From the IMG/VR virus record IMGVR_UViG_3300025312_000635, positions 1 to 52,303 of that record: a DNA stretch of 52,303 nucleotides; one strand, given 5' to 3'. The notes beneath the pieces are model-generated. The model saw only the letters and a list, made by a program, of their open reading frames with translations, searched no databases and was not told the origin of the DNA. Below are positions 1-52,303 of this stretch, one piece after another. The DNA is from a virus. The stretch's first letter is position 1; every line of letters starts with the position of its first letter. Made by a program: the position numbers and the translations under genes.

Positions 1-327
1 TAATGAATGAAACTATAAATGAACTCCCTTTTTGTTTCGATTTGATCTGATTTCTAATTTCTTCTCTGATAACTCTCTTTTTACCACTTGAAGTTGGAAT
101 TCTTAACTTCTTCCTGTATAGGATTTCTAATTCAGTATGACTTGGTATCAAAACAAAGAAGATTTATCAGAAGGAAAGAGAATATGATAACAAAAGGGGG
201 AAAAGAGGATCATTTCTCCCTAGACCTCTATCAAGTGGGAAAAGTAGACCCACACTCTCCCCTTACCCTAAAGATTTGAAACAATCCTAGACAATAACAA
301 GTGTATACGAATTCCGTCTACGAAGGT

Positions 328-368
328 GGAATTACCCCTATTTCTATCAGAAGTGGATAGGGGGTTCC
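328..368. other. Imperfect hairpin, possible terminator of an upstream unit
   Basis: CCCCTAT at 335-341 pairs with ATAGGGG at 357-363, and GGAA at 328-331 pairs with TTCC at 365-368, with a small internal loop between the two helices. The plus-strand 3' flank is T-rich but is not a clean U-tract. It may end transcription arriving from the left, before the promoter at 490-518. Confidence 0.35.
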
Positions 369-489
369 TTTCTGCAAGAATCTTTTGGATAATACCATTT
401 TTGTTTCAAGGTATAGGAATGGATTTTCAGATTTTGGATTTCAAGGAAAATGAATAGAAATGATATAAGAAAGGTCTTCAACTTTTCCG

Positions 490-518
490 TTTACTATTAA
501 TATGATGGGGGTTATTAT
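490..518 (+). promoter_or_regulatory. Putative sigma70-like promoter for the late/structural operon
   Basis: TTTACT (490-495) and TATTAT (513-518) are separated by 17 bp, a good match to -35/-10 boxes. The first gene starts at 547 behind a strong Shine-Dalgarno stretch (GGGGGGTGAGG). The whole plus-strand gene set downstream is closely packed, so one promoter here could drive the operon. Matches of this quality occur by chance in AT-rich DNA. Confidence 0.45.
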
Positions 519-546
519 ACAGATAGAATTATAAGGGGGGTGAGGA

Positions 547-813
547 ATGTACTCTCCAAAGGAAAAAGAAATCATTGAACGTTGCTTATCTATCTCTGCT
601 TGGAATTATCGAGCAAGTAAATTCGAGATTGCCGGAAAGGAAACGGAAGCTAATGTTCTCCGGGGGAAAGTACGGGGGGAACTTTTGATATTGGAAAAAC
701 TGGTTGATGAATCTATACTAGCGAAAATCTCAGTTTCGCCTCCTCCCCCGAAACAAAACAATAGAAAGATATCGAGATTCTTTGGGAGATTCATTGGGAG
801 GGATTTACAATGA
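547..813 (+). CDS. Small hypothetical phage protein preceding TerS
   Basis: 88 residues, predominantly helical and charged, with a proline run (PPPP near residue 66) and a basic C-terminus. It has a strong ribosome binding site and its stop overlaps the start of the next gene (ATGA at 810-813), so it is translationally coupled to the terminase small subunit. No family recognised. By position it could be a DNA-packaging accessory, but only the location supports that. Confidence 0.75.
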   Translation: MYSPKEKEIIERCLSISAWNYRASKFEIAGKETEANVLRGKVRGELLILEKLVDESILAKISVSPPPPKQNNRKISRFFGRFIGRDLQ

Positions 814-1265
814 TTATACCAGAATTAGCTTATACTGAAATGGACGCCAGTAAACTTATTCTGGTTCTAGCAAAAGCCGGTCTCACCAATGGTGAGATCG
901 CCGCAGCCATTGGAATGGCTCCATCTAAATTCGGAACGATGCTTGCTAAGTACCCCGACTTCCGTGAATTGTTGAACGAGGCTAAAGAAGATCCTAACTA
1001 TAAGGTAGAACAATCCTTGTTCAAGAGAGCGTTGGGGTATCAAGTTAAGGAAATTGTTCAGAAAGCTGGAAGGCCCGTTCAGGTAACTATCAAGGAGTTT
1101 GCCCCTGATCCTGTATCTTGTATCTTCTGGTTGAAAAATCGTTCCCCAAAACGTTGGCGAGATGTTATTGAAATGCGACATACCTTAGCCGATAGAATGG
1201 GGCGTGCCCACGAAGCAGTAGCAGAAAGAAGTAGAGGAATGTTAACAGAGGGAGACGAAGTGTGA
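810..1265 (+). CDS. terS: Terminase small subunit-like protein
   Basis: 151 residues. An N-terminal helix-turn-helix (about residues 10-45, around TNGEIAAAIGMAPSKF) is followed by a segment typical of phage small terminases: VEQSLFKRALGYQVKE, a KEFAPDPVSCIFWLKNR stretch and KRWRD near residues 70-125. In the family this subunit binds the packaging site on the concatemer and regulates TerL. TerL is 3.7 kb downstream instead of adjacent; the lysis genes lie between them. The Shine-Dalgarno sequence GGGAGGG supports the ATG at 810. Identification rests on motif resemblance. Confidence 0.75.
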   Translation: MIIPELAYTEMDASKLILVLAKAGLTNGEIAAAIGMAPSKFGTMLAKYPDFRELLNEAKEDPNYKVEQSLFKRALGYQVKEIVQKAGRPVQVTIKEFAPDPVSCIFWLKNRSPKRWRDVIEMRHTLADRMGRAHEAVAERSRGMLTEGDEV

Positions 1266-1513
1266 GCCAACATACTTGTATTCGGGTTTACCCTAGAGAA
1301 GATGGTCATTTATATCTTCCTGCTGGTCAGAGTAGTTATGGAAAAGACAAAGATGGTATGTGGTTCTTTCGCCATAAGAATGAACATGGTGGAACCTTGT
1401 TTGGAACCCACAAGGTTATAGAACACGAGGATGGCACCATCTCCGTTTCTCCTTCGATAGTTGGAAATGGAATTCACGGATATCTTGAACATGGTATTTG
1501 GAGGGATTGTTAA
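1262..1513 (+). CDS. Conserved small phage protein, possibly DUF6527-like
   Basis: 83 residues with a GTG start overlapping the TerS stop. The pattern DGMWFFRH, then EDGTISVSPSI, then HGYLEHGIWR resembles the layout of small phage proteins of the DUF6527 type (a WFF strand, an SPS strand, and a final H-x-x-L-x-x-G-x-W). The cysteines usual in that group are missing here except for C6 and the last residue. The function of such proteins is not known to me. Confidence 0.7.
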   Translation: MSQHTCIRVYPREDGHLYLPAGQSSYGKDKDGMWFFRHKNEHGGTLFGTHKVIEHEDGTISVSPSIVGNGIHGYLEHGIWRDC

Positions 1514-1834
1514 ATGAATGATGAACAGAAAACCACTCTTACTGATGGAAGCCCTGTCACACCAGATCATCGAGAAATAAATCCAAAGACGGGACAGCAA
1601 AAAGAATATGTGGTTCTTTCTAAAGAGGAAAGAGCCAAAGGTTTTATTCGTCCCATTAGGCAAGAATATGCTCATTTAACTTGCGGTACAAAAACTATGA
1701 TGTCTTTAGCCATAGCCGAAACCTATGCAAGAGACCCAAAATTCTATAGCGGGACATTTTGTTTTCATTGTAAAAAACATTTCCCTTTAGTTGAATTTAT
1801 TTGGGTTGGTACCAACGAAATAGTAGGGAGTTGA
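1514..1834 (+). CDS. Conserved phage hypothetical protein with a Cys pair
   Basis: 106 residues, starting one base after the previous stop. The C-terminal half has the motif GTKTMMSLAIAETYARDPKFY followed by TFCFHCKKHFPLVEFIW. I recall this arrangement from uncharacterised proteins of many tailed phages, usually with a fuller set of zinc-binding cysteines. Here one CxxC pair plus one upstream Cys remain, so metal binding is possible but incomplete. No function can be assigned. Confidence 0.75.
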   Translation: MNDEQKTTLTDGSPVTPDHREINPKTGQQKEYVVLSKEERAKGFIRPIRQEYAHLTCGTKTMMSLAIAETYARDPKFYSGTFCFHCKKHFPLVEFIWVGTNEIVGS

Positions 1835-1835
1835 T

Positions 1836-2357
1836 ATGAGGGAAAATTTTCTTACAAAGGCAATTCCATTTACTTTATTGAAGGAGGGGGGTTTCTCGAA
1901 TAATCCAAAAGACCCAGGAGGCCCCACTTTTAAAGGAGTTTGTCTTAGGGACTTTCCTGAATTGAAAGATAAAATTATGGGAAAATCATTAACGGATGAA
2001 GAAGCTGCCCAACTAGTTTATTTACCCAAATATTGGGTTCCTGCTGGATGTGATAGCCTACTGTACCCATTAGATTGTGTAGTATTCGACATGGCAGTCA
2101 ATATGGGGAACGTAAGGAGTAGGGAGGCTGCAGCAGATGCTCATAAAATTACGGATCATTTAGAGGGCCTGTTTATGGCTCTTGGGGCGTATTGTGGAAC
2201 AAACCATTTTCCATTTGCTTGGCCATCACTAGCAGCGGCAGTTCATATTGCAGAACGTATTGGGGAATATAACATCATGGGGGGTGGGCCAAAATATCGC
2301 ATATTCCGTAATGGATGGAGAAATAGGGCATTTGATTCACTTAAAACTTTTTTATAA
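1836..2357 (+). CDS. Endolysin, GH108-type N-acetylmuramidase
   Basis: 173 residues. The N-terminus has the glycoside hydrolase 108 signature LLKEGGFSNNPKDPGG, where the Glu of the EGG motif (about residue 17) is the family's catalytic acid, followed by TFKGV and later VVFDMAVNMG. The family cleaves the glycan backbone of peptidoglycan. There is no signal peptide, so export would need a holin; a candidate lies at 4569-5012. The length matches single-domain GH108 endolysins, but no separate C-terminal peptidoglycan-binding domain is evident. GH108 lysins are mainly found in phages of diderm bacteria. Confidence 0.9.
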   Translation: MRENFLTKAIPFTLLKEGGFSNNPKDPGGPTFKGVCLRDFPELKDKIMGKSLTDEEAAQLVYLPKYWVPAGCDSLLYPLDCVVFDMAVNMGNVRSREAAADAHKITDHLEGLFMALGAYCGTNHFPFAWPSLAAAVHIAERIGEYNIMGGGPKYRIFRNGWRNRAFDSLKTFL

Positions 2358-2389
2358 ATTTATTTGGCAAAGGATTTAGGTAATGATGG

Positions 2390-2566
2390 GTGGTAAGGAA
2401 TCCAATAAATTGTTGGGGGAATAGAAAAGCATCTTGTAAATGGTGTGATATAGAAAGGCAAATTAAATGTAGTGATAGGAATTATTGGAAAGAAATGAGA
2501 TTAGACCTTAAACGTTGGGAGTTGGATAGGGTATTACAAAATATAGATAGGGGGAAACGGAGATGA
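2390..2566 (+). CDS. Small Cys-rich protein, hypothetical
   Basis: 58 codons from a GTG at 2390. Cysteines form a C-x7-C-x2-C-x7-C pattern (around NCWGN, ASCKWCD and KCSD), compatible with a small zinc-binding fold, followed by a basic helix. Its TGA overlaps the ATG of the next gene (ATGA, 2563-2566), which is the strongest support that it is translated. Stops lie immediately upstream in frame, so GTG is the only reasonable start. Function unknown. Confidence 0.6.
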   Translation: MVRNPINCWGNRKASCKWCDIERQIKCSDRNYWKEMRLDLKRWELDRVLQNIDRGKRR

Positions 2567-3231
2567 AGAAGATTTTTGCGTTAATAGCAATTATTTCTTT
2601 GGGAATGGTAACTAATATATTAGCAGAAACGAGGACTCTTTCCTTCGATCCCGTGGCGACGTACACGGATAATACACCTATAACGGGGGCCGCTCTTCCA
2701 GTAACATATGATGCTTTCTGGACTACTACTCCCAACACCTTGATCAATCCTCATATGCTACAATCAAATGGTCTTGCTACATCGGTGGTATTTGACCAGG
2801 TAACTCAGGGAATGGTACGAGGTACAATTATCTATTTTAGTGCAAGGGCTAGAACTGCTATAGGAGAGGTTAGTGCAAACTCTCCCGCCTTCTCTTGGTT
2901 GGTGCCCAATTTAGTATTGTCTGGTATTGGTATTACTTCTGGCCCTTCTTCAGTAAATGAGGGTTCTAGTGGAACGTATGTAGCAACAGCTACTTGGAAT
3001 GATAATTCGGTCACCACGGTTACTCCAACTTGGGGCGTTTCTCCGTCTACTTTTGCTAGTATCAGTTCTGGGGGAGTTCTTACGACTTTGGGGGGTTTAA
3101 TCTTATCGGATCAATCTGTTACCATCACGGCAACTTATATTAGTGGTGGAGTTACGAAGACGGCCACCAAGGTCGTAACAGTGGTCAACTCTGCCAATAT
3201 CATCCCTCCGTCTGGGTTCTCTATTCAGTAA
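2563..3231 (+). CDS. Secreted Ig-like (FN3 + BIG2-like) protein
   Basis: 222 residues. Residues 1-21 form a classic Sec signal peptide (KK, hydrophobic core, cleavage after ILA). Residues 22-110 look like a fibronectin-III-like beta domain, starting with a DNTPI...LPVTYDAFW pattern. Residues 115-210 resemble a bacterial Ig-like group 2 domain (GTYVATATWNDNS, then VTPTWGVSPSTFASIS, then VTITATY). A Sec-exported Ig protein is unusual in a phage late operon; it could act in the host envelope or bind its surface. The first half shares a motif with the next gene, suggesting an ancient duplication. Confidence 0.75.
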   Translation: MKKIFALIAIISLGMVTNILAETRTLSFDPVATYTDNTPITGAALPVTYDAFWTTTPNTLINPHMLQSNGLATSVVFDQVTQGMVRGTIIYFSARARTAIGEVSANSPAFSWLVPNLVLSGIGITSGPSSVNEGSSGTYVATATWNDNSVTTVTPTWGVSPSTFASISSGGVLTTLGGLILSDQSVTITATYISGGVTKTATKVVTVVNSANIIPPSGFSIQ

Positions 3232-3243
3232 GGAGGATTAGTA

Positions 3244-3630
3244 GTGAATAGACTTTGTGTTTTAATTGGTGTTGTACTACTTTTGTTGGCAACGAATGTT
3301 GCCCAAACAGAGGTTCTTGTTTGGCATAGGTCAGAAATGTTTGATAACAATACCCCAATTCCCCAAGAGAAGATTCCCCTCATAAGGTATACTATCTATT
3401 GGGGGGAATCTTCTTTTGGGCCATGGAATTCGATAGCGCAGGTGTCTGATAATTCATTAATTCTTTTGGCATCTGCTCTGCCTGCTTATGGTGGGACGAT
3501 GTATTATACAGGGGATGCTAAATTGGACAATTTCGTCTCTAGTAAAGGGGAACCGTTGAAATATGTTCGTCCCATTCTCCCATCACCATCTCCAGGTTGT
3601 GTAGCGAATCGCTTTCTTGAGAAAATATGA
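3244..3630 (+). CDS. Secreted FN3-like protein, paralogue of the preceding gene
   Basis: 128 residues from a GTG behind AAGGAGG. It has an N-terminal signal peptide (about residues 1-20, hydrophobic core VLIGVVLLLLAT). The mature start contains DNNTPIPQEKIPLIRYTIYW, matching the spacing of DNTPI...LPVTYDAFW in the upstream protein, so both carry the same FN3-like module. The C-terminal 20 residues are basic and proline-rich. No lipobox is visible. Function unknown; placement within the lysis and membrane gene cluster suggests an envelope role. Confidence 0.7.
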   Translation: MNRLCVLIGVVLLLLATNVAQTEVLVWHRSEMFDNNTPIPQEKIPLIRYTIYWGESSFGPWNSIAQVSDNSLILLASALPAYGGTMYYTGDAKLDNFVSSKGEPLKYVRPILPSPSPGCVANRFLEKI

Positions 3631-3639
3631 GGTAATATA

Positions 3640-3762
3640 ATGAAATGGTTTATAGTTGGACTCGTGGTTGGTTTAATCGTTATGGGGCTATATATGAGAT
3701 CCAAATGTAAAGATTGTAAAATTATTGGAAGGATTTGGACAGGGGGGATGAAACTTGATTAG
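3640..3762 (+). CDS. Small single-pass membrane protein
   Basis: 40 residues: one transmembrane helix (about residues 4-21) followed by a short positively charged tail with a CxxC pair (SKCKDCK). It overlaps the following TTG-start gene by 8 nt. The size and topology would suit a small holin, antiholin or regulatory membrane peptide of the lysis cassette, but nothing specific identifies it. Confidence 0.55.
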   Translation: MKWFIVGLVVGLIVMGLYMRSKCKDCKIIGRIWTGGMKLD

Positions 3763-4045
3763 TATTAAAGATATTGGAACTATTTTGGGTATCTTGGGTA
3801 TGGCAATTCCTGGAGGTATTTACGTTCACGATACTAAAATGGAAGTTGCTGAACTTGGGCGAGATTATCGTCAGCATGTAGTAGATAGTCAATTATACGA
3901 TACTCAGAAATCCATTTGGCAATATCAGGATAGATTGAAATCAAACCCTTCTGATAACTCTGCTTCAGAACGTTTACGGCAGTTAGAATATGATCAGAAG
4001 TTATTGGAATACAAACGCAATCAATTGAAAAAGGAGACAAACTGA
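3755..4045 (+). CDS. Membrane-anchored coiled-coil protein, candidate inner-membrane spanin
   Basis: 96 residues from a TTG start behind AGGGGGGATG. One hydrophobic N-terminal segment (about 8-24) precedes a long charged helix predicted to be periplasmic (about 30-95). This is the architecture of an i-spanin (Rz-type). The next gene, overlapping by one base, encodes a lipoprotein, so the pair could form a two-component spanin that fuses inner and outer membranes at lysis. Spanins diverge too fast to confirm by sequence; the call rests on topology and order. Confidence 0.55.
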   Translation: MISIKDIGTILGILGMAIPGGIYVHDTKMEVAELGRDYRQHVVDSQLYDTQKSIWQYQDRLKSNPSDNSASERLRQLEYDQKLLEYKRNQLKKETN

Positions 4046-4374
4046 TGCGACAGAGAAAAGCAGCCGTTCTATTGTTAATGGTATTTTTGGTGGGGGTATT
4101 AGGTTGTGCAGCAACTATCTCCACCAAGGGTAAGGCGTTAATGGTCTTATCTACTTATAACGCTCAGACGACAAACGCCGTAGCAATGTCTAATCGTACA
4201 GATCTCACAGAAGCGCAGAAGGAAATGGTTAGGCAGAAGAAAGCAATTATTGTGAAATTAGACCCCTTGGTTAAAACGTATGGTGCTCTTGTCGGTTCTG
4301 GGGGGGTTCCTTCGGTAACTACGGAACAGGAAATTTATGATTTGATCGACAAACTTGTGGCTTTAGGCCAATAA
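4045..4374 (+). CDS. Lipoprotein, candidate outer-membrane spanin subunit
   Basis: 109 residues. The signal peptide ends in a lipobox (VGVLGC, Cys near residue 21), so the mature protein should be lipid-modified. The mature part is about 88 residues, mostly helical, ending in EQEIYDLIDKLVALGQ. It is longer and less proline-rich than classical Rz1, so the o-spanin role is an inference from its pairing with the upstream membrane coiled-coil gene (ATGA-type overlap). It may instead be an unrelated surface lipoprotein. Confidence 0.65.
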   Translation: MRQRKAAVLLLMVFLVGVLGCAATISTKGKALMVLSTYNAQTTNAVAMSNRTDLTEAQKEMVRQKKAIIVKLDPLVKTYGALVGSGGVPSVTTEQEIYDLIDKLVALGQ

Positions 4375-4387
4375 GAAAGGAGAATAT

Positions 4388-4558
4388 ATGGACCCCGTTA
4401 CTGGAGCACTTATATCAAATTTGCTGCAAATAGGCACATCTTTGTATATTTCGTACCAAAAGAGCCAAGGGAAGACAGAAGAGGAAATTAATGCAATGCT
4501 CGACGCAGAGTTGAAGAAAGCAATGGCCTTCGATCCGAATACTATCAAGGATGTATAA
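4388..4558 (+). CDS. Small hypothetical protein in the lysis region
   Basis: 56 residues from an ATG with GAAAGGAGAA ahead. A moderately hydrophobic N-terminal stretch (GALISNLLQIGTSLYIS) is followed by an acidic helix (TEEEINAMLDAELKKAMAF). It is placed between the lipoprotein and the multi-pass membrane protein. It could be a membrane-associated lysis accessory; no family recognised. Confidence 0.6.
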   Translation: MDPVTGALISNLLQIGTSLYISYQKSQGKTEEEINAMLDAELKKAMAFDPNTIKDV

Positions 4559-4568
4559 GGAGGAAAAA

Positions 4569-5012
4569 ATGAGTAATCAAATGAAACTTTGGTTAAATGG
4601 ATTGCTCCATGCCTTGCTTTTCGGGGTGATTGGGGCTATCTTGAGTGCGGGTATTACTACAGTAGAGGGAGAAATAAATTTTAAACTTATGGGCGTTACT
4701 ACGGTGTCTGGGGCGTTGATTGGTATGTTCGGTTTCCTCAAGAAGCAACCATTGGTCTTGACTGGCCCTAATGCTTTTCTATGGGCGGCTATTTTTGGGG
4801 CATTGGGTGCTGTAGTAGGTATGATTTCTACTATCATAACTGGGGATACCATTAACGTTCAACTTTTAACCGTGACGGCTTTCAATGGCGTCCTCACGGG
4901 GGTTTATGGGCTTAACCAACCAAATTCTGATAAACAGAAAGCAAACCTTGTTGCGGGGAATCCTATAAATACGTCTGGTGTCCCTTCGTCTACCGAAAAT
5001 CCCCCGGCGTAA
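4569..5012 (+). CDS. Multi-pass membrane protein, holin candidate
   Basis: 147 residues from the ATG at 4569, chosen because AAGGAGG sits 6 nt upstream. Four hydrophobic segments (roughly 11-30, 40-57, 68-90 and 100-116) alternate with short loops, and the tail is hydrophilic (PNSDKQKANLVAGNP). Two internal halves look alike (INFKLMGVTTVSGALIGMFGF and INVQLLTVTAFNGVLTGVYG), indicating a duplicated two-helix unit. Given the nearby GH108 endolysin it is the best holin candidate. No specific holin family motif is visible. Confidence 0.65.
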   Translation: MSNQMKLWLNGLLHALLFGVIGAILSAGITTVEGEINFKLMGVTTVSGALIGMFGFLKKQPLVLTGPNAFLWAAIFGALGAVVGMISTIITGDTINVQLLTVTAFNGVLTGVYGLNQPNSDKQKANLVAGNPINTSGVPSSTENPPA

Positions 5013-5018
5013 TAATTC

Positions 5019-6794
5019 ATGGGGGATTTGGTTTCCATTCGTCGTAAGAGGGGTGGGGGCAGCGGAAATGGGAAAGATGGTGGTGGAGAAGAACCCCCCT
5101 CCAATTCTTCCCCCAGACGCACCCGTAAGCCCATCGTTCGCAATGAAGATATAAAACCATTTATAGAAGATCCCTCTGTCGATCCTGAATTGATTAATTT
5201 AATTGATTTGCCCATACCATTGCCAATTCTTCGAAGAGAAATCCATAGACAGAAAGCCAGTAATCCTGTCGAAAAAGAAATTGATTTGATGAAGAGGTAC
5301 AAAGAAAAACCCCTTTTATTTTGGAGGGATGAATTGGGGATTTCTATTGAATCTTGGCCCAATGATAAACCCCCTAAAAGTTGGAAACCTGGAGATCCTG
5401 TTCCTCTTTGGAGTAAACAAAGGGAAATCATAAAAGCATTAGTAGATCATAGAAAAGTATCAGTCAAGTCTGGACATGGTGTCGGGAAGACCATGCTGTC
5501 TGCAGGAATTACTTTATATTTGGCTTATGTATGGCATGCAACAGGAATGACTACAGCACCTTCATTCAGGCAAGTCAGACGCGCCTTGTGGGGAGAGATT
5601 CATTATCAATATTCTCGCGCTCGTACTCCTTTGGGTGGAAAGATGAATCAAGTTAGTTTGGATTTGGGTCCTAAGTGGTTCGTCGAAGGATTTGCTACAG
5701 ATAAACCAATGGATAATATCACGGGTATTCACGAAGAGAACATTTTTGTTATTGTGGACGAAGCTGGGGGAGTAGCCCATAGTGTATTTGAATCGTTAGA
5801 CGCTCTTTTAACTTCTGAAAGCACATTTGTTCTTTATATAGGCAACCCCACTGATCCTACTAGTCCTTTTGCGGATACTTTTAAACCAGGATCTGGATTT
5901 AAAACATTTACTCTTAGTTGTTATGATTGTCCCAATATTCGTCATGATATGATAATTTATCCTAAACTTACGGTTAAGAAATGGGTGGACGAAAAAGAAA
6001 AGAAATGGGGGAGAGATTCCAATCTCTTTCGAATTAGAGTTTTGGGGGAGTTTCCTCAAGAAAGTAAAGATACTCTCATTCCTATTCGATATATTGAGAA
6101 GGCATTAGAAAAAGGCAGGGAAAATTTATTACCGGCAGATTGGATTTATGCTTTTGGTTTGGACGTTGCTCGTCAAGGTTCTGATAGCACCACTTACGGA
6201 ATACGTTATAAATCGGGGCTTTTCAAAATACATGAGGCTACCCAAAAGAAAAGGGAAACAGAAACGGCGGGTAAAATGATAGATATTTATAATGAATTTA
6301 TCCCTGAATTTAAGTATAGGAATTTGAATGATTTGGAAAAGAGATTTCAGAAGGAAGGTAAAGAAGAGAAGGAAAAATCAGAGGAGGAAATTTTCTTCCC
6401 CCCGATTAACGTAGATGACATCGGGGTTGGTGGTGGGGTTGTAGATATTTTGCTAGAAGAAGAATTCCCCACTAACGGAGTGAACGTGGCGGAACAGCCC
6501 GACCCTTCCGATCCAGATGAGGCAAAATTATTTCTTAATAAGCGTGCCCAATATTATTGGAATTTGAAAAAATTGTTTGAAAATGGCCTTGTGGCTATAG
6601 ACGATGAAGAATTAGCCCATGAACTATCCAAAATAAAAATAGAATTTTTACGGAGTGGGAAGATTAAAATAGCAGATAAGGATACGATTAAGAAAGATTT
6701 GGGGGGTCGTAGTCCGGATAAGGCTGAGTGTATGATGTTGGCTTTTTCTATGGACTATGCAGATGTGGAGAGGGAGTTGGTAAGATTTTTATGA
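5019..6794 (+). CDS. terL: Terminase large subunit (ATPase-nuclease)
   Basis: 591 residues. Walker A SGHGVGKT at 151-158, Walker B IFVIVDEA at 242-249 with the catalytic Glu, and a C-terminal RNase H-like nuclease with acidic positions in FGLDVARQG (D382), NVDDIGVG (about D466/467) and GGRSPDKAE (D567). The family motor drives DNA into the prohead and cuts the concatemer. Residues 1-40 are a Gly/Arg/Ser-rich extension and 436-458 is a highly charged insertion near the nuclease core. The start has only a weak Shine-Dalgarno sequence, so a slightly different start is possible. Confidence 0.95.
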   Translation: MGDLVSIRRKRGGGSGNGKDGGGEEPPSNSSPRRTRKPIVRNEDIKPFIEDPSVDPELINLIDLPIPLPILRREIHRQKASNPVEKEIDLMKRYKEKPLLFWRDELGISIESWPNDKPPKSWKPGDPVPLWSKQREIIKALVDHRKVSVKSGHGVGKTMLSAGITLYLAYVWHATGMTTAPSFRQVRRALWGEIHYQYSRARTPLGGKMNQVSLDLGPKWFVEGFATDKPMDNITGIHEENIFVIVDEAGGVAHSVFESLDALLTSESTFVLYIGNPTDPTSPFADTFKPGSGFKTFTLSCYDCPNIRHDMIIYPKLTVKKWVDEKEKKWGRDSNLFRIRVLGEFPQESKDTLIPIRYIEKALEKGRENLLPADWIYAFGLDVARQGSDSTTYGIRYKSGLFKIHEATQKKRETETAGKMIDIYNEFIPEFKYRNLNDLEKRFQKEGKEEKEKSEEEIFFPPINVDDIGVGGGVVDILLEEEFPTNGVNVAEQPDPSDPDEAKLFLNKRAQYYWNLKKLFENGLVAIDDEELAHELSKIKIEFLRSGKIKIADKDTIKKDLGGRSPDKAECMMLAFSMDYADVERELVRFL

Positions 6795-6804
6795 TGGAGG
6801 ACAC

Positions 6805-6960
6805 ATGTTTAATGAAATGATGGCGGAGTCTATTGCTAAAGCAACTTTTTGGATTTTGATAATTTTTGCGGTGGGAATTACTGCTAGGTTTTTGATAAGA
6901 GATTATATAAATTTTCTTTTGGAGGATGTTGGTAAAAAGCCTTCGTCAGAGGACGAATGA
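6805..6960 (+). CDS. Small single-pass membrane protein
   Basis: 51 residues with one transmembrane helix (about 12-30) and an acidic C-terminus (SSEDE). The ribosome binding site ATGGAGG precedes the ATG, and its TGA overlaps the start of the next gene (ATGA, 6957-6960). Both lie between TerL and portal and both have a single membrane segment, so they may work as a pair. Function unknown. Confidence 0.6.
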   Translation: MFNEMMAESIAKATFWILIIFAVGITARFLIRDYINFLLEDVGKKPSSEDE

Positions 6961-7478
6961 TGCCCCCTTCGAATAGTAGAGAATATGCTAGGAATACCGA
7001 CGTAGGCCCTGAAGATCAAATAATAATCCCCAAGGGGGATCAAATGGATAGGGAGATCGCTAACCTTAGAGAATGGATGAGGGATTTAGATACTAAAGTA
7101 GATGCCCTCATAACTGAAGGGTGTAGTCATAGGGGAAATGATTTAGCCAAATTATCTCGAATAGAAGCAGCAACTGATGGATTTCGAATCGAAGCGGGGG
7201 CTATTAAAGATTCTATTTATCAATTATCCTTGTCTTTTGAACAACATAAAACTAAGGTGGTAGAGTCTACTAATTTTACTAATAATAAAATAAGTAATTT
7301 AAAATTGGGTATTTTAGCCCAATGTACTCTTTTGTTATTAGTGATATTAGGTTTTTTATTTAAGGAGTTTGTGATTCCAGCTACTAAAAATATTTCCTCC
7401 CCATCATTAATAACAGATAAGGATCATATAAATATTGACCAAGAGACTTGGGATAAATTGATAAAAAATAAAAAATAG
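6957..7478 (+). CDS. Coiled-coil protein with one membrane segment
   Basis: 173 residues. Residues 28-110 are a heptad-like charged helix (DREIANLREWMRDLDTKVD and following), residues about 117-137 form a transmembrane helix (CTLLLLVILGFLF), and 35 polar residues follow. The layout resembles spanin-like or superinfection-exclusion membrane proteins, but no signature fixes a role. The start is set by overlap with the preceding small membrane protein. Lysine-rich end (KLIKNKK). Confidence 0.65.
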   Translation: MMPPSNSREYARNTDVGPEDQIIIPKGDQMDREIANLREWMRDLDTKVDALITEGCSHRGNDLAKLSRIEAATDGFRIEAGAIKDSIYQLSLSFEQHKTKVVESTNFTNNKISNLKLGILAQCTLLLLVILGFLFKEFVIPATKNISSPSLITDKDHINIDQETWDKLIKNKK

Positions 7479-7541
7479 TAGTGAATATCTTTGATACATA
7501 CTATAGTTAAACTCAAGCGTTTTATTGTATAGGGGAGAAGG

Positions 7542-9650
7542 ATGACAACGCGATTGGAATTACTTCGGAAAAGCCCAATCACTAAGAACGCCATTGATGC
7601 CGTTTTCCTTCGTAATAAGCAAATGTTGGGGGTAACTGAAGATGATGTAATGCGAGAGCCTTATAAGAAATCGGATTTAGTTTATATTTGTATTTCTACC
7701 ACTGCTAAGGCCATTTCTCAAGTTCCTTTGATAGTGGTTCGGAACTTTGGTCTTAGTGGGGAGTATAAACCCCTTCCGGATACTGATCCTTGGTCTCAGT
7801 TATTTATTAGACCCAATTATATTACTGATAGATATTCTTTTGTGGAGTCTATTATTACTTATCTATTGCACGATGGAGAAGTTTTCATTGTTCCTTATCC
7901 CCCCGGTTTGGGTCCCCCCGGCTCCCTTTGGGTGGTGAGAAATAAGTTTATCAGGCCGATGAAAGATCCCAAAACGAATCTTTTGTTAGGGTGGCTTTAT
8001 AATCAATCAGGGCAATTCACCGAAGGTGGACTATCCTCCACTGCTGAAGGAATTCCTTTGCATGTAGATGAGGTTGCTAGGGTATATTTATTCAACCCCT
8101 ACGACCCGTTGAAAGGAATATCTCCTTTAGAAGCAGGAAAAATGAGTATAGTAGTTGATTATAAAGCATCTTTTTATACATCTGTATTCTTTGATGAAGG
8201 GGCTTCCCCTGGCGGGGTAATTTCTACTGAGCAAAAATTAGGAGATAAACAATTCAATCGTACTAGAGAACAATTCGAGTCTCGTCATCAAGGGTTTAAG
8301 AAAGCCCATCGTATTGCAGTATTGGAGCAAGGATTAAAGTATACTCAAACAGGTTTGAATCAAAGAGATATGGAATTTGGGGATTTAAGAAAACAAACAG
8401 CGGAAAGAATCTATCAGATTTTTGGTATGAAAAAGGCCATTGTTTCGGTTATGGAAGATGTGAATTACGCCACAGCACAGGCTGAGCGCAAGGAGTGGTG
8501 GGAAGGTACTAACCTTCCCTTAATGTCATTAACTACTTCGGCGTTGAATTTTATTCTGTTTCGTCAGAATTCCGATCTTCGGTTGATATTTGATACCACC
8601 ACCGTAGCAGCTTTGAAAGAAGCGTTGAAGGAAAAGGTAGAGACGGGATATAAACTTTGGCAAATGGGGTTCGCTGCCAATGAGATCAATCAGCGACTCG
8701 ATATGGGATTTGGTAATAAGCCTTGGCGTAACGTTGCGTTTGTCGCAGTTAATTTGCAACCGGTGGACCGTGCCCTCAATCCGCCAAAGCCAACCGTGCC
8801 AGAGTTGCCGCCACCCCCTGTATCACCCCCTGCGCTTCCCCCGCCAAAGCCTCCGAAGGCGTTGACGGAAGGGGGAGAGGAGAAATTATCGGATAAAGAC
8901 GAAGCTAGAGGAGAGCAAAGTTGGAATAATTTTATTCAAAAGACTGCCCCTTTGGAAGAGAAGTTCGAAAAGAAGGTGACAAGAGTATTTATGGATATGA
9001 GGAGTAGGTCTTTGGAGAGTTTGTATAAAAATACCAAGGCTCCCAAGGATTTGGATGATGAGCTTTTTTCAGAGGATTCTAAAAATATTTCTAAATTTAC
9101 TGATCCCCTTTACGGGGATGCTATAATAGTGGGTTTTACTACTATGTTAGACGATATTGGTTCTTCCATTGTATTTAGTTTATCTGACCCCGAAGCATTA
9201 GCATTTTTAGCAACGAAAAATATTCAAATTAAGGGAATTATTCAAACTATTAAAGATCAGATACGGGTAGAATTAATGGAGGCGTATGAAAAAGGAGAAA
9301 CGATTGATGAGATAGCGGCTCGCATTAGAAATGTTTTCAATATGTCTAATAGCAGAGCTAAAATCATTGCTCGTACTGAAATTCTCGGGGCAGCTGGAGA
9401 AGGCAGAAGTTTAGCGATAAACCGATCTGGATATAGAGAGAAAAGATGGTTTACTGCAATGGACGAAAGAGTACGGATGGCTCATAGAGCAATGCACGGA
9501 AAAACAGTTAAGGTGGGAAATATGTGGGTTTTGCCTGATGGGAGTTCTTTAAGATATCCAGGAGATCCCCAAGGACCAGCAAGACAAGTTGTGCAGTGTC
9601 GTTGCATTGAAACCGTAGTTTTTGAAAGTCATTTCCTTTTGGAAACTTGA
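7542..9650 (+). CDS. Portal protein fused to a MuF head-morphogenesis domain
   Basis: 702 residues. Residues 1-410 match HK97/SPP1-style portals (DLVYICISTTAKAISQVPL, then FNPYDPLKGISPLEAG, then a helical clip/stem region). A proline-rich linker (about 413-440) joins to residues 460-700, which carry the Mu gpF-like minor head domain: IIARTEILGAAGEGR, then RWFTAMDERVRMAHRAMHG, YPGDPQGPARQ and the closing QCRC. The portal is the dodecameric vertex through which DNA passes; MuF proteins are minor head proteins often ejected with DNA. They are usually separate genes. The fusion would put one MuF copy on each portal subunit. Confidence 0.9.
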   Translation: MTTRLELLRKSPITKNAIDAVFLRNKQMLGVTEDDVMREPYKKSDLVYICISTTAKAISQVPLIVVRNFGLSGEYKPLPDTDPWSQLFIRPNYITDRYSFVESIITYLLHDGEVFIVPYPPGLGPPGSLWVVRNKFIRPMKDPKTNLLLGWLYNQSGQFTEGGLSSTAEGIPLHVDEVARVYLFNPYDPLKGISPLEAGKMSIVVDYKASFYTSVFFDEGASPGGVISTEQKLGDKQFNRTREQFESRHQGFKKAHRIAVLEQGLKYTQTGLNQRDMEFGDLRKQTAERIYQIFGMKKAIVSVMEDVNYATAQAERKEWWEGTNLPLMSLTTSALNFILFRQNSDLRLIFDTTTVAALKEALKEKVETGYKLWQMGFAANEINQRLDMGFGNKPWRNVAFVAVNLQPVDRALNPPKPTVPELPPPPVSPPALPPPKPPKALTEGGEEKLSDKDEARGEQSWNNFIQKTAPLEEKFEKKVTRVFMDMRSRSLESLYKNTKAPKDLDDELFSEDSKNISKFTDPLYGDAIIVGFTTMLDDIGSSIVFSLSDPEALAFLATKNIQIKGIIQTIKDQIRVELMEAYEKGETIDEIAARIRNVFNMSNSRAKIIARTEILGAAGEGRSLAINRSGYREKRWFTAMDERVRMAHRAMHGKTVKVGNMWVLPDGSSLRYPGDPQGPARQVVQCRCIETVVFESHFLLET

Positions 9651-9669
9651 TAATTAGAAGGAGGTTACA

Positions 9670-11199
9670 ATGGCTGCCAAATTAGTAGGTCAGGACGGAA
9701 CCCCCGTAAAGTATCAAGGAAAAGAAGTTTTCAGTTCCGATTACTCGGGGGTGGTTAAATCTGTAGATATGATGAAACGAACCCTCGTTATGACAGGGAC
9801 AGATGAGACCAAGGATAGAGACGGTGATATTATCCGGTTGTCCGGTTGGAATATGGATAACTACAAGAAGAACCCCGTTTTCCTTTGGGCCCACAATTAT
9901 GGGTCAGTCCCTCTTGCTAGGGCCGAAAAGGTTACAAAAAAGAAAGAACCCCCTAGGATGGAGTTTTTGCTTCAGTTCCCCACAAAGGGGATTTACCCCT
10001 TCGCTGATATGATTTTGGAATTGTACGAGGAAAAGATAATTAACGCTTCTTCAGTGGGATTTATTCCTATGAAGTGGAATCCTATTGAAGAGGATAAGAA
10101 CGATGATAATCGTAGAAATCCATATGGAAGAGAGTATATTGGTCAGGAACTTTTGGAACTTTCAGGATGCGCAGTTCCGTCTAATCCTAGTGCGGTTCAG
10201 AATGCTTTGAAGGGAAAGAATTTTGGATTTAAAGATGATGATCTTTTGAAATATCTTACGGGGGCAACGCTAATCCCTCGTCCAGAGAAGGAAGATGATA
10301 TCATTGATGAATTAGATAAATCAGAAACGGAGATCGTTGACGAGACTACTATTCAAGTTCAAGTGGCAGAGAATTTGAATAAGTCTGAAGATGACGTGAC
10401 TCTCACTATTGCCCCAGAAGTTGTAGAAGAGGATACCAAAATTTCTCCCCCAGTAGAGGAAGTCGTAGAAGATCCTCCAGAGGGGGAAAAAGAGATGACG
10501 ATGGATATGTGTGGGTCGGGGGATCTTCCCATCAACCCCGATTCATCTTGGGATGGGAAAGCGGCTATTGCTAGAATGAAAGAGCTTTGTGGGGGTCCAG
10601 ATAAGGATAAGATGAATTGGGAGAAATATGGCAAGGGATTTGTAATGAGGGATGGGGCTAACAAGGAAAGTTTTGGGTCTTATAAACTTCCCTTTGCAGA
10701 TGTAAAGGATGGAAAACTCACTGCGGTTTGGGGTGGAGTTATGCGAGCTATGAGTGCTGTTCATGGTGCTCGTGGCGGAATGAATGCTTCTGATGTAGAT
10801 AAGAAGAAAGCCCATAATTTCTTGGCGGGGTACTATAAGAAATTTGATAAACCCGTTCCAGAAATGACTTCTGTTTTCGATGTAGAAGAATTAATGGTAG
10901 ATTTTTCTGAGGAAATCCGTAAGATTAAGGAAGAGTTATTTATTAGCAACCAGACTTTAGAGTCAATGGTTGCAGAGATAAAGGGTATCCAGGACTCTTT
11001 GGCGAAAGCCCTTGAAGAGATCCAGAGGAAACCCAAGTCTGGAAATGGAACGTCGGATTTTATTTTGAAAGAGGCTTTCAATCAGGGGAGGGGAAAGATA
11101 GAAAATCCTCCCACAGAGAAGTACAGCAAGGAATCGTTGAACAGTTTGAGATTAGCTTTAGTTGAAGTAGCGAAGGCGATGAAAAACATAAAACTTTAA
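9670..11199 (+). CDS. HK97-type prohead protease fused to a helical scaffold-like C-terminus
   Basis: 509 residues. Residues 25-180 are the prohead protease domain, with the His of LWAHNYG (H75) and Ser of INASSVGF (S128) as likely catalytic residues. Residues 205-280 are acidic and low-complexity. Residues 285-398 form a distinct conserved unit (SSWDGKAAIARM, GKLTAVWGGVMRAMSAVHGA, then HNFLAGYYKKFDKPVPE) that I recall from other phage head proteins without a known role. Residues 405-455 are a coiled coil, probably a scaffold. The family trims scaffold and capsid N-termini during maturation. It sits directly upstream of the capsid gene. Confidence 0.9.
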   Translation: MAAKLVGQDGTPVKYQGKEVFSSDYSGVVKSVDMMKRTLVMTGTDETKDRDGDIIRLSGWNMDNYKKNPVFLWAHNYGSVPLARAEKVTKKKEPPRMEFLLQFPTKGIYPFADMILELYEEKIINASSVGFIPMKWNPIEEDKNDDNRRNPYGREYIGQELLELSGCAVPSNPSAVQNALKGKNFGFKDDDLLKYLTGATLIPRPEKEDDIIDELDKSETEIVDETTIQVQVAENLNKSEDDVTLTIAPEVVEEDTKISPPVEEVVEDPPEGEKEMTMDMCGSGDLPINPDSSWDGKAAIARMKELCGGPDKDKMNWEKYGKGFVMRDGANKESFGSYKLPFADVKDGKLTAVWGGVMRAMSAVHGARGGMNASDVDKKKAHNFLAGYYKKFDKPVPEMTSVFDVEELMVDFSEEIRKIKEELFISNQTLESMVAEIKGIQDSLAKALEEIQRKPKSGNGTSDFILKEAFNQGRGKIENPPTEKYSKESLNSLRLALVEVAKAMKNIKL

Positions 11200-11209
11200 G
11201 GAGGCAGTT

Positions 11210-12556
11210 ATGGTTAAGAAGTTCGTTAAGTCAGCTACTGGCGTTTTGGTTCTCGCAACCCCAGAGCAGGAAGCGGATGCGAGTATCGAGAAATTTGAGG
11301 TGGAGGATCGCACCAACGTCAACCCGCCTGATCCCATCGTGGAACTAACTGGGATTGTTCGTGAGATGGCCACCAGTCTTAGTGATATCAAGGAGAAGGC
11401 TGATCAGCAGGGCGATGCGTTGGAAGCCTACAGGAAGGCGGTGGATCGTGGGTTTCTTCCCCCGAATCCGAAGACAGGTCCCACAGTAGATTCGGCCTCG
11501 GATGAACTGAAGAGTATCATGGGGCATTATGAACTTGCCTTCCAGGGCAAAGAACTCATGTCTCGAACGGTCCACCCGAACCATGTCATTGATGAGCCTA
11601 CTAGGTTGGAGATGGCAAAGTTTTATGCTCTTTTCCTTCGTCACACTCTTCAGCAGGATTGGAGAGCAAAAGATCAGTTTTGGAAGTATTTTGGTCCCCA
11701 GATGAAGACAGCAGTCGGGGATTCCGGAAATACTTTCCCCCTCCCGGATATTGTGGATTCAGAAATCCTTGCGTTTGCCCGTGAGGTTTCTGTAGTTCTG
11801 CAGTACTCCCGGATTTGGCCTATGTCCTCGGATAAGCAGTCCTTCCCGTCTGAGACTGCATCTGCATCAGTTGCTTGGGGGAATACCACCTCACAGTCCG
11901 AGCCGGGAATTACAGAAGTTGAGCTGGATGCCAACGAGCTTTCGGCATACAGTGTTGTGAAGAATGCCACCTTGATGGATGCCCGCTCGGACATCGTTTC
12001 TTGGCTGACGGCGGCTCTGGCAGAGGCGGCGGGACAGGAACTGGATAATCAGGCATTTAACGGTTCTGGCTCTCCGTTCTTCGGTATTCTGGATGCGACG
12101 GGTGCCGGGTATTCTGTTACGCTTGGTGGGTCTTCCTTCTCTGACGTCACCTTCACGGACTTCTCCAGTATGATTGCCAAGCTGGACGGTCTGCGGAAGC
12201 AGGGTGCCCGGTTCTGGATGCATGGACAGGGACTCCATCTGGTTCGGACGTTGAAGGATGACCAGAATCGCCCGATCTTCTACGATACTGTTGGTCAGCC
12301 CACTTCAGGGACCATTTTGGGGTTCCCGTACTCGGAAGTCATGAAGATGCCTTCCACTACGGGGGCTTCCACGGCTTTCTTGGCCTTCGGTAATCTTCGG
12401 TATCTTGGGGTTGGACGTAGGCTTGAAGTATCCACCCTTTCCGCAGATCCGTATGGCCTGTGGACTACCAACCGGATGCGGTATAAGTTGTACCAGCGTT
12501 GGGGCATGAAGATCGGACTTCGGAATGGCCTTGTCCGGATGCTGACCTCTTCGTAA
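11210..12556 (+). CDS. Major capsid protein, HK97 fold
   Basis: 448 residues. The N-terminal 95 residues are helical and charged (a delta-domain-like scaffold region likely removed by the upstream protease). The remainder is an HK97 gp5-type shell protein: ELDNQAFNGSGSPFFGIL, then the P-domain helix YLGVG...LEVSTLSADPYG and a final strand RWGMKIGLRNGLVRM. A strong AAGGAGG precedes the ATG. The gene is clearly more GC-rich and less biased to A/T-ending codons than its neighbours, as expected for a highly expressed gene or an exchanged module. A stable hairpin follows the stop. Confidence 0.95.
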   Translation: MVKKFVKSATGVLVLATPEQEADASIEKFEVEDRTNVNPPDPIVELTGIVREMATSLSDIKEKADQQGDALEAYRKAVDRGFLPPNPKTGPTVDSASDELKSIMGHYELAFQGKELMSRTVHPNHVIDEPTRLEMAKFYALFLRHTLQQDWRAKDQFWKYFGPQMKTAVGDSGNTFPLPDIVDSEILAFAREVSVVLQYSRIWPMSSDKQSFPSETASASVAWGNTTSQSEPGITEVELDANELSAYSVVKNATLMDARSDIVSWLTAALAEAAGQELDNQAFNGSGSPFFGILDATGAGYSVTLGGSSFSDVTFTDFSSMIAKLDGLRKQGARFWMHGQGLHLVRTLKDDQNRPIFYDTVGQPTSGTILGFPYSEVMKMPSTTGASTAFLAFGNLRYLGVGRRLEVSTLSADPYGLWTTNRMRYKLYQRWGMKIGLRNGLVRMLTSS

Positions 12557-12581
12557 GTCGTAGTAAGGTACGTTGGTTACA

Positions 12582-12605
12582 GGGGGGCGGGGCTTCCCGC
12601 CCCCC
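12582..12605 (+). terminator. Strong GC hairpin after the capsid gene
   Basis: GGGGGGCGGG (12582-12591) pairs perfectly with CCCGCCCCCC (12596-12605) around a 4-nt loop. It lies 26 nt after the capsid stop. There is no U-tract, so full intrinsic termination is unlikely. It may stabilise the 3' end of the capsid mRNA or attenuate transcription into the accessory island. Confidence 0.55.
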
Positions 12606-12638
12606 TTACGGTTGGAGGGCGATTCAAGCGGGGGTAAA

Positions 12639-12666
12639 ACATCTGGGTTCCTCCGTTCCCAGATGT
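12639..12666 (+). terminator. Second perfect hairpin between capsid and island
   Basis: ACATCTGGG (12639-12647) pairs with CCCAGATGT (12658-12666) around a 10-nt loop. With the upstream GC hairpin it makes a tandem pair in the only sizeable gap (about 200 nt) of this operon. No U-tract follows. Possible attenuator or RNase barrier. Confidence 0.4.
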
Positions 12667-12753
12667 GGGGTTATTGGAATATGGATTCAGGTGCCCTCCG
12701 TGAATCTAAAATAATCCCACCCCCACCCACAGGGGAAATTGCAGGAGGGCGAC

Positions 12754-12915
12754 ATGATACAAAATCCTACTCCCAAATCCACCAAGTACGTTTGCGGAAA
12801 ATGCAAGACTATATTTTCTCCTTGGGGAGAGGGTATGTATGCCAAATGTCCTAAGTGCGGAAGTAGAGATATCAAGGAAATGGTACAAACCAAAACGGAG
12901 GTAATTCAGAAATGA
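12754..12915 (+). CDS. Small zinc-ribbon protein
   Basis: 53 residues from an ATG behind GGAGGG. It is essentially one zinc ribbon: YVCGKCKTIF followed 15 residues later by KCPKCGSRD, four Cys in two knuckles. The TGA overlaps the next start (ATGA, 12912-12915). The next two genes also begin with zinc ribbons, so this is the first of three consecutive ribbon-bearing genes. Function unknown; such ribbons bind nucleic acid or protein. Confidence 0.7.
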   Translation: MIQNPTPKSTKYVCGKCKTIFSPWGEGMYAKCPKCGSRDIKEMVQTKTEVIQK

Positions 12916-13214
12916 AGGCTTCCTTCAAGTGTGAGAATTGTTTAGCAGAGACTATTATTTCTGGGGAAGGCCCTCGTCATTTAGGTTGTCAGTCTTGTGG
13001 TTGCGGGGATATTAAATTCGATGCTGATGTTATAGTGTCCCCTATTTCTAGTAAAGACCCGGGAGATGTCTTTCCCCCAGTTTTTGTGAAGAAAGGAGAG
13101 AGTTTTTTGGGTAGTCATTCCTCGGGATGTTCTTGGAAATTAACTTTTCCTGTCGTTGTCCCTGCTGTAGTCCCTGTACTGAAAATTAGAAAACCCCTTA
13201 CTCCCAAGGGCTAA
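12912..13214 (+). CDS. Zinc-ribbon protein
   Basis: 100 residues. Two knuckles, FKCENCLAET and LGCQSCGCGD, form a zinc ribbon at residues 5-33. The rest is beta-rich with a valine/proline-rich C-terminus. Translationally coupled to the preceding ribbon gene and 10 nt from the next. The ribbon resembles those at the N-terminus of the adjacent 1058-residue enzyme, suggesting duplication or a shared binding partner. Function unknown. Confidence 0.65.
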   Translation: MKASFKCENCLAETIISGEGPRHLGCQSCGCGDIKFDADVIVSPISSKDPGDVFPPVFVKKGESFLGSHSSGCSWKLTFPVVVPAVVPVLKIRKPLTPKG

Positions 13215-13224
13215 GGGGAGGGAA

Positions 13225-16200
13225 ATGCCGGATTTTACAATAATTTGTAGTAAGTGCAAAAAAACAAAAACCTTTAAGCATCCTACTAGGGCTACTTTAA
13301 CTTGCCAATCTTGTGGTAATAAGAGTGGTTTTGTTTCCCACCCAGAAGATTTTGAGTATAATGCCTTAATCCTCCGTTGCCAGAAATGTGATGAATCTTT
13401 TTTAGTTAAATTTGGTTTGGATTCTTTATTGCGTTGCCCCTCTTCTAAATGTGGTGGTTTTCTTTTGGATTCTATCGAATTTGTTTCTATATCTACTATA
13501 CAGGATCAAATGGAGAATAAAAAATCAAATGTAGTTATGGATAATTTTCCTAAAAACTCTTCTTTTTTAAAACGCAACAAAATTATTTATAAAACGTCTG
13601 ATGAAGGTATGAGAATAGCTATTCCTTATTATTATGGTGGAAGTAGAATTCAACGGGCAATAGAAAGTTGGATTTATCCGGAAACCGTTTTTGTTTTAAC
13701 AGATCTGGGGATCATCCCACCTGGGAATGGTATATGTAGCCAAATATTCACGGAAAAAAATTCTAAAACAGAAGGATTGAATAATAGAACGCAGCCTTAT
13801 TTAATAGATATTCTTTCTAGATTAATTAAACTTTTTCCTTATGAGAAGTATTACGGTTATTTTAATTCTGATGTTATCCTTCCCCCAGGATCTATTATAA
13901 AAAGTTTGATTCCTTCTGAAGGAAAAAAGATATCTTTTCATCATAGAATGGATCATAAAGGATCTGCTCAAGATTCTATTTATAAATTGGAGAAGAAGAA
14001 CCAAGTATTTTGTGGTAAAGATGGTTTTATAGGAGAAGCGCAAGTAATAAGAGATATAGTAGCAAATGTAAAAGATATGGTTTTGGGGGGGGCTTCTTGG
14101 GATGATGGTTTAGCTGTTTGGTGTTTCCAGAAATATGGCAGAGATAAAGTTGACCTTCGCTATGGGGAAATTTACCATGTTTTGCATCCTCAAGTTTGGA
14201 ATGCTGATGATAAGGAATCTACGTTCAATCGTAAACAATTACAATCTATGGGTATATCTGATACCAAAAGGCAATCTTTTAATTGGTTTAAACAGTCAGA
14301 AGGTAGTATCGAAGATTCTTTAGAAGAAAAACATAAATCTTTAGGATTAATACAACCCGGTAGAATTGGTGATATAATAATCGTTCTTCCCATAGCTAAG
14401 TGGTTTCACGATTTGGGTTATAGAGTAATTTGGCCAGTAGTATCAGAATATATAAATTTGTTCGATTACGTAAATTATGTCGATGTTGTTGATTTGGGTT
14501 CTGGTTTAGGGGGTTCTTATAAAAAGTCTAAAGAGGTACTGAAAAATAAGGGTGTTTCTCAGATACTAGATTTAGGTATAGGATTTGGAAAAGATGAATC
14601 TGAGTGGGTTAATTCTGGTATGTCTTTTGATGAGTGGAAATATAAAGAAGCTTGCGTTCCTTTCGAGGAGCGATTTAATTTGGTTATAAATAGAAATTTT
14701 CAAAAAGAATTGGATTTGGAAAAATCTTTATGTATATTGGGGGAATTCGTATTAACGCACTCCGTTGGATCTAAAGGAAGAATAAATTTTGGTAAAATAA
14801 ATTCTATAGAAATTATGGCTAAGACTGGTTTCACTGTTTTTGATTGGATACGGGTGGTAGAGAAAGCAAAAGAAGTTTACTGTGTAGATAGTTGTATAGC
14901 ACATTTGGTTAATCAATTGGGTTTGGCAGTGGGTCGTAGAACGTTTTCTCCCTTGAAGGATTACCATGGCAGATCTCTTGCTATGGCTGTTCCTAAGATC
15001 AATTGGGAAGGTGAGAGGGTATCTACTGTAATTAGAAAGTCCCCCATCGTACCGGACAAATCAAGTGGGCTATTGTTGGCATCTTTACCGGGGCTTCATA
15101 CGGGGAACTGGCCTTTGTATCCGTTAGGGATAGGTTATCTTCATTCTTCTTTGAGCAGAGATAGGGATGTTCGGTCTATACATTTTCAAAAACAATCCCA
15201 TATGGAGAGTATTTTTCCTAAATTAATAAAAAAATTACTACCCGATATTGTGGGTTTCACTTGCACTACTTTTAATAGGGGAAATGTCAGGAGGGGAATT
15301 AAAACGGTGAGAAGTATTTCGCCCAAAACTAAAATAATTTTAGGGGGAGTTCATCCTACTTTTCTTCCCCATCAGATGATAGAAAATTATGGTGCCGATT
15401 ATGTGGTAATGGGGGAAGGAGAAAATACTCTTAGAGATTTATGTCATATAATTGATAATGGAAAATTACCCTCTGATCTTAGGGGGGTGGCATATAAAAA
15501 TGAATCTGGAAATATTTTTGTAAATGATCCCGTAAGTCCCATAGATAATCTTGATTGTCTTCCTCACCCTGATTTTAGTTATGCAGAACAAATGATAAAA
15601 AATAGTGGGATGGGAAGTATTATTACTTCTAGGGGTTGCCCAGCTAAATGCGGATATTGTTCTACCAGTCATTATTGGGGCCAAAAAGTTAGGGCACACT
15701 CCGTAGATTGGGTTTTGAATGAAATAGAAAGGCAGATTGAACTTTATGGAATAAATAAATTACTTTTCCACGACGATTCTTTTAATTTGTCTCCATCCAG
15801 AGTTCAAGAAATTTGTAAAGGAATGATAGAAAGGAAGTTTGATTTAGTTTGGGCAGCTCAAGGCAGAGTCCACCCCGTTTCTAGGGAAATGTTAGATATT
15901 ATGGTGGAGGCGGGGTGTCGTCATATTTGTTGGGGGGTAGAGTCTGGGTCTAAAACTATGCTTCAATCTATGAGTAAAAAAATTAGTTTAGAACAAATTA
16001 AAAGGACTTATGAATTATGTTCTAAATATGAGGGAGTATTAACTACTGGTGCTTTTACTATGGTGGGGTATCCAGGGGAGAGTTCTCAAACTATTAAAGA
16101 AACATGTGAATTTTTAAATACGGTTCCTATGACGGATTCCCCCAGCACCGCTATTTTATATGTACTCCCCGGAACAGAGGTTTACAAACAATTGGGAAAT

Positions 16201-16401
16201 AAAATAAATGATGATTATTGGGTAAATACGGAGGATGTTTTTTATAATACCACTGAAAATAATATAAATATTCTTCAGGGTTGGGCTAATAAAGTAAATT
16301 CAAGTGGGAAGAAAATCCCTGCTGATTCTACTAAACATTTTTGGAACAACATATTATTTGGTAGTATTGCAGAACCTATACCACCTAGTATAGATATTTA
16401 A
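13225..16401 (+). CDS. Multidomain zinc ribbon - glycosyltransferase-like - GT9-like - B12/radical SAM fusion
   Basis: 1058 residues. Two zinc ribbons occupy residues 8-30 (C8, C11, C27, C30) and 52-76 (C52, C55, C71, C76). Residues 128-330 resemble a GT-A fold with an NSD motif at 214-216 (GYFNSDVILPPG). Residues 372-585 resemble the GT9 heptosyltransferase fold (LIQPGRIGDIIIVLPIAKWF near 374-393, YCVDSCIAHLVNQLG near 552-566). Residues 615-745 match the cobalamin-binding domain of class B radical SAM proteins, without the DxHxxG histidine. Residues 795-1000 are a radical SAM barrel with C805, C809 and C812 (RGCPAKCGYC) for the 4Fe-4S cluster. I infer sugar transfer coupled to a radical modification such as methylation. 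The substrate is unknown. Confidence 0.85.
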   Translation: MPDFTIICSKCKKTKTFKHPTRATLTCQSCGNKSGFVSHPEDFEYNALILRCQKCDESFLVKFGLDSLLRCPSSKCGGFLLDSIEFVSISTIQDQMENKKSNVVMDNFPKNSSFLKRNKIIYKTSDEGMRIAIPYYYGGSRIQRAIESWIYPETVFVLTDLGIIPPGNGICSQIFTEKNSKTEGLNNRTQPYLIDILSRLIKLFPYEKYYGYFNSDVILPPGSIIKSLIPSEGKKISFHHRMDHKGSAQDSIYKLEKKNQVFCGKDGFIGEAQVIRDIVANVKDMVLGGASWDDGLAVWCFQKYGRDKVDLRYGEIYHVLHPQVWNADDKESTFNRKQLQSMGISDTKRQSFNWFKQSEGSIEDSLEEKHKSLGLIQPGRIGDIIIVLPIAKWFHDLGYRVIWPVVSEYINLFDYVNYVDVVDLGSGLGGSYKKSKEVLKNKGVSQILDLGIGFGKDESEWVNSGMSFDEWKYKEACVPFEERFNLVINRNFQKELDLEKSLCILGEFVLTHSVGSKGRINFGKINSIEIMAKTGFTVFDWIRVVEKAKEVYCVDSCIAHLVNQLGLAVGRRTFSPLKDYHGRSLAMAVPKINWEGERVSTVIRKSPIVPDKSSGLLLASLPGLHTGNWPLYPLGIGYLHSSLSRDRDVRSIHFQKQSHMESIFPKLIKKLLPDIVGFTCTTFNRGNVRRGIKTVRSISPKTKIILGGVHPTFLPHQMIENYGADYVVMGEGENTLRDLCHIIDNGKLPSDLRGVAYKNESGNIFVNDPVSPIDNLDCLPHPDFSYAEQMIKNSGMGSIITSRGCPAKCGYCSTSHYWGQKVRAHSVDWVLNEIERQIELYGINKLLFHDDSFNLSPSRVQEICKGMIERKFDLVWAAQGRVHPVSREMLDIMVEAGCRHICWGVESGSKTMLQSMSKKISLEQIKRTYELCSKYEGVLTTGAFTMVGYPGESSQTIKETCEFLNTVPMTDSPSTAILYVLPGTEVYKQLGNKINDDYWVNTEDVFYNTTENNINILQGWANKVNSSGKKIPADSTKHFWNNILFGSIAEPIPPSIDI

Positions 16402-16411
16402 AGGAGATAAA

Positions 16412-17281
16412 TTGACTATTCATTTTTTTACCATAGTATTAAATGGAATGCCCTTTATAAAGTACCATATAAAGGTTCTGAAAAATCTCCCCTTCGATTG
16501 GCATTGGCATATTATAGAAGGAATTGCGGATTTAAAATACGATACTTCTTGGTCTTTAAAAACGGGGGGTATGATTACGGAAAAACTTCATAGGAATGGA
16601 TTAAGTAATGATGGAACAACCGAATATATAGATACTCTGAAAAAGGATTTTCCTAATAATATTTCTGTATATAGAAAAGATTTGGGTAATTTTTGGGATG
16701 GAAAAGTAGAAATGGTAAATGCTCCTATTCCTTATCTCCCTGATCAGTGCCTTCTTTGGCAAATAGATGTAGATGAGCTTTGGGATTTAGATGGAATTTC
16801 TAAAATGGTGGATATGTTTAAAAATAATCCAAATAAAATGTCAGCTTTTGTATATTGCCATTATTTTGTAGGACCCACTAAATTTGTGGTTTCTATGAAT
16901 ACTTGGGCCACTTTACCGGAAGATTGGTTGAGAATATTTAGGTTTAATAAAGGAATGTATTGGAGCAAGCATGAACCGCCCACATTGGTAGATAAAGATG
17001 GTATTGATTGCGGAAGAAAAAGTTTTATAAGTAGGGATGATACTCTAGTAAAGGGAATAACTTTTCAACACTTTGCCTATGTAATTCCCCAACAAGTTTT
17101 ATTCAAGGAAATATATTATGGATATAGGGATGCTTGTAGTTATTGGAGAAATTTGCAAAAAAGTAGGGGTGCGAGGATAGATGTCAGTATGTATCTTCCT
17201 TGGGCAAATAACGCCATTATAGAAAATTGGGATGAAAAGAAACGTGGGAAGTTATTATATCCGGGAGAGTGCATAGAATGA
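16412..17281 (+). CDS. Glycosyltransferase-like protein (GT-A)
   Basis: 289 residues from a TTG behind AAAGGAGATAA. The start TIHFFTIVLNGMPFI is typical of GT2-like enzymes, and QIDVDELWDL (DxD at 119-121) is the metal/nucleotide-sugar motif. The middle has aromatic-rich segments (FVYCHYFVGPTKF). It overlaps the next gene by four bases. The family transfers a sugar from a nucleotide donor; the acceptor here is unknown. Its placement in the island suggests it works on the same glycan as the neighbouring enzymes. Confidence 0.8.
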   Translation: MTIHFFTIVLNGMPFIKYHIKVLKNLPFDWHWHIIEGIADLKYDTSWSLKTGGMITEKLHRNGLSNDGTTEYIDTLKKDFPNNISVYRKDLGNFWDGKVEMVNAPIPYLPDQCLLWQIDVDELWDLDGISKMVDMFKNNPNKMSAFVYCHYFVGPTKFVVSMNTWATLPEDWLRIFRFNKGMYWSKHEPPTLVDKDGIDCGRKSFISRDDTLVKGITFQHFAYVIPQQVLFKEIYYGYRDACSYWRNLQKSRGARIDVSMYLPWANNAIIENWDEKKRGKLLYPGECIE

Positions 17282-18078
17282 ATAATATAGACATTTTGCA
17301 GAAGGATTGGCATATAAAATGGTACCGGGATATATTAGAAGGTGGACCAGAAAAGTGGGATGGTTTTGTCAACCCTGATAGTATTTGGAGTTGGATGCAT
17401 ACTTATTGTATAGATCATATTAAAGAATTTTTTCAAAATATTCCCCCATCTACCATTATTACTTTGGGGGACGGATATTGTGGTAGAGAAGCAATTCATA
17501 TAAAAAGAATAAATTCTAATCACAAAGTCCACGCTTCGGATTGGCAACCGTGTTTGATAGAAGTATCCCATAAATTGGGACTAGTAGATGAATTTTCTAA
17601 TCAAGATATAGGAAATTTAACTTTTGAAGACGATTCATTTGATTTTGTTTTTATAAAAGAATCCCTTCACCATATGTCCATGCCGTATAAAGGATTGTAT
17701 GAAATGTTTAGGGTGGCAAAAAGGGGGGTTATTTTAATAGAACCTAGTGGGGATAATGATCCAAAATATCATTTTAATAAATATGAAATCGTAGGTAACT
17801 ATGTATTTGGTTTTTCTTCACATGAGTTAATTAAAATCGGGTTATCATACGGAATTAAAAACTTTGTTTGGACTTATTCCTCCGTTCATTTTGGACGACA
17901 TGATATTGATAATATTAATTTAGGAAAAATAGATGAAGAGAAAAAACGATTAATAGAATTAGATGATAAAATTCCTATAAAAGATAAGCCATTGATGATA
18001 TTTTTCTTTTTGAAAGATAAAGAATTATTAAATCATTTTACTGATAAGGATAAATTTAGTAAATTCGAATTTATATAA
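17278..18078 (+). CDS. Class I SAM-dependent methyltransferase-like protein
   Basis: 266 residues from the ATG at 17278, chosen because it overlaps the upstream stop (ATGA). The glycine-rich loop ITLGDGYCGREA lies near 60-72, an acidic SAM-ribose position in HASDW follows, and DDSFDFVFIKESLHHM is the motif II/III region of Methyltransf_11-type enzymes. The C-terminus is lysine- and isoleucine-rich with strongly A/T-biased codons. Substrate unknown; a sugar methyltransferase would suit the surrounding glycosyltransferases. Confidence 0.8.
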   Translation: MNNIDILQKDWHIKWYRDILEGGPEKWDGFVNPDSIWSWMHTYCIDHIKEFFQNIPPSTIITLGDGYCGREAIHIKRINSNHKVHASDWQPCLIEVSHKLGLVDEFSNQDIGNLTFEDDSFDFVFIKESLHHMSMPYKGLYEMFRVAKRGVILIEPSGDNDPKYHFNKYEIVGNYVFGFSSHELIKIGLSYGIKNFVWTYSSVHFGRHDIDNINLGKIDEEKKRLIELDDKIPIKDKPLMIFFFLKDKELLNHFTDKDKFSKFEFI

Positions 18079-18080
18079 AT

Positions 18081-18206
18081 ATGGGGAAGGTGTTTAGTAA
18101 AATGCATATAAAAAAGGCTTTGGGCAGATGCCATTCCGAAGAGACCAAACAAAAAATGAGATTAGCTAGATTGAAATATTATTCGTTTAAAGGAGAGAAT
18201 AAATGA
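18081..18206 (+). pseudogene. Detached NUMOD-like remnant of a GIY-YIG homing endonuclease
   Basis: An open frame of 41 codons encoding CHSEETKQKMRLARL, the NUMOD3-type DNA-binding motif also present several times in the GIY-YIG gene at 19449-20118. The 24 nt at 18138-18161 match 20014-20037 with one difference. No catalytic domain is present. It overlaps the next start (ATGA, 18203-18206). Most likely a leftover from insertion and loss, or from recombination between homing endonuclease copies; it may still be translated. Confidence 0.65.
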
Positions 18207-18772
18207 TTCCTCATTATTCAGATTTTAAAGATAGGATCGAATCTGTGGAGGGTCTTCTTCTTCCTGGAGAAGACGAGTTTTTATTTAATATGGCGGCCCA
18301 AATGCCAGAGGATGGCGCTATAGTCGAAATGGGGAGTTATTTGGGGAAATCTTCGGTGTCTTTAGGATTTCCCTGTTTAGGAACTAAAAGAAAATTATAT
18401 TGTATTGATCTTTGGGGGACAGAATCTTGGTTTACTAGTTGGAAAGAAACTATAAATAAATTTGGACTTTCTGAAAATGTAATTCCGTTGAGAGGATTTG
18501 CTGGAGATGTTTTACGAAATTGGGAAAAGTTGACTGGAGGAGTAAAAATAGATATGGTATTTAATGATACTTCTCATTGTCTTCCTAGTATTTTGAACGA
18601 ATTTATTTTGGTTTATCCTTGGGTAAAGAACGAAGGTATAGTGGCTTTTCATGATTATACTCAGGCATCTTACCCCGACGTAGCTAAAACTTGGGATGTA
18701 GTGAAAACAATGTTATTGAATCATAAAGCCATGGTATCTATCGTATTGGGAAGAAAGGTGGAAATCAAGTGA
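18203..18772 (+). CDS. Methyltransferase, Methyltransf_24/CmcI-like
   Basis: 189 residues. It shows VEMGSYLGKSSVSLGF (SAM-binding loop, about 41-56), YCIDLWG (acidic residue binding SAM ribose), then DMVFNDTSHC and IVAFHDYT, the strand-end motifs of Methyltransf_24 proteins, which are common in glycan and surface-polymer clusters. Overlaps of four bases on both sides couple it to the NUMOD remnant and the following gene. The methyl acceptor is not determinable. Confidence 0.8.
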   Translation: MIPHYSDFKDRIESVEGLLLPGEDEFLFNMAAQMPEDGAIVEMGSYLGKSSVSLGFPCLGTKRKLYCIDLWGTESWFTSWKETINKFGLSENVIPLRGFAGDVLRNWEKLTGGVKIDMVFNDTSHCLPSILNEFILVYPWVKNEGIVAFHDYTQASYPDVAKTWDVVKTMLLNHKAMVSIVLGRKVEIK

Positions 18773-19452
18773 ATTTAATGATGGTAGATTCCCTCTCCGT
18801 TTTTGGTAAAATCTTGAGAGAGATTATTAAAGAAACTAAGCCAAGGAAGATTATTGAAACAGGGACTTATTTGGGAGAGGGGACTACCACAGTAATAGCA
18901 TCTGCTGTAAGAGATTTTAATATTGATTTAGAAAAATTTTATTCTATAGAAGTTAACCCCCAATATTTTAGGTCTGCATATATTCATCTTAGAAATTTAG
19001 GGCTTTTGGAATTTGTAACTCTGGAGAATGGTTTATCTATTTATAGAAAACAGCTGCCAAATAGAGATAAAATAAGGGAGATGTTTTTAGATACTATTTG
19101 GCCTGACTATGTGTATATAGATCATAATAAAGATATTAGGGTAAATAAATATTTTGAAGAAACTAATTTTGGTGATGTTCCTGAGGGGTTGTTAATAACG
19201 TGTTTAGAAAAGTTGGAACAAACCCCTGATTTAGTATTGTTGGATAGTGGTGGTCACGTGGGGGAGCTAGAGTTTGATACTTTGATTCCTATGTTGAAGG
19301 GGCCTTGTATTATAGCACTTGACGATATTTATCATGTAAAGCATTATAATTCTCTTGTAAAAATAAAGGAAGATAAGCGATTCAAAATAATGGAATTATC
19401 TAAAGAGAAGTTCGGATTTTGCATCACTAAGTTCATTCCGGAGGGAAATTGA
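18769..19452 (+). CDS. Methyltransferase-like protein (class I fold)
   Basis: 227 residues with a GTG start overlapping the upstream stop (internal ATGs at 18778 and 18781 are alternatives). KIIETGTYLGEGTTTVIAS at about 26-44 is a SAM-binding loop, YSIEVNPQYF carries the acidic ribose-binding residue, and DLVLLDSGGHVGELEFD and IIALDDIYHVKHY match motifs of the neighbouring Methyltransf_24-type gene. A segment near residues 113-135 (YIDHNKDIRVNKYFEE) is an insertion relative to it. Third methyltransferase-like gene in a row. Confidence 0.75.
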   Translation: MNLMMVDSLSVFGKILREIIKETKPRKIIETGTYLGEGTTTVIASAVRDFNIDLEKFYSIEVNPQYFRSAYIHLRNLGLLEFVTLENGLSIYRKQLPNRDKIREMFLDTIWPDYVYIDHNKDIRVNKYFEETNFGDVPEGLLITCLEKLEQTPDLVLLDSGGHVGELEFDTLIPMLKGPCIIALDDIYHVKHYNSLVKIKEDKRFKIMELSKEKFGFCITKFIPEGN

Positions 19453-20118
19453 GAAAATTAATTCCCCTCAAGTATAGTATTATTTACAAAACGACTAATA
19501 ATATAAATGGTAAAATTTATATTGGTAGAAGTGGGAAAAGAGATTCTAAATATTTGGGATCTGGTAAATTTTTCCTTCGTTCTTTAAAAAAAATATGGCA
19601 AACAAAATTTTAAAAGGGTAGTGATAGATAAATCCGATAATAAAAATGAACTTTGCTTAAAAGAAATATTTTGGATTAAATTCTATGATGCTAGAAATCC
19701 AAATGTTGGGTATAATATTGGTCTTGGGGGGGAAGGTACGGGGTCGGGGGAAGATCATCCTTTTTACAGGTTGTTTGGGGAAAAACACCATCGTTATGGT
19801 AAACGGTATTGCCATAGTGAAGAGACTATACGTAAAATGAGTTTAGACCGTCGGGGGGAAAATAATAATAATTACGGTAAAATTACCCCCGAAGAGACTA
19901 AACAAAAAATAAGAAAATCATTGGTAGGAAAAAAACTTTCTGACGAACATAAACGAAAGATAAGGGAGTCGGCATCTGGGGAAAATTATGGTATGCGAGG
20001 AAAGCATCATAGTGAAGAGACCAAGCAAAAAATGAGAAAACCAAAATCAGAAGAATCTAAAAGAAAAATGAAGGAAGCTTGGGTAAAAAGAAAAGAAAAG
20101 AAAGGATTGGTAGAATGA
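19449..20118 (+). pseudogene. GIY-YIG homing endonuclease with NUMOD repeats, frameshifted
   Basis: The first frame (TTG 19449 to TAA 19613) encodes the catalytic start: YSIIYKTTNNINGKIYIGR (a GIY-YIG variant with Y, IYIG and the following Arg), then YLGSGKFFLRSLKK. The second frame (in-frame from the A-run to 20118) gives FKRVVIDKSDNKNELCLKE with the downstream catalytic Glu region and NPNVGYNIGLGGEG, then four NUMOD3-like repeats (HSEETIRKMS, TPEETKQKIRK, SDEHKRKIRE, HSEETKQKMRK). Removing one base from the A8 run at 19586-19593 restores a single frame. This may be an inactivating mutation, a sequencing error in a homopolymer, or less likely a programmed shift. Confidence 0.8.
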
Positions 20119-21122
20119 ATATTTTAAAACTTTTTTGGGGAACTGTTACCAACGATCAAAATATCGGGAATTTATTCGGCTATCGCGTTCATAATGAAAT
20201 GTTAAAAAAATATATTAAAATGAGGGACGATGTTATATTGGTGGGTTCTGTAGAGGAAGCAGAGGCTTGTTTATATATTTCTACACCAGAGATATTCGAT
20301 CATCGACCAAATAAACCGACTTTTCTTTTTACGATGTTCGAGGCCCTATCGTTGCATCCGTTGTATGCCGAGAAAATACAAAAGGCAGATTTTATACTAG
20401 TGCCCAGTACTTTTGTGAAGGGTGTTTTTTCCCCCCATTTTCCAGAAAATAAAATTTGGGTAGTTCCCCATGGGGTAGAAGAAGATTTCAGATTTGTTCT
20501 TAGAAAAAAGAATCCAAAAAAGTTTCGGTATTTATGGATAGGTGCACCGAATCCAAGGAAAGGCTATCAAGAACTTATCTATGTTTGGGGGAAATTAGGT
20601 CTTTCTAATAATCCAGAAATAGAGTTATATATTAAGACAACGCGTGTCCCTAATGTCACAATACAGAGAAAGGGAAACGTGATTTTAGACAGTAGAATCG
20701 CCACTAGAGAGGAAATGATCAAAATTTATCAAGATGCTCATTGTTTTGTTTGGCCTACTCGGGGTGAGGGGTGGGGCCTTCCTTTGGCAGAGGCCATGGC
20801 TACTGGGTTGCCTTGTATAGCAACTGGTTTTAGCGGAGTGCTGGACTTTTTCGATTCAAAAGTAGGCTACCCCTTAAAATATAGTTTGGGTTTGATGGAT
20901 ATGACTTCCCCTATTTTTGGAAATATGGGTAAGGTAGAAGCGGCCTTACCCGATGTTAAAGATTTAATAGAAAATATGATTTATGTTAAAAATAATTATA
21001 AGCATGCCTTGCAAAAAGGCAGATTAGCAAGCGCGAGGATAAAGGCAAGATTCACTTGGGAAAACTCCGCTGAAAATCTAGTTAATGCTATTAGAGAAGG
21101 ATTATCAATAAGAGGTAATTAA
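20115..21122 (+). CDS. GT4-family glycosyltransferase
   Basis: 335 residues from the ATG at 20115, which overlaps the preceding TGA. GT-B fold: RYLWIGAPNPRKGYQEL (about 138-154, start of the donor-binding domain) and PTRGEGWGLPLAEAMATGLP (214-233) with the EX7E pair E218/E226 that contacts the nucleotide sugar. The N-terminal acceptor domain has VPSTFVKGVF and VVPHGVEEDF, standard for retaining GT4 enzymes. Last gene of the accessory island; the connector gene begins 2 nt after it. Confidence 0.85.
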   Translation: MNILKLFWGTVTNDQNIGNLFGYRVHNEMLKKYIKMRDDVILVGSVEEAEACLYISTPEIFDHRPNKPTFLFTMFEALSLHPLYAEKIQKADFILVPSTFVKGVFSPHFPENKIWVVPHGVEEDFRFVLRKKNPKKFRYLWIGAPNPRKGYQELIYVWGKLGLSNNPEIELYIKTTRVPNVTIQRKGNVILDSRIATREEMIKIYQDAHCFVWPTRGEGWGLPLAEAMATGLPCIATGFSGVLDFFDSKVGYPLKYSLGLMDMTSPIFGNMGKVEAALPDVKDLIENMIYVKNNYKHALQKGRLASARIKARFTWENSAENLVNAIREGLSIRGN

Positions 21123-21123
21123 T

Positions 21124-21696
21124 ATGGCCTATTGCACGAAAGCAGAAGTAAAGTTATATTTAGATATTAGGGAAACTGAGGTTGAAAAGGATGCTTTGAT
21201 AGAAGCTTTGATTATTTCTTCCCAGGCTTTTATTGATGAGTATTGTAATAGAGTTTTTGAGCAAGCAGCGGTAACTGAATACCACGATGGAGGATCTAAC
21301 CGGATATTTCTTGATAGATACCCTATAGCATCTTCCCCTGCTGTTCAGATTTGGGATAGTTGGGATAGGGCTTACGCAAGCACCGATTTAATTGATACGG
21401 ATGATTACTTTGTCGATTCTGAGAATGGTATTATCAAATTTGACTATGACGTTGGTGGATCTCCCGGAGCGGTGAAGATTGTATATACAGGGGGATTTAC
21501 TGTTATTCCGACTCCTATTTCTCAAGCTTGTATTGAGTTGGTTGCTAGGAAGATCAAGGAGGGGCCTAGTGGAGGATTGGGGGTTCCCAGTAGGGCACTC
21601 CCCGGTGGCGGAAATGTAACATATGTGATTGATGCTCTCTTTCCCCAAACCAAGGTTGCTTTGGATGCTTATCGAAAGATGGGGAGTTTGGGATGA
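21124..21696 (+). CDS. Head-tail connector protein, HK97 gp6-like
   Basis: 190 residues. The N-terminal helical repeat (AYCTKAEVKLYL, then ALIEALIISSQAFIDEYCNR) and the following beta strands (RIFLDRYPI, VKIVYTGGF) match gp6/gp15-type adaptor proteins that form a ring under the portal. The final part (SQACIELVARKIKEG) is the conserved helix. It overlaps the next gene by four bases. Such genes normally follow the capsid gene directly; here 8.5 kb of island separates them. Confidence 0.85.
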   Translation: MAYCTKAEVKLYLDIRETEVEKDALIEALIISSQAFIDEYCNRVFEQAAVTEYHDGGSNRIFLDRYPIASSPAVQIWDSWDRAYASTDLIDTDDYFVDSENGIIKFDYDVGGSPGAVKIVYTGGFTVIPTPISQACIELVARKIKEGPSGGLGVPSRALPGGGNVTYVIDALFPQTKVALDAYRKMGSLG

Positions 21697-22205
21697 CTTC
21701 TTTTGAATTAAAATGGGAGCCTTCTTTAAGTGGGAGTATTTCTAAACTTCCCCCACTTATTCAATCTAATGTACTTCGTGCTCTTCATGATGGGGCTTTG
21801 TTAATGGAATCTGTTTCCCAAATGAAATATCTGTCTGGCCCTAGACCAGATATATTGGCAGTAAAAACGGGGTTACTGAGAAAAAGAGTTTTGGGGATCA
21901 TGTCCGGTACTGGGGGAGACCCAACTGTATTTGGTTCTATTACTCTTGGCGTATCTGGTATAAAGTATGCGGCTATTCATGAATTAGGGGGAACTATTCA
22001 CCATCCAGGATCGCAAGCTAGGAATTTTCCTTATATGGTTTTCTTTTGGAAGAAGCGGGGGTTTTGGGCTAGATTTAGGAAAACAGGCCCCCACGATATA
22101 CCAATTCCGCAGAGAGCTTATTTACAACCGGCTTTTGAGGCATCCCTTCCTCGTGTAAAATTGTTAATTCAGGCCGCAGTTGACAGAGCCTATAGGGATT
22201 CATAA
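21693..22205 (+). CDS. Head-tail joining / tail completion protein, HK97 gp10-like
   Basis: 170 residues. The central KYAAIHELGGTI and the closing IPQRAYLQPAFEASLPRVK are the conserved motifs of gp10-like and Mu gpG-like proteins that act at the head-tail joint. An insertion at about 100-135 (HHPGSQARNFPYMVFFWKK) precedes the final motif. Translationally coupled to the connector gene upstream. The TnpB element begins right behind its stop. Confidence 0.75.
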   Translation: MTSFELKWEPSLSGSISKLPPLIQSNVLRALHDGALLMESVSQMKYLSGPRPDILAVKTGLLRKRVLGIMSGTGGDPTVFGSITLGVSGIKYAAIHELGGTIHHPGSQARNFPYMVFFWKKRGFWARFRKTGPHDIPIPQRAYLQPAFEASLPRVKLLIQAAVDRAYRDS

Positions 22206-22214
22206 TGTCAAAAA

Positions 22215-22420
22215 GAAACCAACTACCCCGTATTAAACAACGGAGTTTGTAACTAGGAGAAATATGTTAAACAACCACACATCCACCCGTTACCATCGGC
22301 ACGTTGACAAGTGCCCTGGCTCTAATATTTTGAGCCGCGATTGTATCTGCTGGCCCAGCGAGGCCGCATTTAACGCAAACAAAATCGTCCCTTGTCTTCC
22401 TATTCGCTTTGTCGATATGT
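22215..22420 (-). ncRNA. Candidate omega (reRNA) guide RNA of TnpB
   Basis: In IS605-type elements the omega RNA covers the 3' end of tnpB and the right end, with the guide lying just beyond it. This element keeps the same geometry: end of tnpB, then the hairpin at 22225-22246, then flanking phage DNA. If functional, the guide would be read from about 22190-22215 on the minus strand and would match the neighbouring gp10-like gene. Limits are approximate and there is no direct evidence of expression. Confidence 0.35.
22225..22246 (-). repeat. Right-end subterminal hairpin of the TnpB element
   Basis: ACCCCGT (22225-22231) and ACGGAGT (22240-22246) form a 7-bp stem around an 8-nt loop. On the minus strand (ACTCCGT...ACGGGGT) one pair is a T-G wobble and the other six are Watson-Crick. 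Its position 20-40 nt past the tnpB stop matches IS605 right ends, where the hairpin is recognised for single-strand excision. Confidence 0.6.
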
Positions 22421-23352
22421 CCACAAACAGGGCACTCCCGAGAAGTATTTCGGGGATCGACAAGATACAAGGGGATTCCCGAGAGAACTGCTTTGTAAGT
22501 AATGAAAGCCCTCAGTTGAGAGAACCCCCAATTAGACAATCGCGCTCGCTGGTGCCTTCTGGCCGTTGCCCGCTTTCGGATACCGCTAAGATCCTCTATG
22601 GCGATAGCCGATTCGGTGCGTTTGGCATCTGCAACGATTGCCTTCGAAATGCAATGATTCACGTCTTTTTGAAATCTAGCTTGTTGCCCGGAAATCTTCT
22701 TGAGTTTTCTTTTCGCAGAAGAGGTTTGCTTCTTTTGAAGATTGCACCTCCTATGTTCAAATTTACACCGATTTATATTAATTTCCCCCCCGCTATAAGT
22801 CTTCCCTTGAGAATCTACTGCGATATTGACTATACCAAGATCTACTCCAAGAACATCAGTGGTCTTGATCAACTCAGGATCATCAATATTACAAACGACG
22901 GCGAGATAGAACTTTCCATTAATTCTTATCAAGTCAATTTCGCCCTTTCGGAAGGGAAACAAACTTCTTTGACGCTCCCCCATAACAAAGGGAATCTTTT
23001 GTCGGCCCCCCAAAACCCAAATAGAAACAACGTCATTTTTGGTAAATCGAATAATAGCAGAATCGTAGGGTTGTGCAGAGTCTTTTCGAAATTTTCGTTG
23101 AATCTTTCGTCCCAATTTGTAGGCATCTGCAACTTTAGCGATGGAGCGAATAACCATCTCCGAAGTGATAGGAAAACATTTCCTTGTATCATAATACGCA
23201 AGTTTGTGAATATTGTATTGGCCAAAAATCTTTGCTTCCCAAGCTCTCTCAGAGAGATAATTGCAGGCATCGTTAGCCATCTCAAGAGTAGCCTTCAAGA
23301 GAGACAATTGCTCTTCTGTAGGCTTCAATTTCAGATTTACAACCAGCTTCAT
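22267..23352 (-). CDS. tnpB: TnpB, RNA-guided nuclease of the IS605 family
   Basis: 361 residues. The RuvC-like catalytic triad is intact: D171 in VLGVDLGIVNIAV, E253 in AIEDLSG and D336 in GPADTIAAQNI. The zinc finger has C307/C310 (CPVC) and C326/C329 (CVKC). An N-terminal wedge/helical region spans about 1-160. TnpB proteins use an RNA from the element end to cut target DNA, promoting retention of the transposon. All key residues are present, so it may be active. It runs against the surrounding late operon and contains a long mirror-image open frame on the other strand. Confidence 0.9.
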   Translation of the reverse strand: MKLVVNLKLKPTEEQLSLLKATLEMANDACNYLSERAWEAKIFGQYNIHKLAYYDTRKCFPITSEMVIRSIAKVADAYKLGRKIQRKFRKDSAQPYDSAIIRFTKNDVVSIWVLGGRQKIPFVMGERQRSLFPFRKGEIDLIRINGKFYLAVVCNIDDPELIKTTDVLGVDLGIVNIAVDSQGKTYSGGEININRCKFEHRRCNLQKKQTSSAKRKLKKISGQQARFQKDVNHCISKAIVADAKRTESAIAIEDLSGIRKRATARRHQRARLSNWGFSQLRAFITYKAVLSGIPLYLVDPRNTSRECPVCGHIDKANRKTRDDFVCVKCGLAGPADTIAAQNIRARALVNVPMVTGGCVVV

Positions 23353-23451
23353 ATATTCAAGTATAGAAGTTTTTGTACAATTAGTCTACTATTAAATTGG
23401 CGCTCTTCCTCGGCTTGAGTATTTGGGGATATTTGTACTAAGGAAGGTGTT

Positions 23452-23892
23452 ATGAGCACTAGAAACGACATATTGGAAGGGTTGAAGGATTGTTTGAAAA
23501 ATATTTCTACGGAGAGGAATTTCAAAACATCTCCTAGAGATGTAGTTAGAAAATTTGTTTTCTTTGATCAAGTCCATACTTTCCCATATCTGATGGTGTT
23601 AGGGGGAGATGAGCCTTTTGAAGACGAATTGGGAAATAAAACATTAAGTCGTATGCGAGCGAGGGTGGTGGGGTACGCCAAGAGCGCGGAGAAGCCCGAG
23701 GAAGCTCAATGTAATCTGATCGAAGATGTTCTGATTTGTTTAGATAGCGACGAATACAATTTTCAAAAGAAATATATGCGAATTTTAGGGATCGAAACGG
23801 ATGAGGGGGTATTGCATATAGCGGGGGATGGTATCTCAATGTTCATTGCAAATCTAGAATTGGTCTTTGTATGGGAGAGGGCGAATCCATAA
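23452..23892 (+). CDS. Tail terminator-like protein
   Basis: 146 residues. The layout FPYLMVLGGDE, then RARVVGYAKS, then CNLIEDVLICL and a final NLELVFVWER strand resembles small tail terminator/completion proteins (lambda gpU / HK97 gp11-type fold) that cap the tail tube. Position between the gp10-like protein and the tail tube agrees. Ribosome binding site AAGGAAGG. Assignment rests mostly on size, order and strand pattern. Confidence 0.65.
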   Translation: MSTRNDILEGLKDCLKNISTERNFKTSPRDVVRKFVFFDQVHTFPYLMVLGGDEPFEDELGNKTLSRMRARVVGYAKSAEKPEEAQCNLIEDVLICLDSDEYNFQKKYMRILGIETDEGVLHIAGDGISMFIANLELVFVWERANP

Positions 23893-23915
23893 CATAAAAC
23901 GGAGGAGGGAAACTT

Positions 23916-24680
23916 TTGAATCCTAATTTAAAGCCATGGCCTGATGACGTTCGTTTAGGTATTGCATGCCCACTTTCGTGGCCCTATGTCAATAGCCATA
24001 CGCATATTTCTATGTTAGCCATGGATCGCCCTGACTTTGTTTTATTGGAAGCATCTAGGGGAGGGGATATAGCTGAGAAGAGAGAATCTCAAGCAGCAGA
24101 GGGTCTACGTTTAGGCTGTACCCATATTTTGCTTATGGATGCAGATATGGTCTACCCCCAATCTACGATCAACGATTTATTTCAAGTTCTTCGGGATCAT
24201 AGCGCTGATATGGTGGGGGGACTTTGTTATCGGGGATATGAGCCATATGATCCTTTGATATGGGGATTGGAAAAAGAGGATTTACTTAAACCCTTTGAGG
24301 ATTATAAATTCGGAGATATAGTAAACGCAGGGGCCACGGGTGCTGCTTGTCTTTTGATCAAGCGGGAGGTCTTTGAAAAACTGGAACGACCATGGTTTCG
24401 AATCCAGACGGAAGAGAAAACGGCGGATGGAAAGATAGTGGTGATTAGAAGGGGGGAAGACACTTATTTTACTAGAAATGCAACGGCGGCGGGATTCAAA
24501 CTTTTGGTTAACACCGCTTATGATATTGGCCATCTTCGGGAGTTTGCAATAGATAGGCATTTTTGGATTACTTTTGGAATACTCAATGCCATGGGAAGTT
24601 GGAAAGCTGCTTTTAATCTTTTTAAGAGACTGAAAGATAAGGAGTGGGTCGAACGGGAATTAGGAGAAGTGGATAAATAA
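23916..24680 (+). CDS. Glycosyltransferase, GT2/GT-A-like
   Basis: 254 residues from a TTG behind GGAGGAGGG. ILLMDADMVYPQST (D75/D77) is the DxD motif, NAGATGAACLLIKREVFEKL and EDTYFTRNATAAGF match the acceptor-side segments of GT2-type enzymes. Unusually, it lies between the tail terminator and tail tube genes, apart from the main island. That suggests its product acts on a virion protein or is simply a mosaic insertion. Sugar donor and acceptor unknown. Confidence 0.8.
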   Translation: MNPNLKPWPDDVRLGIACPLSWPYVNSHTHISMLAMDRPDFVLLEASRGGDIAEKRESQAAEGLRLGCTHILLMDADMVYPQSTINDLFQVLRDHSADMVGGLCYRGYEPYDPLIWGLEKEDLLKPFEDYKFGDIVNAGATGAACLLIKREVFEKLERPWFRIQTEEKTADGKIVVIRRGEDTYFTRNATAAGFKLLVNTAYDIGHLREFAIDRHFWITFGILNAMGSWKAAFNLFKRLKDKEWVERELGEVDK

Positions 24681-24705
24681 CCAGTAGTAAGAAAGGAGAA
24701 TTGCT

Positions 24706-25119
24706 ATGGGCGATGTATTAATGGGGCGGTATGCTTCCATTAAAAAGGGAAGCGTGTTGGTAGAGAATTTGGGTAAATGGACCATGGATATCAAGATGGA
24801 CGAGATCGACACATCTGTCTTCGGGTCCGTTTGGGGAAAGAAAATTCCAGGGATGCAGGCTTGGACGGCTTCCATCGAGGGTTTCTATGACCCTGCCGAT
24901 ACGACTGGCCAGAAGGCTCTGCATGATGCGGCGTTGGCGGCTACCAAGCTGACCGACATTCGGCTTTATATCGACTCGACCAGTTATTGGACCCCGGACG
25001 TTACGGGGGAGACTGGCGCCGGGGCTTACATCTCCTCTATCAACGTGGTTCATGATAAGGCGGGGGTGGCCTCTATCACTATGAACGTGATTGGGTATGG
25101 CAAGATTGCCTTGGTTTAA
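24706..25119 (+). CDS. Major tail (tube) protein
   Basis: 137 residues, beta-rich and compact, with KKGSVLVENLGKWTMDIK, QAWTASIEGFYDP and a terminal AGVASITMNVIGYGKI strand, the pattern of short siphovirus tail tube proteins. It directly precedes the chaperone pair and tape measure, the standard order. Codons are noticeably more GC-rich than those of the neighbours, like the capsid gene, consistent with high expression. Strong AAAGGAG site. Confidence 0.85.
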   Translation: MGDVLMGRYASIKKGSVLVENLGKWTMDIKMDEIDTSVFGSVWGKKIPGMQAWTASIEGFYDPADTTGQKALHDAALAATKLTDIRLYIDSTSYWTPDVTGETGAGAYISSINVVHDKAGVASITMNVIGYGKIALV

Positions 25120-25147
25120 CGGAGAATAAAAATAGGGGGGTGTTCCA

Positions 25148-25555
25148 ATGGCTTTAAAGCTGAAGCGTTTTCAAGAAGGAAAATGGTTTGATTATCCGGG
25201 AGCGGAGGGGGTCCGATTTCTGATTCGACCCCTTCCGCTTTCGGAAGGTTTGGCAATTCGTTCTAGAATTCGGGAACGGGTTCCCACAGAAATTGATTTG
25301 CAGCAAGGGAAAAACAAGGGGAAAATTACTACTCTCTTGGAAGATATAGATACGGGGAAGTACACATGGGAGATTTTCAATTTCATTCTTCAAGATATTG
25401 AGGGGATTGATTTAGAAGACGCCCCTAGTGCCTCCTTGGACGAAAAGAAGAAGGCCATCTTTGATGATATAGCCCTTCGAGAGTTTATTTCAGAACAGTC
25501 AGAGTTAGTTCGTCAAGATGGTGAACGAAAACTGGATTCAGAAATAAAAAACTGA
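25148..25555 (+). CDS. Tail assembly chaperone, short form (gpG-like)
   Basis: 135 residues, ending at TGA 25553-25555 immediately after a slippery sequence. Content is a mixed alpha/beta start (RFLIRPLPLSEGLAIRSRI) and an acidic helical C-terminal half. Its place between tail tube and tape measure, with a -1 frameshift signal at its 3' end, is the hallmark of the lambda G / GT chaperone system that coats the tape measure during tail assembly. Confidence 0.85.
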   Translation: MALKLKRFQEGKWFDYPGAEGVRFLIRPLPLSEGLAIRSRIRERVPTEIDLQQGKNKGKITTLLEDIDTGKYTWEIFNFILQDIEGIDLEDAPSASLDEKKKAIFDDIALREFISEQSELVRQDGERKLDSEIKN

Positions 25556-25905
25556 CCCTGCTCGCTGAATGGATTAAAGGAAAGCGGGAGACTAAATTCT
25601 ATTGCGATGTTTGTATAGCGCATTATGAATTTAGAAGTGAGCGGGCAGGTAAGGAAATTTCTCCCCCGTGTTTAGAGTGTTTTCCGGGGGTGGACCCTGA
25701 GAATTCTGAGGCATGGGAAGTATTTCAACTAGCAAGTTCTGATCCTTGGGGGATAGGGCCAACGGGGGTGATAGAAGTTTGTAGGGTTTTAGAAGTGGGG
25801 GATATTCAAGAGTGTTTGTTTAAGGTTCTTAGGATGGCTTCAGTTTTAGTAGCCGAATCCTCCACCAAAACCCCCTCCTCTAAGGAGGAACCCAGAGTTG
25901 GCTGA
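25148..25905 (+). CDS. Tail assembly chaperone, frameshifted long form (gpGT-like)
   Basis: The product of -1 frameshifting at 25546-25552: about 135 shared residues plus about 117 from the second frame. The extension starts LTLLAEWIKGKRETKF and carries CDVC...CLEC (Cys pairs about 22 residues apart), a likely zinc ribbon, and ends before the tape measure start. No good ribosome binding site precedes the GTG at 25690, so the extension is not an independent gene. In lambda the long form links the chaperone to the tube and tape measure complex; the same role is inferred here. Confidence 0.85.
25546..25552 (+). promoter_or_regulatory. -1 ribosomal frameshift slippery site
   Basis: A AAA AAC read in the zero frame as ATA AAA AAC, directly followed by the TGA stop of the short chaperone. 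After a -1 slip the ribosome reads AAA AAA CTG and continues for 117 more codons. The -1 frame is open from 25525 to 25905. This heptamer is among the most efficient known X-XXY-YYZ signals. Confidence 0.85.
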
Positions 25906-28900
25906 CAAAGATCTAACTTATAGGTTAGTAATTAAAGATGATGGAACTCCCACTCTTAGAAGAGTAGCTGCCGAGGCAGAGAGTACGGGGGCTGCAGTTA
26001 CTTCTGCCCAAGCTAAAGAAGTAGCCAACAGACTTCGTGAAGAATCCCGTTTAGTAGAAGATCAAATTACAAATGCCCGAAAAGTAGAAAAAGTTGCCAA
26101 AGAAGCAGCCGATACTCAATCCCAAAATTTAAAGTCTGCTCAAAGTGAATTAAGAACGGCTAATGCTCAAGCATTATCCGATGAAAAAGTAGCTGTCAAA
26201 TTAAAAGAAACTGCAGAAAAGGCTGTTGGGGACGAAATTAAGAAAACGACTATGGCGCAATCCCAAGCAGCTAGTGAGGTAGCAAAAAATTCTAGGGAAA
26301 TAGCCAACGTCGCCGCAACTAGAGTAAATTTAGAAAAACGATTATCTGCCTCTGTTCAAGAAGAGTTAAAAAGTGCTAAAAATGTTCGATCCTCCCATCA
26401 AGAAAAATATAGGGATTTAAAGAAAGAAGAGGCCGCAGCTAGAGATGCCTCTGCTACTATAGTTGCTGGGGACAGAGCTGTTGAGAAAGCAAAAAAGGAC
26501 GCATCTAAAGCATCTAAAGATGCAGCTAAATATACCAAACAACACGTAGAAGAAGTATCTAAATTACAGAGGACAATGGAACGCATTCAACGCACTATTG
26601 CTGCTTTCGTAGGTGTTTGGGTTTTTCAGAAGATTGCTAGTGGCTTTTCTCAAATGATAGATATGGGAATAGAATATAATGCTACTTTAGAACAATCTAA
26701 ATTGGGAATGTCGGCTATCTTCACTGCTCAGGGGCAGTTTGTAGATTCTAGTGGAAAGGCTTTAACGGGGACCGAGGCATTGAATGCTGCAATGGAAATG
26801 TCCTCTGATATAACTAAAAAATTACAATTAGATAATCTTCAAACTGCAGCTACATACCAACAATTGGTTAAGGCATACCAACAAACAGTGGCCCCTGGTT
26901 TAGCTGTGGGATTTGGCCCCAACCAAATTAGGCAGTATACATTAGCTATGGTTCAAGCTGCTAGTGCTATGGGTTTGAATTTAGATATGTTGGCTGAAGA
27001 AACTAGGTCTATGTTGAGGGGGACAATTACTCCTAGAAATACTTTAATTGCTACTGCTTTGGGCCTTAGAAATGAAGATATTCGTAAATATAAAAATGAT
27101 GCCGAAGGATTATATGCATTTATTATGGGTAGACTTAGTGCATTTGGAGTAGCAGGGGATCTTGCTCAAAAAACTTGGATGGGCGTTACATCTAACGTTA
27201 AAGATGCTATTAGTATGGTTTTGGGGGAATCTTTTAGACCAATGTTTGAATATTTAAAGGCAGAAATGATTAATATTCAAAATAATTTGGTTAAGCAGAC
27301 AGAAGGGGGCCTAAAAGTAGATGAAAGTGTTGTAGCAAGTTTTAGAGAAGTTAATGATTTATTGGTAAATATATTAAAACTGTCCAAAGAAATTGTTCTT
27401 GCTTTTACTCCACTACAATCTGCTTTAACCCCCGTAGCTGATATTATTAATTTTGCGATGGAAAAAATGACTAAAATGATAAATATTTATTATGAATATA
27501 AAAAGATAACTGATGATTTATTGTCTAGAATAGGCAGTAAAATTAAATCTGGTTTCGTTGAAAAAGGAGTTCCTAAAGAACTTGGTGGGTCTATTGATAT
27601 GCCTTTTGGAGACGTAAGCTATAATTTAAAATATATAGCTAATAAAACTGGTCCTGGTAGAGAAGAAGCAGAAATAGAGGAAAAAATAGCCAAGATTAAT
27701 CTTCAAATTGCTACACAAAATAAGGAATATGAAAAACAAATATATTTGGTAGATTCTCTCACCCAAGCAGAAATCGTAAAGGCATCTGCAGAGGGAAAGT
27801 CTAGTGTAGAATTGGAAAATGCTCTTAAACGTCAAGGAGAGCAAAGAAAAAAGCATATATTAATTCAACAAGATATGGAAAAGTTGGGTTGGGTGGGGGA
27901 AATATTGAGTGCCGAAGCAGCTATAGCGGGGATGAGTGGGAATCTTAAAACTCAACTTCAATTGGAAAGAGAATCCCTGGATATTACCATATTGAAAAAT
28001 AGGGTTGGATTAGGGGCCAGAGATGATACACAAATAGAAGCGGAAAATTATGCCAGGATGAAATTTAATCTTGAAGCTATGCAAAAATTAAATGTAGATC
28101 GTCTTGCTAAGGAATCTGCGATTATTTCTGCCCAATCTTCCATAGCAGATTTAACTGATAATTATGAACAGCAGGCATACTTGATACAAGAAGCATATCT
28201 TATTAAAGCAGAGGAATTAAAGGTAACGGGTAAGTTAAACACAGCAGAGGAAAAAAGGGTTGATTTATTAAATAGTATTTTCACTAGATATAAAGCTGAG
28301 GACGTAATAGCTACGGGATTGTTAAAGCATAAGCAGGATGCTTTGGAATTAGAATCCCGTTTGGCTGTAGCTGTTGGTGATACTGCCGCTGGATTGGAGT
28401 TGAAGATTAAAAAGGCGGAATTGATTACTAAGGAATACCAAAGAATATTGGATAGGGCTATGGAAGATAAGGAAGGAAATGCAATTAAGATTCTTCAATT
28501 AGAGGAAATATTGAGTATCCTTGGTAAGGTAAACGAAGCGGAAGCAAAGAGAAGGGCATTAGAATTAGGATTTACTCAAAAGAAGGAAACATTTACTTTT
28601 CAATCTAATATAGCAGAACTGACCGGAGATTGGAATGCATCTAAAGTGATTGAGGGGGAGTTGCTAAAATTAGAAAAGGATAGGGCTATAGCGATTGGAG
28701 GACTTTCTGACGAAGGCAAAAAGTATGCAGAACAAGCTTACCAAGGGAAGATGGCGGAGATAGAAGCTCAACGAACACTCAATACGGCAAAATTGGAAGA
28801 AATAGGAATGACCAAATATGCTTCTAAATTGCATCAAGATTTAGCAGATCAATATACCAATTTGATTCCCAGTGCTATAGATACTACCATAGGAGCTTTT

Positions 28901-29479
28901 GGTAACTTTATAGATAATATTGGGGAGGGAACCAAATCCCTTGGAGATGCCTTCCGTGCATTCTTTGATGATTTGAGAAAGAGTTTCCTTCGGCTTTGGA
29001 TTGATATAGCAATGACAGCTTTGAAGATGCAAATAATGAAATCTATGGGATTTGGGGCAGGGCTAGGCATGAATTTAGTCGCCGCTGCTGTAGGGGGTGC
29101 TGCGGGAGGTGCCGGTTCTGCTACGGCATCTTGGGGGGGTAGCTACACTCTTGCTGGGGCTAGCGCGGGGGCTGGGGGGGTATATACATTCCCTCGGGCG
29201 GGGGGAGGCCCTGTTTCTGCTGGAGGAGCTTATTGGGTAGGGGAGAGAGGCCCAGAGGTATTTAGACCTAGCGCATCTGGAAGCATCTCACCAAATACGG
29301 GATCGGGCGGTCCTTCAAAGGTAACAGTTCAGATTATAAATGAAAGTGGGGGGGATAAATTGGAAGCTACTAAATCTGATATTCAATTTAAGCCTGATGA
29401 GTATATTATTTCTGTGGTATTGGACGCCGCTCAAAGGAATAAAATGGGCATGAGGGATGCCTTTGGTGGGGGTAGGTAA
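25898..29479 (+). CDS. Tail tape measure protein
   Basis: 1193 residues from a TTG overlapping the chaperone stop. Residues 1-215 are coiled coil rich in Ala/Lys/Glu. A hydrophobic segment near 227-250 (TIAAFVGVWVFQKIASGF) is followed by the core TAQGQ...LNLDMLAEETRSMLRGT typical of phage tape measures. The long middle is helical, and the end carries the Gly/Ala-rich AAAVGGAAGGAG plus GGPVSAGGAYWVGERGPEVF, a standard C-terminal motif. At about 0.15 nm per helical residue the tail would be near 180 nm long (inference). Confidence 0.95.
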   Translation: MADKDLTYRLVIKDDGTPTLRRVAAEAESTGAAVTSAQAKEVANRLREESRLVEDQITNARKVEKVAKEAADTQSQNLKSAQSELRTANAQALSDEKVAVKLKETAEKAVGDEIKKTTMAQSQAASEVAKNSREIANVAATRVNLEKRLSASVQEELKSAKNVRSSHQEKYRDLKKEEAAARDASATIVAGDRAVEKAKKDASKASKDAAKYTKQHVEEVSKLQRTMERIQRTIAAFVGVWVFQKIASGFSQMIDMGIEYNATLEQSKLGMSAIFTAQGQFVDSSGKALTGTEALNAAMEMSSDITKKLQLDNLQTAATYQQLVKAYQQTVAPGLAVGFGPNQIRQYTLAMVQAASAMGLNLDMLAEETRSMLRGTITPRNTLIATALGLRNEDIRKYKNDAEGLYAFIMGRLSAFGVAGDLAQKTWMGVTSNVKDAISMVLGESFRPMFEYLKAEMINIQNNLVKQTEGGLKVDESVVASFREVNDLLVNILKLSKEIVLAFTPLQSALTPVADIINFAMEKMTKMINIYYEYKKITDDLLSRIGSKIKSGFVEKGVPKELGGSIDMPFGDVSYNLKYIANKTGPGREEAEIEEKIAKINLQIATQNKEYEKQIYLVDSLTQAEIVKASAEGKSSVELENALKRQGEQRKKHILIQQDMEKLGWVGEILSAEAAIAGMSGNLKTQLQLERESLDITILKNRVGLGARDDTQIEAENYARMKFNLEAMQKLNVDRLAKESAIISAQSSIADLTDNYEQQAYLIQEAYLIKAEELKVTGKLNTAEEKRVDLLNSIFTRYKAEDVIATGLLKHKQDALELESRLAVAVGDTAAGLELKIKKAELITKEYQRILDRAMEDKEGNAIKILQLEEILSILGKVNEAEAKRRALELGFTQKKETFTFQSNIAELTGDWNASKVIEGELLKLEKDRAIAIGGLSDEGKKYAEQAYQGKMAEIEAQRTLNTAKLEEIGMTKYASKLHQDLADQYTNLIPSAIDTTIGAFGNFIDNIGEGTKSLGDAFRAFFDDLRKSFLRLWIDIAMTALKMQIMKSMGFGAGLGMNLVAAAVGGAAGGAGSATASWGGSYTLAGASAGAGGVYTFPRAGGGPVSAGGAYWVGERGPEVFRPSASGSISPNTGSGGPSKVTVQIINESGGDKLEATKSDIQFKPDEYIISVVLDAAQRNKMGMRDAFGGGR

Positions 29480-29826
29480 TGGCAACTTGGCCAGATATTG
29501 GTCTTCCTTCTAAGATCGAAGAAGAATTATACAAACCCCAAGTTGAAACAGAGTTTGAAGCAAATTATTCCGCTGCTCGTGCCATTAGTTCTAGGGCCAT
29601 ACGCCGTTGGGGATTAAATTGGAAATCTATGTCTCAAACAGATTTAGATGCTCTGCAGGCTTTTTTCATAGCAAATATAGGGCTTTCTTTCGTTTGGACG
29701 AATCCAAGAAATTCCATCAATTATAATAATTGCAGATTTATTGGAAATAGTATTAAAGCTAGTAGCATAGGAATTAGTGGGGGAATTTACTATTGGGAAG
29801 TATCTTGTATTATCATGGAGTTATAA
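29479..29826 (+). CDS. Minor tail protein, lambda gpM-like / distal tail
   Basis: 115 residues whose start overlaps the tape measure stop (TAATG). EEELYKPQVETEFEAN, RRWGLNWKSMSQTDLDALQ and FVWTNPRNSINYNNCRF form a compact beta protein like lambda gpM and related short minor tail proteins that sit after the tape measure. The next gene is gpL-like, so the M-L-K-I/J order is preserved. Confidence 0.75.
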   Translation: MATWPDIGLPSKIEEELYKPQVETEFEANYSAARAISSRAIRRWGLNWKSMSQTDLDALQAFFIANIGLSFVWTNPRNSINYNNCRFIGNSIKASSIGISGGIYYWEVSCIIMEL

Positions 29827-30813
29827 TTGGCTCTTACTATCTCATCGGTAGCATTAGAGGAGAAGAATAAACTTTCTTCTGATGGTGTTTGGTATTTAGC
29901 TTTAAAAATTACTATCCCAGGTTTAGTTGATCCTATTCGATTAATTCGTAACAATGAAAATATAGAATGGCCTACTGGAAGTGGTATTAATTGGATAGCC
30001 TTCCCTTTTGAATTGGATGAAATAGGAGAGGAAAGCAAGGGAGAAGTTCCCCAAGTTGAATTAAAAGTTTCAAATATATCTAGAGTGATGGAACAATATT
30101 TACAAGATTATGATGCTTATATTAAACGTTATGGTTTTTCCCCCGTAGAAGTAAATATTTACGTTATCAATTCCAAAAATTTGGCTAGTGCGACCCCAGA
30201 AGTAGAATATTTGTTTGAATTAAAACAGCCCAAGACAAACTATCGGTGGGCAACGTTTGTTCTTGGTGCTTCTAATCCATTTAATAAAAGATTTCCCCAA
30301 AATAGAATATTGAAAAATCATTGTAGATTTAAGTTCAATACCCCAACGGGGTTGACACTATCTGGAAATCCTTATGTAGCAACCACTATCGCCATGACTG
30401 TGCCAAATAATGGAGTTTTAGTAGACTCAACTGGTGGATTCCTCGTAGCCGGTTTTACTTCCGGTCAATGGGTGTTCATATCTGGTTTTTCAAATCCGTA
30501 TAATAATTTATGGTTCAAGATACTTACTATTGATGCTAGTAATATGGAGTTGGGCCAACCAGGAGGCGTAGATTCTCTTAGGCCTGTATCGGCTGTTGCG
30601 GAATCTGCCGGACCGACGATAAGCGTGCAGGGATACTCTGGTTCGCTTTCAAACGAAACAGTTAACCAATTATGTTATTACCAAGGTGGTACGAACGAAT
30701 ATCCATATATGACTTGTAATAAAACACTATCAGATTGTAGGTTGCGAAATAATTCTAGTAGATTTGGTGGATTTCCTGGAGTCGGATTAGGAGGAATTAG
30801 GCTTGGAATATAA
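29827..30813 (+). CDS. Tail tip protein, lambda gpL-like, with inserted beta domain
   Basis: 328 residues from a TTG behind ATGGAG. The N-terminal half (PIRLIRNNENIEW, WIAFPFELDEIGEESKGEVP) follows the gpL pattern. Four cysteines, C166, C283, C297 and C304 (KNHCRF, NQLCYYQGG, MTCNKTLSDCR), match the four that hold an iron-sulfur cluster in lambda gpL. About 110 residues between the first two Cys (170-280) are an insertion carrying a beta module (GGFLVAGFTSGQWVFISGFS) that also occurs twice in the next J-like protein. The cluster would still be possible if the insert loops out. Confidence 0.85.
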   Translation: MALTISSVALEEKNKLSSDGVWYLALKITIPGLVDPIRLIRNNENIEWPTGSGINWIAFPFELDEIGEESKGEVPQVELKVSNISRVMEQYLQDYDAYIKRYGFSPVEVNIYVINSKNLASATPEVEYLFELKQPKTNYRWATFVLGASNPFNKRFPQNRILKNHCRFKFNTPTGLTLSGNPYVATTIAMTVPNNGVLVDSTGGFLVAGFTSGQWVFISGFSNPYNNLWFKILTIDASNMELGQPGGVDSLRPVSAVAESAGPTISVQGYSGSLSNETVNQLCYYQGGTNEYPYMTCNKTLSDCRLRNNSSRFGGFPGVGLGGIRLGI

Positions 30814-31222
30814 TATGGTAGAACTATCAAAATTTAGAGATCTGGTAGGAATTCCTTTTGTAGATGGAGGCAGAGATCCCAAGATAGGGTTGGATTGCTG
30901 GGGGCTTTGTATGGCAGTTCATCGTAAGTTGGGAAGAGAGTTTCCGGATTTTCCTATAGCTTGTAATGCTAGTCTTGCTATAGCTTCTACAGTATCTGAC
31001 GAGATAAAATCTAGATGGAAACCAGTGAAATACCCGTCTCAGGGAGATTTGATAGGATTTTCCCTAGATCCAGAACTTCCCGAGGGAGTGCAGCATTTGG
31101 GGGTATATCTTGGAAATGGGGTAGTAATTCATACCCTTCGCAAAAGAAATTCCCATTTGATTAGGCTATCTGATTCTTTTTACGCTAAGAAAATCAGGGG
31201 GTTTTACTCTTGGATAAGTTGA
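30803..31222 (+). CDS. Tail assembly NlpC/P60-type peptidase, lambda gpK-like
   Basis: 139 residues; the TTG at 30803 is preferred because AGGAGG lies 8 nt upstream (ATG at 30815 is the alternative). The catalytic triad appears complete: Cys32 in GLDCWGLC, His98 in VQHLGVYLGNG and His110 at VVIH. In lambda the K protein is a tail-tip component with cell-wall peptidase fold; the MPN part of gpK is absent here, leaving only the NlpC/P60 part. It overlaps both neighbours. Confidence 0.85.
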   Translation: MEYNMVELSKFRDLVGIPFVDGGRDPKIGLDCWGLCMAVHRKLGREFPDFPIACNASLAIASTVSDEIKSRWKPVKYPSQGDLIGFSLDPELPEGVQHLGVYLGNGVVIHTLRKRNSHLIRLSDSFYAKKIRGFYSWIS

Positions 31223-33354
31223 CTTTAACATTTGTAAAGAATCCTTTTGACCCCCTAAACTCTCGTGAGATTATGTTGATAGAAGAGGGACTTTCCATTC
31301 GGGAAATGGTAAAAGAGTATTATCCAGTAATTTATGAGGGATATGATATAGCTGTATCTTTGGACGGTAATATAATTTCCGATGAAAATAAATTGGATTT
31401 AATTCCAAAGGTGGGAACTTCTGTAGCTATATGTGCTGTTCCTAGGGGGGGTGATGGGAAGAATCCATTAGCTATTGTGGCTATGATTGCTTTAATGGTA
31501 GTAGCAATAGTTACGGTGCAACCGGAGTTAGCTGGATATGCCACATCTTTGGGTATGGTGGGAGCAACAGCAGGTTCATTATCTACTGGTGGATTACTTA
31601 TGGTAGGTATAGGTACCGCAGCTTTTATGACCGTAGGAGGAATGCTAATAAACTCAGTTTTCCCCGCTTCTATGCCAGATTTGTCAATGGGTGATATTAA
31701 TTCTTCCGCAACATATAGTTGGATTCCTGGGGCTAATGCTTTATATGAGGGAGGTGCACTCCCTGAAATGTTTGGGACTCATAGAGTTGTCCCCCCACTT
31801 ATTTCTCATTTTATTGAAATTGTTGGAAATAAACAATATTTAAATTTATTATTCGCCGTAGCAGGTCATCAGGTAGATAGTATTTCTGATGTTCGAATAA
31901 ATGAAATAGACTCTAATAATTTCGTGGGAATTTTAATAGAAACTAGATTAGGAACGATTTTTCAAGGCGTTATCCCTTTTTTCGGGGATTCTCGTTATGA
32001 TCACTCTGTAAGCGTAAGGTTACAAGACCCCGTTACAATTAATATTACTGGTTGTTCTGGTGATGGAAATACCATGACTATTACAGCTGCGAATCATGGA
32101 TTTTTTAATGGACAATTTGTCGATATAGTTGACGTTGGAGGAATTGATAATATTAATAATTTTACTTTTCAAATTAGTAATGTAACTAATGATACTTTTG
32201 ATATATTTTGGGAAGATAATGGTTATCTATCAATGACCGGTTCTTATTCTGGTGGCGGAACGGCTACTAATGGCTGGATTGTTCGGACTACTGATGGAAA
32301 TGTGGTTGAAGGTTTGGGAGTAGGAATTGTTTTTCCTGCAGGATTATTTTATGCTAATGATGGGGGTGGATTATCTCCTCAAACAATTAGGTTATTTATA
32401 GAATACAGGGTAAGTGGTGCCGGCAATGCTTGGAATAGATTACAAACTGCAGAATATGCCACCACTGTAATTGATACTGGTGCAAGATGGTCTGCCGGAC
32501 GTTGGGATACTGTAGAGGGCATGATAGGTCTTCAATGGTTTGAAATAGAGGCTGGATCAAATGTTATAACAGACCATTATGACGGAGAGCCGTATCCATT
32601 TGATGTATGGGCAGAATATGGGGAAGGAACGCATTTTATAGGAGAATGGCGGTGGATAATTTTCGGCAATTTTATAAATGTTGTTAGTTTAATCTATCAA
32701 AATTATGTGGAAATAACGGGGGGCCAAATAGAACCCCTACGAAAAATGTTTTTTAAGGATCTACTAGATGCAAATTCATATGATGTTAGGATGCGTCTAG
32801 CAGTCGCCTCTCCGTCTGGTTCTAGATATGGTAATGATATTATGTTCGAATCAATACAAGAGATAACATACGATGCTTTTAAATATCCAGGTACGGCTTT
32901 ATTAGCAATTCGTGCTCTTGCTACTGATCAGCTTTCTGGCGGAATGCCTAAGATTGATTGTTTGGTGACTAGGAGCACTGTTCCTGTATGGACTGGGGCG
33001 GCATATGTTTTGAAATCGGCCTCAAACCCTGCTTGGGTATCTTATCATTCGCTTCATAGGGCAATGCCGATAGAGGAGCCTCCTGTTGGAGCATGGGTCA
33101 CCGTAAGCATGGTTGCCGGATTGGAGGGATCCAATAGTCTGCTCGACTCTGCTTCCCAGTTTCTTATTCGTTTGCCGAATTTGGTTGCCGGGCATTCCAT
33201 CCAAGTGTCGGGTTTCACGAATTCAGTGAATAACGACACTTTCTTTGTGCTAAGCGTAAGCGCAGGGACCATCACGGTAGATTATCCTCCTTATGGAATA
33301 GTAGATGAGGCTGCGGGGAATGACATAACAATAATTGATTTGGGAGTTATTTAG
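31210..33354 (+). CDS. Tail tip protein: gpI-like domain fused to the N-terminal half of gpJ
   Basis: 714 residues from a TTG. Residues 1-80 are a ubiquitin-like/gpI start (LTFVKNPFDPLNSREIML) and 88-150 are strongly hydrophobic (NPLAIVAMIALMVVAIV), as in lambda gpI. Residues 165-620 match the J N-terminal region (GGALPEMFGTHRVVPPLI, ATDQLSGGMPKIDCLVTR). Two copies of an inserted beta module lie at about 275-355 (HGFFNGQFVDIVDVGG) and 627-714 (LPNLVAGHSIQVSGFTN). The protein stops in the second insert; the rest of J continues in the same frame as the next ORF. Confidence 0.85.
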   Translation: MDKLTLTFVKNPFDPLNSREIMLIEEGLSIREMVKEYYPVIYEGYDIAVSLDGNIISDENKLDLIPKVGTSVAICAVPRGGDGKNPLAIVAMIALMVVAIVTVQPELAGYATSLGMVGATAGSLSTGGLLMVGIGTAAFMTVGGMLINSVFPASMPDLSMGDINSSATYSWIPGANALYEGGALPEMFGTHRVVPPLISHFIEIVGNKQYLNLLFAVAGHQVDSISDVRINEIDSNNFVGILIETRLGTIFQGVIPFFGDSRYDHSVSVRLQDPVTINITGCSGDGNTMTITAANHGFFNGQFVDIVDVGGIDNINNFTFQISNVTNDTFDIFWEDNGYLSMTGSYSGGGTATNGWIVRTTDGNVVEGLGVGIVFPAGLFYANDGGGLSPQTIRLFIEYRVSGAGNAWNRLQTAEYATTVIDTGARWSAGRWDTVEGMIGLQWFEIEAGSNVITDHYDGEPYPFDVWAEYGEGTHFIGEWRWIIFGNFINVVSLIYQNYVEITGGQIEPLRKMFFKDLLDANSYDVRMRLAVASPSGSRYGNDIMFESIQEITYDAFKYPGTALLAIRALATDQLSGGMPKIDCLVTRSTVPVWTGAAYVLKSASNPAWVSYHSLHRAMPIEEPPVGAWVTVSMVAGLEGSNSLLDSASQFLIRLPNLVAGHSIQVSGFTNSVNNDTFFVLSVSAGTITVDYPPYGIVDEAAGNDITIIDLGVI

Positions 33355-33390
33355 CATGACTATTAAAGATATAAGGCGGGTTTCATCATA

Positions 33391-35079
33391 ATGGCAATCA
33401 CGGGGTATAAGAGTGAAGGTGTTCCAGCATCTAGAATTGATCTGGCTGCGTTTCAAGCATGGGCAGATTGGTGTATTGATATTTCAGAGGGAGCAGCACC
33501 TACTCCAATTCCTTTAGAATCTCATATTTATTTTGATACTGCATTCTCTCTTCGTAAAGCATTGGATATGGTTTCCTTGAATGGAAGGGGGACTATCGTT
33601 CAATTAGGTTCCAAGTTTACGGTGATTATTGATAAAGTAGAAGAAATAGCTGTTCAGAGATTTTTATTTACTATGGGAAATATCAAAAAAGATTCTTTTG
33701 CGGAAGAATTTTTACCGATGGGCGATAGGGCAAATGCTGTAGCTATAACTTATTTTGATAGAGAAATGGATTATATTCGTCAAACAGTAGAAGTTTATTC
33801 CGACGATTTTGATACTTCTGATAAAGAAATTAATAAAACGTCAATAATTCTTTATGGTTGTACGAGCAGATACCAAGCAACAGACCATGGTTCATTTTTA
33901 ATAAAGTGTAACCGTTATGTCACGGTGACAGTCTCTTTCGATGCAGATGTAGATGCCATCGCTTGTCGTCCAGGGGATATAATAGATGTTGCTCATGACG
34001 TTCCCAATTGGGGTCAAAGTGGTAGGGTAGTATCCGCCACTGTAAATACAATTACTCTGGATAAAGAAGTAGCAATTGATTCTTCTTTTCAATATATGGT
34101 AGGTATAAAACATATTGACGATGATTCTAGAGAAGAGATTGAAGTTGATGCTGCTACGATGGGAACAGGAAATTACTCTGTATTACAAATTCTAACAAAT
34201 TGGGTCAAAACCCCCGCATCTAACGCTTTATATTATTTTGGGAAAATTGATCAATTAACTAAGGCTGTTAGAATATTGAGGATTTCTAGATCATCTGATC
34301 AACGTAGGAAACTTTCTGGAGTAGAATACGTCCCAGAGGTTTATACAAGATCAGGATCTGTAGTTACTCCTGTTCTTCCGGCAGCGCAATCTCAAGCATG
34401 TGTTGGATTGTCTGCTACAGAAATATGGAGTGGAGGAACAATTTCTTCAGTTTCTCTTTTATGGAGAGGTTTCGCATTAACTTGGTATGTATATAGAAGT
34501 AGTGGCGTTTCTTGGATTTTATTAGGAACTACCAATGGATTGAATTACACCGACTCTGGTTTATCTTATGGTATGAATTACACTTTCTCCGTTTCTCCTA
34601 CGGCGAATCCAAATGATGCTAATGCAGATCAAGTAACCGTAAATGTTTCTGGAGCTAACGTAAAAATTGAAGTTGTAGATTCCATAGGAATGGTAGATGG
34701 TACTATTAAAGTTCAGAATTATAATAGAAGAATAATGGAATTACTGGAAGCTGACGATTATGGGAAGGGGGGTACGCATAAGAGGAGACTTTCAGAATCT
34801 ATAGGAATTACTGATGCTATTATTAAAGTTCAGAATTATAATAGAAGAATTTCTGAATCCCCTGGTGTATTGGATTCCTCAGTATCTGGATTCGTTCTAT
34901 TTATCGTTACTAGTGATATAGCAGGAGTAACGGATTCGCTAGCAATTAAAATAATACAAGGTAGAATAATAAGTGAATCATTGGGTATACCAGATTCCTT
35001 GGTTTCTGGGCTGGTTCCGTCTACTGTCGTAGGAGATTCTATAGGAGTATCAGATTCTTTAGCAATCGTAATAATTTAG
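33391..35079 (+). CDS. C-terminal half of the gpJ-like tail tip protein, with fibre repeats
   Basis: 562 residues. It begins inside a region that is continuous in normal J proteins (GVPASRIDLAAFQAWADWC), includes the J domain III/IV region (CRPGDIIDVAHDVPNW) and an FN3-like domain at about 330-425. The last 135 residues are seven 20-residue repeats (SESIGITD-type) of the kind that make up the separate fibre at 35186-38617. The reading frame is the same as that of the upstream half, separated by a TAG, a TAA and a 36-nt gap. AAGGCGGG upstream of the ATG could support independent initiation. Confidence 0.8.
   Translation: MAITGYKSEGVPASRIDLAAFQAWADWCIDISEGAAPTPIPLESHIYFDTAFSLRKALDMVSLNGRGTIVQLGSKFTVIIDKVEEIAVQRFLFTMGNIKKDSFAEEFLPMGDRANAVAITYFDREMDYIRQTVEVYSDDFDTSDKEINKTSIILYGCTSRYQATDHGSFLIKCNRYVTVTVSFDADVDAIACRPGDIIDVAHDVPNWGQSGRVVSATVNTITLDKEVAIDSSFQYMVGIKHIDDDSREEIEVDAATMGTGNYSVLQILTNWVKTPASNALYYFGKIDQLTKAVRILRISRSSDQRRKLSGVEYVPEVYTRSGSVVTPVLPAAQSQACVGLSATEIWSGGTISSVSLLWRGFALTWYVYRSSGVSWILLGTTNGLNYTDSGLSYGMNYTFSVSPTANPNDANADQVTVNVSGANVKIEVVDSIGMVDGTIKVQNYNRRIMELLEADDYGKGGTHKRRLSESIGITDAIIKVQNYNRRISESPGVLDSSVSGFVLFIVTSDIAGVTDSLAIKIIQGRIISESLGIPDSLVSGLVPSTVVGDSIGVSDSLAIVII
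34668..35079 (+). repeat. Seven 20-residue repeats at the end of the J-like protein
   Basis: The units share the core [S/D]-x-x-G-[I/V/L]-x-D-[S/x], for example VVDSIGMVDGTIK, LSESIGITDAIIK and ISESLGIPDSLVS. The same unit builds the fibre gene downstream. Their presence at the end of J suggests that J and the fibre share a structural element, perhaps co-assembling or derived from one another. Confidence 0.8.
34704..34850 (+). repeat. 30-bp perfect direct repeat inside the J-like gene
   Basis: The 30 bases at 34704-34733 recur identically at 34821-34850 (both begin TATTAAAGTTCAG and end AGAAGAAT). They encode the same KVQNYNRR segment in repeats 1 and 3 of the C-terminal array, 117 bp (39 codons) apart. 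Identity at the DNA level amid otherwise diverged repeats indicates a recent duplication or conversion. Confidence 0.85.
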
Positions 35080-35185
35080 GATAGAAATATTAGTGATCTC
35101 TTGTTGCTGAAGAATAAATTTCAGTGATGACCCCGGAGGTTTCTATGACCCTGTCCCTTAATGCCGCCCGTGGGGGGTAAGGTAG

Positions 35186-38100
35186 ATGGCTACCGAGCGT
35201 ATCTATCCTGCAAGTGATGTAACAACCAACTGGAATGGATGGTCTGCCCCTCCGCATTGGTCGCGTGTAGACGATGCTTATGGATCGGAAACGGAGGCGG
35301 ATGGAGGGCTTGCCGGGGACAACAACTCCGTAGAAGAATTCACCATGGCGAATGTATCCGTCATGGGGGCATCAGATACCGCAACCGGGATAGGTATTTA
35401 TATATGGTCGAAAAGCGAAAGCAGCACAGAGTCGATAGATGTTCAATATTCCATCGACAACGGGTCTAACTGGTCCTCCGTTGTAAACGTAGTAGTTAAT
35501 CAAACGAGTTACGCCTATGGAATAGCGTCGTGGTCCGGCCTGTCTCTGACTCAATCGCAGATCAACGCGATGAACATACGGCTTACATGCCCGAATGAGA
35601 ATGTCGATTGGGTCTATACCTCCGCAGTTTCGGTTCTGGTGACTTATACGGCGGGCGGAACTAATTTTACCAGAGAATTAGCAAATAGTTTGGGGATCTC
35701 TGATGTTCTATATAGACAGTTAGTACGGAGATATGAAAATATAGAATCCATCGGAGTTCCAGACTCTATCCTTTGTTCCCTGTCCTTTATTCGTCCGATT
35801 GGGGATAGTTTTGGATTAGTAGACTCCAGAGATATTGTAAAGTCAATGATTCGTAGGCCCACGGAAGTGTTGGAATTGGGAGATTACGAAAGAATTATTA
35901 GACAAATAGTCAGATACATATCTGATAGTGAGAATATCTCAGATTCTTCTATTCTTGTTCATCTTATCAATCGTTATCTTTCTGATTCATTAGGTTTGGC
36001 AGATTCTAATAATCGTTATATCACCCTTCGTAAATATCTTACTGATACTGTTGGAATAACGGATGCTGAAATAGTTATTAATTCCATCGTTCGTTATCTT
36101 TCTGATATTTTGGGATTATCTGATATACAAAGTAAAATGATTGGCAAGATAGTTGCAGAATCAACTGGTATTATGGATACTTTGAGTAAGATTGGTAATA
36201 TGGTTAGAGTTCTATCTGAATCAGAGGGAATGACAGATTCAATAAACCGTATTCTTCAGAAAGTTGCCCAACTATCTGATTCTATTGGAATAGTAGATTA
36301 TCAATTAATAATTAAATCCCTATCTCGAATTATTTCTGAAAATGAAGAAATAGGCGATTCTTCCCTTCGGTATTTAAACATGATTCGTGACTCTTTTGAT
36401 TCTATGGGGATTTCCGATCATTCTATTACAGTAATTGCATTAATTAGGACCCTATCAGAATCTTTGGGAATAACTGATTCAGAAGTTTGGGCACTCCTTC
36501 GTAGTAGGGTTATTTCTGATACCACTAGTGCATTTGATTTTCAAGCAAAAACTATTGGTAAGGTTCTTTCAGATATTTTGGGGGTTTCTGATTCTATAGC
36601 AAGGGCCTCTTTAGCAAGCAGATATATTTCAGATATTCTTGGATTATCTGATGTTGTTTCTAGGATATTGGTAAAACGGCTGACTCAACCAGATGTTATT
36701 GGGTTAGTAGATGTATTTTATGAAACAGAAATAAATCTATTTGTTGCAATAGTGGCAGAGGCGATTGGTATTACTGACGCCCAAGTTAAATCCTCTACTT
36801 TGGGAAGAATAGTTTCTGATGCTTTTAATCTTTATGATGTATCTTTCCGAACGGTTTTGTATAGTCGTGCTTTCTTGGAAATAGAGGGAATTAGTGATTA
36901 TAGCTCTAGATTAATGGAGGCGGTGCGTTATTTATCTGATTCTGGAGGAACGTCTGATTATTTGAATAGAGTAATGGGGCACATTCGGTTGGAGTCTGAT
37001 TCTATAGCAATGACAGATAATTTAACACATATTAAGTCCCTTTTAAAAAATATATCTGATTCTATTGGACTTACTGATTCCCAATCAAATATTATTCATT
37101 TGGTCCGTGCGGTTTATGATTCTTTGACTATAAACGATACGTTGGATCGTCATATATCTTTTGTTCGTTCCTATTCAGAATCGATTGAAATTTTAGACAT
37201 TTTCTATGGTATAGAAGTTAATTTGCTAGTTTCTGAAATTTCAGATGTTATTGGATTAGTAGACGATAAATCTCAAGCCTTCATTAAAACTATATTGATT
37301 AGTAATTTATTAGGAATTTCTGATTCTAACATTAAATCTTTTTTAAAACAAATTTCCGATACAATGGGATTGTCAGATACCATTCAACGTCATTTGACGA
37401 TTCAACGAATTCTTTTTGATACTGAGGGTCTTTCGGATACTCTGATCAAATCAATTGCTAAGACTCTATCGGAAGCATTGGGAATAATTGATTCGACTGT
37501 TCGTTATCGTACTCTTCAGAAAATTCTTTCTGAATCTCTGGATTTGTCAGATTCTCAGTATAGGATAATTGTAAAAATATTTTCCTTATATGAAAATTTA
37601 GGGTTGACAGATGCAAGAGTAAAATTATTGGCTAAGACGATTGGGGAATCCTTAAATTTAAATGATTACCAGTTACGATCCTTAAGTTTCATTAGAGCTA
37701 TGATGGAAGGATTAGAATTATCCGATTCCTATGTAAGAGCATTGAAGGTAAAAAGAGAGTCATTGGAAGAAGTTGGTCTTGTAGATATAAATATTCAATA
37801 TCTTGCATTAATTGTATCTAGAATTCTGTCTGAGCCTGTTGGAATTACGGATTCCTACCAAGCCATATTTTATGTTGCTAGGATCATAGCCGAATCCTTA
37901 GATTTGTCTGACGAGCAACTTAGGATTTTGGATGTTAACAGAATAGTATCAGAATCTTTATCTTTTGTAGACATAGCTCCTAGAACGGTTAATTTGACTA
38001 GAATGTCCGTAGACTCTGTTGCCTTAGCCGATTCTCTATTATCTTTGGTTATGAAATTACGTTATTTATCAGAATCCTTCGAATTGACGGATTCTCAATA

Positions 38101-38617
38101 TTATCAGTTGGAAATGATAAGGGAATTGGCAGAAACGGAGGGGATTTCTGATTTCCTTCTTAGATCTATTTCTGTTAATAGATTTGTGGCAGATTCTACT
38201 GGAGTTACAGATAGTTTGAGAAGAGTTCTTGAAATACTTCGTAGTCAAACGGATTCTGTTGGAATTACGGATACTGCGGAGTGGAAAAAGATTCTTGTTT
38301 TGATATTAACGGAATCTATTTCTCTAAATGATTCTGAATTTAGAACGATGCTTTATTGGATTCATCAGTATGACGTAGTAGGACTCGCTGATGGTCAATT
38401 CCGGTCAGTTAGTTATCAAAGATTTTTATCTGATTTGCTTAATGTACTAGATAGGTTAGGATTAGACCAAGTAATAGCAAAAATAATTCGTGAAAAGTTG
38501 TATGTTTCACTTGCAGTTTATAAACGGTTCTTGATGGAGATTGATGCTCTTAATCCCCAAGTAAGTATAAACGTTCAGGATAGGAGAGTTGAATTAAATA
38601 TCCTCAGAATGAAGTAA
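35186..38617 (+). CDS. Tail fibre protein of about 47 tandem 20-residue repeats
   Basis: 1143 residues. Residues 1-160 form a non-repeated, beta-rich domain (YPASDVTTNWNGWS, GIGIYIWSKSES, VDWVYTSAVSVLVTYTAG) that resembles jelly-roll domains of phage fibres. Residues 164-1100 are about 47 copies of a 20-residue unit with consensus near LSDSLGLTDSxxRxxxxxRy. The last 42 residues (REKLYVSLAVYKRF onwards) are unique. The first 470 bp are clearly more GC-rich than the repeats, so the gene looks mosaic. Role in host binding is inferred from position after J; the repeat family is not one I recognise. Confidence 0.8.
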   Translation: MATERIYPASDVTTNWNGWSAPPHWSRVDDAYGSETEADGGLAGDNNSVEEFTMANVSVMGASDTATGIGIYIWSKSESSTESIDVQYSIDNGSNWSSVVNVVVNQTSYAYGIASWSGLSLTQSQINAMNIRLTCPNENVDWVYTSAVSVLVTYTAGGTNFTRELANSLGISDVLYRQLVRRYENIESIGVPDSILCSLSFIRPIGDSFGLVDSRDIVKSMIRRPTEVLELGDYERIIRQIVRYISDSENISDSSILVHLINRYLSDSLGLADSNNRYITLRKYLTDTVGITDAEIVINSIVRYLSDILGLSDIQSKMIGKIVAESTGIMDTLSKIGNMVRVLSESEGMTDSINRILQKVAQLSDSIGIVDYQLIIKSLSRIISENEEIGDSSLRYLNMIRDSFDSMGISDHSITVIALIRTLSESLGITDSEVWALLRSRVISDTTSAFDFQAKTIGKVLSDILGVSDSIARASLASRYISDILGLSDVVSRILVKRLTQPDVIGLVDVFYETEINLFVAIVAEAIGITDAQVKSSTLGRIVSDAFNLYDVSFRTVLYSRAFLEIEGISDYSSRLMEAVRYLSDSGGTSDYLNRVMGHIRLESDSIAMTDNLTHIKSLLKNISDSIGLTDSQSNIIHLVRAVYDSLTINDTLDRHISFVRSYSESIEILDIFYGIEVNLLVSEISDVIGLVDDKSQAFIKTILISNLLGISDSNIKSFLKQISDTMGLSDTIQRHLTIQRILFDTEGLSDTLIKSIAKTLSEALGIIDSTVRYRTLQKILSESLDLSDSQYRIIVKIFSLYENLGLTDARVKLLAKTIGESLNLNDYQLRSLSFIRAMMEGLELSDSYVRALKVKRESLEEVGLVDINIQYLALIVSRILSEPVGITDSYQAIFYVARIIAESLDLSDEQLRILDVNRIVSESLSFVDIAPRTVNLTRMSVDSVALADSLLSLVMKLRYLSESFELTDSQYYQLEMIRELAETEGISDFLLRSISVNRFVADSTGVTDSLRRVLEILRSQTDSVGITDTAEWKKILVLILTESISLNDSEFRTMLYWIHQYDVVGLADGQFRSVSYQRFLSDLLNVLDRLGLDQVIAKIIREKLYVSLAVYKRFLMEIDALNPQVSINVQDRRVELNILRMK
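35675..38485 (+). repeat. Array of about 47 degenerate 60-bp (20-codon) repeats
   Basis: Counting SDS-x-G-[LI]-x-D cores from ELANSLGISD to LSDLLNVLD gives 46-47 units of 18-22 residues. Units are diverged in DNA sequence, but phrases such as TATCTTTCTGAT and TCTGATTC recur. Each unit has an acidic/serine turn and an amphipathic stretch ending in Arg or Lys, which would suit a solenoid or an intertwined trimeric shaft. Confidence 0.85.
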
Positions 38618-38627
38618 GGAGGGAAAT

Positions 38628-38915
38628 ATGAGCATAAAAGAGTTTACAAATGGGGATACAGTTTGGCTTCAAGCTACCTTTAGAACAAACTCAAAAGTTT
38701 TATTTGATCCTACTTCTACTTGGGGAAATATTTGGGATTCCTCCTCTAATCATATAGGTATATCTGCTTTCACCAAAAGTGTCACAGGAGTTTACGTTTA
38801 TGGTTGGCAAACAGATCCTAGCAGTCATGCCAATGGGGATGTTGTATTTGATGCTTACGGATATTACGGAGGGAAGATATATGTCCATCGTGGAACCCTT
38901 TTCCGTTTGGTGTAA
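38628..38915 (+). CDS. Small beta-rich tail/fibre-associated protein
   Basis: 95 residues behind AAGGAGGG, starting SIKEFTNGDTVWLQATF. It is made almost entirely of beta strands rich in Tyr, Trp, Asn and Ser (GVYVYGWQTDPSSHANGD). Lies between the fibre and another putative virion protein; a fibre or baseplate accessory is likely, but no family is recognised. Confidence 0.7.
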   Translation: MSIKEFTNGDTVWLQATFRTNSKVLFDPTSTWGNIWDSSSNHIGISAFTKSVTGVYVYGWQTDPSSHANGDVVFDAYGYYGGKIYVHRGTLFRLV

Positions 38916-39016
38916 TTTTTCATAGAAAGGGAGAACCATAAACGATATAATAAAAAGGATTCTAACTGGGAACCAAAATGTTCCGAACACCCCATGTAGA
39001 GAAGGAGGAAGGGAAA

Positions 39017-39568
39017 ATGAATGAGCAATTAAGAAGGGATTTAGATGCAAAACTGGCGGCGTTTCTCAAAGAAACTGAAGGAGATCTTCCCATTGAGAAA
39101 ATGGGAATTCTCGGGTGTGTTCGTCACCGTTTGTATGGCCCTGATGGTACACTGAAGCAGGAAGGTCATAAGTTTAACCTAGTAAACTCTATTGGGGATA
39201 AGTATCTCTCTGTCTATTTGTCGGGGGCAGGGGTGTTGCCGGGATCTATGTGGGCAGAGCTTGGTGTTAATACCACCGCTCCGGTGAAGGCTGGAACTGG
39301 TTTGGGGACTTTAATTGCTACTTCGTCCCTAGCAACTTCCGCTTCCTATCCGCAGAATGTCAACTCATTCGGTACGGGTTCCGGTGAGTGGACAATTTGG
39401 CGGTTCTCTTGGGGCGCGGGCGTAGCAACCAACGGGTCTATCGGAGAAGTGGGAATGCGGACTCAGGCTGGTTCCTTTGTAGCCCATGCGTTGGTGGCTC
39501 CGAACGTGAACAAGGCTGCTGGCGATACGCTGCAGATCGACTGGGGCTGGAAATTTTTAGGGGCATAA
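39017..39568 (+). CDS. Putative tail fibre/virion structural protein
   Basis: 183 residues from the ATG at 39017, preceded by GGAGGAAGGG. KFNLVNSIGDKYLSVYLSG, MWAELGVNTTAPVKAGTGLG, TIWRFSWGAG...SIGEVGMRTQAG and DTLQIDWGWKF follow a layout common in phage virion proteins (a short leader, then a beta sandwich that ends in an alternating strand). Codons are more GC-rich than in the fibre gene, like capsid and tail tube, consistent with a structural protein made in quantity. Confidence 0.7.
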   Translation: MNEQLRRDLDAKLAAFLKETEGDLPIEKMGILGCVRHRLYGPDGTLKQEGHKFNLVNSIGDKYLSVYLSGAGVLPGSMWAELGVNTTAPVKAGTGLGTLIATSSLATSASYPQNVNSFGTGSGEWTIWRFSWGAGVATNGSIGEVGMRTQAGSFVAHALVAPNVNKAAGDTLQIDWGWKFLGA

Positions 39569-39623
39569 TACCCAATAGAATCAGGTACTTAGGCGTGCTA
39601 CAAAGTTCTTTCCTTCTTGTTCA

Positions 39624-39653
39624 TGGGGCATCTCCGAAAGGGGGTGCCTCATG
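39624..39653 (+). promoter_or_regulatory. Hairpin with GAAA tetraloop masking the HNH start
   Basis: TGGGGCATCTCC (39624-39635) pairs with GGGGGTGCCTCA (39640-39651) around a GAAA loop: 12 pairs including three G-U. The 3' arm contains the Shine-Dalgarno-like GGGGG and its last base is the A of the ATG at 39651. Folding would hide the ribosome binding site of the HNH gene. Alternatively it is a terminator after the virion gene, but no U-tract follows. Confidence 0.6.
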
Positions 39654-40331
39654 ATTCTTGTTCCCCCTAGAACAACCGATATGACTGGGACCCAATTCTT
39701 TCGTTTGACTGTATTAGGTCTTTCTAGAATTGATAAAGACAAACGGGGGACTACTTCTTTTTGGGAATGCCTCTGCGAATGCGGAAATTATCATATTGTT
39801 GCTAAAGATAAACTCAAACTAACAAAAAGTTGTGGATGTTTGAAAAGGGAGATTATCAAAGCCGGGGCAAATTTCAAACATGGTTTTTGTAAGGATGGTC
39901 AGATAACTCCGGAATATAGTTGTTGGTCAGGAATGAAGGATCGTTGCTATTGTGAAACCAATCGCAAGTATCCTCGTTACGGTGGAAGAGGAATTACCAT
40001 TTGCGATGAATGGAGATATAATTTTGAGGCTTTTCTTGCATATATGGGACCCTGTAATGGGAAAATAATTGATAGAATTGAAGCAGACGGTAACTATGAA
40101 CCGGGTAATTGCCGTTGGGTAACTCCTGCAATATCCAATAGAAATTATTCAACTAGAAATCGTAATTATACCCATAATGGCGAAACAAAGTGTTTGAAGG
40201 ATTGGGCAGCTCATTTTGGCATAAACTATGCTACCCTCTGGCAACGAATTAAAGATGGCCTAAGTTTTGAGGAAGCCATAGCCCATCGCCTTAGAGAAAA
40301 AATTGTCGTTAGTCAGGTTATTTCTATTTAA
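39651..40331 (+). CDS. HNH homing endonuclease
   Basis: 226 residues. A Cys cluster at 44-63 (WECLCECGN...KSCGC) precedes the HNH core GKIIDRIEADGNYEPGNCRWVT at about 136-158, the usual pattern of phage HNH endonucleases with a DRID-type motif. The C-terminal AAHFGINYATLWQRIKDG is a HTH-like DNA-binding segment. It is the last plus-strand gene of the late operon; its TAA overlaps the stop codon of the convergent minus-strand gene at 40328-40331, leaving no room for a terminator. Confidence 0.9.
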   Translation: MILVPPRTTDMTGTQFFRLTVLGLSRIDKDKRGTTSFWECLCECGNYHIVAKDKLKLTKSCGCLKREIIKAGANFKHGFCKDGQITPEYSCWSGMKDRCYCETNRKYPRYGGRGITICDEWRYNFEAFLAYMGPCNGKIIDRIEADGNYEPGNCRWVTPAISNRNYSTRNRNYTHNGETKCLKDWAAHFGINYATLWQRIKDGLSFEEAIAHRLREKIVVSQVISI

Positions 40332-43297
40332 ACGTATTTCCCTTCTCTCAAAGACATTTGATGTTTAAGAATTCCACCAACAATTTGAGAAGCTATTTCA
40401 GAATTAGGGAATCTAGTTTTAACATCTCGTAATTGAATTCCATCTAGAATAAAAGTAAATATCATATCTTGCCCCAATCCTAGTAAAGCGTTAGCAGTTG
40501 AATATAATTCAATCGCATCTAACATAATAGGATCAGCGGGATTTGGTAAAAATTTAGTTTCAAATATATGCTTAGCCCTCATAGCCCACTCCCGACAGAA
40601 ATCATCTGGAGGAGTCCCAGGGGGAAAACGATTCATTCTATCTTTTATGATATGAATACAATCCCTCATGAATAGGAATTTCATCAAATCCCGATCAGGG
40701 CATTCTTTGTAATCTCGAAGAAGCAAATCAATATTTCTGAGGAATCTTTCATTTCTGATTTTATCTGTTAAATACCCGTCATGACCAATCCAAAAGTCTG
40801 GCATAATAATTCCCAAACCAAATCCCTTGTTCAATTCTAATTCGGGATGTTCATGAATCAAGCCAAAGAATTTGGCCCCCGTATTGTTTCTAAATAAGCG
40901 TGTAGGTAGGTCGGGCTTAAAAGGATTGGGGGGGTCTACGGACAAATGATGTTGTTGTATGCCATATCCGTTAAAGGGGTTCGCCCGAAGATATTTATTA
41001 ACGTTTTCTGGATTGAGTAGAACTTCATCAGAGTCAATCCAAAGTATCCAATCTCCCTTTGCATCTTTGATGCTTAGGTTTCTGGCGGCTCCGAATCCTT
41101 CCTTGAGAGGGTCAATTCCTTTTAAAATCTTGGCCCCATATTTTTGAGCAATTTCTTTGGTGCTATCATTAGTTTTCGGATCTACTGCAATAATGATTTC
41201 GTCGGCTATTTTAGAAACAGATTTCAAACATCTATGAAGCATATCTTCTGCATTATATGCTATCATACAAACTGAGAGAGTTTCCTTTGGAGCTTGCCAT
41301 ACCATCTTTCTTTCAAAATTAACACGGTTAGTCGGAATGCTAGAATCCTTAGTATATGAGATAAAGTGGTGCCCAATAACTTCTCCAGAATTGATTCTTC
41401 CCGTAGATCTAAAGAAAACTTTGATATCTTTTTTCTCACTAAACATATCCAAAATGTCGTTCATTTCGTAATGGCGAACGTGGCATCTATGGGGGAAGGT
41501 ATAGTATGATAAATATTCCCAAGGTCCATATGGAACTGTCAAGTAAATAGTTCCCCCTTCTTTGCATAAAGTTTCTAATTGATCAATAAGATGATAGGGG
41601 TCAATAACATGTTCTAATACTTCATTGCAAAATACTAAGTCAAAAGTCCCCCCGCCTATTTCTAATATTTTTTCTATAGGATGAGAGGTCATTTCATCTG
41701 TAGATATGAATTTAATATTTTTATGCTCAGAATATTTTTCTTTGCATTTGTTAGCAGTATCAATAGTTTTTCTAGTTATATCTAGCCCCAAAAATTGACT
41801 ATCTGGGAAAAGATTTGCCATTCTAATGGTTTGATGCCCAATCCAGCAGCCGTAATCAAGGACTTTTTCATACGGACCAGAAGTTTCCAAAAACTCTTTC
41901 ATAATCAACCATCGTGGCTCACTTCCGCTAGTTTCAAAGTGACTAACTTTGGCCCCTTCATGCTTTGTTCCCTCTATAGGAGCATCTACTTTTTTATATT
42001 GTTCTCTATATGTTTCAGGAGATTCCATAAAAGAGAAATTATCATGGATATATTTAACATCATTCTTTACCAAATTGAGATTATGGCATTCTCTTTCAAA
42101 ATGTACGGCAACCCCATTTTCTTTTGCTTCTATAATATTACACATTTCAATATCAGAATTTTTAAAGAAATGCTTATACAATCTAGCGGGGTTACTTGAT
42201 TTTTTTCTCATAATTTTATCAGATATATTTAACAATCGATCTGCTACAGGCCCCCAAATCAATGTTTTCCCGTGTTCCATACCCGCTATGGACATGTTTT
42301 TAGTAATAGAGGGCTTATTTAAAAGTTCTTCAATAACTTTAATAAATTCATTTTGGCAAGCCTCCGTAGAAGCTAGTCCAAAATCAGTAGTATTGATAAA
42401 TTTAGTGGCACCAGGATGAAGAGTTTCTACCAATGCGGCGGTTGGAGTCGTAATGAAAGGAAGTCCGCAAGCTTGGGCTTCGATAGCACTAATGCAAGAA
42501 ATCTCATCAAACTCTGTGGGGTAAACGTAAGCCCAAGAACGAGAATATAAATCATATAATTGAGCTTTTGTTAAAGATCCCAGTAATTGAACGTTGGGAA
42601 GTGCTTTGCACCTTTCCCAAAGATGTTCGTAATATGCTCTTATCCCCGGAACGGTATTGTCATAGTGGGCTACCATAAGTTTTACAGAGATTTCTTTCTT
42701 GAGAAATTTTTCCATAATTCCATTTTCTTTGACAAGATTTTCCAGACCTCGTTCTGGTCTAGCACAGTAGACCATTTGCCCTAAACTTCTGACGGAATTG
42801 AGTCCGTCAGGAATCAAGGAAACGTCTATCCCATTTCTGATCACTTCAATTGCTTCTTCGGGGATTTCATAAATTTCTTTATATTGATTCTTTTGAAATT
42901 GAGACATAAGAAGAACGCGATCAACTTGAGTTAAAATTCCCCTCATATTTGGGGCAGTTCTTTTGAGAGCGAGGTCATGGCACCATAAATAACAAGTTTT
43001 AGCATTATGGGGGGTTTGAAGAATACCAAAATCTCTGGATACGATGAGCATATCTATATCTGAATGAGACATTAATTCTTGACCTTGTTGTAGGGGGATG
43101 TACATTACCCCCCTGATTCCCATTGGAGCATCGCAAGGACTCAGAACTACCACCCTATTTCTTCCGCCAAAAGCATCTTTTTTAGAAGCAAAGGATTCTG
43201 CTAATTGAATAGCGGCGGTTTCTGATCCCCCTAATGAGCTTTTGGCCAAGGTGTTGCCATCGTGTTTCATTCCGGGGGAAACAATGATAATATTCAT
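40328..43297 (-). CDS. GT4 - methyltransferase - GT2 three-domain fusion
   Basis: 989 residues from the ATG at 43297 (GGAG about 9 nt upstream, overlap with the previous stop). Residues 1-365 are a GT4 domain (SSLGGSETAAIQLAE, VYPTEFDEISCISAIEAQACG). Residues 455-650 are a class I methyltransferase (VLDYGCWIGHQTIR, FDLVFCNEVLEHVIDPY). Residues 675-890 are a GT2 domain (VCMIAYNAEDMLHRCLKSV, GDWILWIDSDEVLL with DxD). The C-terminal 90 residues are helical. One polypeptide could add two sugars and a methyl group to the same glycan. It lies at the end of the minus-strand operon, physically apart from the glycosylation island. Confidence 0.9.
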   Translation of the reverse strand: MNIIIVSPGMKHDGNTLAKSSLGGSETAAIQLAESFASKKDAFGGRNRVVVLSPCDAPMGIRGVMYIPLQQGQELMSHSDIDMLIVSRDFGILQTPHNAKTCYLWCHDLALKRTAPNMRGILTQVDRVLLMSQFQKNQYKEIYEIPEEAIEVIRNGIDVSLIPDGLNSVRSLGQMVYCARPERGLENLVKENGIMEKFLKKEISVKLMVAHYDNTVPGIRAYYEHLWERCKALPNVQLLGSLTKAQLYDLYSRSWAYVYPTEFDEISCISAIEAQACGLPFITTPTAALVETLHPGATKFINTTDFGLASTEACQNEFIKVIEELLNKPSITKNMSIAGMEHGKTLIWGPVADRLLNISDKIMRKKSSNPARLYKHFFKNSDIEMCNIIEAKENGVAVHFERECHNLNLVKNDVKYIHDNFSFMESPETYREQYKKVDAPIEGTKHEGAKVSHFETSGSEPRWLIMKEFLETSGPYEKVLDYGCWIGHQTIRMANLFPDSQFLGLDITRKTIDTANKCKEKYSEHKNIKFISTDEMTSHPIEKILEIGGGTFDLVFCNEVLEHVIDPYHLIDQLETLCKEGGTIYLTVPYGPWEYLSYYTFPHRCHVRHYEMNDILDMFSEKKDIKVFFRSTGRINSGEVIGHHFISYTKDSSIPTNRVNFERKMVWQAPKETLSVCMIAYNAEDMLHRCLKSVSKIADEIIIAVDPKTNDSTKEIAQKYGAKILKGIDPLKEGFGAARNLSIKDAKGDWILWIDSDEVLLNPENVNKYLRANPFNGYGIQQHHLSVDPPNPFKPDLPTRLFRNNTGAKFFGLIHEHPELELNKGFGLGIIMPDFWIGHDGYLTDKIRNERFLRNIDLLLRDYKECPDRDLMKFLFMRDCIHIIKDRMNRFPPGTPPDDFCREWAMRAKHIFETKFLPNPADPIMLDAIELYSTANALLGLGQDMIFTFILDGIQLRDVKTRFPNSEIASQIVGGILKHQMSLREGKYV

Positions 43298-43533
43298 CAG
43301 CAATCTCCTATGATAGTACGAATATTCTTTTTATTTGTTCGAATAATCTCAATAAGAGCATCTATTATGAAATATGGACTAGCAACCATTGGTTTGGCGG
43401 TATCTTGGGGAACTGCCGAATGTATAGGGCATTTATACCATCTGGTTCGGGGACAAGTACATTTTATTTTACTCTCATTGCAAACACAAGAAAGATTTCT
43501 ACAAATTGAGCACTCGCTATCAGGAGTTTTCAT
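43297..43533 (-). CDS. Small Cys-rich protein
   Basis: 78 residues. Eight Cys in the first 40 residues (CSICRNLSCVCNES, CTCPRTRWYKCP), followed by a hydrophobic C-terminal half (YFIIDALIEIIRTNKK). Possible compact metal-binding domain. Start and stop overlap both neighbours (ATGA/TGATG). No family recognised. Confidence 0.65.
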   Translation of the reverse strand: MKTPDSECSICRNLSCVCNESKIKCTCPRTRWYKCPIHSAVPQDTAKPMVASPYFIIDALIEIIRTNKKNIRTIIGDC

Positions 43534-43676
43534 TTTGTCTCTTTCTTACTATCTTGGTATGCCTTTCTTGTTCCCTGCCAATACATTGATCCATCCGCTC
43601 GTCTAGTTCTATGAGAGCCTCCAGGAAAATCTTTAGCTGCTTGTTTACGAAGTCTTTTTGCAACTGTTCTTCTCAT
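43530..43676 (-). CDS. Small basic protein, hypothetical
   Basis: 48 residues, very rich in Arg and Lys (RRTVAKRLRKQAAKDF), ending in WQGTRKAYQDSKKETK. Small basic ORFs of this kind occur in many tailed phages without a known role. It overlaps the Cys-rich ORF upstream by 32 nt in another frame and the next gene by 4 nt. Function not determinable; nucleic acid binding is possible from charge alone. Confidence 0.6.
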   Translation of the reverse strand: MRRTVAKRLRKQAAKDFPGGSHRTRRADGSMYWQGTRKAYQDSKKETK

Positions 43677-43824
43677 TTTTATCCCTTTCATTTATTAGAT
43701 GTTTCCCACTACAACCTCGTAATTTATAAACATCTGGATCTATTTCTATACAAATTGGTTTATAGTCGATACAGCCTAGAATAATCTTACAATAACAATT
43801 ATCTCCATAGCATATATATTCCAT
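43645..43824 (-). CDS. Small Cys-rich peptide next to the radical SAM gene
   Basis: 59 residues, with Cys at CYGDNCYC, GCIDYKPIC and GCSGK and one near the end. Its ATG overlaps the stop of the radical SAM/SPASM gene (TAATG, 43822-43826), so the two are co-translated. It resembles a metal-binding mini-protein. A precursor peptide for the neighbouring radical SAM enzyme is conceivable but unproven. The 3' 32 nt overlap the basic ORF. Confidence 0.55.
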   Translation of the reverse strand: MEYICYGDNCYCKIILGCIDYKPICIEIDPDVYKLRGCSGKHLINERDKNEKNSCKKTS

Positions 43825-44546
43825 TATTTTACCCTGGCCATTCCTTCAGGAACATCTTCATGGCAAGTATTGCATTGAATATATGGTGTATGAATAATCT
43901 CTAAAGAATCGTCCCATACTGTTCCCAAAATCCCCCTAGAGTAGGCATCTTGGCAACAACGTGTTATATCTCCATTACTCATAACCATTACTTGCCCATT
44001 TTTAAGCCATGGGCAAAGGACTCTAGATCTGTAATCTTCTGGAGTCCAGTTTATCAGTCCCCCCCAATTATTCGGTCTTATGATAGCATCTCGGGAATAC
44101 CCAAATTGGACTTTAGGATATTCTAAACGCAATTTATTAAATAGTCCTACTGTTTTCATAGCTATAAACGCATCATGATCCGTAACATCTATTGCATCTA
44201 TTCCCGCATCAAGAATTTTACGGATTAATTCTTCGTCTGCCAAAATTCCATTTGTATTGGTACGGAGGCAGAGATACCGAGGCATTATGGTTCGACAACG
44301 TTTAACCATTTCAATATATCGGGGGTGTAGAAAAGGCTCCCCCACCCCAAATAAATTGAGTTCTCTTTGGGTTCCTTTTTTAACAAATATTTCAAGTAAT
44401 TTGAGAGTTTGTTCAAAGGTGGGCCATTCCATCAATCCAACTGGCCTATGCTCCCCTTGACCAGAACAGGGACAATATGGACAAGATAGGTTACAAATTG
44501 AAGAAACTTCTAAATTTTTGATACATCCTATTTTTTGATAAATCAA
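43824..44546 (-). CDS. Radical SAM protein with SPASM-like C-terminus
   Basis: 240 residues from a TTG. CNLSCPYC near residues 18-25 binds the SAM-cleaving 4Fe-4S cluster, followed by LNLFGVGEPFLHP (SAM contact). The end has LCPWLKNGQVMVMSNGDITRC and CNTCHED, the Cys layout of a SPASM/twitch auxiliary-cluster domain. At 240 residues it is shorter than most SPASM enzymes (usually 350 or more). It is coupled to the HTH protein upstream and the Cys-rich peptide downstream. The substrate could be a peptide or a sugar; neither is shown. Confidence 0.8.
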   Translation of the reverse strand: MIYQKIGCIKNLEVSSICNLSCPYCPCSGQGEHRPVGLMEWPTFEQTLKLLEIFVKKGTQRELNLFGVGEPFLHPRYIEMVKRCRTIMPRYLCLRTNTNGILADEELIRKILDAGIDAIDVTDHDAFIAMKTVGLFNKLRLEYPKVQFGYSRDAIIRPNNWGGLINWTPEDYRSRVLCPWLKNGQVMVMSNGDITRCCQDAYSRGILGTVWDDSLEIIHTPYIQCNTCHEDVPEGMARVK

Positions 44547-45235
44547 AGTAGTCCTAACGAATCTTCAGTATTGTTTGCAGCATAATTTTCTTTACTAATC
44601 AAAATTCCGGCTTTCTCCATTCGGATTTTGAGTGCTCTCTCTGTCACCCCCAATTCATTTGCCATTGCTTCTGGAGACATTTTCTTTTTTATATAATATG
44701 CAGCAGCTTCCCTCAAATTTTTAAATCCTTTTTCAGTTAAAATTTTATTCCATTTTTCTTTAACGTCTGTTTTGGTAAAACCATCTTCATCTCGGTGGGA
44801 GGGTCTTTTCCCCTTTATTAATTCCCTCATCGGAAGACTTCTATCCCCATCCATTCTTATTCTTAGATACTCTATGGTTCTAGTAGTTACCCCCAACTCC
44901 ATTGCCATTTCCGTATTTGTATATTTTTTCTTATATGTTTCCATTAAATCATCTATATCTTTAAACCCTTTAATTTGAGCAACAGAACCCCATTTATTCC
45001 AAAAGGAAGTGGGCATATCGTATGGGACGGTCAAATATGGTCTTAGAGATGCATAAACTGTGTTGGACTCCACTTCTATATCTTTTAACAACAACCATTG
45101 GTGGAGCGTTCGAAACGTACCCCCTTTGGTAATCCAGTCATTTACGAAGATGGATATGCCTTCGTGCCCTTCTTTTAAAATTAATTCTTCAAATTTGCGA
45201 ATGAATGGACGATGTTTAGATTTTATTCTAGACAT
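44543..45235 (-). CDS. Tandem helix-turn-helix DNA-binding protein
   Basis: 230 residues. Two similar HTH units: YTNTEMAMELGVTTRTIEYL (about 105-124) and MSPEAMANELGVTERALKIR (about 187-206), each with a flanking basic helix. The N-terminal 60 residues (KFEELILKEGHEGISIFVNDW) may be a third helical unit. Possibly a transcription regulator or DNA-binding partner of the recombination proteins encoded upstream. No named family recognised. Confidence 0.7.
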   Translation of the reverse strand: MSRIKSKHRPFIRKFEELILKEGHEGISIFVNDWITKGGTFRTLHQWLLLKDIEVESNTVYASLRPYLTVPYDMPTSFWNKWGSVAQIKGFKDIDDLMETYKKKYTNTEMAMELGVTTRTIEYLRIRMDGDRSLPMRELIKGKRPSHRDEDGFTKTDVKEKWNKILTEKGFKNLREAAAYYIKKKMSPEAMANELGVTERALKIRMEKAGILISKENYAANNTEDSLGLL

Positions 45236-47147
45236 GGATTATACTTTCTCCCCCTTCTTTTATTACCAATATTCTACAATCGAAACGATCTCTAAGTAAA
45301 GCATCATGATCGGTAACTAAAACTGCTTTTCCGTCATTTTCTGCTAAATAAGTAAATGTATCGAAGTTCGACTCTTTGCCCAAGTCATCGAGGGAATCAT
45401 TCGGTTCATCGAAAGCGATGAAAGAAAAGTCTACGGAACACCCTTCTTTTATAAATTGAGAAAGTGCTCGGGAGATAGACAACCTAATTTTCTGTCTTTC
45501 TCCACCACTATACATTTCATAGGAAACTTCATCTCCGTTACTATCTACAATAGCAATATGAAATTCATCTTTAATGGTTCCTGATCTAGTTTCCCTTTCT
45601 GTGGCCATAATAATATTTAATTCGGAACTGTACTCTGATAGGTGGTGCTGGGCCAGGGATTCCAATTGGGATATCATAGAATCAAACAACATCATTCGAA
45701 TCTTCTTGAACCCGTCTACCCAGAAATCAAAATATTTCTTTTTATCAAGTAAACCATTTTTAGTTTCATTCATTCCACGGATCTTTGACCCTAATTCCCT
45801 TATTTGCTTTTTCCTATTTTCCTCCATTTCTAGATAAGGATTAATTTCTTCAGATTTTTTTAGCATATCATTTTTCAAATTAGTTATTGTAATTACTGAA
45901 GCGGATATAGTAGATTCCCCATCAGCTTGGGCATGGGATAATTCTACTTTCAAATCTCGTATGGAATCTTTAATCGTATCCAATTCCCTAATTTTTTTAT
46001 CAATTTCATCTACCAATGATTTACTAACTTTTAGTTGATCTCTTAAACTTCTTTCCTTATCGGGAATAGTATCCCACTCTGATTTTATTCCCATTGCCTC
46101 TAATCCTAATTGATTTATTCGGGATTGGAGATATGACCCTGTAATGGTTTGGGCACAAAATGGACAAGGGCCTTCTCCCTGTTTTGTAAGAGTTTGAATT
46201 TCATTATTTATTTCATTCATATCTATTTTCAAATTATCTCTACGAAATACAAGAGCATTTAAATCTGACTGAATATTGTTAGTTCTATCGGATGCCTCTT
46301 GTTTAGTGCCGGTTTCTTTTATCAAAATATTTTTACTATTTTCAAAATGGGCTATCTTCAATTTAATTTTATTTGTTTTTTCGTCTATTCTAAGTTGAAT
46401 GCTATTTAATTCATTCTCTTCTTCAACTAAACTTTCTTTCCAAGATGAAATACTGGCCACTCTTTCGGATTCAAAAGTATCTATATTGATTTTGTATGAG
46501 GTAGATCGGACCCCAGTTAACTCTCCTTCTTTATTTCCAATAGATTTATCTAATTCAAGCACCAAGGACTGTAATGATTTTGCCGATTCCCCCGCCTTCA
46601 GACTACTGGACACATATTTGTCTAGACCCCTAACATCTGTTAAAATTTTGGCACGTTCTGCAGGTTTTAGATCTGGGAAATTATTGAAATCCCTTCCGAA
46701 CATTACAGCGCATTGAAAAGAAATGAAATTTATTTGTAATACTTTTTCTAATTCATTTTGCTTAACTTGGTATGTTGCATTTTTAAATAATTCTGTTTCT
46801 TCTTTCCAAATTTTCAAATTGGGTGTTTTCTTTCGTTCAATAGTTCTCTCTGTTTTATACATAACGGAATCTGCTGTAAATACAGTTTGAATCAGGGCTT
46901 GTTTTTCTTTTTTATGTATAATTTCATCCTTATACCGATTTTTTCGGCAAAGTTCCCCAAACCACCCATAACAAAAACTTTCTAGTAACGTCGATTTTCC
47001 ACTTCCATTTGATTGACTCTTCTCGTCATCCAAATTCCTTCCGTCTATTTGGATGGTTTTTCCTTCATAATTGGCCATGGAAAATTCGAATGTTTTACGG
47101 AAAGACATGAATCCTTTTCCACTTATAGATATTAATCGAATTAGCAT
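45228..47147 (-). CDS. sbcC: SbcC/Rad50-like recombination ATPase (T4 gp46 type)
   Basis: 639 residues. Walker A SNGSGKST (46-53), long coiled coils either side of a zinc hook CPFC (328-331), ABC signature YSGGERQKIRL (from about 546), Walker B FIAFDEP (576-582) and the D/H-loop VTDHD. With the SbcD-like nuclease it forms the complex that processes double-strand ends in recombination-dependent replication. The overlapping stop/start with the HTH gene suggests co-translation. Length matches phage gp46 rather than bacterial SbcC (about 1000 residues). Confidence 0.95.
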   Translation of the reverse strand: MLIRLISISGKGFMSFRKTFEFSMANYEGKTIQIDGRNLDDEKSQSNGSGKSTLLESFCYGWFGELCRKNRYKDEIIHKKEKQALIQTVFTADSVMYKTERTIERKKTPNLKIWKEETELFKNATYQVKQNELEKVLQINFISFQCAVMFGRDFNNFPDLKPAERAKILTDVRGLDKYVSSSLKAGESAKSLQSLVLELDKSIGNKEGELTGVRSTSYKINIDTFESERVASISSWKESLVEEENELNSIQLRIDEKTNKIKLKIAHFENSKNILIKETGTKQEASDRTNNIQSDLNALVFRRDNLKIDMNEINNEIQTLTKQGEGPCPFCAQTITGSYLQSRINQLGLEAMGIKSEWDTIPDKERSLRDQLKVSKSLVDEIDKKIRELDTIKDSIRDLKVELSHAQADGESTISASVITITNLKNDMLKKSEEINPYLEMEENRKKQIRELGSKIRGMNETKNGLLDKKKYFDFWVDGFKKIRMMLFDSMISQLESLAQHHLSEYSSELNIIMATERETRSGTIKDEFHIAIVDSNGDEVSYEMYSGGERQKIRLSISRALSQFIKEGCSVDFSFIAFDEPNDSLDDLGKESNFDTFTYLAENDGKAVLVTDHDALLRDRFDCRILVIKEGGESIIHV

Positions 47148-47148
47148 A

Positions 47149-47409
47149 TCATCTCCGTCTTTTTGGGTTTGCAGAGGGAATCAAACTCCATAAAAACTTT
47201 TGCGAATGAACTTTACAAGAAAAAACAATCATTTCACTTTCCATTTTTTTCCTCACTTCATTTTCATATTCATCAATACGTTTTGACATTAAAATTATGG
47301 ATGTAATTTCCTTTTTGTGGTTTTCATTTACTTTCACTTTTTTGAAAGGCACTGGGGATACTTCAACAATGATTTCCCTTTTTCTCTTTATTAAAAGAGG
47401 CCGTCTCAT
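47149..47409 (-). CDS. Small basic protein between SbcD and SbcC genes
   Basis: 86 residues, Lys/Arg/Glu-rich, starting RRPLLIKRKREIIVEV and ending in SANPKRRR. It overlaps the SbcD stop (ATGA) and ends one base before the SbcC start. The tight packing supports that it is expressed. In T4 a small ORF also lies between genes 46 and 47, though no sequence kinship is evident. Function unknown. Confidence 0.6.
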   Translation of the reverse strand: MRRPLLIKRKREIIVEVSPVPFKKVKVNENHKKEITSIILMSKRIDEYENEVRKKMESEMIVFSCKVHSQKFLWSLIPSANPKRRR

Positions 47410-48491
47410 TTGAATAATTCAATGCCCACCCGGATAAGATCCACTTGGTTTAGCCCAGATCCTTCAATGTTATTTTGAACATATAAATTTATGATAGAAT
47501 CATCATCCTCTACCATTTCAGGAGGAATTTGAGATTGATGATGACGAATAATATTTACTTGGAAGGAAATTCCCCTAGCACCCGCACCTTGTAATTTAAA
47601 TCGAATATCATTTTTGATTTCTGGACCCCATTGGGAGGTTGGAACATCCCCGACCACTCTGATATAATTGCCTTCCAAGTTGGTTGCTTTATCCCACTGG
47701 TCAGGAAACGATCTAACATCCAATGATTTGAACTCTGGGTATTTAAGTTTAATTGGGGCAAGTTTTTTGGTTTTAGAATTGAGTAACCAAATAAATCGGT
47801 TCTGCCCTTCGTCAGAAAATCGTATTTGATAAGGGCTTCCAACATATTGGACTTGCCCAATTGCCTGGCACTTATGAACATGGCCCGAGATGTAGAGTGT
47901 TTTGGGGTTGAAAAAATATGAATCCATTCTTCCGGGTATTTCTCTTCCAGTTTCATAAGTTACTCCGGGGATTTCTTGATGAAAAAATACTATGTCGGGA
48001 TTTTGAGAATTTATTCCTTTCAAATCTGTTAGGAAATCTTCAAATTTTCTTTCATAAGGAATAAATCCAATTTTTACTCCGTCTATTCTAGTAATCATTT
48101 GAGTTAACGTTATCAAACAAAGATCAAATAATTTAGCAATTGGATATTTGGGCAAGTTGAAATCGTGATTACCGAGTAACGCTGTATGTAGAACTTCTCC
48201 TTTTTCTATTTCTGATAACATTTTGTTACATTCAATAAGTAAGTGGGAGGGAACTTTATCTTTAAGCTCAAATAAATCTCCGAGGGAATAAACCCATTTA
48301 ATTTCAGGATGACTTCGTAAAATATCTATGATTTGTTGAAGAATATTTAGTCCTTCTACTAAACGAGAATTTAGTCCTGTTTTTTTATCAACTTGTTCGA
48401 ACTCTTTACGTTCATGAAGATGAAGATCAGAAAATATGAGCGAGTCTGGTTGAATGTCGAATGGGGAATGTGGTCTAAGTAGTTTTCTCAA
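47406..48491 (-). CDS. sbcD: SbcD/Mre11-like nuclease (T4 gp47 type)
   Basis: 361 residues. All metallophosphoesterase motifs are visible: SDLHLH (21-26), GDLFE (71-75), LLGNHD (105-110), FFHQE (168-172) and SGHVHK (201-206). The C-terminal part (KLKYPEFKSLDVRSF) corresponds to the capping domain. It acts with the SbcC-like ATPase, encoded downstream, to trim DNA ends. Starts with an ATGA overlap behind the RuvC-like gene. Confidence 0.95.
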   Translation of the reverse strand: MRKLLRPHSPFDIQPDSLIFSDLHLHERKEFEQVDKKTGLNSRLVEGLNILQQIIDILRSHPEIKWVYSLGDLFELKDKVPSHLLIECNKMLSEIEKGEVLHTALLGNHDFNLPKYPIAKLFDLCLITLTQMITRIDGVKIGFIPYERKFEDFLTDLKGINSQNPDIVFFHQEIPGVTYETGREIPGRMDSYFFNPKTLYISGHVHKCQAIGQVQYVGSPYQIRFSDEGQNRFIWLLNSKTKKLAPIKLKYPEFKSLDVRSFPDQWDKATNLEGNYIRVVGDVPTSQWGPEIKNDIRFKLQGAGARGISFQVNIIRHHQSQIPPEMVEDDDSIINLYVQNNIEGSGLNQVDLIRVGIELFK

Positions 48492-48976
48492 TTTCTGACC
48501 CTCTGTTTAATTTTTGGATTCAAAAATTGAAATCCATATCTTGCTAAGACGTATGCATCGCATAAATTATCATCATCGAAATCTACCCCAAATTTCTTGT
48601 GCACTGATAAAAGCATAAGGTCTTTTTTTGAATTTCCTTTTCCAGTTACAAATTTTTTTAATACAGTTGGAGGAACGATGATAAAAGGATAATTCGCCAT
48701 AAATAAATCTCGTTTTATTATTCCTGCAAGCTCTCCTAATTGAAATATACTGATTGTTTTGGTGATACCAAAAGCAGGACCTTCTATCATTATTAGATCA
48801 GGTTTAATCTTACCGACGGATAATCCAATACTAATTGCTATTTTTGTTAATCTTGGTGTATTTTCCTCTTTGGAAGAAGATGTTATGAGTCGTTGTTCTA
48901 CTATTCTCCAATTATTATCTACGGCTACCAATCCAGTTGCACATAATGATAAATCTAGCCCCATCACTATACTCAT
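48488..48976 (-). CDS. RuvC-like Holliday junction resolvase
   Basis: 162 residues from the ATG at 48976, favoured because GLDLSLCATG then falls near residue 6 as in RuvC and because a GAGAGG site lies upstream; an in-frame TTG-type start 18 codons earlier would overlap the previous gene. Acidic catalytic residues: D8 (GLDLSL), E65 (MIEGPAFG), and D135-137/D140 (FDDDNLCDAYVLA). The PPTVLKKFVTGKGNSKKDLM segment is typical of RuvC and related RNase H-fold resolvases. Role: debranching recombination intermediates before packaging. Confidence 0.85.
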   Translation of the reverse strand: MSIVMGLDLSLCATGLVAVDNNWRIVEQRLITSSSKEENTPRLTKIAISIGLSVGKIKPDLIMIEGPAFGITKTISIFQLGELAGIIKRDLFMANYPFIIVPPTVLKKFVTGKGNSKKDLMLLSVHKKFGVDFDDDNLCDAYVLARYGFQFLNPKIKQRVRN

Positions 48977-48983
48977 GGGTTTT

Positions 48984-49424
48984 TCATCCTCTCTGACTTC
49001 CAAAGAATTCAACCAAAACAACTTCACCATCCAATGATTTAGCCGTTAGTTCTTTTCCGGGGAAATATTTCAATTTAATTATAGACCAAAATAATCCCCG
49101 TATAGATTTCAAAGCCTCCGTTTTCCATCTTACTTCTTCTTCTCTTCTTTTTGATTCTGTTACGGTATGACTAGTTATATCTAATTTTATCGTATTAATT
49201 TGATCTACTATTATATCTGATATGGAAAACATCAGTTTTTTCCAACCAGATAATTGCAATAAAATTATTTCTTGAGGTTGAACGGGGGTTCCTTTATATT
49301 TCCAATTTGGTAATTGTAAAAGTATGGCTGATCCGAATAGCTCTTTAGTCAAATGGGTTAAAAATAATTCCCATCGTTTTTCTTCAACGTTAGGACTTAA
49401 ATTGACGACCTTATTTTCATTCAT
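48984..49424 (-). CDS. Conserved-looking phage protein of unknown function in the recombination operon
   Basis: 146 residues from the ATG at 49424 (AGGAATTA upstream). A helical central region (SDIIVDQINTIKLDI, RREEEVRWKTEALKSIRG) is flanked by beta strands, and the C-terminus is KSLDGEVVLVEFFGSQRG. It lies between the RecA-like and RuvC-like genes. A replication or recombination accessory is plausible by location only. Confidence 0.7.
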   Translation of the reverse strand: MNENKVVNLSPNVEEKRWELFLTHLTKELFGSAILLQLPNWKYKGTPVQPQEIILLQLSGWKKLMFSISDIIVDQINTIKLDITSHTVTESKRREEEVRWKTEALKSIRGLFWSIIKLKYFPGKELTAKSLDGEVVLVEFFGSQRG

Positions 49425-49425
49425 A

Positions 49426-50469
49426 TTAATTCCTACTTTTTGGTGAACGTTCTGTTCTAAACTGAGAATCAATTTCTTCCCACATATTTATAACAGCTTC
49501 TTTGAGTTGAGATTGAAGATTATTCTCTTCTATATGTTTAATAGATTTTTCAAGACTAATGAATTCCTCCGTTACGGCCCAATATTTTTTGTTACCAGAC
49601 ATTTCTTTAATGTACACTAAATTTCCCCATAGATCGTCAAGCCCATAATCAAAAATTATGAATATATCGGCTTCTCTATATGGGGCGTCTATAGAACTTT
49701 TTATTACCGTTACTTTGGATTTTACTCCAATTACTTTTTCAACCTCTACTGCTCCTATTTTTACTTTTTTCTTGATTTTAGATCCTAATGTAGGTGTTAC
49801 TTCTAAACGTAGAGATGCTAAAAATGGGATAGCATTTCCACCACCAGTTTTAGTTCTTTTTTGCCCAGGTAATGCATCTTGGATATCTTGTACTTGATTT
49901 GTTAGTACGACCAAACGATTTTTCTTGGATATTTCTGCTTTTGCCTTTCGGCATAATTGATGGAATTCTTTCGCTCTTGAACTACCTCTTTTATCCCCCT
50001 TTTCATCTTCTAATGAAGACATTAAAACAGCAACGCTATCTATGGCTGTCAAACTAACTCCCCCATTTTCAGATTCAGGGGTTTCCATAATTAAATTTTC
50101 TACTTCTTTAACAGTAGTAGGATTTGATAAATCTTCTTTATTAATTTTGATCCCCATATATTTTAACCAATCTGGAGTCATTCGACGTTCGGCATCTCCT
50201 ATTTTGGTTATACCACCAGTATTTTGGACATAGGCTACCATCTCTCCAAGAACGGAGGTTTTTCCACTAGAAGGGGGTCCAGAAATTTCCATAAGTATAC
50301 CGGAGGGAACTCCTCCCCCACGTATGCGTCTACCACTGATCGCCAAATCTAGTAACGTGGACCCCGTAGAAACCATGCGACTTTTATCTATAAGTACTTC
50401 TTCCTCTTCTTCATGTATAGCCACTAACCCTTTTGCTACATCTTGTATTTTGCGTTTAATCAATGGCAT
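49426..50469 (-). CDS. RecA-family recombinase (UvsX/RecA-like)
   Basis: 347 residues. Walker A GPPSSGKTS (64-72), followed by the RecA core: TAIDSVAVLMSS (Walker B), LVVLTNQVQDIQDALPGQKRTKTGGGNAIPFLASLRLEV (motif 3 region) and a C-terminal acidic helix. A polybasic N-terminus (PLIKRKIQDVAKG) is present. It would promote strand exchange with the exonuclease and gp46/gp47-like proteins. The start overlaps the exonuclease stop. Confidence 0.9.
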   Translation of the reverse strand: MPLIKRKIQDVAKGLVAIHEEEEEVLIDKSRMVSTGSTLLDLAISGRRIRGGGVPSGILMEISGPPSSGKTSVLGEMVAYVQNTGGITKIGDAERRMTPDWLKYMGIKINKEDLSNPTTVKEVENLIMETPESENGGVSLTAIDSVAVLMSSLEDEKGDKRGSSRAKEFHQLCRKAKAEISKKNRLVVLTNQVQDIQDALPGQKRTKTGGGNAIPFLASLRLEVTPTLGSKIKKKVKIGAVEVEKVIGVKSKVTVIKSSIDAPYREADIFIIFDYGLDDLWGNLVYIKEMSGNKKYWAVTEEFISLEKSIKHIEENNLQSQLKEAVINMWEEIDSQFRTERSPKSRN

Positions 50470-51322
50470 TCTGATCTCCTTTTAATAAAACTCTCCATTT
50501 GTTGTATAAATCCCTCTTTAAAAAACTAGAAAATCCATAATCCATGCATATTCCCTCAAATATATTGAAATCTAATTTATCTGGTACTAAATCTACCGAA
50601 GTGGATCTTTTATGAGGAAGTTTCACTAAGGAATAATTAAAAGTAGGATCAAAAGCATGTATATCTTGATATTTTTTTGAACTAACTCCTAATTCTGATT
50701 TTAAATATTTTATAGCAGTTTTCTCGCCAACTCCAACTACTCCTTTTATATTATCAGATGAACACCCTGCGACCGATTTAACGTAGTACCACATATTAGG
50801 GTCTATCCCTTTTTCTTCTATGAAATCATCTTTAGAGTAAATTTTCTTTTCTCTTGGATTATAAATAGATACTTTTGAATTTAATAATTGGTATAAATCT
50901 TCGTCCGACGTTACAATATAAGTATGATCAAATTCCCAAGCATGGTCATTAGCTATATGAGCAATAATATCGTCTGCTTCTAATCCAGTTTGAATAAAAT
51001 TATTTTGAAATCCTAATTTAGGAAGAATCTTTGTACGAATTTCCGTAAATTGGGGTTTACCAGAACGAATTATATCTTCCATCTCGGGATCTTCAATTTG
51101 AGGGCGTTTTTTATAATCAGGGTAAACATCTCTACGATATGATTTTCTAGAATCCCAAGCAAATGTAAATCGAGGTTGTTCAAAATCCTCCGATAACTTT
51201 AAAATTTCTCTCATGAAACCAAATATAACTCCAGTGGAATGTTCCTCATAAGAGAGTCCCATCATTGATAGCATGGCTCTGTATGCTATGAAATTAGAAT
51301 CAATTATTAAAAGATTGCTCAA
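50456..51322 (-). CDS. 5'-3' exonuclease, FEN/PIN family
   Basis: 288 residues. LLIIDSNFIAYRA (D8), the arch-side YPDYKKRP, LEADDIIAHIA and TSDEDLYQLL hold the metal-binding acidic residues, and GVVGVGEKTAIKYL is the H3TH DNA-binding motif. Comparable with T5 D15 and T4 RNase H; it removes flaps or RNA primers and resects ends. The family is often fused to DNA polymerase I in bacteria; here it stands alone. Overlaps its upstream neighbour by four bases. Confidence 0.9.
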   Translation of the reverse strand: MSNLLIIDSNFIAYRAMLSMMGLSYEEHSTGVIFGFMREILKLSEDFEQPRFTFAWDSRKSYRRDVYPDYKKRPQIEDPEMEDIIRSGKPQFTEIRTKILPKLGFQNNFIQTGLEADDIIAHIANDHAWEFDHTYIVTSDEDLYQLLNSKVSIYNPREKKIYSKDDFIEEKGIDPNMWYYVKSVAGCSSDNIKGVVGVGEKTAIKYLKSELGVSSKKYQDIHAFDPTFNYSLVKLPHKRSTSVDLVPDKLDFNIFEGICMDYGFSSFLKRDLYNKWRVLLKGDQNAID

Positions 51323-51606
51323 ATTTTTTCCTTAATTTTTAACTTAGGATGGTGACGATAATGACGTAACGGGTCTTTGATAGATCTTCCAGTTTTATCT
51401 GTAAGTAGAACTTTGTATTGAGATAATTCCGGCATAAGATCATCTGGATAAAAAGTTTCTTTCATTTCTTCTAAAAGTTTGACCATTTTCTTTTGCCAAT
51501 TATATGGCATTGAAATTAATCCTACTCTAGGAAGAACTAAGTATGATGCATAAGTTAATCCAAACCATTCGTGCATAGGATCTTCTTTGATAACTTCTTT
51601 TTTCAT
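51319..51606 (-). CDS. Conserved phage hypothetical protein
   Basis: 95 residues. HEWFGLTYASYLVLPR, SMPYNWQKKMVKLLEEM and KDPLRHYRHH follow a pattern that I recall from uncharacterised proteins in many tailed phages. The ATG lies directly downstream of the structured RNA at 51615-51685, separated by 9 nt, so its translation may be affected by that structure. Confidence 0.75.
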   Translation of the reverse strand: MKKEVIKEDPMHEWFGLTYASYLVLPRVGLISMPYNWQKKMVKLLEEMKETFYPDDLMPELSQYKVLLTDKTGRSIKDPLRHYRHHPKLKIKEKI

Positions 51607-51614
51607 TTTATAGT

Positions 51615-51685
51615 CCTTGGGAAGTGGGATATAAGCCTCAAGAGAGGCAGTCCCTTATCCGGCTGGTAGCTCCCACTCCCCAAGT
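51615..51685 (-). ncRNA. Candidate structured RNA / 5'UTR element
   Basis: On the minus strand a 14-bp outer stem (51616-51629 with 51671-51684) encloses about 41 nt. The one non-Watson-Crick pair (22/78 positions, G-U in minus RNA, A-C in plus) fits transcription from the minus strand. Inside, GCCTC/GAGGC (51635-51639 with 51644-51648) forms a tetraloop hairpin and ATAA/TTAT (51631-51634 with 51655-51658) extends it. The element lies in the 5' leader of the gene starting at 51606. It does not match a riboswitch or ribozyme consensus that I recognise, and it is not a tRNA. Confidence 0.45.
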
Positions 51686-51730
51686 CTGGATGACGCAGTT
51701 TGAATATGGTATAGGGCACCCCATCATCCA

Positions 51731-51988
51731 TTATTTAACAACCCATTTTCTAACTTCTTCCATTTCAAATAATTCTTCTCGTAAACAATTTTGACATTTC
51801 CTAATATGGGTGGTTTGTTTCATAATAAGGGGAAGTAGTTTTTCTCTAATAGGAGTTTCAGTAGGAGGAAAGGAACTACCATTTACTAATTTGCGCCCAT
51901 CCCCCCATTTTTGATGTAACTCAAAAACTTTCCAAGAATATTGAAGGCCGTGATTTTCACAATTATCTAATTTCTGTTTTACTATCAT
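51731..51988 (-). CDS. Small hypothetical phage protein with CxxC
   Basis: 85 residues behind TTAGGAGGG. ESSential features visible: NCENHGLQYSWKVFELHQ in the first third, a proline-containing loop (SFPPTETPIREKLLP), and RKCQNCLREEL with a CxxC near residue 65. One further Cys/His pair near residue 9-13 could complete a zinc site. Function unknown. Confidence 0.7.
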   Translation of the reverse strand: MIVKQKLDNCENHGLQYSWKVFELHQKWGDGRKLVNGSSFPPTETPIREKLLPLIMKQTTHIRKCQNCLREELFEMEEVRKWVVK

Positions 51989-52303
51989 TTTCCCTCCTAA
52001 TTAATTTGGTGGTTAGGGGTGCCATCGTCCCAAGACATTCGCTTGGTCAGCACGGTTACCATCCGTGTCCGTACCGGAAAATCTAACCAGACATACGGAA
52101 CACCCCCCCAACCAATGCACCAGTTTCAGCCCCCTACACAAGGCTTAACGCTCCCTGGAGCAATCAAAAAGGGGACGGACAGTTGGGAAGAAGTGATAGG
52201 CTATCCCGAACCAATACACCCCGACCGTCTGTGACCGTCCCCATATGTATTACCCTCTTGGTCTTAAACCACGTCTGGGTCCTGCAGTGGCAGGAGCCGC
52301 AGG
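51989..52303. other. Non-coding GC-rich region upstream of the minus-strand operon
   Basis: No convincing gene. A 71-codon plus-strand frame (52019-52234) lacks a ribosome binding site and reads through paired regions. Inverted repeats: CACGG/CCGTG (52051-52055 with 52063-52067), GCTC/GAGC (52150-52153 with 52158-52161), the long stem at 52171-52242, and TCCTGC/GCAGGA near the right edge. The composition (more G+C than the neighbouring genes) and density of palindromes suggest a control region or RNA gene. The right end is cut by the window. Confidence 0.5.
52171..52242 (-). ncRNA. Candidate structured RNA ending in a terminator-like U-run
   Basis: Minus-strand reading: GGGGACGG (52242-52235) pairs with CCGTCCCC (52178-52171), then ACAG/CTGT continues the helix past a 2-nt bulge, enclosing about 46 nt with inner palindromes (GATAG/CTATC around 52195-52205, TTGG/CCAA). 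The stem is directly followed by TTTTT (52170-52166 on the minus strand), as in an intrinsic terminator. The loop is too large for a simple terminator, so an attenuator, riboswitch-like element or small RNA is more likely. No known class recognised. Confidence 0.4.

Follow-up and report, generated by a model that had tools for sequence, protein, structure and literature searches.

The closest described counterparts come from the algal virus PBCV-1, in which A064R unites two glycosyltransferases and a methyltransferase (GT-GT-methyltransferase) in one polypeptide for the capsid glycan, and A111/114R, a single protein serving the capsid N-glycan, contains three GT domains, as outlined in PMC7826918. 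Methylation of unactivated sugar carbons is carried out in gentamicin biosynthesis by GenD1 and GenK, which are described as cobalamin-dependent radical SAM enzymes (PMC4340712). Glycosylation of phage capsids has been reported only recently; according to the same account, the major capsid proteins of mycobacteriophages Che8 and Rita bear glycans, and these phages have putative glycosyltransferase genes (PMC11256854).

Here we analyzed a stretch of 52,303 nucleotides (the window) from an uncultured tailed phage, in which an open ORF at 13225-16401 (+) encodes a 1058-aa protein consisting of two zinc ribbons, a GT-A domain, a GT9-like GT-B domain and a B12-binding domain with a radical SAM core, in that order. 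Like A064R, it is a virus-encoded single polypeptide with several glycosyltransferases plus a modifying enzyme. A064R differs in having an O-methyltransferase instead of the B12 radical SAM unit and in its algal virus origin, and zinc ribbons are not part of its description in the source cited. The three GT domains of A111/114R, likened here by description, correspond to the GTA-GT9-GT2 series of the window's relatives, but no modifying enzyme is fused to them in that description. GenD1 and GenK, also likened by description, differ in being antibiotic pathway enzymes. In the account of mycobacteriophage Maravista, the GT genes are placed close to the genome's 3' end, unlike the capsid-adjacent cassette described below, and a radical SAM fusion is not mentioned (PMC11256854). 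No description of a radical SAM-glycosyltransferase fusion in phages was found among the papers that literature searches returned, as judged by title or abstract start.

Domain layout of the fusion protein

A ribosome-binding-like stretch, GGGGAGGG, precedes the ATG of the fusion gene, and the encoded protein is divided as follows:

13225..13515, +, two zinc ribbons (residues 1-97; eight cysteines, C8/C11/C27/C30 and C52/C55/C71/C76)
13555..14334, +, GT-A glycosyltransferase domain (~residues 111-370; NSD at 214-216)
14341..15039, +, GT9 (heptosyltransferase)-like GT-B domain (~residues 373-605)
15100..15441, +, B12-binding domain (~residues 626-739; PF02310 E 3.5e-19, Pfam match 631-739)
15619..16116, +, radical SAM core (residues 799-964; PF04055 E 3.9e-19; CPAKCGYC at 805-812)

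The positions which the sequence-only reading gave for the ribbon cysteines, the NSD and the C805/C809/C812 triad were exact, and the domain order it proposed was borne out by motifs, Pfam matches and predicted folds. All eight ribbon cysteines are kept in six of the seven ribbon-bearing lineages and seven of the eight in L049, while Pfam ribbon matches in the fusion protein stay below cut-off. The NSD, a DxD-like motif, is invariant in 8/8 aligned sequences, and GT9-type words are found at 377 (QPGRIGD) and 555 (DSC). No Pfam family matched residues 100-600 at E <= 1, and sequence profiles of the two GT domains searched against PDB sequences gave one poor match (E 0.79) for one domain and none for the other.

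AlphaFold models of the GT-A and GT9-like domains were built from alignments of 8 and 14 viral sequences, respectively, and in fold searches both regions came out as glycosyltransferase folds, so that this part of the sequence-only reading holds at the level of predicted models. The GT-A model (pLDDT 74, pTM 0.77) has heparosan synthase 2 as its best VIA match (Z 13.5; rmsd 3.3-4.0, 196-201 residues aligned). Foldseek returned 172 PDB matches at E <= 0.001 for this model, the best 50 being mostly GT-A enzymes with a few nucleotidyltransferases. Ranks 20, 26, 35 and 38 are structures titled PBCV-1 major capsid glycosyltransferase, which we take to be A064R; at 8-12% identity, the similarity is one of fold only. 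For the GT9-like model (pLDDT 84, pTM 0.81), Foldseek support was modest (best E 4.6e-4). Its VIA list is headed by GT9 proteins (Z 10.9-12.6), the best being a Veillonella GT9 protein (Z 12.6; rmsd 4.2, 229 aligned), and WaaC, heptosyltransferase II and TibC are also among the matches with the same modelled GT-B fold; other GT-B rows reach at most 9.4, and three chloroplast NDH-complex chains at Z 11.4-12.4 are mixed among the GT9 rows. The fusion protein differs from the GT9 heptosyltransferases in that it has no match to their family, PF01075, at E <= 1, and the domain is therefore labelled GT9-like rather than GT9.

In the C-terminal part, the B12-binding domain (PF02310, 69.3 bits against a cut-off of 32.1) is N-terminal and joined to the radical SAM core (PF04055, 69.9 bits against 29.5). 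The CxxxCxxC motif is invariant in all three lineages having the unit, which is under purifying selection (rough dN/dS 0.25 and 0.21). The best 25 of 31 matching NCBIfam functional models are all below cut-off, with PhpK at the top (156/600 bits), and the reaction type is therefore not fixed by family. In a first genome scan for the origin of the unit, 0/110 stretches were confirmed, and a second scan with the radical SAM core alone gave 24 loci at <= 40% identity. When the flanks of seven of these loci were inspected by eye, an asparagine-synthase-like ORF was seen in all seven. Streptomyces phage SF3 has a similar B12-binding radical SAM protein (26% identity over 28% of the query); its gene differs in being free-standing, beside thymidylate kinase and NUDIX genes, with no annotated glycosyltransferase within 8 kb.

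A cassette behind the capsid gene and a radical SAM module gained or lost

The fusion gene belongs to a cassette bordered by head genes:

11210..12556, +, major capsid protein (PF05065 E 2.3e-34), upstream of the cassette
12912..13214, +, 100-aa CxxC ribbon-like protein between capsid and fusion genes (Pfam ribbon matches below cut-off)
16412..17281, +, third glycosyltransferase, GT2-like, next gene after the fusion (PF00535 only E 0.02)
17269..18078, +, class I SAM methyltransferase (PF08241 E 8.2e-10)
18203..18772, +, Methyltransf_24 methyltransferase (PF13578 E 2e-14)
18769..19452, +, second Methyltransf_24-like methyltransferase (PF13578 E 1.1e-4; 23.5 bits, below the cut-off of 26.3)
20079..21122, +, GT4-type glycosyltransferase (PF13692 E 6.5e-13; phrog_2170 E 5.4e-37)
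21124..21696, +, head-tail connector-like gene at the end of the cassette (PF05135 E 0.0032; 18.3 bits, below the cut-off of 21.2)

In all seven ribbon-bearing lineages, the fusion gene comes after the major capsid gene, and the 100-aa ribbon-like protein has a recognisable relative in five of the six lineages other than the window. Homology of this small protein to the fusion's own ribbons was considered and found to be without support (BLASTP 17.3 bits, E 0.028). A 90-kb contig carrying an identical fusion protein also has a nucleotide-sugar epimerase/dehydratase gene.

A search of viral metagenomes, as suggested by the sequence-only reading, recovered the same domain order in two other IMG/VR phage lineages, L004 and L034, at 50-72% identity by domain. 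In these, a single ORF of 1350 and 1354 aa, respectively, also includes the third glycosyltransferase (GT2); the separate GT2-like gene of the window, whose link to the fusion the sequence-only reading had missed, shares 68% identity with the C-terminal portion of the L004 ORF. PF00535 matches the GT2 part at E 0.0025 in L004 and 6.9e-10 in L049, with no match in L036. In four further lineages the order is ribbons-GTA-GT9-GT2, with the radical SAM unit lacking at the GT9-GT2 junction, and the unit is thus a module that has been gained or lost. Altogether the radical SAM-containing fusion is present in three of nine lineages (the window, L004 and L034). In five of the nine the unit is absent from the fusion, and none was found elsewhere on their contigs, which are fragments; it is therefore dispensable for the basic function. 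GT2 is fused in seven of the nine lineages, two of which are cut by a contig end, and is an adjoining separate gene in the window. The natural forms thus include proteins with the radical unit, proteins without it and one with the last transferase split off, and since such variants exist, the contribution of the radical step to the viral glycan could be tested by comparing them.

To tell gain of the radical SAM unit from its loss, one tree was built from 8 rows of the GT part, leaving out the ribbons, the radical SAM unit and L097, and another from 7 rows of the capsid protein. Neither contains a starred branch; the strongest groupings in the GT tree pair the window with L004 (91/95) and L007 with L035 (90/100). 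Against 50,697 phage records, the GTA-GT9 part matched two (25% of the query, 29% identity) and the GT2 part none. In other viruses, free-standing GT9-like relatives are clustered with further glycan genes, and those stretches yielded no relative of the window's capsid protein. In L048, a CxxC ribbon was absent in every frame of the 800 bases inspected, and its N-terminal 110 residues seem to be out of frame.

A second fusion and the distant phage L097

The same phage carries a second fusion, which adjoins a second radical SAM gene:

40328..43303, -, GT4 - methyltransferase - GT2 fusion, 991 aa (PF00534, PF13847 and PF00535, all above cut-off)
43824..44546, -, radical SAM gene with SPASM-like end (PF04055 E 6.1e-14; PF13186 E 0.014, below cut-off)

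The N-terminal 600 residues of the first fusion found no match in the four second-fusion contigs L024-L026 and L028. A relative of the second fusion is thus present in L028, a 49.7-kb record with no ribbon-GTA-GT9 match, and the two fusions are therefore not always together. The distant phage L097 encodes a GT9-GTA-GT9-GT2 fusion, whose N-terminal part, unlike the window's fusion, does match PF01075. The fusion is followed in the same cluster by FrhB/FdhB-like, pyruvyl transferase and Methyltransf_24 genes and a separate B12-radical-SAM gene. Beyond this cluster there are genes that by eye resemble a tail operon.

Proposed glycan assembly and alternative readings

The fusion protein is very probably a glycan-building enzyme, and its radical SAM unit probably acts on the glycan so built. 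The GT-A, GT9-like and GT2-like units would add sugars one by one to an acceptor, the GT2-like unit as a separate chain in the window and within the same chain in relatives, and the B12-binding radical SAM unit would then alter one added sugar. The likeliest alteration would be the transfer of a methyl group onto an unactivated carbon via methylcobalamin and a 5'-deoxyadenosyl radical, although for C-methylation as the reaction we see the chances as even. The sequence-only reading suggested, as an example, that a sugar is built and an unactivated carbon methylated afterwards; this putative reaction is plausible in the context of the capsid-adjacent cassette, the gain or loss of the module and the separate B12-radical-SAM gene of L097. 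Neighbouring class I methyltransferases may supply O-methyl groups, the GT4 enzyme may attach a further sugar, and docking of the fusion protein to its acceptor may fall to the two zinc ribbons. The acceptor would most likely be a virion protein, because the cassette lies between capsid and connector genes. The position beside the capsid gene is a circumstantial pointer, and we lean slightly towards the virion as target, with the cassette presumably expressed late.

Taken together, a phage-encoded soluble, cytoplasmic glycan assembly enzyme with a modifying radical unit and an acceptor on the virion is a proposition that we regard as evenly balanced. More tentatively, the virion may bear a C-methylated glycan made by three glycosyltransferases and a B12 radical SAM methylase working in series in one polypeptide on an acceptor bound to the virion, with a swappable radical unit through which related phages would vary the coat. 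We know of no earlier glycosyltransferase-radical-SAM assembly line, nor of radical chemistry on a virus coat; if true, this would be the first of each. The family itself offers a bacterial-virus counterpart, incorporating a B12-type radical enzyme, to the multi-enzyme glycan polypeptides of algal viruses (PMC7826918), and it could yield a tethered means of C-methylating sugars.

Methylases are numerous among the characterised B12-binding radical SAM enzymes, and the cassette itself is rich in methyltransferases; both points argue against a different B12-radical-SAM reaction, in which the sugar or a nucleotide sugar would undergo dehydration, epimerisation or a ring change, and which we consider rather unlikely. 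Such a reaction would fit the mixed names among the best 25 NCBIfam models (PhpK P-methyltransferase, HpnJ, BchE cyclase, AprD4 diol-dehydratase) and the second and third PDB sequence matches, a putative apramycin biosynthetic oxidoreductase and OxsB. Methylations are described for B12-binding radical SAM enzymes, alongside ring contractions and rearrangements (PMC8992657). As to the target, the cassette might alter a host surface glycan such as the LPS core, blocking superinfection or changing receptors, instead of the virion. WaaC and heptosyltransferase II, which the GT9-like fold resembles, are LPS-core enzymes needing no membrane segment. Free-standing GT9-like and GT2-like genes occur among other glycan genes in other viruses, and the GT2 part of the second fusion weakly matches GtrB-like O-antigen conversion families (E 0.0019 and 0.0041). 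However, the place behind the capsid gene in all ribbon-bearing lineages suggests co-expression with virion genes, and the cassette holds no flippase-like or membrane-transferase-like protein: its proteins gave no GtrA Pfam match and their top 19-residue Kyte-Doolittle mean was 1.50; the scan covered selected proteins, and a value of 2.55 was seen in a 173-aa protein whose gene lies upstream of the portal gene. We judge a host-surface target unlikely.

Modification of phage DNA bases, giving glycosylated and methylated hypermodified bases, is far less probable still. Glycosyltransferases are used in base hypermodification and zinc ribbons can bind nucleic acid, so that both would fit, and a pentose on cytosine is reported for the DNA of phage Thanatos. 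Yet the genes are ordered with head genes and not with replication genes, and PF00303 (thymidylate-synthase family) was found in 0/3 records including the 90-kb contig, all possibly incomplete, against 9/14 control genomes. Next to no weight can be given to the view that the fusion arose by chance or misassembly or that the gene is decaying, even though only metagenomic contigs are known and GT2 is split off in the window yet fused in relatives. An assembly chimera, the concern raised in the sequence-only reading, is rejected because the domain order recurs in two independent lineages at the identities given above, and chance is excluded on the same ground. Moreover, a 100% identical protein is encoded in contigs from two other samples (in L003 letter for letter), dN/dS is well below 1, and the split GT2 gene (16412..17281) is preceded by a ribosome-binding-like stretch of its own.

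Domain composition of the first fusion

The ORF at 13225-16401 (+) was confirmed, as were, at exactly the residues named, the motifs by which the sequence-only reading had described a single protein of zinc ribbons, two glycosyltransferase-like domains and a B12-binding radical SAM enzyme. In this 1058-aa protein, referred to here as the first fusion, Pfam places a B12-binding domain at residues 631-739 and a radical SAM core at residues 799-964, both far above the cut-off. No Pfam match at E ≤ 1 was obtained for residues 100-600, and PHROGs matches were weak throughout (best E 0.0022).

Structures of the two middle regions were predicted from alignments of eight lineages (GT-A) and 14 sequences (GT9-like), and the models and their fold matches speak for a glycosyltransferase fold in each. 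The GT-A model (pLDDT 74, pTM 0.77), whose NSD is unchanged in all eight aligned sequences, had 172 matches in the PDB at E ≤ 0.001. Most of the best 50 are GT-A enzymes, alongside a few nucleotidyltransferases, and heparosan synthase 2 reached a VIA Z of 13.5. For the GT9-like model (pLDDT 84, pTM 0.81) Foldseek was weaker, with three matches at E ≤ 0.001, namely WaaC (4.6e-4), Campylobacter CJ0600 and a Veillonella GT9 protein, and with unrelated proteins such as biotin carboxylase among the lower rows. By VIA, GT9 proteins scored Z 10.9-12.6 against at most 9.4 for other GT-B enzymes, and three chain matches from the chloroplast NDH complex scored like GT9 proteins (Z 11.4-12.4).

Relatives, layouts and gene neighbourhood

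Scans of IMG/VR, with one entry counted per distinct lineage, identified the GTA-GT9 pair in nine lineages.

Lineages of virus contigs carrying the GTA-GT9 pair, and layout of the protein
Lineage 1, window (also 3300025146 and 3300025289): ribbons-GTA-GT9-B12rSAM; GT2 is the next gene
Lineages 2 and 3, L004 (1350 aa; also L005, L006) and L034 (1354 aa): ribbons-GTA-GT9-B12rSAM-GT2, single ORF
Lineages 4 and 5, L007/L008 and L035: ribbons-GTA-GT9-GT2; in both the contig ends inside GT2
Lineages 6 and 8, L036 (902 aa) and L049 (850 aa; also L096): ribbons-GTA-GT9-GT2
Lineage 7, L048 (also L095): GTA-GT9 only
Lineage 9, L097: GT9-GTA-GT9-GT2, 1069 aa

The radical SAM unit is thus part of the fusion in three of the nine lineages and absent from it in six. 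In the window the first-fusion ORF stops at TAA, and the GT2 gene (16412-17281, +) starts at a TTG 10 bases downstream, preceded by AAAGGAG. Since GT2 is fused in seven of the nine lineages, it is simpler to assume that the gene was split in the line leading to the window. Other viruses have free-standing GT9-like genes, and at seven of eight such loci (L050-L057, some of them near-copies of one another) a GT2-like gene adjoins or lies nearby.

The four-GT fusion of L097, a 46-kb contig, belongs to a cluster at 1955-8595 and is followed by FrhB/FdhB-like, polysaccharide pyruvyl transferase and Methyltransf_24 genes. Its B12-radical-SAM gene is separate (449 aa, 26% identical to the window's), followed by genes judged by eye to be tail-operon-like, and was the only match in a radical SAM profile search of 15 records. 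Together with the window-type fusion, this gene shows that a B12-radical-SAM enzyme accompanies this GT set in two arrangements.

The major capsid gene precedes the fusion gene in all seven ribbon-bearing lineages, and in six of them, including the window, a 100-aa ribbon protein or a relative is encoded between the two. Downstream, the window and L004 share three methyltransferases, a GT4 enzyme and a connector gene. Between these two viruses amino-acid identity is 87% for the capsid, 50% for the ribbons, 66% for GT-A, 72% for GT9, 66% for B12-rSAM and 68% for GT2. Rough NG86 dN/dS values were 0.25 and 0.21 for the radical SAM part and 0.09 and 0.07 for the capsid, with dS values that were close to 1 or higher in every case and reached saturation in two of the ten comparisons. 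Two genes of the cassette, at 89% and 85%, are conserved to a degree similar to the capsid, and identity drops to 59% in the tape measure; faster evolution is therefore true of only part of the cassette.

The capsid gene (window 11210-12556) has a G+C content of 52.9%, the cassette behind it about 34% and the whole window 38.6%. The cassette also contains a NUMOD3/homing-endonuclease-like gene (window 19621-20118), and no ORF was found at the corresponding place in L004. TnpB/IS605 OrfB-like genes (PF07282, PF01385) lie antisense near the connector gene, at positions not exactly equal, in the window (22267-23352, -, overlapping ORF 22264-23418, +) and in a second virus, at L022 (11344-12663, -).

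Proposed function

Every domain of the first fusion belongs to a known kind. The protein is read most simply as a soluble enzyme that assembles a glycan, in which the radical SAM unit would alter one sugar, perhaps by C-methylation; the acceptor may be the virion. A hydropathy scan found no membrane protein among the cassette proteins, and no thymidylate-synthase-type enzyme was found in the three records searched. Precedents are two PBCV-1 proteins that serve the capsid glycan, A064R with the order GT-GT-methyltransferase and A111/114R with three GTs (PMC7826918), and GenD1 and GenK, cobalamin radical SAM C-methylases of sugars (PMC4340712). Among 50,697 phage records only three matched the first fusion, with 23-26% identity across 28-30% of the query, and none of the openly licensed papers listed by literature searches describes the GT/B12-radical-SAM combination in its title or the beginning of its abstract. 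We class the first fusion with the viral multidomain glycan enzymes, in this case including a B12 radical SAM module.

The virus and its further glycan and radical SAM genes

The window is a single virus record of 52,303 bases with a tailed-phage gene set (portal, capsid, tail and replication genes). A 90,296-base IMG/VR contig encodes the identical first fusion and an identical copy of a second fusion; judged by two exact 200-base probes, it overlaps the window from base 5390 onward, and the last 200 bases of the window have no letter-for-letter match in the contig. We take the contig and the window to come from one virus or from two almost identical ones. The contig's nucleotide-sugar epimerase/dehydratase gene is interrupted by an intein.

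Intein-containing genes
L019 (stretch of the 90-kb contig) 10423-12690, -: nucleotide-sugar epimerase/dehydratase
L018 13639-17163, -: DNA polymerase A, also with a uracil-DNA-glycosylase domain
L021 (stretch of the L004 virus) 16112-19357, +: portal

Two further genes of L019 (5300-8135 and 12687-15230, -) appear to be interrupted by split inteins; endonuclease-like ORFs separate the halves, Cys-rich motifs lie nearby, and one of the two genes has a weak radical SAM match. We take this to resemble the 'fractured gene' arrangement.

The second fusion (GT4-methyltransferase-GT2, 991 aa) lies on the strand opposite to the first, at 40328-43303 (-), adjoined by a radical SAM/SPASM-like gene (43824-44546, -). 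A different virus contig, L028, encodes a 54% relative of it, and the 49.7-kb record has no match to the N-terminal part of the first fusion, which counts against a tight link between the two fusions. In the L004 virus, GT2 genes (PF00535) lie well upstream of the portal gene (L021 2488-3273 and 4641-5573, +), so there too glycan genes occur at more than one place. In Streptomyces phage SF3 a B12-binding radical SAM gene (L089 7680-9179) adjoins thymidylate kinase and NUDIX genes, which may point to another use of this enzyme type in phages.
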